DNA from: Luidia sarsii
Taxonomy: Eukaryota > Echinodermata > Asteroidea > Paxillosida > Luidiidae
DNA: 64,000 nucleotides
Reading direction: 5' to 3'
NCBI GenBank assembly: GCA_949987565.1
Contig: OX465113.1
Location: 8,756,899 to 8,820,898 of the forward strand
Positions 1 to 64,000 of this stretch are shown here, in pieces. A program made the translations under genes and the position numbers. The first letter of the stretch is position 1. Each line of letters begins with the position of its first letter. Under the pieces are notes generated by a model that ran no database searches, was not told the DNA's origin, and worked only from the letters and a program-made list of their open reading frames with translations.

Positions 1-300
1 GCTTTCCATGTTTCTTTTTGTTGTTTTCTTTTTTGTTGTTTCTTTTTTTTTTGAAATAATGTATGATTCTAACACCAGAACCTATGGAAGAATACATAAT
101 TTTAACTGTATCGTGGGCATACCCAGGATTTCTTCTTTTTTTGGGGGGGGGGAATTAGGTCTTGCTTTTTCTGTCCGTCAAAAAAGTACCGGTATGGGAC
201 TCATTGCTTGAAATAATAAACCCATTGAAATTACAGACAATAGGTTGTCGGTGTGAACAAAACCTCAATACATGTACAAAGAAACAATAACAAAGGTTAC
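1..300. other. AT-rich stretch downstream of the SWIM gene exons
   Basis: The stretch is T-rich, with runs of T and one run of G near position 143. No coding exon is convincing here. The SWIM gene on the minus strand probably continues to a terminal exon beyond the window edge, because its last visible exon ends in a splice donor rather than a stop codon. Confidence 0.4.
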
Positions 301-3300
301 CTTTGTGTGTTGGTTTAGATCCCACAGTTGTACCTCTCAAATCCATATGGTTCTGTAGAGAAGCTTGAGCCAGGAGGCTTTCGGTTGCTGGATTTTGGTC
401 CTCTACTTCCATGCTTTCCTCTACAGGTTCAGCTCTTTCATTGATTGCACTATCTGTATTCCCTAATTGGTTACAGATTGTTGGAGTCAGCCCATCAAAG
501 AAGCTATGCCGTGGTGCATACTGATTTCCTATGAAGAAACATTAACACAATTTAAATGTTTAAAATGGTCCTCATGTAAGCTCCACTTCAACTTAATGGA
601 AACACTGTTTCAAATAAAATTCAACAATAAAGAATTAGTAAATTTAATGGATTGATATCATGACATCAAAATAAGCAAAGTTCTCAATACATCCGTATTA
701 CAAATGTTGTACAAATACCTGTTGCAATTTGATGCAGCATTTGCCTCATCTGTGGATCATTGATGGGAACAAAGTTTGTTGATGAGCCCTGGCAGTGTTT
801 CATCACTGCTGCTTGGTGTTTGCATGGGCCTCCTGTTTTGCCAACCTGACATGTGCAGTGACCAACTTCAGTATTCACACTGTAGCTGCCATCTTCACAA
901 CTACCACTTTTCACTTCAAACTCTGTTGATGAAATCTGAAACCATAACAGAAAATCTTCATTTCATTTGGCTTTCATAGGTGAGGAGGTTGCAACAAATT
1001 CCTCCTGTCCCTTGACTGTCATGGCCCTGGTGATGTCATTATGGTGATGGCTCATTATTAGTGCAACATAGTTGAGGGGTCTGCACCTTCTCATGCATAA
1101 GGTTAAAGACTTACTTCTCTTTAGACTTGTTGCAAAATGGGCTCTTTGTTATGCCCCTATATAGTTGACATTATGTTGTGCATATTTCTGCCTTTGCATT
1201 ATGCTCTCTCCAGGAAATATTTCTTAGCTAACAACAAAAGTTGTCTTTAGAGGCTATGTGCTTATACTACAATATCGGATTTACCATAGATATAAAGGGA
1301 CACTTAGGTATTCAGAGCTTATGCATTACATGGCTTACCTGCCGGATATCATCTTTGGTGATGTTCTTGGCTGCTGGCATGTACTTAGATGTAACAACAT
1401 AAACCAGTCTCCCATTGGCAACATCTACCAGGCGCTGGTGGTAGTGGTCCTGGAGCATGGTACACATAAAATCAGCCAGTTGTGGTACAGAGAAGGCCTT
1501 TGTCCTTTGTAGTATCTTGTCTTTCAAGACCCTCATGGCTGCTTCGGCGAAATTGTTGGTATCATTCCCCCTCGTTAGAATATCACTTCGAAAGGAGAGA
1601 GCCCACATCTCCTTTCTGGCCATGTAGCTTGACAGGTGTTTCTTGAATTTCCTGCATTCATTAGAAATAGCAAAGATATATTGATTATTGTCAATGTACA
1701 AGTTTGCAATGGGCCAAGCTGAGATCCTGACTATTTCAAGTTCCTATTAACAGCTGCCATTCATTAACAGTACACATCATACTACATTGATCTAATTGCA
1801 GATGTAGGCAAATTGTTCTACTTACTCTGAAAGAGTCTGGTCATGAAGGCTGCTTTGGTAGAAGCGCTCCATTTTGTCTTGGCTGTCTGCATAAAGGATT
1901 CTCTTCAAATGAGAAAGGTGATTAGGACGGTCGTTTTGGGGGATAGCATTTTTGTTGTCCCACAACCACCTCCAAGTGGCGTGCAACACATGAAAGGCAC
2001 ACGGCAGACATGTAGCATTGGGGAAAACAGAACGGATTGCATTGTGCTCAGCTGTACTATCATCAGTCATAAAAATCTTGGGGCCTTGCAGACCTCTGCC
2101 CCCAAAGCACTGCTCAGGCAGGATGCTGGTGTATAACTTCAATGCATGTGATTGTCGCCTGTGACTCTGATGATGTGATGAGGAAACCAAGAGGTAATCC
2201 CCCAACACAGCTATGGGTTAGTAGTAAAAAAACACTACACCCATGTCTGTCCATATTTGAAGATGCATCCATGAAGCACATCTCTCCAGCATGTTTGAGG
2301 TGTTTATGAACTCGCTGCATCAAGGGAGTGCAAATAGCCACAGCCAGCTGGTCGTTTTGGAAGTTTGTCGCCATGCATGTAGTTCCCATCTCAGCGTTAT
2401 ACTTTCTGGTGTATTCTTCCAAGCTTGCTACCATTTCTGCCCCTGATGCTTCTCCGTACTCTTCATTGAATACCTTCCTGTACAGTCTATGAAACATGAT
2501 CAGAAAAAATAAAAACTAGTTACGTTTCTTCCATACCCTTTTCATATTGTCATATTTTCATTCTATCCTACAAAAGTTTTATGTGAATCAGTTACTTAGA
2601 TTGTCCCGTTATATACACATATATATCATTTTTCCCTGCATGAAAGTACTTGATTTACATGTACCTGCTTTATAATTTACTCATTCCATTATATTCTTGA
2701 CATTTTATGAGAGATGTTGAACACCTTGCTTTGGGAAATTTCTTTTGTTATTTTGTTCTTTCTTGTACGGGTTTACTAAGTAAATAGAATAGTTGTCTCG
2801 TCAGCACTGACTACAAGACAGCAAGCCACAATACCTGTAGACATACTGAATGTCGGTACAAATTGCCCTGTCTGCTGCATACATTGGATATCTATCACCA
2901 TGTTTCATCTGAAGTTGGTATTTCAGCATCTCATCAGCAGCGGTTGGGCTGTACGTACTTCCTCTTGAACAAGGCTTCAAGAGATGCTGATGCCTCTTCT
3001 GATACATCCCTGAACTTCAGCGCATCAGCACAGAAAACTTGATGGTTGTGGGTATACCTCAAAACTATTTCAGTTGGGTATTGAGGCAGGTGGATATCCT
3101 TGCTGTTAAAACAAATTAAATTATAAAATTTCAAATATGAGTAATGGAATACAAGTGGCCTCACCAACTGTACATCCAATGGGTTTGTTTTAAATTGACA
3201 TTATATTTGCAAAATTGCACAGATAAAATTTTGTGGTAATCCTTTCAAATTTCGTGGTAATATAAAGAGGTTTGGTCTTCATAATAGATAGTGGACCCTT

Positions 3301-4394
3301 CTTCCAGGCATTGCCAGCTGTACTATGTAAAGGTCTGCATAAAAGATCAATACTACTTTTGTAACTTGAAAGACATCAGTCTGCAAATGATTTCAATCAT
3401 GTATCCAGGTGTGTGGTGCAAACTTTATGTAAAGCAAAACTGCAAAGCTTCAAATCGACAATTTGTAGTAAAGGGTGCTACATAAAATTCTTTTCTGACC
3501 TCCCTGATGTGGAGACTTTTTTGAGTAAATACAGTAGTCTACTTATGAATGAGTTTCTGGAAATAAGTCTTACTAGTGTTTCCGTGACTTGCTGGAGACA
3601 GCCTTGATGGTAACCATCATATCTGCATTGCAGCCAGTGTTCTTTGAGTGAACTCTTCGCTTTGAGTTGGTGGTCACACTTTCAGGTCTTGTGTTGTGAT
3701 GGCAGCGAAACAATTTCTGAAGGACATGTTCACCATTTTTAGATACATGTAATTTTTTGTTAGGATATAGGGGCCTAGAGTTAGTGCTTGGGTATATATT
3801 TGGTTAAAGTCTCCTTGGGATGAATTATCCACTGAAAGATGGTTTGGCATATTGAGGGATAAACTGTTACTCAAAGATATAGTTAAAAAAAGAGCAAATG
3901 CACTACAACTGATGAGTAAAAAAATTGCTCAAATTAAGAATAAACTAATGATGGTAAGGAAAAATTCATCAAAAGAAGAAAAGGGGGGAAAAGGAACCTT
4001 GTGGTTTTCCACCTGGATATTACATTGATGTTTGGGGTTATGTAATAGTGCCAATCTTTTTTAAACTGAACACTGACAATACTTCCACACAAAATCAGTA
4101 ATTCAGTATGTTTCATCATGCAAAATGTGCTTCAAAACTGAACAGCCTGCATTTAATCTAAATTCTAAATTGTACCTTGAACTGTACAAGTTTTCCCAAT
4201 CTGGGGTATGACCTCTTTACTCTCCATGTGGTGGAGGACACTCTCTGGAACTCTCTGATCCATGTCAGAACCTCTTCCTCTTTCAAACAAGGAAGTTGTA
4301 ATGTAGCAGTAAAACAAGCTTCGCTGCTGATGCATGTCGGTGGTTCCGGGTTTATCTCACAAACATGGTACGGGAGCAGTGTAGGAATGAGCTT
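301..4394 (-). CDS. MULE/FAR1-type transposase-derived SWIM zinc-finger protein, 7 exons, partial, two frameshifts
   Basis: Minus-strand exons, all with AG/GT borders and matching phases: 4394-4176, 3716-3574, 3102-2835, 2487-1826, 1651-1339, 935-719 and 528-301 (an alternative last donor leaves the exon ending at 334). Exons 1-2 read as an N-terminal region with WIREFQ, TWRVKRSYP and then a Cys/His cluster (FRCHHNTRP, TGCNADM), like FAR1-type zinc-binding heads. Exon 4 holds the transposase core: FMDAS (first Asp), MTDDSTAE (second Asp) and LPCAFH (CxxH). Exon 5 has NNFAE (the candidate Glu). Exon 6 has the SWIM finger HCTCQVG...PCKHQ. So the DDE triad and SWIM ligands look intact. Two single-base frameshifts, near 2945 and near 2150, break the frame inside exons 3 and 4; they may be real decay or assembly errors. 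The family is known as mobile or domesticated Mutator-like transposases. No terminal inverted repeats were found nearby. Confidence 0.78.
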
Positions 4395-5099
4395 CTGTCA
4401 AGAAAGATGCATCAGAAAATTAAACATGAAAAAAAAACATGGTGGGAAGAAAACAAATGCACTTTGTGTTGAAAAAGAAATGAACAATAGAATGGATTAT
4501 ATAGACTAATCTGACAAGACACCATACGCATGCGGTGGCATCGGGCTTTCATCCGCATTCCTTAGCGACAAATAATTATTAGTCAAGGTAGCATGCCACG
4601 CGCGCATAACATCTGTGCGTGACCAGTAATGGCTTCTAATTCTTGTCATGCTGGTTCTTGAATTACAGTATAGCTAACTAATAGCCTACCATGAAAGAAA
4701 GGCTTCATTAAGGCGAGATTTCCCAAAACGGTGACGAATGTCACCGTTTCTGCTTGGAGTGACCTTTTCAGGCATCAAGAACTCAGTAACGTGCCCAAAG
4801 TAAAAGTAGTTTAAGCAGTGTAGTGAAAATGTTGAAGCATGGAAAGGTTTCCATAAACATTCACTAAAATGACTTATATTCCTCCTAAATAACTACTCAC
4901 CCTCAAGAAATTAATTGAGTGTCATAAATGACAATGAAACTTGAAAGATAAGCAGTGATAAAATACATGTATTTTCACTGGAGACACTTCGTACATGTAA
5001 AGTATATGGAGCATCGTAGTACACTATAATATCTTCCTAAGGAAACAAGGACTAAAAGAGAATTTTCAAGATGGCGAGTCTCAAACTTTATGACTTAGG

Positions 5100-5215
5100 C
5101 TAGCCTAGTACTAGTAGTACTAGTAGGCATGCATCAGTACTACACAAAAGTGCTACTGTACCACTACTACTACTGAGTACTAGTACTAGTAGTAGTAGTA
5201 GTACTAGCCTAAGCC
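5100..5215. repeat. ACT/AGT trinucleotide repeat, palindromic
   Basis: Interrupted runs of ACTAGT, AGTACT and ACTACTACT. The unit is its own near-complement, so the stretch can fold on itself. A similar repeat lies at 62440-62535. Confidence 0.8.
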
Positions 5216-5356
5216 TTCTGCAGTATCGTACTTTCGTAGGCATGTCATGCATATGCGCATGCATGTGTGACATGACGTGAAGATAAACTAGAGCAATGTC
5301 GCGACACAGAACTGTACAAAATTGATCTGTTGATGGAACAAATCACTGCCACTTAC

Positions 5357-5382
5357 CTCGATGCTTTCTGGTTATGAGACAT
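5357..5382 (-). other. candidate first coding exon for a minus-strand gene
   Basis: On the minus strand an ATG at 5382 opens eight codons (MSHNQKAS) and runs into a strong donor, CGAG|GTAAGT, at 5357/5356. It lies upstream of the SWIM/MULE gene and could be its start exon. Its phase (2) does not match the phase-0 acceptor at 4394, so at least one more exon would be needed. Only a suggestion. Confidence 0.25.
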
Positions 5383-6013
5383 TTCTACAGCTGTCGTAAA
5401 CACTGTTCACAGTCACAGTGTTACAGCTTAGGTGCCGCTGACTTCCTCCATGCTGTAAGATGCTATGGTATTCTCGTACAGCGCGCCAAAGGTCAAAGAA
5501 AAACTTGTGTGACCTCTAATGCATAATGCATTAGCAACAGGCCAATTGGAGCGCTGTATTGTCGACCCATATCCAGCGTGTGGTACGGAAAAAAAATCGC
5601 ACCCGGGTCAACCCCTGTCGCGTATTATTTTTTTTCCCAGCATGAGAAAGACCATCATTTAACTTTAACGCTTGCCATTGGTTGGAATTCTCCACGCTTT
5701 CTGCACAGCCAATTAGGCTTTCTGCATAGCGAATGCAACGTACGTGAACAATCTGAGTCACCTGAGACTCAATTCTTCATACTTTGTGCACAAACATTTT
5801 GGCCCATAGCGTTTTGTGGTACGGAAAAAATATCGCGTCCGGGGAACACTTTGATCCAGGTAATTCTGTCTGGCCCCAACATTTAGCGGGGGGGGGGGGT
5901 GGGCAGAATTAGCCTTCACGCATTGACGTAGTCTTTTCGCTCCAGGAAATGACGACAGACAAAATGCACTTGAAATGATATGATGGACAAGGGTATTACA
6001 GACTAGTATATAG

Positions 6014-6228
6014 AGGAAGGAAGGGGGAGGCAGGGAGGGACACGGGGATGAAGGGAGACAGGCAGGGAGGGAGGCAGGCAAGGAGGCAGGCAAGGAGGCA
6101 GGAAGGGAGGACGGCAGACATGCAGGGAGGCAGGGAGGGGGCAGGAAGGGAGGAAGGCAGGCAGGGACGAAGGGAGGGGGCAGGGAGGGAGGAAGGCAGA
6201 CTGGCAGGCAGGCAGGCATTTGCATTTT
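6014..6228. repeat. GGCAGG/GGGAGG microsatellite at the 3' end of LINE A
   Basis: About 215 bp of GGCAGGGAGG-type repeats directly abut the 3' end of the minus-strand LINE (its 3'UTR starts at about 6229). A related repeat borders the other side of the same LINE at 10446, so the element looks inserted in a pre-existing array, or it generated this tail. Confidence 0.8.
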
Positions 6229-6352
6229 AAACTGGAACTTTATTGCCACAAAATTATTACAAACATATATTGCAAATAAATAAAAGGACAGTTCCAGTCG
6301 ACAGACATTAGGTTACAAGAACATGGTTATAATGCTGAAGAAAAATCTTTGT

Positions 6353-9060
6353 CTACAACATCCAAATAAATTGTGAATCTTGTAACATAAATATGGCGTC
6401 GTTATTGGCCCACTTTGTTTTGAAACTGGAAAGGTCGTTAGATGATTTATAAAGCAGAAATTCAGACATAATTTTGTACTTTATGCGGTTCTGCCAAATA
6501 AAGAAATGATCACAGAAATTTACCTTTACATATAAATGATAAAGTACATGTTTAAAACTCATTATAAGGTAATTACAGAGACGGACAACCTCAGGCGGGC
6601 GACCTCTGGCGTGTGGGACAAGCATCCAATAATGGGTGAAGTCCAGAGTTGAGTCTGGGAGCAGTCTGTGGGAGCAGAGTATGGAGTAGTGTGAGTGATG
6701 GCTGTATGGCTGGGCAGGTGATGAAAAGATGGGTGATGGTCCCCTCGTCACCGCACCAACCGCACTGCCGGGGGGATGTCGGGGTCTATGTGGTGTAAAA
6801 CTTGAAGAGACGGCAGGATGTTGTGGAGGAGCCTGTACTGGGCGTCTCCCTCTCGTTTTGAAGTCGGAAGTTGGTAAACGTTTTTCCATTGAATGCGTTT
6901 ATCTTCCGGGATGTGCCCAGTCCGTTGTAGATAAATGGGAGTAGTGGGCGGCAAGGAGTTGAATGTACCATTGAAAGATTCGTAAATGGTTTTGGAATTT
7001 GCAGTCAGCCCGTCCGTGTCAACCAAGATCTTGATATCAAGGGACACGGGGCAATGAGCGTCGTCGGCTGACTGCTGCGTTGTTGTTGTTGTTGGCTTCA
7101 TACGGTGCCTGGTGGTGAGCACCGGAGAGATGATGGCTTGGATGTCCTCCACGTCCCTGGAGAGACACCTGGCAGACAGTCGGACAGCGGTCGCTGTCTG
7201 GAAATGTTCGGCAGGGAGCCAAGTTCCATTGTCGTCATAGTTCGAACACGTGTCCACTTCGCTCACGTGTTTGAAACGTGCTCGTATGAGGGCCCCTCTG
7301 TTCATATAGATATTTCAAGGAATTGATATTTTCTTTAACCACTTCGCGCCGGGGGGGTTTTCAGCGCCGATGACCGCCATACGGGTTTTTTTGAACAATG
7401 CATCATTTTAAAATCTTGCTAAAACAATCGGAACAATATATTTCTGTGAAATAAATCGATAAGGGTATACTATGGTACAAGAGAGTAAAACCTGGCACAA
7501 TTCGGACGTAGTTGTGGCTTTTGTCAAGAGATTATCCGTTCGAAAAAGGGCCCTTTGTGCGTCGTCAGTGGACCGTAACGGACTTGTGTGTGTGCGTACA
7601 CGCGTACGCTGCTGACAATCCCTGACCGCAGACTCCAGCCTCCACTCCAGGCAGTCAAATCTTCGAGTTGGTCGGCCACAAACGAGCGTACAGATTACGG
7701 TAAAGAATGTGGGGGGAATTCCAATGCCAGACCGACAACCGTTGGGCTGTGTGGCATGCAAAGACAATGTCCCCCGCGTGCTTTCAGCTGCAGCGCGGTA
7801 TCCCTCGATCCTCCACAGTAAAAGTCCCACAATTGCACAATTACTGCTGCTAATCTTACAATTCATGTGGCAACTTGCGTCAAAAAGGGTCTTTGTACTG
7901 ATTCGTATTGCTTTGTTCTAAGCTGAAAAGAGTCTTTGTTTAGTTTGCAAAGGCAATCCAATTGACCTCCGGATTCGGAGGTCCCGGCGCGAAGTGGTTT
8001 TAAGGGTGTTCCGGGTTTCGGTTGATAACAAAGAAGACGAATTGAGCTCTTCAATCTTATCATTAAGGATCTTTGCAGCCCGTCTTTTGTTCTAAGCATT
8101 CTTAGCGCCGAGCATCTGAGAAAGGGTTTTAATGTTTCGTTTTCCAATGTCCCACCAGGTTCCTAAGTCGCTGAAATTGGATTTCTGAAGGCGCCATTGT
8201 TGCAGGAAAAGGGTGACACAATCTGTGTACTCTTTGTTTTGAAGGAGAGAGTTGTTAAAGTGCCAATGCGAACTTCCACTTAACTTAACGCAGGATGTTT
8301 TTAGTTTCATGGAAACGGAGCTGTGGTCTGAAATGGCGCAAGCCACCATGTTGCAAGCCGAGACAGCCGGCAAAAGTTCATTGGAGAGGAGAAATTTGTC
8401 AAGTCTAGCTTTAGACATGGGCCTACAGCCATCATTGTCATGTCTGTTGCGAAACCGAGTGTACTCCTGGCTGGTTGGGTATCGCCTGCGCCAAACGTCG
8501 CAGACTCTAATTTCATCGAACGAGTTTTGTAGGGCTTGAGCGATTTTGTGTCTTTTTTCGACAGGGTTGCGGAAGCGATCAAGGGTGGGATTTACCGTAC
8601 AGTTGAGGTCACCTCCAATGATAAAAGAACCATCGGTGTGACCCGAAGAGTGGGAGAGGAAAGACTGGATGCATTCTTTCGCTTTTGCATCCATCTGGGG
8701 GATAAGAAAGTTATATAAATGAAATACGCCATTTCCAGCCTTGAATTTTTTATATAAAAGATGGTTTGGAAAAACGACGGTTGTTGTTAAGATGTCAAGA
8801 TAGGGGCCGTTCTTGAAAAGCGTTGCAACACCAGTGCCTCGCGAGTCACTCTGCGCGCAGTGGACGCTATAGGGCCAATGAGACCAGCACGAAGAATAAT
8901 TGTTCAAATTGTTCGTTTCCTGCAGGAGAACAACATCCGAGTTATTTAAGTTGAGGTCTACATAAGTACAAACACTAATGTTTTTTAACACTTCTGAGCA
9001 CCCGCCGGTGTTCAACGTGGCGATAATTAGTGCCATGATAACAAAAAAAAGACAACACAA
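6353..9060 (-). pseudogene. LINE A ORF2: APE endonuclease, deleted reverse transcriptase
   Basis: The endonuclease domain is open from 9060 to about 8092. It shows TLNTGG, the catalytic-type Glu in LLQETN, the Asp/Asn of IGGDLNC and the SDH triad end (CAISDHSSV). After the inserted DNA element the frame resumes at about 7336 with EQRG/ALIRARFKHVSEVDTC, the region just before RT in LINE B. It then jumps to sequence that in LINE B lies after RT (IQWKNVYQLPTSKREGD), so the YADD core is missing. Several frameshifts and stops occur. It is non-functional. Confidence 0.85.
7337..7999. mobile_element. 663-bp TIR element inserted at TTAA in LINE A (piggyBac-like, non-autonomous)
   Basis: Perfect 17-bp terminal inverted repeats: AACCACTTCGCGCCGGG at 7337-7353 and its complement at 7983-7999. 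TTAA occurs at 7335-7338 and 8000-8003, overlapping or abutting the ends. Removing the insert and one TTAA rejoins the LINE ORF2 reading frame (NTLK...ENINSLKY), so the empty site can be read. TTAA targets are typical of piggyBac elements. The insert has a 152-codon open stretch on the minus strand (7866-7408) that I do not recognise; it is probably non-coding. Confidence 0.8.
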
Positions 9061-9171
9061 AATTATTCATTGTTACACGTGGGACGGGAGTCGTCGGGTT
9101 GAAGCCTATCAATCAAATGGCTCACCCTCCGTTGTTGTCGTCTCAACAAAATAGGGTTACTTCGCACTGAC

Positions 9172-10445
9172 TTAAGTTGCTGTACCGACCAGACCCGGAA
9201 TATTGCTGGTAAATTTCCGGGCGACCCTATCAGCTCTCTTGCTTGTTTTCACAGACTTGAGGAATTTGATCTTATCATCTTCATCAAGTGGGCCTCGCTG
9301 AAAGTTGAGGCCAGAGAGCATATCCTCATCCGGAGTGGACTGACTCGTATCTGACGAGACAGATTCACGGTCGGAGTTGTCTTGCTCGTCCATGGGAGTG
9401 CATGGAGGGGAGGACGGCATAGACTGTGAGGGAGGGGTGGGGATGATGGTAGTAGGGGGGTCATTGGAAAAGGGATCTCATCCGAGGACACCTTTCTCTT
9501 CTTTCTGGCAACCACCATAGAAAAGAGTGGTCGCTCTTGTTGTCGAGAGACAGAAGGCGGCGACCAAAAAGGTCGGGGGGTAGCGGGTTCATGTTCGTCC
9601 CCCGTTGCCATCTGGGCGTTACGGGTGGGGGTCTGAGGCCGAGAACTGGGGCCTGCTTTGTCAGGGGGTATGGTCGTGGACGAGGGAGGGGGGGGGGAGT
9701 GGTGGGCTGAGGGGGAGCAGGCTCGGCTGATGCAGGCTGAGTAGTGATGAGGGGTCGGATGGAAGCGGACGGTATGGGAGTGGATCGGGTTGGTGTGGAT
9801 CTGGTAGTAGGGGGTCGGGTAGGAGTGGATTGGGCAGGGGCGGGTTGGGTAGGAGTTGATTGGGTAGGGGCGGGTCGGGTAGGAGTTGATCGGCTGGTAG
9901 TGGATCGGGTAGGAGTTGATTGGGTAGGAGCGGGTCGGGTAGGAGTTGATCGACTGGTAGTGGGTCGGGTAGGAGTTGATTGGGTAGGGGCGGGTCGGGT
10001 AGGAGTTGATTGGGAAGGAGCGGGTCGGGTAGGAGTGGATTGGGTAGGGACGGATCGGGGAGGGGTGGACGGGGTAGGGGCGGATCGGGTAGGAGTAGAT
10101 TGGGTAGAGACGGATCGGGCAGGGGTGGACGAGGTAGGGGCGGGTCGGGTAGGAGTTGATTGGGAAGGAGCAGATCGGGTAGGAGTGGATTGGGTAGGAG
10201 CGGGTCGGGAAGGAGTGGATTTGGAAGGGGCAGTAGCACTAGCAGCTGTTGGACGAGGGGAAGGTGACTGGGAAGGTTCAGAGATAGGTGACGGGGACTG
10301 TGGGGAGTGCGGTCTTTTGGAGCCAGATTTGCTGTGGGCGAAGATCGACCGGGGGCGGATTTAGAGGGTTGGTGTCACTGGTAGGCTCACCCGTGCACTT
10401 GGTCTTCTTGCACGCTTTACTGAGGTGGCCTACCTCACCGCAGTT
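9172..10445 (-). pseudogene. LINE A ORF1 remnant: zinc knuckle plus Pro/Leu pentapeptide repeats
   Basis: At 10440-10390 on the minus strand the reading NCGEVGHLSKAC gives most of a CCHC knuckle. The first Cys would lie exactly at the junction with the minisatellite and appears lost. Downstream at 10239-9661 is a tandem LLPDP/LLPNQ pentapeptide array (15-bp unit). Then follows an acidic/serine tail (9611-9172) that changes frame at least once. The element is either 5' truncated at 10445 or its ORF1 start has been replaced by the array. Confidence 0.7.
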
Positions 10446-12594
10446 AAAAAGGAGGCAGGCAGGGCAGACAGGGAAGGCAGGGCAGGCAGACAGGGCAGGC
10501 AGGCCGGGAGAGAGGCAGGGAGTAAAGGAGGCAGACAGGGCAGACAGGCCGGGAGAGAGGCAGGGAGTAAAGGAGGCAGGCAGGCCGGGAGAGAGGCAGG
10601 GAGTAAAGGAGGCAGGCAGGCCGGGAGAGAGGCAGGCAGACAGGGCAGACAGGGCAGGCAGGGCAGGTAGACAGGACAGGCAGGCCGGGAGAGAGGCAGG
10701 CGGACAGGGCAGACAGGGAAGACAGGGCAGGCAGGGCAGGCTGACAGGGCAGGTAGGCCGGGAGAGAGGCAGGGAGTAAAGGAGACAGGCAGGGCAGACA
10801 GGGCAGGCAGACAGGGCAGGCAGGGCAGGCAGACAGGGCAGGCAGGCCGGGAGAGAGGCAGGGAGTAAAGGAGGCAGACAGGGCAGACAGGGCAGGCAGA
10901 CAGGACAGGCAGGCCGGGTGAGAGGCAGGGAGTAAAGGAGACAGGCAGGGCAGGCAGGGCAGGCAGGGCAGGCAGACAGGGCAGGCAGGCCGGGAGAGAG
11001 CCAGGGAGTAAAGGAGGCAGACAGGGCAGACAGGGCAGGCAGGGCAGGCAGACAGGGCAGGCAGGCCGGGAGAGAGGCAGGGAGTAAAGGAGGCAGGCAG
11101 GGCGGGAGAGAGGCAGGCAGACAGGGCAGGCAGGGCAGGCAGACAGGGCAGGCAGGCCGGGAGAGAGGCAGGGAGTAAAGGAGGCAGGCAGGCCGGGAGA
11201 GAGGCAGGCAGACAGGGCAGGCAGGCCGGGAGAGAGGCAGGGAGTAAAGGAGGCAGGCAGGCCGGGAGAGAGGCAGGCAGGCAGGGCAGGCAGGGCAGGC
11301 AGGGCAGGCAGGCAGACAGGGCAGGCAGGCCGGGAAAGAGGCAGGGAGTAAAGGAGGCAGACAGGGCAGGCAGGGCAGGCAGACAGGGCAGGCAGGCCGG
11401 GAGAGAGGCAGGGAGTAAAGGAGGCAGGCAGGGCAGGCAGGGCAGGCAGGGCAGGCAGACAGACAGGGCAGGCAGGCCGGGAGAGAGGCAGGGAGTAAAG
11501 GAGGCAGGCAGGCCGGGAGAGAGGCAGGCAGACAGGGCAGACAGGGCAGGCAGGGCAGGCAGACAGGGCAGGCAGGCCGGGAGAGAGGCAGGGAGTAAAG
11601 GAGGCAGGCAGGGCAGGCAGGGCAGGCAGGGCAGGCAGACAGACAGGGCAGGCAGGCCGGGAGAGAGGCAGGGAGTAAAGGAGGCAGGCAGGCCGGGAGA
11701 GAGGCAGGCAGGCAGGGCAGGCAGGGCAGGCAGACAGGGCAGGCAGGCCGGGAAAGAGGCAGGGAGTAAAGGAGGCAGACAGGGCAGGCAGGGCAGGCAG
11801 ACAGGGCAGGCAGGGCAGGCAGACAGGGCAGGCAGGCAGGGCAGACAGGGCAGGCAGACAGGGCAGGCAGGGCAGGCAGACAGGGCAGGCAGGGCAGGCA
11901 GACAGGGCAGGCAGGCAGGGCAGGCAGGGCAGGCAGACAGGGCAGGCAGGCCGGGAGAGAGGCAGGGAGTAAAGGAGGCAGACAGGGCAGGCAGGGCAGG
12001 CAGACAGGGCAGGCAGGGCAGGCAGACAGGGCAGGCAGGGCAGGCAGACAGGGCAGGCAGGCAGGGCAGGCAGGGCAGGCAGACAGGGCAGGCAGGCCGG
12101 GAGAGAGGCAGGGAGTAAAGGAGGCAGACAGGGCAGGCAGGGCAGGCAGACAGGGCAGGCAGGCCGGGAGAGAGGCAGGGAGTAAAGGAGGCAGACAGGC
12201 AGGGCAGGCAGGGCAGGGCAGACAGGGCAGACAGGGCAGGCAGGGCAGGCAGGCAGGGCAGGCAGGGCAGGCAGGGCAGGCAGGCCGGGAGAGAGGCAGG
12301 GAGTAAAGGAGGCAGACAGGCCGGGAGAGAGGCAGGCAGACAGGGCAGACAGGGCAGGCAGAGCAGGCAGGGCAGGGCAGACAGGGCAGACAGGGCAGGC
12401 AGGGCAGGCAGGCAGGGCAGGCAGGGCAGGCAGGGCAGGCAGGCCGGGAGAGAGGCAGGGAGTAAAGGAGGCAGACAGGCCGGGAGAGAGGCAGGCAGAC
12501 AGGGCAGACAGGGCAGGCAGGGCAGGCAGGGCAGGCAGGGCAGGAAGGGCAGGCAGGCCGGGAGAGAGGCAGGGAGTAAAGGAGGCAGACAGGC
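10446..12594. repeat. 2.1-kb GGCAGGCAGG minisatellite with higher-order units
   Basis: Built from GGCAGGCAGACAGG-like blocks. A larger recurring block contains CCGGGAGAGAGGCAGG and GGAGTAAAGGAGGC. The minus strand stays open throughout as Pro/Cys/Leu-rich sequence because the unit lacks stop codons. It runs directly into the LINE A ORF1 zinc-knuckle codons at 10445. Confidence 0.9.
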
Positions 12595-12879
12595 ATACCG
12601 GGATAATCCGTCATTGTCGTTTCATTTTTTGCGACTATACATGCACCGTGACACCAAGAGCTTGCTTCGCCGGTCGAAGGTGTGAAACGACCCGGTCGTT
12701 AGTCTACGATCCTCGCCAACCCCCACCCCCAGTCTATCGTACCCTGTCAAGAGGATCATCGTCGTGTGACGAGTTGCAACCCCCCACCCCCATGGCTGTG
12801 CCTCGAGCGGCGGTCATTAGTGGGTATACCGCCGTTAAAACACGGAACCAATAGAAGGCGGTGTGCACTGCACTCAATG
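12595..12879. other. unique sequence between minisatellite and duplicated block
   Basis: No gene recognised. Holds two similar short stretches with CCCCCACCCCC-type C-runs (near 12720 and 12780). Confidence 0.3.
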
Positions 12880-13137
12880 GACCGTGCAGTAAATATGCAT
12901 AATTATGTGCATGGCTTTGTATGCGTATAATTTCATGCACCCTCCGATCCCGCTATCGATTTTCGTTGGCAACCAGACACCCGGCCTCGCACGAGCGTAC
13001 GGGCCACCCCTCGCAGGGGCCGGCAACCAGCGGTCTTGGTGATGATGGCGATCTCCATGGGAACCGGCAACACACAATACTTGGACCAAAACAACAAGCC
13101 GCCGCTCGTGGCAACCATACCCGTGAGTACAGTTGGG

Positions 13138-13219
13138 TTAAATAGGGAGCGTACATCGCATGCAGTCTTCGTTTGGCGAACATTCCTCAATTCTACAGGA
13201 GAGCACCAAATCCGACGGT
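13138..13219 (+). promoter_or_regulatory. candidate TATA-like box and 5'UTR exon with donor (copy 1)
   Basis: TTAAATAG at 13138-13145 is followed about 75 bp later by a good splice donor, CCGACG|GTAAGA, after 13219. This could be the promoter and leader exon of the CARD gene that starts coding at 22149 on the same strand, with the satellite inside the first intron. An acceptor candidate (ATCCACCAG) precedes the coding start near 22092. Inference only. Confidence 0.3.
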
Positions 13220-13497
13220 AAGACACTTCTTGTTTTTTTTTTAAATTATTGTTTGGGGGGCTAGATAACTCAAACGCACGAGTACTGCCACGTGCCACGA
13301 CGAGGTCGAACGAAGGCTGCAATGCGTCGAAGTCGAAGAATTGCAGAGAAGATAAATGAGAGGGGGGATTAATCAGGATTTAAAATCCAGTGGTGAAAAC
13401 ACGGGTTTTCTTCCACCCACTATCTGCCGGGAGGGTTTCCAGAAAACTCGCACAAACTGATCATGAATTTCTCTTCACCTTGATAGCCAGAAGCGAG

Positions 13498-13680
13498 ATG
13501 AAGAGGAGGGGAGGAGGAGGGAAGGGGGAGGAGGAGGATGAGGGGGGATGAGGGAAGGGGAGGAGGAGGAGTTAGATGGAGGAGGAAGGGGAGGAGGAGA
13601 GGGAGTAGGAGGAGGGAGGAGAGGGGAAGTGGGAGGAGAAGGGGAGAAGTAGGTGATGAGGACGTGGAGGGGGAGGCGAA
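13498..13680. repeat. GAGGAG-rich purine tract (copy 1)
   Basis: Irregular GGAGGAGGG repeats with no C on the plus strand over long stretches. The matching tract in copy 2 lies at 14606-14790. Confidence 0.85.
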
Positions 13681-13800
13681 GCTCAATGTTGCATCGTTGA
13701 TCGTTCTCATATTTCAATTGCTGTGGAACAGGTTTTGCTCTTAAAATTCTCTGAAATGAGACGGCAAGTGAGTCAGTCATCTACAGCGATCATGATTTGG

Positions 13801-14000
13801 NNNNNNNNNNNNNNNNNNNNNNNNNNNNNNNNNNNNNNNNNNNNNNNNNNNNNNNNNNNNNNNNNNNNNNNNNNNNNNNNNNNNNNNNNNNNNNNNNNNN
13901 NNNNNNNNNNNNNNNNNNNNNNNNNNNNNNNNNNNNNNNNNNNNNNNNNNNNNNNNNNNNNNNNNNNNNNNNNNNNNNNNNNNNNNNNNNNNNNNNNNNN
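13801..14000. other. assembly gap (200 N)
   Basis: Exactly 200 Ns. Copy 1 of the block ends at the gap, and copy 2 starts at its other side at the same point where copy 1 started. Confidence 0.99.
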
Positions 14001-14910
14001 GGACCGTGCAGTAAATATGCATAATTATGTGCATGGCTTTGTATGCGTATAATTTCATGCACCCTCCGATCCCGCTATCGATTTTCGTTGGCAACCGTTC
14101 GCACGAGCGTACGGGCCACCCCTCGCAGGGGCCGGCAACCAGCGGTCTTGGTGATGATGGCGATCTCCATGGGAACCGGCAACACACAATGCTTGGACCA
14201 AAACAACAAGCCGCCGCTCGGTGGCAACCATACCCGTGAGTACAGTTGGGTTAAATAGGGAGCGCACATCGCATGCAGTCTTCGTCTGGCGAACATTCCT
14301 CAATTCTACCGGAGAGCACCAAATCCGACGGTAAGACACTTCTTGTTTTTTAATAATTATTTTTGGGGGGCTAGATAACTCAAACGCACGAGTACTGCCA
14401 CGTGCCACGACGAGGTCGAACGAAGGCTGCAATGCGTCGAAGTCGAAGAATTGCAGAGAAGATAAATGAGAGGGGGGGTTAATCAGGATTTAAAATCCAG
14501 TGGTGAAAACACGGGTTTTCTTCCACCCACTATCTGCCGGAGGGTTTCCAGAAAACTCGCACAAACTGATCATGAATTTCTCTTCACCTTGATAGCCAGA
14601 AGCGAGATGAAGAGGAGGGGAGGAGGAGGGAAGGGGGAGGAGGAGGATGAGGGGGATGAGGGAAGGGGAGGAGGAGGAGTTAGATGGAGGAGGAAGGGGA
14701 GGAGGAGAGGGAGTAGGAGGAGGGAGGAGAGGGGAAGTGGGAGGAGAAGGGGAGGAGTAGGGGATGAGGACGTGGAGGGGGAGGCGAAGCTCAATGTTGC
14801 ATCGTTGATCGTTCTCATATTTCAATTGCTGTGGAACAGGTTTTGCTCTTAAAATTCTCTGAAATGAGACGGCAAGTGAGTTCAGTCATCTACAGCCGAT
14901 CATGATTTGG
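14001..14910. repeat. second copy of the ~0.9-kb duplicated block
   Basis: Matches 12880-13800 through a GAGGAG-rich tract (14606-14790). It continues past the point where copy 1 is cut off by Ns, into GGTCGTTGGGAGGGC and then toward the pyrimidine satellite. Confidence 0.9.
14251..14330 (+). promoter_or_regulatory. candidate TATA-like box and 5'UTR exon with donor (copy 2)
   Basis: Same arrangement as the copy at 13138-13219: TTAAATAG at 14251-14258 and donor CGACG|GTAAGA after 14330. It is conserved in both copies of the block apart from scattered substitutions. Confidence 0.3.
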
Positions 14911-15044
14911 GTCGTTGGGAGGGCACACAACTTGATGCTGATTTATACTTGGTTGCCAACTGGCAGCGCTCTATGTGTGCTGCTGTAGGCTGTTGTTTTA
15001 TTTGTTTGCCCTCACTCTGCTCAGCTCTGTCCAAATATGTCTGG

Positions 15045-18000
15045 TCCCCTTCTCTTCCCTTCCCTTGCCTTCCCTCCACTCCCCTTCCCTTCCCTCCACT
15101 CCCCTCGCCTTGTCTTGCCTTCCCTCCCCTTACCTTCCATCCCCTCCCCTCCCCTCCCCTCCCCTCGCCTTGCCTTGCCTTCCCTTACCTTCCCTCCACG
15201 CCCCTTCCCTCCCCTTCCCTCCACTCCCCTTCCCTCCCCTCCCCTCCCCTCTCTTCGCCTTGCATTCCCTTCCCTTCCCTCCGCTCCCCTCCCCTCCCCT
15301 CCCCTCCCCTCCCCTCCCCTCCCCTCCCCTCCCCTCCCCTCCCCTCCGCTCCCCTTCCCTCCACTCCCCCTCCCCTCCCCTCGCCTTGCCTTGCCTTCTA
15401 TCCCCTTCCATTCCCTCCCCTCCCCTCCCCTTCCCTTCCCTCCGCTCCCCTCCACTCCCCCCTCCCCTCCCCTCCCCTCCACTCCCCTCACCTCCCCTCC
15501 CCTTCCCTCCCCTTCCCTCCCCTTCCTTCCCATCCCCTCCCCTCCCCTCCCCTCCCCTTCCCTCTACTCCCCTCCACTCCCCTCCCCTTCCCTCCCCTCC
15601 CCTCCCCTCCCCTCCCCTCCCCTCCCCTCCCCTCCCCTCCCCTCCCCTCCCCTCCCCTCCCCTCCCCTCCCCTCCCCTCCCCTCGAATTGCCTTCCCTCC
15701 CCTTCTCTCCGCTCCCCTCCCATTCCCTCCCCTCCCCTCCCCTTCCCTTCCCTCTGCTCCCCTCCACTCCCCCCCCCTCCCCTCCACTCACCTCACCTCC
15801 CCTCCCCTTCCCTCCCCTTCCCTCCCCTCCCCTCCCCTTCCCTTCCCTCTGCTCCCCTCCACTCCCCCCCTCCCCTCCACTCACCTCACCTCCCCTCCCC
15901 TTCCCTCCCCTTCCCTCCCATCCCCTCCCCTTCCCTCCACTCCCCTCCACTCCCCTCCCCTCCCCTCCCCTCCCCTCCCCTCCCCTCCCCTCCCCTTCTC
16001 TCCACTCCCCTCCCCTCCCCTCCACTCCCCTCCCCTTCCCTCCGCTCCCCTCCGCTCCCCTCCCCTCCACTCCCCTCCCCTCCCCTTCCCTCCACTCCCC
16101 TCCTCTCCCCTCCCCGCCACTCCCCTCCCCTTTCCTCCACTCCCCTCCCCTCCCCTCCCCTCCCCTCCACTCCCCTCCCCTCCCCTTCCCTCCGCTCCCC
16201 TCCCCTTCCCTCCACTCCCCTTCCCTTCCCTCCTCCCCTTGCCTTCCCTCCACTCCCCTCACCTCCCCTTGACTTCCCTCCCCTCCCCTCCCCTCGCCAT
16301 GCCTTCCCTCCACTCCCCTTCCCTCCCCTTGCCCTGCCTTCCCTCCCCTTCCCTCCACTCCCCATCCCTCCCTTTCCCTTCCCTCCTCTCCCCATCCCTC
16401 CCCTCCCTTTCCATCCCTCCCCTTACCTTCCCATCCCTTCCTACCCTTCCCTACCCCTCCCTTCCCATCCCTTCCCTTTCCTACCCTTCCCATCCCATCC
16501 CTTCCCTTCCCATCCCCCTTCCCTCCCCTCCCCTTCTTATCCCTTCCCATCCCTTCCCTCCCCTTCCCATCTCTTCCCTACCCTTCCCTTCCATACCCTT
16601 CCCATCCCTTCCCTTTCCTACCCTTCCCATCCCATCCCTTCCCTTCCCATCCCCCTTCCCTCCCTTCCCTTCTTATCCCTTCCCATCCCTTCCCTCCCCT
16701 TCCCATCTCTTCCCTACCCTTCCCTTCCATACCCTTCCCATCCCCCCTTCCCACCCCATCCCTTTCCTACCCTTCCCTTCCCTACCCCTCCCTTCCCATC
16801 CCTTTCCTTCCCTTCCCTTCCCTTCCCTTCCCATCCCTTCCCTTTCCTTCCATTCCCATCCCTTCTCATCCCTTCCCTACCCTTCCCGCCCCTTCCCTTC
16901 TTATCCCTTCCCACCCCTTCCCTCCCCTTCCCGTCTCTTCCCTACCCTTCCCTTCCATACCCTTCCCTTCCCTACCCTACCCTTCCATCTTCCCTACTCC
17001 CCTCTACTACCATCCCTTCCCTCCACTCCCCCTCCCCTCCCCTCGCCTTGCCTTGCCTTCTATCCCCTTCCATTCCCTCCACTCCCCTCGCCTTGCCTTC
17101 CCTCCCCTTCCCTCCACTCCCCTCCCCTCCCCTCCCCTCCCCTCCCCTCCCCTTCCCTCCACTCCCCCTCCCCTCCCCTCGCCTCCCCTCGCCTCCCCTC
17201 GAATTGCCTTCCCTCCCCTTCCCTCCACTCCCCTTCCCTCCCCTCCCCTTCCCTCCACTCCCGCTCCCCTCCCCTCGCCTTGCCTTGCCTTCTATCCCCT
17301 TCCATTCCCTCCACTCCCCTCGCCTTGCCTTCCCTCCCCTTCCCTCCACTCCCCTTCCCTCCCCTCCCCTCCCCTCCGCTCCCCTTCCCTCCAATCCCCC
17401 TCCCCTCCCCTCCCCTCGCCTTGCCTTCCCTCCCCTTCCCTCCACTCCCCTTCCCTCCCCTCCCCTCCCCTCCCCTCCCCTCGAATTGCCTTCCCTCCCC
17501 TTCTCTCCGCTCCCCTCCCATTCCCTCCCCTCCCCTTCCCTTCCCTCCGCTCCCCTCCACTCCCCCCTCCCCTCCCCTCCACTCCCCTCACCTCCCCTCC
17601 CCTTCCCTCCCCTTCCCTCCCCTTCCCTCCCCTTCCTTCCCATCCCCTCCCCTCCCCTCCCCTCCCCTCCCCTTCCCTCCACTCCCCTCCACTCCCCTCC
17701 CCTTCCCTCCCCTCCCCTCCCCTCCCCTCCCCTCCCCTCCCCTCCCCTCCCCTCCCCTCCCCTCTCCTCCCCTCCCCTCCCCTCCCCTCCCCTCCCCTCC
17801 CCTTCTCTCCGCTCCCCTCCCATTCCCTCCCCTCCCCTCCCCTTCCCTTCCCTCCGCTCCCCTCCACTCCCCCTCCCCTCCACTCCCCTCACCTCCCCTC
17901 CCCTTCCCTCCCCTTCCCTCCCATCCCCTCCCCTTCCCTCCACTCCACTCCCCTCCCCTCCCCTCCCCTCCCCTCCCCTTCCCTCCACTCCCCTCCCCTC

Positions 18001-21000
18001 CCCTCCACTCCCCTCCCCTTCCCTCCGCTCCACTCCCCTCCCCTCCCCTCCCCTTCGCTCCGCTCCCCTCCCCTTCCCTCCCCTCCCCTTCCCTTCCCTC
18101 CTCCCCTTGCCTTCCCTCCACTCCCCTCACCTCCCCTTGACTTCCCTCCCCTCCCCTCCCCTCGCCATGCCTTCCCTCCACTCCCCTTCCCTCCCCTCCC
18201 CTCCCCTCCCCTTCCCTCCACTCCCCTCCCCTCCCCTCCACTCCCCTCCCCTTCCCTCCGCTCCACTCCCCTCCCCTCCCCTCCCCTTCGCTCCGCTCCC
18301 CTCCCCTCCCCTCCCCTCCCCTCCCCTCCCCTCCCCTCCCCTCCCCTCCCCTCCCCTCCCCTCCCCTCCCCTCTCCTCCCCTCCCCTCCCCTCCCCTCCC
18401 CTCCCCTCCCCTTCTCTCCGCTCCCCTCCCATTCCCTCCCCTCCCCTCCCCTTCCCTTCCCTCCGCTCCCCTCCACTCCCCCTCCCCTCCACTCCCCTCA
18501 CCTCCCCTCCCCTTCCCTCCCCTTCCCTCCCATCCCCTCCCCTTCCCTCCACTCCACTCCCCTCCCCTCCCCTCCCCTCCCCTCCCCTTCCCTCCACTCC
18601 CCTCCCCTCCCCTCCACTCCCCTCCCCTTCCCTCCGCTCCACTCCCCTCCCCTCCCCTCCCCTTCGCTCCGCTCCCCTCCCCTTCCCTCCCCTCCCCTTC
18701 CCTTCCCTCCTCCCCTTGCCTTCCCTCCACTCCCCTCACCTCCCCTTGACTTCCCTCCCCTCCCCTCCCCTTGCCATGCCTTCCCTCCACTCCCCTTCCC
18801 TCCCCTCCCCTCCCCTCCCCTTCCCTCCACTCCCCTCCCCTCCCCTCCACTCCCCTCCCCTTCCCTCCGCTCCACTCCCCTCCCCTCCCCTCCCCTTCGC
18901 TCCGCTCCCCTCCCCTCCCCTCCCCTCCCCTCCCCTCCCCTCCCCTCCCCTCCCCTCCCCTCCCCTCCCCTCCCCTCCCCTCCCCTCCCCTCCCCTCCCC
19001 TCCCCTCCCCTCCCCTCCCCTCCCCTCGAATTGCCTTCCCTCCCCTTCTCTCCGCTCCCCTCCCATTCCCTCCCCTCCCCTCCCCTTCCCTTCCCTCTGC
19101 TCCCCTCCACTCCCCCCCTCCCCTCCACTCACCTCACCTCCCCTCCCCTTCCCTCCCCTTCCCTCCCATCCCCTCCCCTTCCCTCCACTCCCCTCCACTC
19201 CCCTCCCCTCCCCTCCCCTCCCCTCCCCTCCCCTTCTCTCCACTCCCCTCCCCTCCCCTCCACTCCCCTCCCCTTCCCTCCGCTCCCCTCCGCTCCCCTC
19301 CCCTCCACTCCCCTCCCCTCCCCTTCCCTCCACTCCCCTCCTCTCCCCTCCCCGCCACTCCCCTCCCCTTCCCTCCACTCCCCTCCCCTCCCCTCCACTC
19401 CCCTCCCCTCCCCTTCCCTCCGCTCCCCTCCCCTTCCCTCCACTCCCCTTCCCTTCCCTCCTCCCCTTGCCTTCCCTCCACTCCCCTCACCTCCCCTTGA
19501 CTTCCCTCCCCTCCCCTCCCCTCGCCATGCCTTCCCTCCACTCCCCTTCCCTCCCCTTGCCCTGCCTTCCCTCCCCTTCCCTCCACTCCCCATCCCTCCC
19601 TTTCCCTTCCCTCCTCTCCCCATCCCTCCCCTCCCTTTCCATCCCTCCCCTTACCTTCCCATCCCTTTCCTACCCTTCCCTACCCCTCCCTTCCCATCCC
19701 TTCCCTTTCCTACCCTTCCCATCCCATCCCTTCCCTTCCCATCCCCCTTCCCTCCCCTCCCCTTCTTATCCCTTCCCATCCCTTCCCTCCCCTTCCCATC
19801 TCTTCCCTACCTTTCCCTTCCATACACTTCCCATCCCTTCCCTTTCCTACCCTTCCCATCCCATCCCTTCCCTTCCCATCCCCCTTCCCTCCCCTTCCCT
19901 TCTTATCCCTTCCCTCCCCTTCCCATCTCTTCCCTACCCTTCCCTTCCATACCCTTCCCATCCCCCCTTCCCATCCCATCCCTTTCCTACCCTTCCCTTC
20001 CCTACCCCTCCCTTCCCATCCCTTTCCTTCCCTTCCCTTCCCTTCCCTTCCCATCCCTTCCCTTTCCTTCCATTCCCATCCCTTCCCATCCCTTCCCATC
20101 CCTTCCCTACCCTTCCCGCCCCTTTCCTTCTTATCCCTTTCCACCCCTTCCCTCCCCTTCCCATCTCTTCCCTACCCTTCCCTTCCATACCCTTCCCTTC
20201 CCTACCCTACCCTTCCATCTTCCCTACTCCCCTCTACTACCATCCCTTCCCATCCCTTTCCTACCCTTCCCTACCCCTCCCTTCCCATCCCTTCCCTTTC
20301 CTACCCTTCCCATCCCATCCCTTCCCTTCCCATCCCCATTCCCTCCCCTTCCCTCCCATCCCCTCCCCTTCCCTCCACTCCACTCCCCTTCCCTCCACTC
20401 CCCTCCCCTCCCCTTCCCTCCACTCCCCTCCCCTCCCCTCCACTCCCCTCCCCTTCCCTCCGCTCCACTCCCCTCCCCTCCCCTCCCCTCCCCTTCCCTC
20501 CGCTCCCCTCCCCTTCCCTCCCCTCCCCTTCCCTTCCCTCCTCCCCTTGCCTTCCCTCCACTCCCCTCACCTCCCCTTGACTTCCCTCCCCTCCCCTCCC
20601 CTCGCCATGCCTTCCCTCCACTCCCCTTCCCTCCCCTTGCCCTGCCTTCCCTCCCCTTCCCTCCACTCCCCATCCCTCCCTTTCCCTTCCCTCCTCTCCC
20701 CATCCCTCCCCTCCCTTTCCATCCCTCCCCTTACCTTCCCATCCCTTTCCTACCCTTCCCTACCCCTCCCTTCCCATCCCTTCCCTTTCCTACCCTTCCC
20801 ATCCCATCCCATCCCTTCCCTTCCCATCCCCCTTCCCTCCCCTCCCCTTCTTATCCCTTCCCATCCCTTCCCTCCCCTTCCCATCTCTTCCCTACCCTTC
20901 CCTTCCATACACTTCCCATCCCTTCCCTTTCCTACCCTTCCCATCCCATCCCTTCCCTTCCCATCCCCCTTCCCTCCCCTTCCCTTCTTATCCCTTCCCT

Positions 21001-22048
21001 CCCCTTCCCATCTCTTCCCTACCCTTCCCTTCCATACCCTTCCCATCCCCCCTTCCCATCCCATCCCTTTCCTACCCTTCCCTTCCCTACCCCTCCCTTC
21101 CCATCCCTTTCCTTCCCTTCCCTTCCCTTCCCTTCCCATCCCTTCCCTTTCCTTCCATTCCCATCCCTTCCCATCCCTTCCCTACCCTTCCCGCCCCTTT
21201 CCTTCTTATCCCTTTCCACCCCTTCCCTCCCCTTCCCATCTCTTCCCTACCCTTCCCTTCCATACCCTTCCCTTCCCTACCCTACCCTTCCATCTTCCCT
21301 ACTCCCCTCTACTACCATCCCTTCCCATCCCTTTCCTACCCTTCCCTACCCCTCCCTTCCCATCCCTTCCCTTTCCTACCCTTCCCATCCCATCCCTTCC
21401 CTTCCCATCCCCATTCCCTCCCCTTCCCTTCTTATCCCTTCCCATCCCTTCCCTCCCCTTCCCATCTCTTCCCTACCCTTCCCTTCCATACCCTTCCCAT
21501 CCCCCCTTCCCATCCCGTCCCTTTCCTACCCTTCCCTTCCCTACCCCTCCCTTCCCCTCCCTTTCCTTCCCTTCCCTTCCCATCCCATCCCTTCCCTTTC
21601 CTTCCATTCCCATCCCTTCCCATCCCTTCCCATCCCTTCCCTACCCTTCCCGCCCCTTCCCTTCTTATCCCTTCCCACCCCTTCCCTCCCCTTCCCATCT
21701 CTTCCCTACCCTTCCCTTCCCTACCCTTCCCATCCCTTCCCTTTCCTTCCATTCCCATCCCTTCCCATCCCTTCCCTACCCTTCCCGCCCCTTCCCTTCT
21801 TATCCCTTCCCACCCCTTCCCTCCCCTTCCCATCTCTTCCCTACCCTTCCCTTCCCTACCCTTCCCTTCCCTACCCTTCCCATCCCTTCCCTTTCCTTCC
21901 ATTCCCATCCCTTCCCATCCCTTCCCTACCCTTCCCGCCCCTTCCCTTCTTATCCCTTCCCACCCCTTCCCTCCCCTTCCCATCTCTTCCCTACCCTTCC
22001 CTTCCCTACCCTACCCTTCCATCTTCCCTACTCCCCTCTACTACCAAT
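15045..22048. repeat. ~7-kb polypyrimidine satellite (CCCCT / CCCTTCC type)
   Basis: Almost every base on the plus strand is C or T, in units such as CCCCT, CCCTTCC and CCATCCCTTCC. It has higher-order structure. Blocks ending in TCTACTACCA recur near 17000, 20240, 21320 and 22045, and the last three show about 1.08-kb and 0.73-kb spacing. Blocks with CCCTCGCCATGCC recur near 16300, 18170, 19530 and 20610. No frame meets stop codons often, so all six frames look open; these are not genes. Copy number in the assembly is doubtful. It ends about 100 bp before the CARD gene start codon. Confidence 0.95.
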
Positions 22049-22148
22049 CGTACCGAAAATACATTAATGTTTAATCATTATTGTATCCACCAGATTATTA
22101 TTTCAATAACGTGAGGTGGAAACAAGGAAGGAGCGAGTGACTTCAAAC

Positions 22149-25100
22149 ATGGACCGGGCCACTCGCAAGAAGTTGTTGGACTCCAAGACGCGGGAGCTCC
22201 TCGACGTCATGGACGCGGAGAAACTCTCGCGAGACCTGAGCGAGCGGGGAGGCATCAGCGAGGACATACGGGACCTGATCGTGCGGCAGAAAACGGCCAA
22301 GGAGCGGTCGGCCAAGCTCCTGGCCGTACTCAAGACCCTGAGCGCCGAGAAGTACGAGCTCTTCTGCCGTCTGCTGGCGGACGAGGGCCACGCCGCGCTG
22401 GCCAAGCAGCTGACTAAGACGAAGGAGGAGGAGGAGGACCGGCCCGGCACCAACAGCAACTGCAAGTCCACGACCCGCGCCAACGGTAAGCGCAACTGGC
22501 ATTGTATTTCTCCCCCTCCCGGCCCTCCAACTGGGACTCAAGACCCAAGACTCAAGACTGCTTTTCCTGATGCTTGATTCAGGCAGGTCGGCCTTGAAAT
22601 GTTTTCATCAGGCATCGGGCAAAGCACTATAATTATACTAGGCACTCACTAGTGCACTCACCGTCCAGCAGGGCAACCCTCGTTGAATTACATTCTTCTC
22701 AACGCAAACGCCATGTTATATCATGACACTAAAATGAAGAATAGCTGACTATTGTTCGATTTCGAGCTGGCAAACTCACTATACGCAGCAATAATTGCTG
22801 ATCATGTGAGTGATCCATTTAATTCTATTCTTACTCTCCCTGATGATTCGATATCAGATATGAGTGTACTGGGCATATAATCCCTCGGTCACCGTATAGT
22901 AATGCTGTCCGTCTAAGCCGTGAGAAAATGTGGATGAAGCGTCTTCGGACTATTAAACCACATGGTCTCAAGTCTCAACATCCACTAACACCATGCAGCT
23001 TTCTGATAATCCCTCTTTTGTGTTCACTCCTCCACTTCTCTCTTTGATCTGTGCCCTTCCTTACTCCTTGCCCTTCCCTTTGATCTCTCCCTACCAGCTT
23101 TACTATTTGTCTTTTATTTCTCATCCGTGTCCTATTGTGTCTCCGTGTCTCTTCCCCCTCTAGCGCTTTGTTTTGCTTTGCCGGAACTTCTTTGTTGGCA
23201 GTCTGCTTAAAAGGCTAATGCTTAAAAGAACTCGTGCCCGACTCCAGTCTTTATCGCACAGACTACATGTATAACTGAGCCCGACTCGAAGCTTCGGGTG
23301 CCCGCGGCTCGTAACCGGACTCACGGTACGGTAATTGATGATTGGGACTCAGTTTCAGACATCACTCCGGTCTTTGTGACTCGTGCCGGACACCAGTCTT
23401 ATATGTGACTCAAGACTCGGACTCAAGTCTTTTCCCACCCGGCACGGACTCGGTCTCGGGTGACGACAGCGGATAACTCGGACCCACGACTTGTTAAAAA
23501 AACACACACACGATACCTTGCGATATTGGTCTTTGCGACATTGGTGGACGCTGAATTAAACTGCAATAATTGATTGGCAGGTGGCGGCTTTGAAAGAACC
23601 GCATTAGAGTCACGTGACAGACAGGTTTTGCTAGCAGAGGTAAATTAATCATTGCCGTGCAGTGGAGGCAACGTATTCACCCCTTTTTTGGTTTGAATTA
23701 AACCAGTAAAATAAATTCAATGAAGGTTTGCCACGCTCGACATAATAAGCACTCACTGCAAAGTGCTTTTCCTGATGCTTGATGAAAAAAAATCAGGCGG
23801 GTCGGCCTTGAAATGTTTTTATCAGTCATCGAGCAAAGCACTATATACTAGGCACTCACCGTGCACTAGTGCATTATTCCGTCCAGCAGGGCAACTCTCG
23901 TTGAATTACATTCTTCTCAACGCAAACGCCATGTTATATCATGACACTAAAATGAAGAATAGCTGACTATTGTTCGATTTCGAGCTGGCAAACTCACTAT
24001 ACGCAGCAATAATTGTTGATCATGTGAGTGATCCATTTAATTCTATTTTTACTCTCCCTGATCATTCGATATCAGATATGAGTGTACTTGGCATATAATC
24101 CCTCGGTCACCGTATAGTAATGCTGTCCGTCTTAGCCGTGAGAAAATGTGGATGAAGCGTCTTCGGACTATTCAACCACATGGTCTCAACATCCAGGAGG
24201 GTAATGACTAACACCATGCAGCTTTCTGATAATCCTTCTTTTGTGCTCACTCCTTCACACTTCTCTCTTTGATCTTCCCCCTCTTCTCACTAATCCCTAC
24301 CCTACTCCTTGCCCTTCCCTTTGATCTCTCCCTACCAGCTTTACTCTTTGTCCTTTGTTTCTCATCCGTGTCCTATTCACTATCTTCACCCTTCCTTCGT
24401 GTACATGTATCTGTTTTTTGCTTGTCACTCTGCCTTTGAGAAAGGTCCTGCTAGGATCGAAACGTCAGGCCCACTAAATTTTAAGATTTGCATTTTGGTA
24501 ATTTTAGTCAGTAAGCAACATTTTTGTATATCACTCTAATTCTATTCTTAAAGTGATATACACAAATGTTGCCAACTGCTTACTGTCTAAAATTACCAAA
24601 ATGCAAAACTTAGAATCTCAAAGGCAGAGTCTGCCTTTGAGAAAGGTCCTGCTAGGATCGAAACGTCAGGCCCACTAAATTTTATAATTCTATTCTTGTT
24701 AAAAACCTAAAAGAAAAAAACCCTCCAACTCCACCCACCCCCAAAAAAATCCAAGATGAATGAGTGCTTTTTGGATCCCGCTTTCGAGAGTCTTCCTTTG
24801 GCAAAAACAGGAAGTGCACCACCCTGGATAATTGGTGAAGCAGTTTGCGTTGCCAAGGTGATTGATCAACAGGGAGGATGTGTTGCGTAGTACATGCAAG
24901 ATACTGCGTAAGCAAATCAGGGGTTTCGTCCTTTTGATACTTCTATTATTATCTTCCAGTATTTATGAGGTGTACATGTATCTGTTTTGTGTCCTTGTCA
25001 CTCCGCCTTTGAGAAAGGTCCTGCTAGGATCGAAACGTCAGGGCCACTTAATTTTTGAGATTTGCATATTGGTAATTTTAGTCAGTAAGCAGTTTGCAAC

Positions 25101-28100
25101 ATTTTTGTATATCACTTCAGTATTCATGAAGTTAAAGGTATACAGAAATCAGAATTAACTTGGGGTTAAATAAATTGGTATTGTTATAAAACCCAAAGTA
25201 TCTATAATTTTTAAGACCAAAAATGATTGATTTAGTCCCCAAAACGCTACATTTTGGTCCGAAAATTGTGCCCCCCCCCTTTGGAGACGAACGTACTACG
25301 TCACATACAGAATTTGTGGTCAGCCTTGAGGTCGTGCGCTTTGCACTGGCTCTGCATTGTCTTTATTGTCTATCAGCCGTAAATACCGCACTGTCACATG
25401 CGCAGTAGTGCACTTTATCGTCTCAGCATTTCGATCCCCTTGCTCGGCTGCTTTTTGTCTGTATGTGACGTCACACGCTCACAGGGGGAATTTTTGGGGG
25501 GCGGTGCGAACATGGACTTTTTCAATGTTTTGGGACGAAATTAGGCGCTAACATTAAAAAAAATTAATCCTGTATTGATTATATTGTGAACATTACCTAA
25601 GGAGAGTTTTGAGCTCTTTTTTCAAATCCTATTTCTGTAAACCTATAAAAGGGGAATGCAACCCAAGAAATAAAGTTAGCTTAGCCGATTGCGGGTGTCA
25701 AAAACAACCTACAATTACCTATGATTCACTCACGTACGATTTTCATAAAAGAGAAAATTCATGGAATTGTAGGTCGAATTTGCGTTCCCGTACGTAGCCA
25801 TCTTTTCGAAGGTGTCGCCACTGTTTGCTGGGGGTGTAATTTCACGACGGAATGACGGCAACCCATAGAGCTCTATAAATAAACATTTCGAACGTTCGCA
25901 AAGCATCATGGGTATAGATGACAAACTGGCCGTATTTTTATCACACAACTCTATGGCGATTTTACATGCTTCTCCATAGAGTTGTGTTATAAAAATACGG
26001 CCAGTTTGTCATCTAGGGCCTATACCAATAATGCTTTGCGAACGTCGAAAATGTCTTAAACTTGTTCAATCCTTTAAATTTTAACTAAAGTTATTAATCA
26101 ACATTTTCACAAAGTCATACATAAATATAAACCAAATAAATATTTAAAATTATACTGGTATTTTTTCAAATTAATTTAGATTTTTGTTTTAAATAAAGAA
26201 ATCAAACTGATTCATGCAGTCTTCTCCGAGAAGGATCTCACATGCACGTGTTTGGGAGAATATGTAAACATTCATGCAGGGACCGACAAGAAAACAATTC
26301 GGAAATTCTTGAATCTGTCGAATCACGTGTTGCCACCGCTGGTCGATTTGGAATATCCTTTCTCGACTTCGAGGCGGTGAGTTTGGCCCGCAAGTTCTCC
26401 TCCCATTCCTTCTCTGTGAAGCATGGAGGTGAAGTGATCGCTCATGTACAAAAATAATCACATTCACATCCTTTCGATTTCTATTGAGTATTGGTAGCAG
26501 ATTTTGAGAAATTTCTCCGCTTTTATGGCCGCAGCCCACTTCCTAAGCAACTCAGTTTTCTTGTCCTTATTGGGAATTGCGTGGAAAGTGTTTTCCATCT
26601 TTTTCTCGCTGACATTTTTACAACCAAAAGCCTGGCAGTACATCGTTCAGCTCTTGAGTGTACACAAACTGCGCGCAGTAGGGGGCACATCCGGGCACCT
26701 TACTCATAGTCATACGGCAGTTATCCGTCCTCGCGTCACATTTCCACAACCAGCGGCGGCTTTTTCGAAAAGATGACTAAGTACGGGAACGCAAATTCGA
26801 CCTACAATTCCATGAATGTTCTCACTTTATGAAAATCGTACGTGAGTGACTCATATGTAATTGTTGGATGTTTTTAACACCCAATCAGATAAGCTAACCT
26901 TAATATCTTGGGTTTTATTCCCCTTCAATACAAAAACTGTTGCAAACTGCTCATTGACAAAATGACCTGCAATACATAAATGTCGAAAGTTAGAGGGCCT
27001 GACGTTTCGATCCTAGCAGGACCTTTCTCAAAAGCAAAGTGACAAGGACAAACACAAACACAGTCAGGGGAAGGTAAGCTTTGACACACATGACAGAGGA
27101 AGGACAAACAGGAACCAGTTTGAACCAGTATTCAAACAGACTACAATTTTTTCTGCTGCCGGAATTATTTATACTGTCAGTCGTGTCACTACAGAAGGGA
27201 GAAAATTTAATTATTTGGGTGGAATCAGTACCCGTTTACAATTTCCTCTCGGACGAATCTGCTAAAACACGAGCTCTAAAATTGAAGTGGTCATCTTATA
27301 GTTTAGCAAAGTCGATGTAAATAAATGCACCAAGGTCACGTGATGAACGGATCGTTAAAATGAAAGATGAAGAGGCTAGCTAGGATAGTTTATTGGAATT
27401 TAATCCGGGCGATTCGCAATAGTGCGCCCTCATGGTTTTGGTGGTGGTGGTGGTGATGACGAAGGGAATGTTGCTGATAATGGTGATGATGGAGGTGACG
27501 GTGTGGATAGTGATGGTTTTGAAGATGGTGATGGCGGTGGTGCTGAATATTTCAGGTGGTGGTAGTGGTAATGGCGGTCATGATGGTGATAATGGTGATG
27601 GCGGTGTGGATGATGATGGCTTTGGTGGTGGTGGTGGTGGTGATGACGAAGGGAATGCTGCTGATAATGGTGATGATGGAGCTGGGTGGTGATGGTTTTC
27701 AAGATGGTGATGGCGGTGGTGCTGGTATTGCAGGTGGTGGTAATGGTAATGGCGGTCATGACGGTGATGGTGTTGACGGTGTGGATGTGATGGTGTTTTG
27801 TTGATGGTGGTGGATGGTTGATGCCGAGAAAGGAGACGAAGGATAAAAGAGAGTGCGAAGAAAGGAAAGAAAAACGTCGTAATTATACGAGTGAAGGCAG
27901 TGGCGCTGCACGATCCTCACGTCCCCCCTCACCCCCTCTCTCTCTCTCATCATCTCGCCGCAGGCGGTCACCGCAAGACGCCGACCGGCGCCTCCGCCTC
28001 CGCCAAGGTCTATGCCGAGGCGCTCTGGAGCTGCCGCAACCGCTTCATCACCGACGTGGCCGCCGACCCGGAGGGCCTGGCGGCCCGGCTGGCCGCCGCC

Positions 28101-31100
28101 AAGGGCCTGGCTCTCTCGGCGTCGGCCCGGCGGAGTCTGGAGCGGGCCCGGGAGGCCGAGGCCAAGGCCCAGCTCCTCTTCGACGCCGTCCGGCCGGCCG
28201 TCAGAGGGCGGGCCAGCTTCGCCGAGCTCCTCCGCGCCCTGGAGGGGCCGTTCCCGGACCTGTCCAGTTACCTGGAGAAGGAACTGAAGGCTCTGGCACC
28301 GACCAAGAAAAGTGAGTGCAGAGTGACACCCTCTAGAAAGCGGTGCACTTCTCTGCGTGTCTTGTTTTTTGTAATTGAGTTTTGTTTTGGGTGTTGTTGG
28401 GTGGGGTGGGGGTGGTGGGGACCAAATCATAATCACTCTCGCATTTTTGTGCGTTAGCCACAACAACGTCACAAAGCATTCTCAAAACATTTGTTGGTTT
28501 TCAATTTGGTTGAAATCCCGGTTGACTGGAAGTTTTCTTTGCCATTTTTGTAGTCTATCGATTTTTAAATGGAAAAGAACATTTCATATCACCAGAAATG
28601 ACAGATTATCAACTGATGCAAATGACAACTACTTGGATTTTAGGTGATCGAAGTTCAATTGGTTGGCTTTGTGTTTATTTCATGAGGTGCTGGTAGCGCC
28701 AAGCGGATTGCCGTGGAAGGAAAAGACGGCACCGACACCACCGCCGCCCCGCCGGGCGGCGAAGCCGACGGCCCACCGCCACCGCCACCGCCGGCGGCGG
28801 CGCCGGCCGGTGACGGCAGCGACCTGGTGACCTCGCTGGCCAACCTCCAGTTGGACCTGGCCGAGTCGCAGAGCGGCACCCTCCGCCAGTCGCAGCAGCT
28901 GGAGCGCTGCATCCAGGCCACGGCCGAGGCCAACGAGGCCACGCGCCGCCTGGAGGTCCGCCTCCGCCAGGCCGAGGAGCAGCGCGACGCCGAGGCAGGC
29001 CGGGCCGAGGCCAGCCGCCGGGCGGCCGAGGACTCCCGCCTGGCGCTGGACGCCGGCCTGGCCGAGGTGGCCGCCGAGCGCCGGATGCTGGAGGAGCAGC
29101 GCGGCAAGAGCGAGGCGCAGCTCCGGCGCCGGATGGAGGTGCTGGACATGCAGCGGGAGCAGTTCCTGGCCTCCATGCACGTGGAGCTCCAGCGGCAGGA
29201 CGAGAAGCAGCGCCAGCTCAACGTGCGCCAGCTGGAGCGCGAGGACGTCCTGGAGAGCAAGAGCCTGCAGGTCGTGCAGCGCGGGAACCGGCAGGACCGG
29301 CGGAGCGCCGACCACCACACCCGGCGGGACCGACTGCGGGAGCGCGAGAACACCGTCGTCCTGGGCGAGTCCAGGCTGGCCCAGCGGGAGCAGGAGGCGG
29401 CCCAGCGGGAGGCTCTCCTAAAGAAGCTGGAGATGGACCAGCATCGGAAGAAGATCGAGCTGGGCCGGTTAGAGGAGCACGTCCGTATGGTGGAGGCCAC
29501 CCAGGCCCGGGCCGGCCAGGAGCTGGCGCAGCGGGAGCGGGCCCTGGCGGGGGCCGAGGAGGACGTCCGCCTCATCGGCGAGCGGCTCCGGCAGCGCGAG
29601 CAGAGCCTGACGGAGAGGGAGCGGGAGGCGGAGGACCGGAGCCTGGCGCTCCGAGAGGCGGACGAGGAGCTGCAGCGGTCCCGGGGCGAGGTGGAGAAGC
29701 GGGAGCGCCGGGCGGAGGAGACGGAGCAGGAGCAGCGGGCCTTTGAGGGCACCCTGGAGTCCAAGGCCCGGGAGCTGAGCGGCGCGGCCACGGCGGCCAC
29801 GGGCAAGGAGGAGGAGCTGGCCCGCAAGGAAGAGGAGATGATTGCCCGGGCTCGGCAGCTGAACAGCCTGGAGGGCGTGCTGGACTGCCGCCTCCAGGCC
29901 CAGGAGCGGATGGAGCGGGCCCTCCGCATGATTGAGGTGGAGCAGATCCGCCGCGACCGCGAGATCCTCGACCGGGAGGCCAACCAGCTCGGCGTCCGCC
30001 TGGCGGACCAGCAGCGCTCCGGCTCCGGCGACGCCGATCAGCTGCTGGAGACGAGCCTGCGGGAGCTGGAGAAGGAGGACGGGCCCGGGGACCGCAAGCT
30101 GATGAGCTGGGTGGAGGTGGAGCGCCAGCGGCAGACCATGGAGGAGCAGCGCGAGCAGCTGAGGGAGGCAAGGTCCCGCGGGGGAGCCGGCGACAGGCCG
30201 GGGGCTGGGCAAGCATCGGGGACGGAGGGGCACGGCAAAGGAAGCAAGGCTGCCAAGGAGAAGGAGCAGCGGGACGGGGAGCAGAAGGAGGCGGCGGCGG
30301 CGGAGGAGGAGGAAGAGGAGGAGGGCGCCCGGCGCGCCGAGGCGGCCTCGGTGGCCAGCTCCTTCACCAGCCTGGGCGCCGACAGCGAGGCGGAGACCTA
30401 CGGCTACGCGGTGGAGCTGAAGGGGGCGCGCGCCGTCAAGAGCGGCACCAAGGCCTCCTTCGACCTCCGGGTGGCCGGCCAGCAGAGCGTGGCCGCCTTC
30501 AAGAACATCCTGGACACGGAGGAGGGCATACCGGCCGGCTGGCAGAGTCTCCTGCTCCGGGGCAAGGTACTGGACGACGGCCAAACCTTGCCCGGCGACA
30601 AGGAGGCCACCGTGCAGCTGCAGCTGAAACTGGCCCCGTCCCCGGTAAAGGAACGGGACCTCTTGAAGTTGAAGGTTGGTCTCCCAAAAAATCTCTCTAT
30701 CTCTACCCCCCTCTGTCTCCCTCTGTCGATCTGTCTGCCTGCCTGTCTGTCTGTTATGTCAAGCTAACCAGGTAAACCAACCTCACTGGTTTGCCTTTGC
30801 CATCATTGACGCCTTTGTTAATTTCGTCGCTGATGTTCACTGTCACCCACTGTCGCCCTCCATCCAGGTAAAGACCAGCAGCGGCAAGACGCACTCCATC
30901 GACTTCTCGCTGCAGGACACGGTGGCCCTGGCCAAGTCGCGCATCTACAAGTACACCGGCATCGCGCCCCACCAGCAGCGGCTGTCCTACCGGGACGTGC
31001 TGCTGGAGAACCACGCCCCGCTCCAGCTCTACTCCATCCGCAAGAACGCCTGCCTGGACCTGCGGCTCCGCTTCCGGCTCGTGTCCGAGTTCTCCGGGCA

Positions 31101-33267
31101 GTGCCGGACCGAGCTCACCGCCGACGAGATGAACACCGTGGCCAACCTCAAGGCCATGATCTTCGAGCAGACCGACCTGCCGCTGGACAATCTGAAGGTA
31201 AAAAATGGCTAAGATCTGGGGCTCATTTCATAGAGCCGCTTAAGCGACAAAAATGTGCTTTAAGCCCAAAAACTCATGAGCCACATGATCCCCATGCCTA
31301 TCCAAGGTTCACCAATGTTTCATGCAACGTAAAAAATTCAACTTACAAGTGAAAAAGGAATGGACATCATATTTCAGTGCAGTTTGTAATTTCCTGCTTA
31401 CACAATTAAGACTTCTCCTGCTTAGCAAATTTTCACGCTTAAGCGGCTTTATGAAATTGGGCCCTGATCAGGTCACGAATGACGACGAGCGGAGTATACA
31501 CACAACCCGACACGTTGAGTTGCCGGCTATTTTCAGAGCCACACTCCGTCTCAAAATACAGACTCTGCTGGACTATGGCAGGGTTTTTTTTGCCAGTCGC
31601 TGTCAACATCTGGAATATATATATGCTTCCCCCTGGCCCTGATATCATTGGGCAGCCCTCAAAGGAGGGGTCTCAGAGTTTTAAGGAGGCTGTACATCAT
31701 TTCTTGCTTGGCCAGACATAGTCCACGGCTTCATATACAGTGTATTACAGTTCAGATTTCCCCAGCACATTTCTAGGCATCTTTTTCTAAAGTCCTATTA
31801 ATGTTGCTGTGCGTGCTCTTTGCCTGTTGTATTTTGTTTTTGTGAGATTTTTTGAATTCCCTCCAGCGCTGTTTGTCATTTTTGACCGTAGTTGGCGGGA
31901 TTGGGTTTTGTATAAATAAAAATATAAATATAAATATAAGAACTTGAGACTGACTTGAGTCCGAGACCTTTGTATTAACGTTGCTCTGTCTTAAAAGAAG
32001 ACGAAGCTGCAATCTCCTTGTAATTTGTGATCCCTGCACTTCTGTAGCCAAGGTTTACCAAGGTTTTCGTCAATAAGACTTGAAGGTTTGCATGGTGGAA
32101 ATGCTTAGTGGAATGTTTGCGGTGACACCGTGTATATAGCACTTCACTCTCAAGGACTTTGGTTCTGAAAAAAAGTGCCGCTAAGAATTACCGGATGTTT
32201 TCAGAGCCACACTCCGTCCCCCAAAAAGAGATGTCATACTCTTATCATGGTGTCACCACAAACCTTCCACTGAACGGGAAATATGTGCCCCCAGTATTAT
32301 CATAGAGCGCCCAGTACACACACAGGGTTAAGTTGGTTTTCCTTTAGGCCTACCAACGGTCATAGCTCAACTTTTGAAATGTGTTTCGTCAATTTCGAAA
32401 ATCCACCACAGATATGCCAAGTGTAGCGTTTCAGATTTAGGAAAAAATATACATATTTGAAATAGACTGGCTCATCCATGAAGGAGTTGGGAGTTTTCCT
32501 TCCAAAATGGATCCAGTTTGGGGATTTCTATTACACTGGGAACTAAGTTTGTGGATTATTATTTGTCGTTTCGATCTTATACCAGAGCTTGATATCTCAG
32601 AGAGTTGCATTGATAATTACCTTTGAGAAAAGTTCTGTTTGGGTGCAGACGTCAGGCCCTGTTAGTGTCTATTAAGATCTGCGATTTGCTCGTTGAAGTC
32701 AGTGGGTACAGGTCTATAACGGGTACAGGTACAGGTCTATAACGGTTGCTCTCTCTCTCTCTCTCTCTCTCTTCTCCTTCCTCTCCCCTCCTCCCTCCTG
32801 CCCGATAAACATAGGTGTCGTACAAGGGGAAGGCGCTTGACGATCACCGCACCCTGTCTCACTACTCCATCGGTGAGGGCGCCGTCCTCTCCGTGGCCTG
32901 CCCCGTGCCGGTCAAGTTGGCCGGGACGTGCGGCCAGCTGGTGACGGTGAACCTGGAGCCGGGCGCCACCACGGTGCGGGAGCTGAGGAGCCTGCTGGCC
33001 AAGGCCAAGGTGAGCTGCGAGACGGTGGCCTCCGGCGACAACGACGACAACGACGACGGCGACCCGCTGGACGAGGACCAGGACGTGCTGGAGGTGGTGC
33101 GCAGCGGGAAGACCATTGTCGTCCGGGGCGGAGCCGGCGGCGGCGAGGCCGCGGCCCATCAAGCTGCCGCCGGCCCGGGCAAGTCTGCCGCCGGCGCCCC
33201 GCGGGGCGCGGGGAAGGCGGAGAAGGGTCTCGACCTCAGCGTGGTGGGCTCCCAGAATGTGGCCTAG
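22149..33267 (+). CDS. CARD-CARD-coiled-coil-ubiquitin-like multidomain protein, 5 exons, 1,151 aa
   Basis: Exons: 22149-22485, 27964-28311, 28687-30674, 30868-31197 and 32815-33267 (TAG). Borders are GT/AG, phases are 1, 1, 0, 0, and the total is 3,456 nt = 1,151 aa plus stop. Residues 1-90: death-fold/CARD (MDRATRKKLLDSKTRELLD..., SAKLLAVLKTLS, YELFCRLLADEGHAALAKQL). Residues 128-224: a second, weaker CARD (LWSCRNRFITDV, AQLLFDAV, FAELLRALEGPFPDLSSYL). Residues about 275-750: a long Glu/Arg/Gln-rich coiled coil, then a charged Gly/Ala/Glu linker. Residues about 815-880, 887-961 and 958-1029: three ubiquitin-like folds, the third with TVANLKAMIFEQTDLPLDNLKV. A fourth degenerate one spans about 1032-1106. 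The protein ends SVVGSQNVA, so there is no Gly-Gly for conjugation. By analogy CARDs recruit signalling partners by homotypic contact, so a cytosolic innate-immunity or cell-death scaffold is likely (inference). The start is the first ATG before the CARD. Joining exon 1 across the 5.5-kb intron is the weakest link. Confidence 0.8.
22555..23020 (+). repeat. duplicated block, copy 1, ending in a Penelope ORF tail
   Basis: Matches 23766-24230: GCTTTTCCTGATGCTTGAT, AACGCAAACGCCATGTTATA and GAGTGATCCATTTAATTC occur in both. At the same point both switch into the C-terminal coding end of the Penelope-like element (DDSISDMSVLG-type reading, then TMW/MWMKRLRTI). Copy 1 carries in-frame damage. A shared junction means the block was duplicated after the Penelope insertion. 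Confidence 0.85.
23766..24230 (+). repeat. duplicated block, copy 2, ending in a Penelope ORF tail
   Basis: Second copy of the 22555-23020 block with the same Penelope junction near 24055. It is followed by the full Penelope 3' region down to the terminal hairpin motif at 24433. Confidence 0.85.
24055..24540 (+). mobile_element. Penelope-like element 3' fragment
   Basis: Carries the last ~45 codons of the Penelope ORF (a stop replaces a codon after VLGI), then the 3'UTR with CCCTTCCCTTTGATCTCTCC and the terminal hairpin motif at 24433-24472, ending near TTTTTGTATATCACT. Homologous to 61630-62150. Confidence 0.85.
24545..25115. mobile_element. two further Penelope terminal-repeat fragments
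   Basis: The hairpin motif (TTTGAGAAAGGTCCTGC...GATCGAAACGTC) recurs at 24634-24672 and 25006-25045. The stretch 24545-24625 also has a reversed terminal piece (AGTGATATACACAAATGTTGC), so one terminal repeat sits head to head with another. Confidence 0.8.
25271..25503. mobile_element. small inverted-repeat element (MITE-like)
   Basis: CCCCCC...ACTACGTCACATACAG at the left end (25271-25310) and its imperfect complement CTGTATGTGACGTCA...GGGGGG at the right end (25459-25501). About 230 bp with no coding capacity. Confidence 0.55.
25630..26938. repeat. foldback structure with ~170-bp imperfect inverted arms
   Basis: The left arm 25630-25808 and the right arm 26766-26938 are reverse complements with scattered changes; shared core: GTAGGTCGAATTTGCGTTCC. 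The inside holds a second, tighter hairpin (25893-26045) and about 0.7 kb of AT-rich sequence. The foldback sits between two Penelope terminal repeats in opposite orientation (25006 and 26995). Confidence 0.85.
25893..26045. repeat. near-perfect hairpin, ~65-bp arms, 17-nt loop
   Basis: The left arm 25893-25956 (contains GATGACAAACTGGCCGTATT) pairs with the right arm 25974-26045 (AATACGGCCAGTTTGTCATC); the few differences are small indels. The loop lies around 25957-25973. Such a long stem is unusual for an ordinary intron and would be a good Dicer-type substrate if transcribed. Confidence 0.85.
26995..27080 (-). mobile_element. Penelope terminal-repeat fragment, reverse
   Basis: Reverse copy of the terminal hairpin motif (GGGCCTGACGTTTCGATCC at 26995, then AGGACCTTTCTCAAA), followed by decayed terminal-repeat sequence. 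Confidence 0.8.
27430..27815. repeat. GGT/GAT-rich microsatellite
   Basis: Irregular TGGTGGTGATGATGG units. A ~180-bp block (GGTGGTGATGACGAAGGGAA...) occurs twice, near 27450 and 27635. The tract lies just upstream of exon 2 of the CARD/UBL gene, inside its first intron. Confidence 0.9.
31218..31464. mobile_element. 247-bp MITE in intron 4 of the CARD/UBL gene
   Basis: Terminal inverted repeats of about 28 bp: left GGGGCTCATTTCATAGAGCC..., right ...GCTTTATGAAATTGGGCCC. A second copy lies at 33446-33669 in the 3'UTR region of the same gene. Confidence 0.8.
31480..31940 (+). mobile_element. degraded non-LTR retrotransposon 3' end
   Basis: Plus-strand frames show pieces like GRVFFASR and VAVNIWN...PSKEGSQSFKEAV, which resemble the usual LINE C-terminal pattern (RT...WN..P...S...F). 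It ends in an (AAATAT)n tail at 31911-31938, typical of a LINE 3' end. Frameshifted. A family-level call is not possible. Confidence 0.45.
31965..32814. other. rest of intron 4: dispersed repeat remnants and a CT tract
   Basis: 31995-32090 resembles 41370-41450 (shared pieces: AAGCTGCA, GTGATCCC, CTGTAGCCA, GGTTTAC), so it is a dispersed repeat. 32620-32670 holds a decayed Penelope terminal motif. A (CT)n tract precedes the exon 5 acceptor at 32748-32771. Confidence 0.5.
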
Positions 33268-33867
33268 CGAGAGAGGGTCACCCTCCTGTTAATTTTGAAG
33301 CGCCCGCCCCGGCACTGATCCACAGATAGATATAAATCTAAATGCATGTTAATTATAGCCGAGCGTTTTCTTACTGGCGCCCCTACCCTAGCCTATAAGC
33401 GAAGGCGATGTGACTCTTTTGGAAGTGCACCATCTGATGAGGGCTGGGCCCAATTTCATAGAGCCGCTTAAGCGTGAAAATCTGCTAAGCAGGAAAAGTC
33501 TTCCTCGTGTTAGCAAGGATTACAAGCTGCCCTGCAATGTGATGTCCATTGCTTTTTACTTGTATTCCACTCGTCTTTACTTAGCGTGAAACAAAAGTGA
33601 AGTTTGGGTTGGCAAGGGGATCCTGTGGCTCCTGACTTTTTGCACTTAAGCGGCGCTATGAAATTGGCACCTGGAGAGCTCAGACGCCAAGAGCGCCGGG
33701 TGTGGTGGATTCAGATGTCCTGGCTACCCACACGGACACGTAAGCACGTACTTGTCACTGTATCAACAGTCCGGCGGGCAAAAGTGTCCTGCTGACGGGT
33801 GGATTTACAACATTGTGAACTCAACGATGACGAATCGATTGGATTTCTTGTAAAAAACAAAAATAAA
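33268..33867 (+). other. 3'UTR of the CARD/UBL gene with poly(A) signal
   Basis: AATAAA at 33862-33867, about 600 nt after the stop codon, is the first clear poly(A) signal downstream. The UTR is mostly occupied by a MITE (33446-33669). Confidence 0.5.
33446..33669. mobile_element. MITE, second copy of the GGGCCCAATTTCATAG family
   Basis: Left end GGGCCCAATTTCATAGAGCC, right end CGCTATGAAATTGG. Same family as 31218-31464, inserted in the opposite orientation judging from the internal sequence (GCAGGAAAAGTCTTCCT here, AGACTTCTCCTGCTTAG there). Confidence 0.8.
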
Positions 33868-34284
33868 TCTAGATCTTGGAATACACTTACTTATTTAATT
33901 GGTGGAATGTAGGGACAACTAAGCTGATGGAAAATAATCAAAGAATATGGCATGGAAACTTCAATGCGAAAAAAGTAAAAGAAGTACTAGCTTCAGAAAC
34001 TATGAACTGCTTGACAAACTGACGAGGCTTCAGATATCTATTGTAAGAAGAATCTAGGGAAAATCTTATGAAAATTGACCGGCTTCGAAATCTCCTCGCG
34101 ATGCGCCCTGAAGCGATCTACACGCGTACTGCCTGTGGGCTCAGCCATGACAGTTGTACTGTTGTAGCACAGGCTACTTGACGGGACTTCTCAATCCGGC
34201 CCAAAACATGCACCGAATTGGATTGCTGTGCGCAGGCATGGGATGATGTCATGCTACCTTATTTCGGTAAATGCGGACAGTTGA

Positions 34285-34361
34285 GCCCGCTGGACATCTG
34301 AGTCCGCCACACCGGTATACGGCAAAACCAGAGGTCTCGGGTTCAAGTTCCCACCTAGTCA
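34285..34361 (+). repeat. tRNA-derived remnant (SINE-like), 3' half
   Basis: Contains CCAGAGGTCTCGGGTTCAAG, a good B-box (GGTTCAAGTTCC), and shares AAAACCAGAGGTCTCGGGTT with 41575-41602. The 5' half does not fold as a tRNA. Confidence 0.45.
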
Positions 34362-34492
34362 AAAGTGTGCTTTTTATTCATAGTTAGCTTTTGCTTATTT
34401 TTGCTTGAGGAATTAAACAGACTACAGTAGTTTCGCGGGACTATTAGGAATGAGTGGTTAAAACCGCCGACTACAAATGCATTCGACTGATT

Positions 34493-34810
34493 AAAGGCCC
34501 TACACAACATTGGTTAGATCGAAAAACAGAATTTTTCACAGATTTACATGAAACTTATACAGTTTGAAGATGGTTATAGTAGAAACCTCGCACTGAAATA
34601 TTTCTGCCTAAAATGTTGTATTTTGGGATAAAAGATTAAAAGACATCGTTTACGTCTCACCGAGATCTGAACTATTTTTCGGAACAGTACGGTGTTGAAA
34701 TGCTGCATTTTTGCGAAACAAATGAAGCGGTTTTCATGATTTTCTCGAGACTCGGTTGGCAGATTGAGCTGAAAATTTCAGAGGTGTGCTATTTCATGCA
34801 TATGTTGGAT
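34493..34810. repeat. dispersed repeat (TTAAAGGCCC-type), copy 1
   Basis: Starts with TTAAAGGCCCTACACAACAT and continues with a segment matching 43254-43370 (CAACATTGG...AGATCG...CACAGATTT...CAGTTTG.AGATGGT). Non-coding. Confidence 0.6.
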
Positions 34811-35113
34811 CAGACAACGTATGGATGCTATTCTTTGACCTCGACCAATGTTGTGTAGGGGCTTTAATGAACAAATCGAATACTGCAAGAAAAGTGAACA
34901 ATGTAAATACAAAATATGTAGACAATGGTGTCTTTAGTATCTGCATGTTTATTGTACTTTCGATTTGATTCATCATTTTGCACCTAATATAAGACGGCCT
35001 GTTGGATAAATGTAAACAAAACTCTCTGTAGTCAATATATCCGAATATTTTAATTCAGTTCATCAATTCAATAACACTTATTTCGGTGATATACAAAATA
35101 TATACAAACCGGT

Positions 35114-35575
35114 AAAATGGACACCCCTGTTGGGTATCACTTCAATCTCCCTGATCATTCGATATCAGATATGAGTGTACTGGGCATAGAATCTCTTGGT
35201 CACCGTAGTAATGCTGTCCGTCTTAGCCGTGAGAAAATGTGGATGAAGCGTCTTCGGACTATTCAACCACATGGTCTCAACATCCAGAAGGGTAATGACT
35301 AACACCATGCAGCTTTCTGATAATCCTTCTTTTGTGTTCACTCCTCCACACTTCTGTCTTTGATCCCCCTTCTCACTAATCCCTACCTTACTCCTTGCCC
35401 TTCCCTTTGATCTCTCCCTACCAGCTTTACTCTTTGTCCTTTGTTTCTCATCCGTGTCCTACTCACTCTCTTCCCCCTTCCTTCGTGTACATGTATCTGT
35501 TTAGTCCTTGTCACTATGCCTTTGAGAAAGGTCCTGCTAGGATCGAAACGTCAGGCCCACTAAATTTTAATATTT
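35114..35575 (+). mobile_element. Penelope-like element 3' fragment
   Basis: Opens with the last 61 codons of the Penelope ORF (MDTPVGYHFNLPDHS...), intact to its stop at 35302. It is followed by the 3'UTR and the terminal hairpin motif at 35519-35557. 5' truncated. Close to the full element at 58714-62152, so it is a fairly young copy. Confidence 0.9.
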
Positions 35576-36350
35576 ATTTCCATAGACTCTCCAAAATTAT
35601 ACATACCAAAATACATCCAGCGAATCAAACGTAGGTAAATGTGAATACCACACATACTTGATATTTCATTACTGTTTATATCGTGCAAAGGCAAAGGAAG
35701 ACATACTTTTTTTTCATTGGAGCAATCGATTTGAGTTCGTGATGTTTAAGGTTGAGGTGGCGAAGAAAGGGCAAACACGCGTGACATTTACTTTTTTCCT
35801 TGAATGCAGCCGTACAAAAAGAAAAGAAAAGAGGATCCACGTTTGCCGGAAAACATCCTAAGAGCCCGTGATTCGTGACCTTTGATAAGGCTGGAGTTGG
35901 ACTCTTCCATTTGGGGCGGTGTGTGGGCCGCGCGGTTTCTTTGCCCGATAGTCAGCCCCCAAATGGAATGGTCTGTAAACGAAGCCATTTAGCAATGCGT
36001 TGGTGCGAAACCACACCGTGGACTGTTCATTAGGAATGAACAATCGGTGCCAGAGCTGAGGATTTCATGTTAATCCTCATTACAGCACTGTATATTTTGC
36101 TTTTGTTAATAAAAATAGACGTTTTTTTTCCATCTCTGATGAATTTGTTACGATTGTCATCAACTAAAGGTAGACTATAACTATAGAATGATACACTCAT
36201 TGATCGATTAGTGATACCCCCATTGATCGATTACTTCTGTAAACTAAACGAAACTTGCTTTCCATTGTTCTCACTTATCAGAACATTTTTTTTGTTTTAC
36301 AGTGCACTAATTATACTGATATCTTTAACGAATATCAAAATATTTGGCAG

Positions 36351-36390
36351 GGCCTGACGTTTCGATCCTATAGCAGGACCTTTCTCAAAG
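36351..36390 (-). mobile_element. Penelope terminal hairpin motif, reverse, isolated
   Basis: GGCCTGACGTTTCGATCC...CAGGACCTTTCTCAAAG on the plus strand is the reverse of the terminal motif. The rest of the terminal repeat is not recognisable. Confidence 0.75.
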
Positions 36391-36413
36391 CCAGAATGAC
36401 AAGAACAACGAGA

Positions 36414-37935
36414 AATATATGTCTGTTGTGAAACAGAGCATAAAGCTTTTCCGCTTCTGTTTTTAACAAGTCATAGAATAGCCCCATTCCTACTCCAAAA
36501 CGCATGTACATATTTTGTGCACAAAGCCTATGGGACTCGAGTGTGGTATTCAAAAATTCATAAAAAATATAAACAATGGTCCTTCGGTTCCAAACTTTAG
36601 ATTTGGAATGTCTAGCACAATAGCTAACTACATACCAAATTTCGAGATGATCGGCCAATGCCTTATATGTGTTTTAAAATCACACATTTTGATGACGTCA
36701 TGATTGCGTAACGACATTTTGGCTCCGGAAGGTGTTTCTAAACCATGTCCCCAATAGATATCAAAGAAAAAATGAAAAAAATCTCGCTCCGTTGGCCAAA
36801 TATGCTCATTTCAATGTGAAAATCTGAAAAGTTCATGACCTCATAAATATTCATGAGAAGACGTCACGGTCAATTGATGGCAATTTTTGGATACCCCTTT
36901 TCCCAACTTAGATACAGTGCAAAGTTGAAACCAAACGAACTTGTACTTTTGCTTTTAATGGATTTTGACATTTGCTCCTTTAAAGCAAGGTCACGTGACA
37001 CGTGATGGCGTCATGATGATATCAAGGTGTTTAGGATCAATTTCAGCATGGGCTTTATGCATTTGCCACGTTTGAAAAAAATCCAAGTCTGTTCAATGAC
37101 TAAAGTCGTGCTTACAAAACCCCTGTGCATTGTCTATGGGCTTTGGGGGAGAAGAAGAAGAAACTAGAGATTTATGTCTGTTTGCTAACAGAACATAACG
37201 CTTTTCCGCATCTGGTTCTCTTAATAAAAAACAAAAACAAAATATTGACATCAGCGGGATTCGAACTCGGAACGTCAATTTCTACACCAAAACGCACGTG
37301 CATATTTCGTGCACAAAGTGTATGAGACTTCATTATAACATTAAACAAATCATAATAATTCTGAACAATGGTCGATTGTTTCCAAACTCAGGATTTAGAA
37401 TGTCTAGCCCAATAGCTAAATGCCTAGCAAATTTCGAGATGATTGATTTTTGGCAAATATGCGTTTTAAAAACACGCATTTTGATGACGTCACGATTTCG
37501 TCATGGCATTTTGGCCCCGGAGGGTGTTTATAAACTACATCCCCAATAGATATAATCGAAAAAATGAAAAAAATCTTGCTCCGTTGACCAAATATGCTCA
37601 ATTGAATGTTAAAATCTTAAAAGTTTATGACCTCATTAATATTCATGAGATGACGTCACGATCAAATGAGGGCAATTTTTGGATACACCTTTTCCCAACT
37701 TAGATATACTGCAAAATTGAAACCAAACGAACTTGTACTTTTGCTTTTATTGGAGTTTGAAATTTGTCCCTTTAAAGCGCTGTCACGTGACACGTGGTGA
37801 CGTCATGAAGTTTTAAAGACAACTGTGCACAACTTCAGCATGGGCTCTATACATTTGCAAAGTTTCAAAAAAATCCAAGTGTGTTCAATGGCCAAAGTGG
37901 CGCTTACTAAAACCCTGTACGAAGTCTATGGGATT
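36414..37935. repeat. two tandem copies of a ~0.75-kb repeat
   Basis: Copy 1 is about 36414-37145 and copy 2 about 37165-37935. Shared landmarks: GAATGTCTAGC.CAATAGCTA, CATTTTGATGACGTCA, ATATTCATGAGA.GACGTCAC and CGAACTTGTACTTTTGCTTT. Divergence is moderate. No convincing ORF. Both contain CRE-like TGACGTCA sites. Confidence 0.85.
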
Positions 37936-37974
37936 ATTCCGACCAGAAAAAGAAGAAAAAAAAAATCAGAACAA

Positions 37975-38070
37975 CAACAATAGCTTTTCCGCTACGCGGC
38001 GGAAAAGCTAAAAAAAAAGCTGAACAACAGATATAGCTTTTCCGCTTCCCTGGAAGCGGCGGAAAAGCTA
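37975..38070. repeat. pair of short hairpins, TAGCTTTTCCGC/GCGGAAAAGCTA
   Basis: TAGCTTTTCCGC pairs with GCGGAAAAGCTA at 37980-38010. A second hairpin with a longer inner stem (CTTCC.../GGAAG) lies at 38032-38070. Related GCTTTTCCGC starts occur in the tandem repeat at 36445 and 37200, so these hairpins probably mark that element's end. Confidence 0.7.
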
Positions 38071-38274
38071 AAAATAGAAATAAGTAGGAGGGGGGTAGAG
38101 AGTGAATAGGACACGGATGACAATGAGGGCAAAGAGGAAAGATGGTAGGGTAAGATCAAAGGGAAAGGCGAGGATTTTTTTTTAATGAAAGTCGCCCAAC
38201 AAAATGTCCTAGAAGGCCACTCAAGGTGAGGGCTGAAAGAAAGTAATAAAGAGAAGAACCAGGAGCATAATAGA

Positions 38275-38526
38275 TCAGGAGGAAGAAAGATGAACGTTTA
38301 TGTTACGTTTGAATTGGGACAAGTTATAAGAAAGGGGGAAACAGGTTGCAGGTAGAGAATTCCAAAGTGTGGCAGTGCGCGGGAAGAAGCTAGAAGAGTA
38401 CCGCTTAGTATTGGCTTCAGGTGCCATAACTGTATTATGGGTGCGTACGCGAAGAGAAGCGCGTGGTGCGAGCATTGGGACGATCTTGGGGAACTGAGGC
38501 AGAAATGCCTTTGGAGCATCGTCCAT
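38275..38526 (-). mobile_element. non-LTR retrotransposon C-terminal fragment
   Basis: The minus-strand reading includes SSSFFPRTATLWNSLPATC and SQFKRNINVHLSSS, the usual last ~60 residues of a LINE ORF2. The same family occurs on the plus strand at 44040-44340. A reversed Penelope UTR piece flanks it at 38095-38165. Confidence 0.75.
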
Positions 38527-38879
38527 GCTAATACCTGTGGGATAAGGCCAGTGAGGCCACCGAGCGACGGTGAGGTAGAGGTTCTAAGGAAGAGGATGAA
38601 GGAAGAATCGGGTAGAGGTTGATGAGCAGAGGGAGGGGAAATATGGATAGTCTGCAGGATGCGCGGGATGCAAAACCATGCTTTGGAACACTCACTAAAA
38701 ACGGACAGTCGTTGCCAACCTTATTACATTTTTTTTAGGGTTTCATTTTTATCTGACCTTTAGCTTGGGGAATTCGGGTCAATTAGTGGCACTGTGTGGC
38801 ACAAAAACAATGTGTTGAGTACATACCCCCATCGCCCATAAACAGAATGATAAAAAGCTAAATCCAATACAATAGTTGT

Positions 38880-40720
38880 AAAAGTTGTTTCCATCTCCGT
38901 AGATGGAATTTGTTACGATTGTAACCAAGGTAGAATGATGCTTAACAAAAGAAACTCGTTTTCCATTGTTCTCAATACATTTTTAGTAGTAACATTTTAC
39001 AGTACTCAGTGATAACTCTAAATGAATGACATAATTTTAAATAAGCGGAATGTTGGTGTGAATGGAATGTATATAATTATTATGTTTTATATTCATGTTT
39101 GATTTTCATGTTTGATTTGAAAATGTGGTTGGTTGTTCTATACCTTCCAACTGCCAAAGTCTCGTTTGGTGAGATGAAAATTAGATTGAGTGACCAAAAT
39201 AGAACACTGATAGCTGTACTACCCTGGTAAACGTGCAGTCACATAATACGGCCCCTTAATGCGAAACCCAGACTTTGGAACACTCATTAAAAAAACGGAC
39301 AGTCGTTATCATCCTTGATTCATTTCAGAGGATTTCATGTTTATCTGACCCTTAGGGGAAATCGTGTCAATGAGTGATACGGGTACGATGCCAAATTAAT
39401 ACCATCAGTATTGGCTGCGGCCGCCATCTTGTAAAATACCTCAATAGCGTCAAAATGTTCAATTAAATCTAAAGTGAATACTTATCATTATGAGTATTAC
39501 TAGAAAGGATTGGAGTAATTATCGAAATAAAGGCTTAGTTATTACCTCAAAATGCCCGTCGTACTATCTTACCCACACCAGTGATCTCATCATGAAAAAT
39601 CGTTTCAAAGTACACATTCTAAGAAAAGAGGTTAAATTCAATGAAGATGTATTCTAACTCTTACCCACAAACTAAGATTAATTAATGTATCTATAGATGT
39701 AAGAATAGTGCATAAATAATACAGAAATAACTCAGGCGTACCTGTGAGAATGCATTTAAAAAAAAACAATACTCCGGGGAGCGCGTATTCAAACTACACG
39801 TAGAGGGCGCCTCGCAAATATTTCCATATCCGTAGATAGAATTGTTTACGATGATAACTAAGGTAGAATGATACAATTATTGATTAGTACATTCATTGAT
39901 CGAAGCCCTCTGTAAACAAAAGAAATTTACTTTCCATTGTTCTCAATACATTTGAAAGATATTCATAAACATTAGAATGAATTAATTGTACAAAAGATAA
40001 AGGGAAAAATAAGCATGGAGGCATCTTCAAGAAGCCGAGGCTTGTAGTGAAGTGCCTTATTACAAAACGGTAAACAATAAAGACAAATAGTACATAAATG
40101 TGACCCGGCACAGCATAATGAGGAATAACCCCGCTTTTGATATTTTGAGGTTTTCTAATGATGTAAAAGAGTATACCATTAGCTTTCAAATGATATAAAA
40201 ATAATTATAATATACTCTAATACTTAATATTTCCGAAAAAAGAAAAAAGAAAGAAAATTGATTTGTAATCGAATTGTGAAGATACTTTAACTTCAGGCGT
40301 TGTTTACTCAAAAAGTGTTTTGGTGGGATGTTTCTCATGTCGTTGTGCCGGGTCACAAATTTTGAAAAGCTTATTGCTGAAACAATAATGAGAAAAACAA
40401 ACTATTTCAGATACTGGAAGAACAGAGCTCTTTTATGAGCATTTTGGATTTTTTGTTTTAACATTTTACCATACGCCAATCATATACGGATATCTTTAAT
40501 TGAATGACACATTTTGAAATGACACCTCTCAATGGATTGTTTGTGTGAATGGAAGAGATCATATTATGCTTTATATTCAGGTTTGATTTCTGAGTTTGGT
40601 TGGTTCTTTGAAACCTGCAATTGACACAGTCTCGTTTGGTGAGACGAAATTTGATCCAGTGGCCGCTAGAACAATGATAGCTGCAATTGCAAGGATTCGG
40701 TGAACAAATATAGTGTACAC
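38880..40720. repeat. diverged direct repeats, AT-rich
   Basis: TTTCCAT.TCCGTAGAT followed by TTTCCATTGTTCTCAATACA occurs at 38890-38985 and 39825-39950, and in weaker form at 36130-36290. TTTATATTCA.GTTTGATTT plus CAGTCTCGTTTGGTGAGA recur at 39085-39180 and 40570-40660. This looks like an old tandem duplication split by a MITE. No genes. Confidence 0.65.
40099..40357. mobile_element. 259-bp MITE
   Basis: Ends TGTGACCCGGCACA (40099) and TGTGCCGGGTCACA (40344-40357) are perfect inverted repeats. The interior is AT-rich and non-coding. Confidence 0.75.
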
Positions 40721-40729
40721 AGTAGAATA

Positions 40730-41320
40730 AAATACATTTTATCGATATTTTGCGATATATTATCTATTTTATCTATTATATGATTCTTAAATGGGTGTGG
40801 AAATATTAGTCTACATTCAACCGGATTTTTAATTTAGTCGTGTTAGATACTTAAAACTCTTGCACTATACTGATTATCATAGATATATCATGATATTTTA
40901 TTATATATTATTTATCATAAATATATTATATTTATTATATATTATATATTATAATTTATTGAGTGGTGACATGACTATATTATGTACCCATAAATTATAG
41001 TGCATTTTAGTCGTGTTAAATGATATATTATATCGAATGGTAACATTACACAGATCATCTAAATGTGCACCCATAATTATAGTATTTCAGTCGTGTTAAA
41101 TACTGGAACTATTATATAATATTGAATGGTTACATTACACATATCAATGTATATCTATTATGTGGACTAACATGTTTAATTTACTCGCGTTTATAGGATT
41201 ACCGATCAGTCAATATGTGCATCCTCACTTTATTCCCTACCAAATTTATCAATTTCATCAATAATTCCAATCTATAATGGAATATTTCAGATAGTCTTAC
41301 TGCTCATATCTATTAGGACT
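40730..41320. other. very AT-rich stretch
   Basis: Dominated by ATATTATATT-like words, densest at 40890-40970. A ~60-bp word set (CATTTTAGTCGTGTTAAAT, TGGTAACATTACACA) repeats about three times between 41000 and 41150. No gene. Confidence 0.6.
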
Positions 41321-41547
41321 CGTTAAAACAAAAATTAAACAGATTTCAGCGCAACGTAAAAAGCTGCATCCACTTTGTGTGATCCCCGAGCTGCTGTAGC
41401 CAGGTTTACAACAATTGGTTGTTTGCATCTTAATGAAAGCGGGGGTGTGATCCCTGGAGATATACAGCAGTTAATGGTTAATTGCTTCTGACTGGCGCCA
41501 CCACCATGGCAAAGACTAGTTACCTGTTAGGAATACCACCATCTAAG

Positions 41548-41619
41548 GGCTGGATAGCTAGATGGTAAGACCACTGGCACGTAAAACCAGAGGTCTCGGG
41601 TTAAATTCCAGGTCCAGTC
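41548..41619 (+). repeat. tRNA-like sequence, probably a SINE head
   Basis: 72 nt with a pairing acceptor stem (GGCTGGA/TCCAGTC, one G-T), an A-box TAGCTAGATGG and a B-box-like GGTTAAATTCC (one base off). The anticodon arm is distorted (CTGG...CCAG with an oversized loop), so a functional tRNA is unlikely. The upstream 41370-41450 belongs to a dispersed repeat. Confidence 0.5.
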
Positions 41620-43250
41620 AAAGTTTTCTTTTCCATTTTAAAGATTATTTTGTTTACATTTCCCCAGTATTACTTTATTTAATTTATATTTAACGTAAAA
41701 GTGATACAAAAATAAGAAACGTTCAGGTGAAGTAAAAAATAAAAATCATGTTTTGGGGACCCGCTTGGATTTGTTTTATTTTTTGGCAGTAAGAACCACC
41801 GAAAAAGTCCACAAATTCATCGGTTAATGCAATACACCACTAATTAAGCACTAAATATGTTCAGTTCTCATGGGCAGCTTGTCTTTCATTTTAAAATTAT
41901 CTTTGAACATCTCTACGTGTCCATAATTGTATTATTTGCTTTTAAGTCATAATAAAATGACGTTCAATAAAGTGACGGTCGTGTTCGGACCAACAAACTT
42001 GGTTTTATCAAACTGTTTTAACTGTTGCTAAAGTTGTGCTTCCTCGTGACGAATAATAATTACCAAATGCCACTGGATATAGAGCTCATAAAAAGCATAC
42101 TTTTACCTGATAATGATCGTTCAAAGGATTGACTTACCAACAACGTTTGTGAACGTGTGTCAACGAGCGCATAACCTAATACCCACACTTACTTAACTTA
42201 CGGCCTGCGTGTGTGAAACGTCTTTCGACGACCTCGCCGTAAAGTACGACGTATACCAACGAGGTTCAGCGTGCTCTTTATACAAAACCTACCGTAACGT
42301 ATTCGACGTACGACAGCGCATTCGCATTTATTTCGTTTTCATACGTGCGACAGGGTCATAATACGTGCTTCGTTGTGTATCGTGTAATATTGTATGCTGC
42401 ATATGCAGTCCAGGCTTGTATGCAGACACTTCGTATGCGTTACGACTCCTCTACTACGGTTTGACTTTACAGCTATAGGTAAATATTGTACAGAATTCCG
42501 TGAAGAGAAAATTGAATAAAGATGAGTTTATTTCAGTTCGGCTTTGAGGCAAAGAGGAATTGTCCTAAAAGGCCCTGACATAAAAGAGAATGAGCCTACT
42601 GATAAAGTAGAAAACTCGAGCAGTGGCGAGAACGCTCGGGTGGGGTCCGTGGGTGTGAGCGGTGCCCAAGCCCCCACGACCCCCGGCCATAAATTATGGC
42701 GTGCTCGCTCGCGCACCAAAACAACGACAAACACGGCAACGTCGCGTGGGAAACCTCGACTACGCCTACGACTATAAGGCAAAGGACAAAGGACAAAGGG
42801 GAAAGTAGGTTTTCTGTTGTTCGGCAAACTCGAATCCCTAGTCTTATTAATTCTCTTGTACCGTTTTTTTTAGGTTTGTTATTCCCCCCCAAAGCCTACA
42901 TGTGCATTTGAACGTGAAAGACTCGTTAGTCTTACTTTCTTGCAGCTTAAAGGCCCAATACAACATTGGGAAGATCGGAAAGCTTAGTTCACAATTACAG
43001 TACTGGGACAAAGAAACAGAGATATTATGAGCAATTCAGGGAATCGGAGAAGTTCCAAACCCCCACACAGAGAAGACTTGTGTGACTCGAGACTGTTATT
43101 TAGAAATTAGTACCAAAAATTTGTAGCAAACTGCTGACTAAGATGACCTGCAATATATAAATCTCAAAAGCTTTGAGAAAGGTCCGGCTATGATCGATGA
43201 TTCGCACTTACGTTATGATTTTAAATGATTCGGACCCACTGGGTCGATCT
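41620..43250. other. intergenic region, no gene recognised
   Basis: Mostly AT-rich. 42530-42910 has open frames on both strands but no recognisable domain and poor codon character. A TTAAAGGCCC-type repeat starts at about 42947. A decayed Penelope terminal motif lies at 43172-43200. Confidence 0.4.
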
Positions 43251-43400
43251 TAAAGGTCCAATACAACATTGGGAAGATCGGGAAACATCGATGTCCACAG
43301 ATTTCCTTCTAATTTACACAGTTTGTAGATGGTCATGATAGAATCCCTGTGTTGAAGAAATCTTACGGTCTGGGACGCTGTACTTCTCGAGAAATCTTCA
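43250..43400. repeat. dispersed repeat (TTAAAGGTCC-type), copy 3
   Basis: TTAAAGGTCCAATACAACAT, then TGGGAAGATCG, matches starts at 34493 and 42947. Confidence 0.6.
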
Positions 43401-43672
43401 CTCAAACATCGAAAAATAACTTATTACTCGCGTGTAATAAATAATTTCTTACACTACAGAACGGTGCGAAAACCGTGACGTTTTTTGTTTGCCTTTTTCT
43501 ACTTTCTCAGATTACCATTTGCCGCTGCATGGCGCCTTTTGCATCTCTGTTTTGATTGGTGAAGACTCTTGCATATATGAATATCGCATCAGCAACCAAA
43601 ACGTTAGCAAGTGTCAAGACAAGACAGCTTAGTGGAGCAGAGTTCCAAAGGCGCTCGGGCGTGCGAGTTGTT

Positions 43673-44000
43673 CGCGTATTTTTGTTTTACACCGCAGCCA
43701 TGTTTTTTTTTGCTATTTTCGTGAAAATCCGCGCTTGAAAAGAGACTAGCCCTGCGTTACAAGATCACACAGTGCAGCTGAACATTATTAACAGCAGCTA
43801 TAAATTTGCAATTAACAAGACATCTCACATGTCTGTGTTAAACTACAGCTACGACAACAGCCAGTCACATTCCGCCCCTGCACAAGAAATGCCAACTGAC
43901 TGATCTCGTAACGCAGCACTGCATGTGGTCTCTTTTCAAGCGCGGATTTGCACGAATACAGTGAAAAACCCATGGCTGCGGTGTAAAAAAAGAATACGCG
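43673..44000. mobile_element. ~330-bp foldback/MITE
   Basis: Left arm CGCGTATT...TTACACCGCAGCCATG (43673-43702) pairs with CATGGCTGCGGTGTAA...AATACGCG (43971-44000). Pairing continues inward (CCGCGCTTGAAAAGAGA with TCTCTTTTCAAGCGCGG, CTGCGTTAC with GTAACGCAG). Confidence 0.8.
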
Positions 44001-44039
44001 AGTGGTTGGTGGTGTAGTCTTCTTCGTGCGTTGGTTTGG

Positions 44040-44340
44040 TGTTTATTAAACTATAGTCTCCTCGCTCTTGAGCAATCGCGACTATCATTTTCGGCTATTG
44101 GTCTTGGTTTTCCATGGCGTATTCTTTCAATCCCCCTTGGCCTAGCCTCCGGTGCATCACGTATGCACCCATATGCAGTTGTGGTTCCTAAAGCCAATAC
44201 TAAGCGGTACTTCTCTAGCTTCTTCCCGCGCACTGCCGCACTATGGAATTCTCTACCTGCAACCTGTTTCCCCCTTTCTTAATTATGAGTACTTGTCCCA
44301 ATTCAAACGTTATACAAACGTTCATCTCTCTTCCTCCTGA
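44040..44340 (+). mobile_element. non-LTR retrotransposon C-terminal fragment
   Basis: The plus-strand reading has SSFFPRTAALWNSLPATCF, and in the next frame LSQFKRYTNVHLSSS. It is homologous to 38275-38526 and has a frameshift near 44280. Confidence 0.75.
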
Positions 44341-44945
44341 TCTAGTTTGCTCGTGATTCTTCCTCTTACTCCTTTCTTTTAGCCCTCATCTTGAGTAGTA
44401 TTTTGGGCGACTTTCATAAAAAAACCTACTTGCAACAAAACAAGTTTCACTCCTACAAAGTAGAGGTATGAAATAGCCCCGAGTAACCAAGCAATCAATT
44501 GTAAAATAAAAAAACCAACCAGAACTTTTAGCCCTCTTCTTTCTGCCAAACTTTACATTGTGTTTTCTTCGGTTACGTCCTACTGAAATAATGGCCTCGA
44601 AGCTGTGCGCATTCTGTGCAACAATATTATTTTGGGAAAAATGTTCTTGTCACGTGTACTATGCGCATGATCAGATCTCAGACCATACATGTACTTGTTC
44701 ATTTTTTTTTTTTTGGGGGGGGGGGGTGTCTTGCCTATGGCCTCCCGTCTGTGTGTTAACAAACAATTGCAAAAAAAAAAAAAACATGGATGAGAATTGG
44801 AGGACTCGGACTGTAGAAACCCCAGAAAGTCTCGTTAAGAATGACGGAGGGGGGGGGGGGGGCTTGGGTTAGGTCTTCACGGCCATTCTCTGCCTCTCTG
44901 CTCAATTAATGGACGTAAGACTTCCCTCCAGCCTCTTTAAAATGG
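44341..44945. other. upstream region of the Ras-like gene
   Basis: No gene. Contains T/G and poly-A runs (44700-44790) and a G run (44851-44862). TTTAAAAT at 44936-44943 is a possible TATA-like element for the GTPase gene. Confidence 0.35.
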
Positions 44946-45002
44946 GGTGATCCGTGAGGTCTGGTCTCAGAAGACGGTCCGGCAAGACAACGACAACATC
45001 GC

Positions 45003-45040
45003 TGAGAGAAAGAGAGAGAGAGAGAGTGAGAGAGAGAGCA
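45003..45040. repeat. GA dinucleotide repeat in the GTPase leader
   Basis: AGAGAGAGAGAGAGTGAGAG-type purine tract about 70 bp before the start codon; a GAGA-like element. Confidence 0.75.
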
Positions 45041-45109
45041 GCAGCGTCAGCAGACTTGTATCTGATTCAAGCTCCCTGGTGGCAGCGATCCCGCCTAGAA
45101 GACAGAGAG

Positions 45110-45775
45110 ATGCTTCGCGCGAGCCAACTCCTCTCCGAGATGTGTTCCCTGATAGGAGAGAGGCGGCGCCCCAAGGCGGACGCCGAGGAGGACGGTCTCT
45201 CGGCCCGCTACCGGCTGGTCGTCTTGGGCTCGCCGCGGGTGGGCAAGTCCTCGCTCATCTCCAAGTTCCTCTACGGGAAGTTCGCGGCCAGCTACAGCCC
45301 GACGCAGTGCGACCTGCACGCCTGGGAGACCCGCCGCTGCCGCGTGGAGATCGTGGACACGTCGGGCAGCCGCGACTCGGCCGAGACCCGGCAACGCCAC
45401 ATCTCCGCCGGCCACATCTTCGTGCTCGTCCACTCCCTGGGCGACCCCGCCTCCTTCGAGGCCGTGCTGCGGCTCCTGGAGGCCATCGAGCGGCTGCGGC
45501 CGGGCGAGCGGCTGCCCGTCTTCGTCATCGGCAACAAGAGGGACCAGCGGTCGGCCGGCACCATGAGCTTGGCCGAGGCCGAGCTGCGGCTGATGGACTA
45601 CATGGACGTGGTGCGCTACGCCGAGACGGACTGCTCGTGCGCCGGCAGCGTGGCCGGGGCCTTCAGCGAGGTGCTCCGGCCCGTGCTCGGCCCGGACCTG
45701 CGGGCCGAGGAGCTACTGAGGCGGGACTCGGACCACTGGATGGCGAGAAAGCTTGACAAACTCGGCGTCTACTAG
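45110..45775 (+). CDS. Ras-superfamily small GTPase (RASD/Di-Ras-like), intronless, 221 aa
   Basis: G1 P-loop GSPRVGKSS at residues 40-48. Switch I is SPTQCD with the usual Thr at 65. G3 is DTSGS at 83-87, where Ras Gln61 is not present. G4 is NKRD at 142-145 and G5 ETDCS at 172-176. The DTSG form and the RQRHISAGHIFVLVHSL run are like RASD/Di-Ras GTPases, which have low intrinsic hydrolysis. The C-terminus ends KLDKLGVY with no CAAX box, so prenylation is not expected. The N-terminus has a ~33-residue extension. The frame is open upstream without an ATG, so 45110 is taken as the start; M11 (45140) is the alternative. Very high GC3, like the CARD/UBL exons. No splice sites are needed, and it could be an expressed retrogene. 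Confidence 0.85.
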   Translation: MLRASQLLSEMCSLIGERRRPKADAEEDGLSARYRLVVLGSPRVGKSSLISKFLYGKFAASYSPTQCDLHAWETRRCRVEIVDTSGSRDSAETRQRHISAGHIFVLVHSLGDPASFEAVLRLLEAIERLRPGERLPVFVIGNKRDQRSAGTMSLAEAELRLMDYMDVVRYAETDCSCAGSVAGAFSEVLRPVLGPDLRAEELLRRDSDHWMARKLDKLGVY

Positions 45776-46300
45776 ACTTGAGGGAGGGAGAGAGAGAGAG
45801 AGGACCACCTTTCCTTGCTATCCAAGGGGTCGACATCCACCCTCCGTCCACCGCGGAAGAGCTGAGAACATTGTGGACGAACTCGAACGCTAATTTCCTT
45901 TCTTTTTTTAATCTGTATATTAATTCAACGGTCTTGAATGTGCTTTGTAATAACCTTTCGGCGGTAATCTGTCTTTCCAATCAGACTCAATACATAGTAA
46001 GTAACGAAATAGGTCATGTTCGGGGATTGGGTAGACGACGAGAAATCAGAACATGCCAGACTGATACAAAAAAAAACTACTTTCGGTAGTGGCCTAACAA
46101 CATTATATTCGTGATGTTGTTGTTTGGTACTAGTGACAAAATGTTTGTATGTCGATACTGTGTGAATCCAAATGTTCAATATGGTCAGGTGAACAGAAAA
46201 TTAATCCGTATAAATAGTGTAAGGTTTATATATTCTTATGATGCCACATAGAGAATGTTACACACTGCGATACTTGCATTAACGGAAACAGAAGATTTCT
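45776..46300. other. 3' flank of the GTPase gene
   Basis: A second GA tract (45781-45803) follows the stop codon at once. No clear AATAAA was found in the next 300 nt. No other gene. Confidence 0.35.
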
Positions 46301-46301
46301 G

Positions 46302-46608
46302 CCCTTGAGAAGGGGCCTTGCTATAGGATCGAAACGTCAGTCCCACGTATATTTCTGAGATTTGCATTAAGGGTCAGTTTAGTCGGTAAGCCGTTTGCAA
46401 CATTTTCTGGACACATTCTCGCTCTAGACTGCCTGCAGAATCTCCTATGTAATAGTACACCGTCCTGCCACTTCACAACTGTCGTGACATTGTCGAAGCC
46501 AGAATATCAATCAGAAAATGCTCCTCGGTTGTGAATATAACTACGAACGCCAGTGATAAGGATCTAGAGCCCCTGACGTTTTGATCCCAGTAGCACCTTC
46601 TCCGAAGT
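46302..46608. mobile_element. two old Penelope terminal motifs in opposite orientation
   Basis: Forward copy at 46302-46344 (CCTTGAGAAGGGGCCTTGC...ATCGAAACGTCAG) and reverse copy at 46568-46608 (CCCTGACGTTTTGATCCC). Both are diverged from the young copies. Confidence 0.65.
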
Positions 46609-47940
46609 CCCACCCTCTGCTCATTTAATCGACTGCGTGGTTTTCTTTACTCCCACGTCAAAAATGTTGACACTGAATTCACCACTAATGCAAAAAAACT
46701 ATCCTGTGCCCTAGACTGTGCCCTTGTATGTCTGACTTCAGATTCCGTTGTAGTTATGTTTGTCACGTAAGTGAAGCTGTTAACCAGCTCGCTGATTGCG
46801 ATACACGCACTGACAGCATTAATAACCACCATGTATATATGACGCCCACTGGATCTATACGCTGATTAATAAAATATGTCAGAAGCGATGCGAATTGCTT
46901 TTGTAGAAAATTATTTTGAGTCGAGATGAGACATGTCTTTTTTTTTGGGGGGGGGGGGGCTCTTTTTTTGACTTGTTGTCGTTCAATAGTTACTAAAATG
47001 CCGCGGATTAGGTTGCAGACAAATTTCACTTGCTGCAGCATGGTTCGGTAGTTGTCGCATTTTCCACACGCTCGGGCAGATTGTTTGTTGTTGGTCACCA
47101 TTGATGATACGGGCGATTCTCAAAAGTATAAGCCCTGAAGAGTTTGCAGTGCATGCGGTTGGCAAATCACAACGCGCGGAATCTGTCCACCTAATGCGCG
47201 TCCGGAAAAAAGGGGGTCGGCATCCTGTGGGTCGCAAGAATATCTCTCTGGGAGCTAACGGGCAAGTTGTCTCTTTGTTGGTCGGGCTGTCTGTTAGTTG
47301 TGCTTACGACGATGGGGACGGGGTATGAGATTCCTCGCTCGAAACTCATGCCCTTGTCCACAAACCCGTCTTTTTTTTAGGCTTCGTCTCTTTTATCCAA
47401 AAGCTGAAAACGCAAGTTTAAAATAAAAATAAAACGGAGCCGAAGGCCTCCCATTTTCATGCCTTGTACTTGAAAATGGCCGAAAGAAGTTGAGGCAAAG
47501 CCGGAGCCTGAGACTGAGCAGGGTTTCGGAAAAGAGCGCACGAAACCGGTTACAGACAGCATTGTGTAGTCTCCGGAGAATCTCACCAGACCTGAATTAT
47601 GTTTTACTATAGACGTGGATTCTGAACGAGCGCTTGGCAAGTTGTTTACATCCGTATACAGTATATAGGAATGCATACATATGGCACAAACCAAGGCTAT
47701 GACGTCAGGGATAGGAAGACTCGTTTCATTTCGGTGCAACACGATCAGGCATTTCTTTCACGGAAACTACATTGAGTAATTGAATAAAAACTTAAAATTT
47801 CAGAATCTATTTTGCTCGCCATTTTTTTCTTAATTGTGAAATGATGAAAAATCTGTTCAGTTTCGAAGTCCCACAATGCACTGTAGACCGACACTTAAAC
47901 CGCTTGATTTAATACACGGATTGGTTTGTTTAGTCCGAAA
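46609..47940. other. intergenic region, no gene recognised
   Basis: Short open frames only. Holds T/G runs at 46940-46960. Confidence 0.4.
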
Positions 47941-48186
47941 CCCTCCCACTCCCCTCTCCCCCTCTCCCTCTCCCCCTCTCCCCCCTCCCTCTCCCCCTCG
48001 CCCGCTCCCCCTCCCCCTCTCCCCCTTTCCTCCACTCCCTCTCCCCCTCCCCTCTCTCTCTCCCCCTCGCCCTCTCCCCTCTCCCCCTCTCCCCTTCCAT
48101 CTCCCTCCCCCTCTCCCCCTCTCCCCCTCTCCCCTCTCCCCTCTCACCTCTCCCCTCTCCCCCTCTCCCCTTATCCCCCTCTCCCC
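47941..48186. repeat. CCCTCTCC polypyrimidine microsatellite
   Basis: About 245 bp of C and T only on the plus strand, in CCCTCTCCCC units. A smaller relative of the 7-kb tract at 15-22 kb. Confidence 0.9.
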
Positions 48187-48950
48187 CTTCAACACCGTGG
48201 AGCTTCAAAGCTGGGAATTCTTGGGCAGCCTCTTCTTGCCTCCGGGTTTCCTTCTTTGTTTTCATCTTCTGACAGGCATATCTACTTCCCCGCCTGTTTT
48301 TTTATGGCTATCTCCGTGACACTCTGGCCATTGAGAATGGAACCCATTTTCAGATGTGATGTGGCCTACGTTTTACAGAATTGATTCTTTCCGCGGGAGG
48401 TAGCTCTGATTTCCGACCGAAATGAAGTCGTGCACACGTGGGAAGAAATGACAGAAAACTGAACCGATGAGCTGGGTTGAGCTACGAGCTGAACTGAGTC
48501 AATCAGATCTTACCTACCCTGACTCGAATAGACTTAAAGCCCGTATTTTGTTTTCAAACAAAATCTGAAGTCGATGATCCTGGTGACTGGTATTAAGCTG
48601 AACTGAGCTGCACGTGCAGATAGAGCTGATCTTATCTGAGCTGACCCGATATGCTTCGAGTTGAGGTGAGCTAAGCTAAATTAAATCTTCATTATTTGAG
48701 GGTCGACATTGGCACTATCGATTTTCAAATGAAGTCCGTCGTTTCGATCTTGGCATACAGGAACTCCAAGGCCATGCTTCAGAATCGAGAAGTCAGGTAG
48801 CCTTACTCCAAGTTCATGGTATTTGCAATTTGGGTCTTTTAAATCAGCAAGAAGTTTGTATCATCTTCACGTACTTCTTGATGTCCCTATTTTTTTTTTT
48901 TTGGGGGGGGGAGGACACTAACGATTGCAAAAACATTGTCAACAATTGGC
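48187..48950. other. intergenic region with degenerate GAGCTGA repeats
   Basis: 48440-48680 has scattered GAGCTGAACTGAGCT-like words. No gene seen. Confidence 0.4.
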
Positions 48951-49033
48951 AGGGCCTGACGTTTCGATCCTAAAGTAGGGCCTCCCAAAAAGCCTTTCAG
49001 AAAGGTCCTGCTCCAGGACCGAAACGTCAGGCC
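48951..49033. repeat. inverted pair of Penelope terminal motifs
   Basis: GGGCCTGACGTTTCGATCC (48953) and, about 50 bp later, CGAAACGTCAGGCCC (49020) form an inverted repeat. The forward copy has a perfect 7-bp stem, GGTCCTG/CAGGACC, in place of GGTCCT/AGGATC, a compensatory change. Confidence 0.8.
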
Positions 49034-49374
49034 CTCCTAAATGATGTTGATGCTTCAATTTGTGGTCATGTTTACGTCGGGAAGCATTTGACAACTTTTG
49101 TCTGCGCGTTTGGAACAAGAAGTGATCGATCAACTCGCCTGAACCAGCGACGAAGGGTTCTGACGGGACCGGATTTCCTGCCATGCGCACTGGCGACCAC
49201 ACGTCTTTGGATGGACTCCAATCTAAGAATGGCGCCAGAGGACAAGCACCCTCCTCCATTAAAGACCTTCGGAAGAAAGATAATAGTTCAGACGGTTCAG
49301 AAGATCCGAAGATGTACCAGTATGATATGGCAAAGAAAAGGGAGACAAAAGATATATGTCAAGCTATGGTTCGG

Positions 49375-49455
49375 AAGAAGAAGAAGAAGAAGAAGAAGAA
49401 GAAGAAGAAAAAGAAGAAGAGGAGGAAGAGGAGGAGGAGGAAGAAGAAGAAGACC
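49375..49455. repeat. (AAG)n / (TTC)n microsatellite
   Basis: Pure then interrupted AAG/AGG trinucleotides. It forms the 3' tail of the LINE fragment that starts at about 49456 (minus orientation). Confidence 0.95.
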
Positions 49456-49670
49456 TTTTCAAAGGAAAATTTTATTTTCCAACAAATAATACAAAATAAA
49501 AAAGGGGAAAAGCAATCATACAATGGGTAAACAAAAAAAACACGGAATAGTACTAAATGAAAAAGAAAACATTCAATGAAAGGGAAAGCATTATTTGATG
49601 TTGGGGAAAGACTTCGATGATATAAATGCATTGGGAGAAGAAGAAGATTTGATTTTTTTTGAAAAAGATT
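49456..49670 (-). mobile_element. LINE 3'UTR fragment (chain copy 1)
   Basis: Next to the AAG repeat the plus strand reads CCTTTTCAAAGGAAAATTTT, the family's 3' end in reverse. Its 5' end stops at the next (AAG)n run. Confidence 0.7.
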
Positions 49671-50190
49671 AGAAGAAGAAGAAGAAGAAGAAGAAGAAGA
49701 AGAAGACTTTTTTGACTTATCAAAAGGAAAACTTTATTCCATTCCTTTGAAAATAACCGAAACAAAAATAAACCAAATAAACAATATTTACAAGTAAAAG
49801 ACTTAATGAATAATAAATTAAATAAAAGAATATAGCATAATTAAGCAATAAATATAGCAGAAAATAATACGTATAGCGAAACATAATTTATATGAGAGGT
49901 GTTTTGTTAAACAAAACAAAGTCAATTGAAAGGGGGTTGTCAAAGTAGTTCTTGAAATTTAACCTGGGAGAGTCTCTCCAGGAGCAGATGTATAACACCA
50001 TGTCTCGCTTACGCCAGCTGCTGCCCCTGAGAAAGAAAATCACGATGGTTTAATTGTCGTTAGAAAAAGGTCAAGTTGAGAATTGAAGGTTTGTCAGAAG
50101 AGAAGACAGGACAGATTAAGTTAACCACGTCATCATTATTATCGTCAAATCCATTTGATATGAATTAACATACAGTACATGAAAGTAAAC
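49671..50190 (-). mobile_element. LINE 3'UTR fragment (chain copy 2) with its (TTC)n tail
   Basis: (AAG)n at 49673-49705, then CTTTTTTGACTTATCAAAAGG, ATAACCGAAAC and CAATATTTACAAGTAA as in the LINE B 3'UTR. It ends at 50190, exactly where the (AAG)n tail of LINE B begins. Confidence 0.8.
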
Positions 50191-50741
50191 AGAAGAAGAA
50201 GAAGAAGAAGAAGAAGAAGAAGAAGAAGAAGACTTTTTTTGACTTTTCAAAAGGAGAACTTTATTTCATTCTTTTGAAAATAACCGAAACAAAAACAAAC
50301 CAAAATAAACAATATTTACAAGTAAGACTTGAAAATAATCAACTAAATAAATGAATATAACAAAATTAAACAATAGAAAATCATATGTATAATAGCGAAA
50401 CATAATGAGAGATGTTTTGTAATAGTCACGATGGTTTAATTTTCATTAGACAAAGGTCCACAAGGGAAAAGTAAGTAAAGAGATTTGTCAGAAGAGAGAC
50501 AGGATAGATTAAGTTAACCACGTCAACGTATTATCCTCTAGGATACGAAAGAAAATGGAGTCTAGAGGCCATTTGCAGAGAAACGTTGAAATGTTATGAC
50601 ATTGGCGGTAGAAGGTATATTCAAAAAGAATCTTTGTGCGAAGACAGTGAAACCAGATGAGAAGAGGGTCAGAAAATGTACAAGTATACGATATAACCAG
50701 TAGATGATATTTTTCGAACTAATTAATGATTAAATAATTTG

Positions 50742-53700
50742 CTACGTGAACGGCCTCCCATCCCGGTTACGACGCTTAGCATGTGGTATTAGAGCCCAGT
50801 AGATGTCGAAATCTTGAAGCAGGTCTGGAAGAAGACTACAGAGAAGCTGATGAAGGCGATTTAGAGCTGGCTGGATGGAAGGGCAGACAACGAAGAGATG
50901 GGTGATCGTGCCGTCCTCTCCACACCATCCACAACAAGATGGTATCGTTGGGTTTAGGTGATGTAGCACTTGAAGAGAGGGTATCACATTGTGCAGAAGT
51001 TTATACTGCATATCACCCTCTTTCTTTGACGTCGGAAGGTGGTAAATCTGTCGCAATTTAATTTTTTTTGAGTTCTCTAAAACTCTAAGGTTATGCCAGG
51101 GAGACAGTGGCAGATCTTGAAGGGAGTTCATCCTATTGTTTACACAAACATAAATTTGCTTCGAGGAAGCGAAGAGTCCATGGAGTGTAGAGGAGAGAAG
51201 GAATTCAATGGGAGACTGTAGACTGGCAGAGGTGGGAAGAGTTGTGTTGCTTGAAGACTGAAGACCATTAGTGTTGAAGATATCCGGAAAAGATGCGATG
51301 AGTTTGTTGTGAGCAGAGTTGAGAGCTTGCAGGAGTAGTCGATGAGACGGCGGTCGCAGACTCCAGTTGTTTGAAAGATCCTCGGGTTCAAGCCAGGAGC
51401 CAGTGTTGACATTGATTAGATGCCGGACCAGGATAATACCACATGCTGAGAGCCGCACCGGGAGACCAGTGATAGGAGGATCGGAGAGTAAAATATAGTT
51501 TAGGGGAAGATTGATGACGTGGTCAACAGAAGAAAGAGGTGTTTCGATACGAGCTCCGGAGGCCGTCCAAGCACGCAACAGAGAAGCATAAAAGAGTGGG
51601 AGGCTAGTATGGGATTTCGGATCTGTTGTAGAGAGAAAGAGTTGAAAGTCAAGGCCCAGGTTTTGGTATTTGTGTAAGTAGAAGGTGGCCATGTCATAAG
51701 CAGGATGATTTGACTGGTTGAGAAAACGCTGTATGAAGCGCATACGAAAGGTAACGATGCGTGCTTGGAGGCAAACTAGGCCCAATCCACCCTTGTCAGG
51801 TTCTTGATAGAGTCGTCTTTTTGCAAGTAAGTGTCTTTTCCCGGACCAGACGAAGTCGATTAGTTGGTTTTGAATGCAATTGATGATGTTTTCTTGAGGA
51901 GTAAGTATGGCGAGGAAATGAAACATTTTGGAAGCGGCAAGTTGATTTGAAATAAGGGTTTTCCCTTTAAAAGATAATATAGGCCACAGTCGTTTCCAAC
52001 CGGCAAGTGTTTTAAGAATTTTGGTTTGACATAATACCCAGTTTTGTTTTGTGTAATTGTTAGAGTTTCCTAAATGAATCCCCAAGAATTTTAACCCCCT
52101 CACTGTTCCACAAAAAAACCTAAGGGCGTGTCTGATCGTCTGGTCCAGGAACCAGCCCATAGACCCTGGAATTTAATTGCGTTTAAGCGTGCAGCATTGG
52201 CAAAGCTAAACAGATTATAAACATTATGTACAATTTTAAATCCGCTTTCACGTGTAATAAAAACAAAGACGTCGTCTGCGTACGCTGACACTGATATGCG
52301 TTTCGGTGAGTTCGGTAAATGGAAACTATGTTCCTGAATATCACATCGAAGTTTATTAAGTAGTGGTTCAATTGATATAGTGTACAGTAGACCGGAAAGT
52401 GAGCAACCCTGCCGAATCCCTTTTTCAAAAGAAAATGGCGCAGTAAGGGAGCTTCCAACTTTAACAAGGCTTTCAGCTTGACTGTAGAGTAATTTAATGT
52501 ATCTAATGAAAACATCTCCAAATCCCATGGCTCTCAAAACATAGAATAAATAATCATGGTCAACATTATCAAAGGCTTTTTTGGGTCTAAATTTAAAATA
52601 GCAAGGGAAGGTCAGTGGAGTTGGCAAAGGTCAATGTATCACGAATTAAATTTAAGTTGTCATACAAGCAACGACCAGGAATACAATAACTTTGGTCAAT
52701 TTCAATCACACTGTCAATGCACTGTTTCAAACGATTGGCAAGCAGCTTGGCAAAGATTTTGTAATCCGTGTTTAAGAGTGACACGGGTCGCCAGTTAGCT
52801 ATGTAAGCTAGATCGCCTTTCTTTGGTAGTAGCGTGATAACTGCCTTGCAGAATGAACGGGGCAGGGAATCACGTTTAATGGAGGAAGAGAGAACAGAAA
52901 AAAAGTCTTAACGGATTAAAGGCCAAAAGAATTGAAAGAATTCACTGGAGAGCCCATCGAGTCCGGGAGATTTATTATTGCAAAGATGTTTTAATTGCGT
53001 TGTCAAGTTCTTCAATGGAAATGTGGCTGTCGAGATCGTCAGAATCAGCGGAGTTTAATTGACTTAAGTTCTGAAGTAGTTGCTCGCGGGCATTCTCGTC
53101 AGTGGGAACCCGACTATAGAGAGATTGGTAAAAGTTATGAACGTGGGAGCGTATTTCATCCGGTTTATCTGAAATCATCCCCGAAGACAGACGGACATGG
53201 GTTATACTTTTGGAATTTGAATGTGATTTCTCAAGGTTGAAAAAATATGTCGAGCACGTGTCTATTTCGGTGACATGTTGGAAGCGGGACCTGACGAGAG
53301 CACCCTGAGCTTCTATTTTAAGAAGAGAACTCAGACGTTTTCGCTGTTCATTAAATATATCTTTTGAATCAAATGTCAGGTCTGGCGTGGACTCCAGGTC
53401 ATCAATGATTTTGTTAATGAGATTAAAGGCTTGACGTTTCTCACTTGCTTTTTTTGAGCTATACATCTGTGTGATACTCCTGATGTGCCTTTTTCCAAAG
53501 TCCCACTAGGAGCCAAGGCTTTGGAAAAAAGATGTCTCATTTTGCCATTTGGCCCAGAAAAGACGAATTATTGAAAAATAAGTCTGATCTGTCAGGAGAC
53601 TATTATTAAAATGCTAGTAAGCACCACCACTGATATGGGTGTGATTTAGTTTTAGTTTAAGAATGACTGCCGAATGATCGGACAAGCAACACGAAGATAT

Positions 53701-54430
53701 TTTACAAGAGCGTACAGACGGTATAGAACCAAAATGGCCATAAAAACGGTCAAGACGGGCACGAGAGAAACCACTGTCACGAGAGGGGTTAGCTCGCGAC
53801 CATGTGTATTGTTGTTGGTGAGGGTGAAGTCTACGCCAGACGTCACAGAGAGACAAAGCATTAACAGCTTCACTGAGAGCCTTGGAGATTTTGGGACGAT
53901 GTACAGTCAGCGTACACAGACGATCAAGAGCAGGGTTTTCGGTACAATTGAAAATCTCCCCCTTATATAATGACACCATCACCTGAAATATTTTTAGAAT
54001 GGTTTGAAAGGGACTGGATAGCACAAAGTGCTTCAGAGTCATTTTGAGTAATTAATATATTGTAGAGGTGATAGATGGAGTTATTTTGTTCGATTTTGCT
54101 GTACAGAATATGACCGCAATGCAGAGTTTCAGTTTTGAGTACGGGGGTTAGGTTTTTGTTGAGAAGTGTCATGACTCCTGTACGACATTTGGTGCCAGGG
54201 GCACAAAGGGGAGTATAGTGCCAGTTTTGCCAACAGGGACAATTCTCTGTTAAACTATAAGTTTCTTGTGAAAATACAATATCAGGATTGCCTGATATAA
54301 GATATATGTAGGCTTGGAAGTAGGCGTTTCGAACACTTGTCGAACACCCCCCCCAGTGTTTAAAGTGAGCAGTGATAGTGTCATTGTCAAAATAATTACA
54401 TGAACAGGAGAAAAAGCCATAATTAGACAA
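50742..54430 (-). pseudogene. LINE B ORF2: APE endonuclease and reverse transcriptase, frameshifted
   Basis: Endonuclease pieces at 54430-53614: VFSQETYS (Glu), ARLDRFYG and LSDHSAVI; the GGDLN-type motif is damaged (GEIFNC). RT: SLLNTDYKIFAKLLANR (52784), KAFDNVDHDYLF (near 52580), GIRQGCSLSGLLY and catalytic SAYADDVFVF (near 52280). Then FLGIHLGN and a long C-terminal region, 52160-50742, ending with CGWCGEDGTITHLFVVCPS (Cys/His finger). At least four frameshifts separate the pieces; the YADD box itself is intact. Confidence 0.88.
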
Positions 54431-54455
54431 AAAGGGGATTACATGTCTAGTTTCT

Positions 54456-55526
54456 TTATGAATTTTTGAATTCTCTGCTGCACACTTTTGTGAAGCGCAG
54501 ATTGGGAGTCAGGGGGTTGGGAGTCAATGGGTTGGGAGTCGATGGGTGAGGAGTCGATAGATTGGGAGTCAGGGGGTTGGGAGTCGATGGGTTGGGAGTC
54601 GATGGGTGGGGAGTCGATAGATTGGGAGTCAGGGGGTTGGGAGTCAATGGGTTGGGAGTCGATGGGTGAGGAGTCGATAGATTGGGAGTCAGGGGGTTGG
54701 GAGTCGATGGGTTGGGAGTCGATGGGTGGGGAGTCGATAGATTGGGAGTCAGGGGGTTGGGAGTCAATGGGTTGGGAGTCGATGGGTGAGGAGTCGATAG
54801 ATTGGGAGTCAGGGGGTTGGGAGTCAATGGGTTGGGAGTCGATGGGTGAGGAGTCGATAGATTGGGAGTCAGGGGGTTGGGAGTCGATGGGTTGGGAGTC
54901 GATGGGTTCGGAGTCAAATAGTTAGTAGTCAATGGATTTAGATTCAATGGATTTAGATTCAATGGATTTAGATTCAATGGATTTAGATTCAATGGATTTA
55001 GATTCAATGGATTTAGATTCAATGGATTTAGATTCAATGGATTTAGATTCAATGGATTTAGATTCAATGGATTTAGATTCAATGGATTTAGATTCAATGG
55101 GTTAGGATTCTGAGGGTTGGGATTCGGAGAGTTGCAATACAAGGGCCTGTGTGGCGAGAGGCTCTGAGTCTAGTGATTGTGAGGCAGTGGGTTTGGGACT
55201 GACAACTTTGGCTCTGAGGACTGGGTGGGGTGATTTGGAGTTTGTTCCTGCACTAGGACTCTCAATCTTCTTTGTAAGCTGTCGGACTGGACGAGGGATC
55301 GGGGAAGTGAGTTTTACAAGTTTTGGATTTCTGGATAGACGTTAGAGAGTGTAAGGCGTGTAGTGGGTTGTACTAACGGCTCGACCTTAATGTAGGAGTT
55401 GTTAAAAGAGAAGCCCCTTTCAACAGCGCTAACGACTTCCTCCCTTGAGCCCAAGTATGCTGCAATGCGGCCATTGGAGATCCGTGAAGCGAATAATACA
55501 GTATTCAACTTAGCAAACTCGTCAAT

Positions 55527-55529
<3 letters not shown>
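54456..55529 (-). pseudogene. LINE B ORF1 C-terminal half with 15-bp / 60-bp tandem repeats
   Basis: From the (TTC)n border: FAKLNTVLFASRISNGRIAA and RLTLSNVYPEI, a pattern seen in Tx1-group ORF1 proteins. After a frame change comes a tandem array of LNLNP-type pentapeptides (15-bp unit, 54930-55110), then a 60-bp higher-order unit (TPNPLTPNPLTPNLSTPHPS-like, 54540-54910). LINE A has an equivalent LLPDP array in the same place. Confidence 0.7.
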
Positions 55530-55558
<29 letters not shown>

Positions 55559-55593
55559 AAGGAGAAGAAGAAGAAGAAGGAGAAGAAGAAGAA
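55530..55593. repeat. (GAA)n / (TTC)n microsatellite at the 5' end of LINE B
   Basis: 64 bp of GAAGAAGAA with two AGGAGA interruptions. It is both the tail of the next LINE copy and the 5' border of LINE B. Confidence 0.95.
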
Positions 55594-55841
55594 GACTTTT
55601 TTTGACTTTTCAAAAGGAGAATTTTATTTCAATCTTTTGAAAATAACCGAAACAAAACAAACCAAAATATACAATATTTACAAGTAAGACTTGAAAATAA
55701 TCAACTAAATAAATGAATATAACAAATTTAAACAATAAACATAGGAGAGAAATCATATGTATAATATCGAAACATATATGAGAGATGTTTTGTAATACAA
55801 AACAAAGTCAGTTTAAGAAGAAGAAGAAGAAGAAGAAGAAG
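55594..55841 (-). mobile_element. LINE 3'UTR fragment (chain copy 4)
   Basis: CTTTTTTTGACTTTTCAAAAGG and ATAACCGAAACAAAAC match the LINE B 3'UTR start closely. It runs to about 55814, where another (AAG)n (55815-55841) starts. Confidence 0.85.
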
Positions 55842-56030
55842 ACTTTTTTTTGACTTTTCAACATAGATACTTTAATTCAGTTCCAGTGAAAAGCTATGTA
55901 CAACAAATGGGAATATATGTATATACAATACAAAACATTACATGCAATTAACAAAGAGATTCAAGTCATCATTTAAAACAAGAAAACATTGGAAGGCATT
56001 CAAGGATCCAAACATGGCGAATTCATCTTG
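55842..56030 (-). mobile_element. LINE 3' end fragment (chain copy 5, different subfamily)
   Basis: Begins with the shared CTTTTTTTTGACTTTTCAA, then diverges (CATAGATACTTTAATTCAG). Probably a related LINE 3'UTR. Confidence 0.5.
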
Positions 56031-57430
56031 AATTTCTATAATATATAGAATGTGTGAGCTTTCTTACCTTGAATGTACTTCTTGTTTGTTTTCCTTGGCC
56101 GAATAAATGATAATAATGATAATAAGAACAAATATGTTTTCAGAGAGGATTTGAAGTCAGATATGGAGAACATACTACGGACTTCTTGAGAAACAACATT
56201 CCACAGGGTAGGACCAGCATGGGAGAAAACCCGCTCACCCCATGAATTATGGATGTGTGGGACAGCAAGGAGATAAGTATCTGATGATCTGAGACATGTA
56301 CCAGGTTTGTAATACTTAAAATTTAGTGGGCCTGACGTTTCGATCCTAGCAGGACCTTTCTCAAAGGCGACAACACAGATACATGTACACGATGGAAGGG
56401 GGAAGAGAGTGAATAGGACACGGATGAGAAACAAAGGACAAAGAGTAAAGCTGGTAGGGTGAGATCAAAGGGAAGGGCAAGGAGTAGGGTAGGGATTAAT
56501 GAGAAGAGGGGGAAAGATCAAAGAGAGAAGTGTGGAGGAAAGCTGCATGGTGTTAGTCATTACCCTCCTGGATGTTGAGACCATGTGGTTGAATAGCCCG
56601 AAGACGCTTCATCCACATTTTCTCACGGCTTAGACGGACAGCATTACTACGGTGACCAAGGGATTCTATGCCCAGTACACTCATATCTGATATCGAATAA
56701 TCAGGGAGATTGAAGTAATACCCAACAGGGGTGTCCATTTTACCGGTTTTTATTGTAGACCTATGGCCATAAATACGTTTTTTGAGAGTGTTTTTGGTCT
56801 CACCAACATACTGAACATTACAAACTCTACATGAGATGAGGTATATGATGTTTGAGGTAACTGCACGTGGTAGAGCCACAGGTCGTGTGGGTAGTTCCAG
56901 AAGAATGTCCATCGAAAGAGTCTATTTCCTTGACATGTGTCTTGCAAACAATGGATTTCGCGGTACACTTAAAAGTACCAAATTTAGTGGGAGGTGAAGT
57001 GTCCTAAGGGGGAACCTCTGCTCGGACAATTAAGTCACGCAGGTTACGGGGGCGCCTGAAAGCCAAAACAGGCGAATTTGGAATGGCATCAGCCAGACGA
57101 TCTGAAGTGTGGAGATTATGGTGGTTTTCCTTAGTTATCTTCCTGAGAGGAGGAAGAGAAGGGTGATAGGAAGTAACTAAGGGAACCTTGGGATTGTCCT
57201 TAGGACCTGGTGGTAATACGTTAGTAAACTGCTGTTATATTGTGGCGCAGCACTAGACAGGGAGTGAAAAACCAGCAACAATATCTTGCACTTAATTCGT
57301 TCAGCAACAGGCAGCCGATGGAATGAACGTAATATAGAAGTAATATGAGATATACCAAGAGACAAAGTAACAATACGACCTGCAGCATTCTGGAGCGTTT
57401 GAAGACGGACATGTTGTGCGTTGAACAAGT
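56031..57430 (-). mobile_element. LINE D: non-LTR C-terminal part split by a Penelope insertion
   Basis: The two halves, 57430-57220 (LQTLQNAAGRIV, HRLPVAERIKCKILLLVFH) and 56308-56036 (CLRSSDTYLLAVP, GERVFSHAGPTLWN, ISDFKSSLKTYLF), are the usual consecutive pieces of a CR1/L2-like RT C-terminus. Taking out the Penelope piece and one GTAATAC copy gives a continuous frame (SSLLTYY then KPGTCLRSS). Confidence 0.85.
56316..57212 (-). mobile_element. 5'-truncated Penelope-like element inserted in LINE D
   Basis: Minus strand. It starts inside the linker region of the Penelope ORF (KPPGPKD-type, with a frameshift or stop) and covers the Cys-rich segment and GIY-YIG domain (IYLISCRVCNVQYVGETK), with the final frame open 56912-56553. 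It ends in the terminal repeat with the hairpin motif (56328-56367). Target duplication GTAATAC at 56309-56315 and 57213-57219. Confidence 0.9.
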
Positions 57431-57439
57431 TTCTCAGCT

Positions 57440-58693
57440 TTAAAAAATTGACATGAAAATTAAAGTTTGGCTTATAAGTAAAGCCAAAAGATGATGTTTT
57501 TACAGCTAATTATAAAGAAGTTTGCCAAGCGAACTTTCTCTGCATCGCGGCCTCTAGCACGCGGGACCAGGGCCCAGTAGACGTCAAAGGACAGCTTCAA
57601 GTCAGGGAGAAGACGGGACATCCTGCTGTGTAAAAAGTTGAGAGCCGGTTGGATAGATGGACAAACGATGAAAAGATGTTCAATCGTGCCCACCTCTCCT
57701 CACCATGAAAAATTCAAAGAAGGCAAAGGAAGGGTGATTTGGTTCGGAGAGATAGCGCTGGATTAGCTTGAGGCGAAAGGCAAGGATGCGTGCTTGGAGA
57801 GAAGCTAGACCAAGACCTCCTCTGTCGGGTTGTAAAAATAGGGTATTCCGTTTAAGTAAATGTTTTTTGTTGGACCAGACGAAGTGAATAAGTATATTTT
57901 GGAGTCTCTTAGGATGTTGTCAGGGGGTGTGAGGACGGCAAGATAGTGAAAAATTTGGGAGGCAGCAAGTTGATTTGCTACTAGGATCTTTCCTTTATAA
58001 GAGAGCATGTATAAAAGTCTCGTCCATTTGTTGAGAGTTTTGGTCACTTTAAGTTTACATTTTTCCCAGTTTTGTTTTACAAAGGTGGGATTGTTTCCTA
58101 AGTGGACTCCCAGGAAGCACAAACCGTCACTGTTCCAGTGAAATCCTAGAGGCTTGTCATTTCGCCCGGTCCAACAACCAGCCCATAAGCCTTGAGATTT
58201 TTGTGTGTTAAGGCAAGCAGCAGAGGCGCGACTAAATAAATCATAAGTATTACTGATAATTTCAAAACCAGATTCATGGGTTATGAATATAGAAACATCT
58301 TCTGCATACGCTGACACCGAGCACGAGGTTGTCCGGCCAGGAAGACAGAAATCTTTCTTTTGGAGATTTTCTCTTAATTTGTTAAGGAAAGGCTCTATAG
58401 CGATGGCATACAAAAGGCCAGAAAGTGGACAGCCTTGCCTAATTCCTTTAGCGAAGGGAAAAGGCGTTGTTAAGGAGTTGTTTATTTTGATGAGGCTTTC
58501 CGTTCCTTTATAGAGCAAGTTAATGTAATTTAGGAAAAGAGGACCAAAGCCCATGGCTCTCATTGTGGAGAACAAGTAGCTGTGATCAACATTGTCAAAG
58601 GCTTTCTTTTGGTCAAGGTTGATAACAGCTAGAGGAAGACCATTGATGTTTGAATGCGCCAGAATATCACGTATTAAGTTAAGGTTATCATAT
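57440..58693 (-). pseudogene. LINE C: Tx1-like RT and C-terminal fragment, catalytic box mutated
   Basis: 58575-57805 reads RT motifs ALGFG/MGFGPLFLNYINLLY, GIRQGCPLSGLLYAIAIEP and SAYAEDVSIF, where the expected YADD is YAED. FLGVHLGNNPTFVKQNW follows. 57693-57472 has the finger-proximal tail (EHLFIVCPSIQPALN). The region between is deleted relative to LINE B. 5' truncated near 58693, close to the left target site of the Penelope element. Confidence 0.85.
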
Positions 58694-58713
58694 TACAACT
58701 TATAACTACAACA

Positions 58714-58965
58714 TCTCATTAATCCCTACCCTACCCCCTGCCCTTCCCTTTGATCTCTCCCTACCAGCTTCACTCTTTGTCCTTTGTTTCTCATCCGTGT
58801 CCTATTCACTCTCCCCCCTTCCTTCGTGTACATGTATCTGTTTTGTCCTTGTCACTCTGCCTTTGAGAAAGGTCCTGCTAGGATCGAAACGTCAGGCCCA
58901 CTAAATTTTAGATTTACTTTTTGGTAATTTTAGTCAGTAAGCAGTTTGCAACATTTTTGTATATC
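58714..58965 (+). repeat. left terminal repeat (pseudo-LTR) of the Penelope element
   Basis: Pyrimidine-rich first half, then the terminal hairpin motif at 58860-58899: stem GGTCCT-GCT-AGGATC, then GAAAC and GTC. Ends at TTTTTGTATATC. Confidence 0.93.
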
Positions 58966-59109
58966 ACCTTAAGTCATTTCCTTATGTTGCTGTATCCCCT
59001 CGTGGTGATCCTCCTTGCTGACCTGTCTACGTGTGTATGTAAGTCTGTCCGTCCGTTGGTATGTAAGTCTGCGTTCTGTGTTTGTCTCTTGTTTTTTGCT
59101 CTTACTAAC

Positions 59110-61773
59110 ATGAACAACCCTAACTGTTTCTTTCAACTTAGGAAACTGCAAGAAAAGGCTCTTCGGTACACTTTCCATCAAGACAACTACAACTTTTTCT
59201 CAGTCTCTCGCCTGATCCCTACTGGCTTACAGATATCTCACACCCCCCAAATTGGAAAACTCTCCCCCAACCTACAGAAAAAATGGAATCAAATTCTTTA
59301 TAGTGCTTCCATTCAGCTCATCAAGGTCCTCTCTGAGCAATGTGAAATCACCCTTCAGGCTGTCCACCAGGACATTGCTAATCTGGACTCAAAACTACGC
59401 TCCAGCTGTTCTGAAAGCCAGTACAAGGATCTCAGTGATGAGATTGAGAAAGGTCTCTCTAACCTCAATTCTGTTCTCACCGACAGGAGAAACAAGAAGA
59501 TTGGTGGCCTTGTTGCCAAACAACGCAGACACAACCGCTTCAGACGCAGTCCCCAGTCTACACCTTTACCCCCCACTAACACTGTTGTCAACCTTTCCTC
59601 TTCTTCTCTAACTGACGCAGAGCATACGTTACTTTCCAAGGGCTTGAACTTTTGTCCTACTCCCCCCAAAGTTGACCAAGTAATGCTCAGTCAAGATCTC
59701 ACTGAGTATTACCGCAGACTTCGTCTGACTGAGTTCTTCTTCGATTCTGGCTCCCGTAAAGAAGAACCTTTCCGTGTAAAAAGCACCTGGGTCCCCCCCA
59801 AGAACCGTGTTCCAGCCCTTGAAACGTATGTGCAAGCAGTCAGTTCTCAAGTTTCCAACTCCTCTCATCTTACCCGTAAGCCCCACGACAATCTCCCTAG
59901 GGAAGAACGTCTTGCTCTCAACACTCTACGTTCCCGCGGTGACATCATTATCAAGCCAGCAGATAAAGGGTCAGCCGTAGTAATCATGGATCGCCAAAAA
60001 TATATTGATGAAGCCAATCGCCAACTCAACAATCCCCAGCACTACAAGTGTCTGGACTCTAACCCCACTGGCAAATTTTCAGAGCAAATTCAGGAAGTTT
60101 TGGATGACATGCGATCACGTGATCATTTGAGTAAAAAAGCTCACAGATTTCTATCACCGATCAATTGTAGAACTGCCAGATTCTACCTTCTCCCGAAAAT
60201 TCACAAGGCCAACAACCCAGGCAGACCCATCATCTCTGGCAATGGTTCACCGACGGAACACATATCTCTTTTCATTGACTCTTTTCTCAAACCCTTGGTT
60301 CCCCAAATCCCCTCATACGTCCATGACACTCCCGATTTTCTGCGAAAGTTGGAAAGTGTCAAGGATCAAATTCCTGCCACTGCCATAATTGGTACTATTG
60401 ACGTTTCCTCTCTGTACACTAACATCCCCCAGGAAGAAGGCATTCAGGCTTGCTCCTCGGCCCTGGCCAAAGGAAAACAGTCTTCTCCACCCATCTCCGA
60501 CATAACCACCCTCATGAGGTTAGTGCTGGCCAAGAATAATTTCTCCTTTCTTGGCAAGCACTATCTTCAAGTGCATGGCACTGCCATGGGTACGCGCATG
60601 GCTCCTTCCTTTGCATGCCTCTTCATGGGTGACCTTGAGGAACGCATGCTCAGTGAGGCTCCATGCCGTCCCTGGATTTGGTGGAGATACATAGATGACG
60701 TTTTCTTCATTTGGACTAGGGACGGCAGCAGCCTGAATGCTTTCTTTGACCACATCAATTCCTTCCATAGGACCATCAAATTCACATGGGAGCAGTCTCT
60801 TCAACAGACCCACTTTCTGGACGTCACCGTCCGGAAAGACCTCAATACACTCACTACTGACTTGTATTCTAAGCCCACCGACACTCATCAATATCTCCAT
60901 TCCTCCAGTTGTCACCCTAGACACTGTAAGACTGGTATAGCTTACAGCCAGGCCCTCAGATTGAGGCGTATATGTTCCAATGAGTCTGACTTTCGCCGCC
61001 ATACACGTGTATTGGCCAGTAACTTGGTTGCTAGAGGCTATAGTTCTCGCCAAGTGAAGAACTCCATTGCTAAAGTCTATTCCATTCCCAGAAGTTCGGC
61101 ACTAAAACAAAAGCCACCAGGTCCCAAGGACAAGCCCAAGGTTCCCTTAGTTACTTCCTACCACCCCTCTCTTCCTCCTCTCAGGAAGATAACTAAGGAA
61201 AACCACCATATTCTCCACACTTCGGATCGTCTGGCTGAAGCCATTCCTAATTCGCCTGTTTTGGCTTTCAGGCGCCCCCGTAACCTGCGTGACTTAATTG
61301 TCCGAGCAGAGGTTCCCCCTTTGGACTCTTCACCTCCAACCAAATTTGGTACATTTAAGTGTACCTCTAAATGCATTGTTTGCAAGACACATGTCAAGGA
61401 AATAGACTCTTTCAATGGACATTCTTCTGGAACTACCCACACGACCTATGGCTCTATCACGTGCACTACCTCAAACATCATATACCTCATCTCTTGTAGA
61501 GTTTGTAATATTCAGTATGTTGGCGAGACCAAAAACACCCTCAAAAAACGTATCTATGGCCATAGGTCTACTATCAAAACTGGTAAAATGGACACCCCTG
61601 TTGGGTATCACTTCAATCTCCCTGATCATTCGATATCAGATATGAGTGTACTGGGCATAGAATCACTTGGTCACCGTAATAATGCTGTCCGTCTTAGCCG
61701 TGAGAAAATGTGGATGAAGCGTCTTCGGACTATTCAACCACATGGTCTCAACATCCAGGAGGGTAATGACTAA
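59110..61773 (+). CDS. Penelope-like reverse transcriptase with GIY-YIG endonuclease, 887 aa
   Basis: The frame is open from 58921, but the first ATG is at 59110 (MNNPNCFFQLRKLQEK). A good splice acceptor (TTTCAACTTAG, ending at 59142) raises the chance of a spliced leader. The N-terminal third is Arg/Leu-rich and contains RLRLTEFFFD. RT: LPKIHK, GRPIISGNGSPTE, IGTIDVSSLYTNIP, HGTAMGTRMAPSFA, catalytic WRYIDDVFF and FLDVTV. A linker with a Cys/His cluster follows (KCTSKCIVCKTH), then the GIY-YIG nuclease: IYLISCRVC...QYVGETKNTLKKRIYGHR, ending near GNSD/QEGND. The RT makes cDNA from element RNA, and the nuclease nicks the target. YIDD and the nuclease Tyr, Arg and His are present; no damage is seen. 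Confidence 0.95.
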   Translation: MNNPNCFFQLRKLQEKALRYTFHQDNYNFFSVSRLIPTGLQISHTPQIGKLSPNLQKKWNQILYSASIQLIKVLSEQCEITLQAVHQDIANLDSKLRSSCSESQYKDLSDEIEKGLSNLNSVLTDRRNKKIGGLVAKQRRHNRFRRSPQSTPLPPTNTVVNLSSSSLTDAEHTLLSKGLNFCPTPPKVDQVMLSQDLTEYYRRLRLTEFFFDSGSRKEEPFRVKSTWVPPKNRVPALETYVQAVSSQVSNSSHLTRKPHDNLPREERLALNTLRSRGDIIIKPADKGSAVVIMDRQKYIDEANRQLNNPQHYKCLDSNPTGKFSEQIQEVLDDMRSRDHLSKKAHRFLSPINCRTARFYLLPKIHKANNPGRPIISGNGSPTEHISLFIDSFLKPLVPQIPSYVHDTPDFLRKLESVKDQIPATAIIGTIDVSSLYTNIPQEEGIQACSSALAKGKQSSPPISDITTLMRLVLAKNNFSFLGKHYLQVHGTAMGTRMAPSFACLFMGDLEERMLSEAPCRPWIWWRYIDDVFFIWTRDGSSLNAFFDHINSFHRTIKFTWEQSLQQTHFLDVTVRKDLNTLTTDLYSKPTDTHQYLHSSSCHPRHCKTGIAYSQALRLRRICSNESDFRRHTRVLASNLVARGYSSRQVKNSIAKVYSIPRSSALKQKPPGPKDKPKVPLVTSYHPSLPPLRKITKENHHILHTSDRLAEAIPNSPVLAFRRPRNLRDLIVRAEVPPLDSSPPTKFGTFKCTSKCIVCKTHVKEIDSFNGHSSGTTHTTYGSITCTTSNIIYLISCRVCNIQYVGETKNTLKKRIYGHRSTIKTGKMDTPVGYHFNLPDHSISDMSVLGIESLGHRNNAVRLSREKMWMKRLRTIQPHGLNIQEGND

Positions 61774-61900
61774 CACCATGCAGCTTTCTGATAATCCTTC
61801 TTTTGTGTTCAGTCCTTCACACTTCTCTCCTTGATCTTTCCCCCTATTGTCACTAATCCCTACCCCACTCCTTGCCCTTCTCTTTGATCTTTCCCCCTCC

Positions 61901-62152
61901 TCTCATTAATCCCTACCCTACCCCCTGCCCTTCCCTTTGATCTCTCCCTACCAGCTTCACTCTTTGTCCTTTGTTTCTCATCCGTGTCCTATTCACTCTC
62001 CCCCCTTCCTTCGTGTACATGTATCTGTTTTGTCCTTGTCACTCTGCCTTTGAGAAAGGTCCTGCTAGGATCGAAACGTCAGGCCCACTAAATTTTAGAT
62101 TTACTTTTTGGTAATTTTAGTCAGTAAGCAGTTTGCAACATTTTTGTATATC
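61901..62152 (+). repeat. right terminal repeat (pseudo-LTR) of the Penelope element
   Basis: Collinear with 58714-58965 at a constant offset of 3,187 bp without indels; I noticed no substitution. Hairpin motif at 62047-62086. Confidence 0.93.
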
Positions 62153-62162
62153 AACTACAACA

Positions 62163-62676
62163 AGTAAATACATTATATTACAGTACTGTGAATACTTTGA
62201 ACATGGAGGAATGCTTTGAAACAACGGAAATGGAAAGTGAAAATAGGCCTATAGCTGAGTCGCTGAGCCCCCAACAAGAAGAATTTCAATGTAAGTTACA
62301 AATGAATATCAGTGTTTTAATTAATTACTGATAATCGGACTGAAATTGACACTTGAAGTTGATCGAGTGTCAAGAAATGTCAGCTGTCAGTACAGTCAGT
62401 AGACAGTATAGGGCCTATATAATATTTATTTATACACTAGTTACTAGTAGTAGTAGTAGTACTAGTAATACTAGTAATAGTACTAGTACAGTACTTAGTA
62501 ATAGTAGTACTACTAGTATAGTACTAGTAGTAATTTTATAAAGTTTACGGAAAACAGACATTCAGGTTGGAAGTTTTAATCCAAAATAGCAACTTTGGCT
62601 GTACTTGAAAAACCCTCTGCCAACAATTTGATTAATGCTTTTGTACTTTGACTGGAACAAATGGGGGTGAGTATTT
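62163..62676. other. AT-rich flank of the Penelope element
   Basis: No gene. Contains an AGT/ACT repeat at 62440-62535 like that at 5100-5215. Confidence 0.5.
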
Positions 62677-62683
62677 TTCTAAG

Positions 62684-63066
62684 TACCGGTGTCCTGCCAA
62701 AAAGTGTCCCTGCCAAATACTGTCCGCTCATTAGCATACTGATCGCTGATTGGTTAGCGTTAGGACTAGGATTGGGGTCGTTAGGGTTAGGGTTTGGATT
62801 AGAATTAGGATTAGGATTAGGATTAGGGTTAGGATTAGGGTTGTTTGGGTTAGGGTTAGCGTTACGGTTACAGTTAGGGTCCAACGGTACCAAAGTGCCC
62901 AACGTTGCGTGTGTTAGGCCAGCAACCATACACAATGCGTGTGTAGTGCGCAACCATACCCCAACCACGGTGGTTGAATGTCATACGTATTGGACCAATC
63001 AGCGATCAGTATGCTAATGAGTGGACACTATTTGGCAGGGGACACTATTTGGCATGACACCGGTAT
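62684..63066. mobile_element. 383-bp MITE with ~75-bp TIRs carrying telomere-like repeats
   Basis: Left arm 62684-62753 (ACCGGTGTC, then CTCATTAGCATACTGATCGC) pairs with the right arm 62991-63066 (GCGATCAGTATGCTAATGAG, then GACACCGGT). The interior 62758-62880 is a degenerate TTAGGG array. Confidence 0.85.
62758..62880. repeat. degenerate TTAGGG/TTAGGA telomere-like repeat
   Basis: GTTAGGGTTAGGGTTTGG, then several ATTAGG and GTTAGG units, decaying on both sides. It is internal to an inverted-repeat element, so it is not a chromosome end. Confidence 0.85.
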
Positions 63067-63620
63067 TAAAAAAAATACTTTTCATGAGATAACTAATATA
63101 TGACTTTGAGGCTATTTTTGGGCTGAAATTAGTTTGTTGCGGCTGTAAAATTTGATATGCAGCTCACTCCCCTTAACAGGAGTTAAACTTTCCACGGAAT
63201 GGCCATGGGTTTGAAATAATGATGCGCCCTTTTAAAAATATTAACCACGTGAAAGACTTAAATTTTCATCAAAGGGAGTTGCATGGAATTATTGTCAACC
63301 ATGCAGATCATTCAAGCAAAAGATTTTTTTTTTTACTAAGTTACTAGTGAGTTTACTTTATAGTTCGCTATTTATTCACCAACCTAGGACTGGAGGAACA
63401 GGCTTTTGAGTCACAGTGTTTTTCACTTTTGATCCTCCTGGCCGTCTTAGATTGGATTGTCCTTACTCTGCTTTTTTACTCCTTCCCTCTTACCCTCCTG
63501 CCCAATCTCTTCCCCTTCATCCCCAGTCCTTGCCCCATCTCTTCCCCTTCTCATCCTGACCTATTACATCTCTGATACATGTGCATAATATTCTCCTTGT
63601 TTGGTATTTATTCATCAATT
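63067..63620. other. intergenic region, no gene recognised
   Basis: Contains a pyrimidine-rich stretch at 63470-63550. No domain or exon seen. Confidence 0.4.
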
Positions 63621-63629
63621 CATCATCTT

Positions 63630-64000
63630 GAATTTCTATGATATAGACTGTGTGAGCTTTCTTACCTTGAATGTACTTCTTGTTTGTTTTCCTTGGCCGA
63701 ATAAATGATAATAATGATAATAAGAACAAATATGTTTTCAGAGAGGATTTGAAGTCAGATATGGAGAACATACTACGGACTTCTTGAGAAACAACATTCT
63801 AGAGGCTAGGACCAGCATGGGAGAAAACCCGCTCACCCCATGAATTATGGATGTGTGGGACAGCAAGGAGATAAGTATCTGATGATCTGAGACATGTACC
63901 GGGTTTGTAATACTTAAAATTTAGTGGGCCTGACGTTTCGATCCTAGCAGGACCTTTCTCAAAGGCGACAACACAGATACATGTACACGATGGAAGGGGG
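63630..64000 (-). mobile_element. second copy of the LINE D tail / Penelope junction, cut by window end
   Basis: 63630-63900 repeats the LINE D C-terminus (MFSISDFKSSLKTYLFLLS on the minus strand), and 63915-64000 repeats the Penelope terminal repeat with the hairpin motif at 63926-63965. The junction GTTTGTAATACTTAAAATTT is the same as at 56305-56324. Confidence 0.9.

Follow-up and report, generated by a model that had tools for sequence, protein, structure and literature searches.

Two CARD-type folds, a coiled coil and a row of four ubiquitin-like domains in one sea-star gene: a candidate signalling scaffold with a built-in docking array

Introduction

Known CARD proteins act in innate immunity and cell death, and some vertebrate CARD signalling, that of RIG-I above all, needs ubiquitin chains at the right moment. 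The CARD-CC family (CARD9, CARD10, CARD11 and CARD14) is defined by a single CARD joined to a coiled coil, and the TBK1/IKK kinases are composed of a kinase, a ubiquitin-like domain (UBL) and a coiled coil. UBLs that form an integral part of a larger protein commonly dock it to the proteasome or to other receptors, as in Rad23-type proteins. According to the accessible part of PMC5978004, CARD-CC proteins are ancient in animals, together with Bcl10 and MALT1. The accessible sections of PMC4446440 report that the tandem CARDs of RIG-I bind K63-linked ubiquitin and form tetramers, and that the two UBLs of OASL act on the RIG-I CARDs and can substitute for K63-linked ubiquitin.

The gene described here lies in a 64,000-nucleotide stretch of sea-star DNA (the window), and its predicted protein of 1,151 residues shares some features with each of these systems and departs from all of them. 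Like CARD9, CARD10, CARD11 and CARD14, it starts with a CARD and has a long coiled coil, but a second CARD fold and a linker precede the coil, four UBLs occupy the C-terminal part, and there is no MAGUK part. Like RIG-I and MDA5, it is predicted to begin with tandem CARD folds, whereas in place of a DExD/H helicase and a C-terminal RNA-binding domain, neither of which Pfam detects in the 1,151 residues, it carries the coil and the UBLs. With OASL it has in common tandem C-terminal UBLs with changed residues in the ubiquitin patch; unlike OASL, it has no OAS-like nucleotidyltransferase domain by Pfam and holds CARDs within the same chain. The combination of UBL and coiled coil recalls the TBK1/IKK kinases, as does a weak match to TBK1_ULD (17.4 bits, cut-off 31), yet Pfam finds no kinase domain, the order is reversed and CARDs are present.

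The gene model and its sea-star orthologues

Five exons, all on the + strand, join across four GT-AG introns, with every junction in phase, into the 1,151-residue product and a single terminal stop. Exon 1 (22149..22485) supplies the ATG, kept in three orthologues, and CARD 1; exon 2 (27964..28311) encodes CARD 2; exon 3 (28687..30674), collinear with the orthologues, holds a linker, the coiled coil, an acidic linker, UBL1 and the start of UBL2; exon 4 (30868..31197) contains most of UBL2 and the first part of UBL3 (Pfam ubiquitin, E 7.2e-18); and exon 5 (32815..33267) carries the remainder of UBL3 (to 32907), UBL4, an LDLSV tail and the stop codon. GC3 is 0.91-0.98 in all five exons, and an in-frame stop at 22107-22109 precedes the ATG at 22149.

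A search with the UBL region (residues 800-1115) against 5.8 billion proteins, with a cut-off of E 0.01 and 6,486 candidates, returned six proteins, the best three at E 9.0e-87 or better. These are P0001 of Acanthaster planci (1,100 residues, 48% identity to the window protein, named trichohyalin-like at NCBI), P0002 of Patiria miniata (1,102 residues, 49%, putative leucine-rich repeat-containing protein) and P0003 of Asterias rubens (1,092 residues, 44%, uncharacterized). All three are collinear with the window protein end to end, share with it an M[DE]R[AS]TR start and the LDLSV tail, and bear both CARD and ubiquitin among their Pfam labels in the database; their NCBI names fail to describe these domains, and the UniRef name of the Patiria protein begins with Ubiquitin. 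Identity among the three is 64-83%, as against 44-49% to the window protein, which places the window species outside their group or makes it the faster evolving one.

These proteins also bear on the suspicion that the model fuses parts of neighbouring genes, which an intron 1 of 5,478 bases and one weak splice donor (GTTGGT) might invite. Reading phases match at every junction, though, and the three database proteins, from other sea stars, repeat the order at a similar length; because they align full-length, we take the exons to be one gene, and a chimera, refuted in practice, retains next to no probability. The orthologue proteins appear to put the gene model on much firmer ground than splice sites do. 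The in-phase five-exon chain proposed by a sequence-only reading of the window thus stands, with GT-AG at all four junctions and collinear sea-star proteins behind it, as does its order of CARD folds, coil and UBLs, on which Pfam, predicted structure, periodicity and orthologues agree.

Upstream, an array of about 7 kb on the pyrimidine strand (CCCTT plus 20-base units) extends over 15045-22017 and ends some 130 bases before the start codon, so close to the ATG that the promoter should be very short, lie beyond the array, or belong to an unseen 5' exon. Short AGGC-type units form another array, about 2.1 kb long, at 10453-12595. Elsewhere in the window, an open frame at 44951-45775 matches Ras-family GTPases (PF00071, E 8.2e-21; best PDB match Ral-A, E 1e-20), and a 953-residue open frame at 58912-61773, which we take to be of Penelope-like type, has a reverse transcriptase match of 25.4 bits, under the cut-off, and a GIY-YIG match over it. 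On the minus strand, 8092-9066 and 50742-52172 match the PF03372 endonuclease (over cut-off) and zf-RVT (under cut-off) and are probable pieces of LINE-type elements by these matches, and a tRNA match at 41548-41620 (Rfam, 30.1 against 29 bits) was not called by ARAGORN run with the bacterial code.

Two N-terminal CARD folds

CARD 1 spans residues 1-92 (22149-22424). In the window it scores 16.5 bits against Pfam CARD (PF00619) and does not reach the cut-off of 23.9, which all three orthologues pass with 26.2-33.6 bits; its predicted structure (pLDDT 86.6) has the six-helix CARD-type death fold, with the APAF1 CARD as best match in a comparison with the PDB. CARD 2, about residues 124-223, gives no Pfam CARD match in exon 2 of the window or in any of the three orthologue segments, and it is from the predicted structure only that a putative CARD is recognised: again a six-helix CARD-type death fold, nearest to the CARDs of APAF1 and MDA5, the best model, from four sequences, having a pLDDT of 80.9 and the five runs giving means from 80.9 down to 55.9. 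Two N-terminal CARD-like domains had been claimed from the bare sequence, and structure prediction yields a death fold in both segments, joined for CARD 1 by the Pfam matches of the orthologues.

A profile comparison of CARD 1 with CARD 2, as a test of recent duplication, gave no signal, and with four sequences it had little power, missing the UBL2-UBL4 and UBL3-UBL4 links as well. In the genome of the same animal (a 471-Mb assembly, in which the window lies on contig C15), a CARD search found five matches, and exon 1 of the window is missing from them, in line with its sub-threshold score. Two of the matches, C4:8463400-8463648 and 8472884-8473132, score equally and face opposite ways some 9 kb from each other; they are likely an inverted duplicate.

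The CARDs of CARMA1 and CARD9 also occur among the PDB matches, ranked below APAF1 (and, for CARD 2, below MDA5), in a comparison where none of 134 Foldseek matches of the CARD 1 model and none of 98 of the CARD 2 model reached E 0.001. Together with the succession of CARD, second CARD and long coiled coil, and with the antiquity of the CBM system in animals given in the accessible part of PMC5978004, these matches speak for a divergent member of the CARD-CC/Bcl10/MALT1 system, in which CARD 1 and the coil would seed Bcl10 filaments and the UBLs would replace the C-terminal MAGUK part of CARD11 as a regulatory tail. The resemblance to CARD9 and CARD11 that the sequence-only reading had drawn is sound as to layout; it falters at the presence of two CARD folds and at the closer structural match to APAF1, and we regard such membership as unlikely.

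The coiled coil and its conserved box

Between the CARDs and the UBLs, a segment at 28818..30206 (about residues 273-735) has the 3.5-residue hydrophobic periodicity of a long coiled coil. Measured over a 440-residue segment starting at residue 299, it is stronger than in any of 300 shuffles in each of the four species, narrowly so in the window protein (0.34 against a highest shuffle of 0.32) and in Asterias (0.39 against 0.38); the coil expected from the sequence is in this way upheld by heptad periodicity in each of them.

Conservation across the four species, taken in a sliding window, peaks within the coil in a box at 29877..29981 (residues 626-660), where 89% of positions are invariant, compared with 71% at the coil start (residues 278-312) and 34% over the whole protein. 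A loose likeness to NEMO brought a UBAN-type ubiquitin-binding coil into consideration for the box. Pfam gave no credible match for this region in two pieces of the window protein and in two of three orthologue segments, and the identification was dropped.

Four ubiquitin-like domains

UBL1 (30402..30653, residues 801-884; 38.6 bits against a cut-off of 25.4), UBL2 (residues 885-961, from 30654 in exon 3 into exon 4) and UBL3 (from exon 4 into exon 5, to 32907; 54.6 bits) all pass the PF00240 cut-off in the window. UBL4 (32905-33135) has no Pfam match there, but the orthologues score 34.4, 34.6 and 26.0 bits against 25.4, and the ancestral number of UBLs was therefore probably four. Within UBL4 of the window, a GAC-rich acidic stretch at 33037..33065 has no counterpart in the three orthologues, and there are further changes besides. 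An earlier count of three to four UBL folds can accordingly be set at four, three of them recognised by Pfam here and the last in the orthologues. Of the whole domains UBL2 is conserved best, with 69% of its positions invariant in the four species and 80% over residues 925-959. No duplicate of exon 4 was found in the animal's own genome, where the best matches after exon 4 itself are a polyubiquitin on contig C10 (40%) and a single weaker site on C1.

A terminal Gly-Gly is missing from all four proteins, in agreement with the sequence-only reading of the window protein; an internal RGG at residues 1105-1107 of that protein is absent from the orthologues. The LDLSV tail motif (residues 1140-1144, about 33229-33243) is kept in all four species and recalls, presumably as a resemblance, the CtBP-binding PxDLS motif.

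Mapped on a ubiquitin of the same genome, the patch residues L8, I44 and V70 have been exchanged for others in every one of the 16 UBL copies (four UBLs in four species), the alignment of UBL1 and UBL4 being less certain; position 44 is Ser or Ala in UBL2 and UBL3, while UBL1 and UBL4 retain a hydrophobic or small residue there (Leu, Tyr, Ala or Val). One reading that this touches has the protein tethered through its UBLs to the proteasome or another ubiquitin receptor and working mainly in turnover or shuttling, a common role of integral UBLs in Rad23-type proteins; with the usual receptor-binding residues replaced in all 16 copies and no UBA or other receptor domain found by Pfam, we consider it very improbable.

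The same replacements make plain mimicry of a ubiquitin chain doubtful. That the UBLs could stand in for such a chain, as had been suggested, is weakened by the loss of L8, I44 and V70 throughout, but not overturned, given that a human OASL UBL (one of the two, compared at positions 8 and 44) is likewise without L8 and I44. With this control changed at both positions, loss of the I44 patch was rejected as a disproof of CARD binding.

A switch working in cis, similar to RIG-I and OASL, would have the UBLs bind the CARDs of their own chain or of a neighbour and drive or restrain assembly with no ligase needed. The protein has tandem CARDs as do RIG-I and MDA5, CARD 2 has matches to CARDs of both, and the accessible part of PMC4446440 has the tandem UBLs of OASL acting on the CARDs of RIG-I. 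Against such a switch are the replaced L8, I44 and V70, the nearly 600 residues that separate CARDs and UBLs, and the lack of a helicase or RNA-binding domain by Pfam in the 1,151 residues. Since the OASL UBL, too, is without L8 and I44, we leave it a low probability and judge it quite unlikely.

Relatives outside sea stars

When the UBL regions of the window protein and of the Patiria protein were both used as queries, only five poly-UBL proteins, P0004-P0008, were found besides the three sea stars, and Pfam finds no CARD match in any of the five. Because candidates in the protein searches were of 0.55-1.75 times the query length, confinement to sea stars is provisional. A search of the same 5.8 billion proteins with the CARD half (residues 1-235) scored 7,994 candidates, none of which reached E 0.1, and as the known orthologues were missed too, this marks a limit of the search and not an absence.

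P0004 (1,366 residues) combines a kinase domain with 11 ubiquitin stretches, and what looks by eye like a coil lies between them. The sponge protein P0006 (Halichondria panicea, named polyubiquitin-C-like) resembles the window protein in its many ubiquitin-like domains, eight stretches by Pfam, and adds near its C-terminus (residues 910-984) a Death-domain match below threshold (18.4 bits against 22.6). It differs in having no CARD match, in the placement of the death fold at the opposite end, and in the number and order of its UBLs. On these matches, P0006 is a possible second fusion of UBLs with a death fold, otherwise arranged, and such fusions may have arisen more than once.

Among the proteins searched, the architecture was found at full length in three sea stars, and no named family with the order CARD-CARD-coil-UBL emerged from the database and literature searches, in agreement with the sequence-only reading. 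Among the open-licence PMC articles that the literature searches retrieved, no title or start of an abstract contains a description of a CARD-coil-UBL fusion; searches for a CARD joined with a UBL or ubiquitin in a sea star, an invertebrate or Patiria gave no paper, and neither did the Asterias locus number. Judged from sequence comparison, then, the domains are known and their order appears to be new, so far and provisionally in sea stars only. The surprise is tempered by the hint from sponge P0006 and by amphioxus, in whose immune networks domain rearrangement is described (PMC2575513, accessible part).

A candidate scaffold with its own docking array

We propose that the gene encodes a self-assembling CARD signalling scaffold with a built-in UBL docking array, a functional reading whose chances we hold to be evenly balanced. 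The protein, presumably cytoplasmic, would form multimers through its coil and in this way bring many CARD pairs together, and the CARDs could then either nucleate a homotypic assembly or draw in a partner with a CARD. A docking platform that is always attached would be provided by the UBL array, and chiefly by UBL2; genetic fusion would thereby achieve what elsewhere takes the attachment of ubiquitin or the recruitment of a separate UBL protein. The setting is likely to be innate immunity or cell-death control, because known CARD proteins act there, a CARD by itself being no proof of immune function. We would go further, to an array that binds and arranges the oligomer's tandem CARDs, uses its changed patch as a private CARD-binding surface and replaces the separate ubiquitin-chain step of RIG-I, only as a distinctly improbable extension of this scaffold.

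With CARDs and UBLs in one chain, the protein offers a direct way to ask whether a UBL organises CARDs without a ligase, and sea stars may rely, in immunity or cell death, on wiring that is not apparent from vertebrate models.
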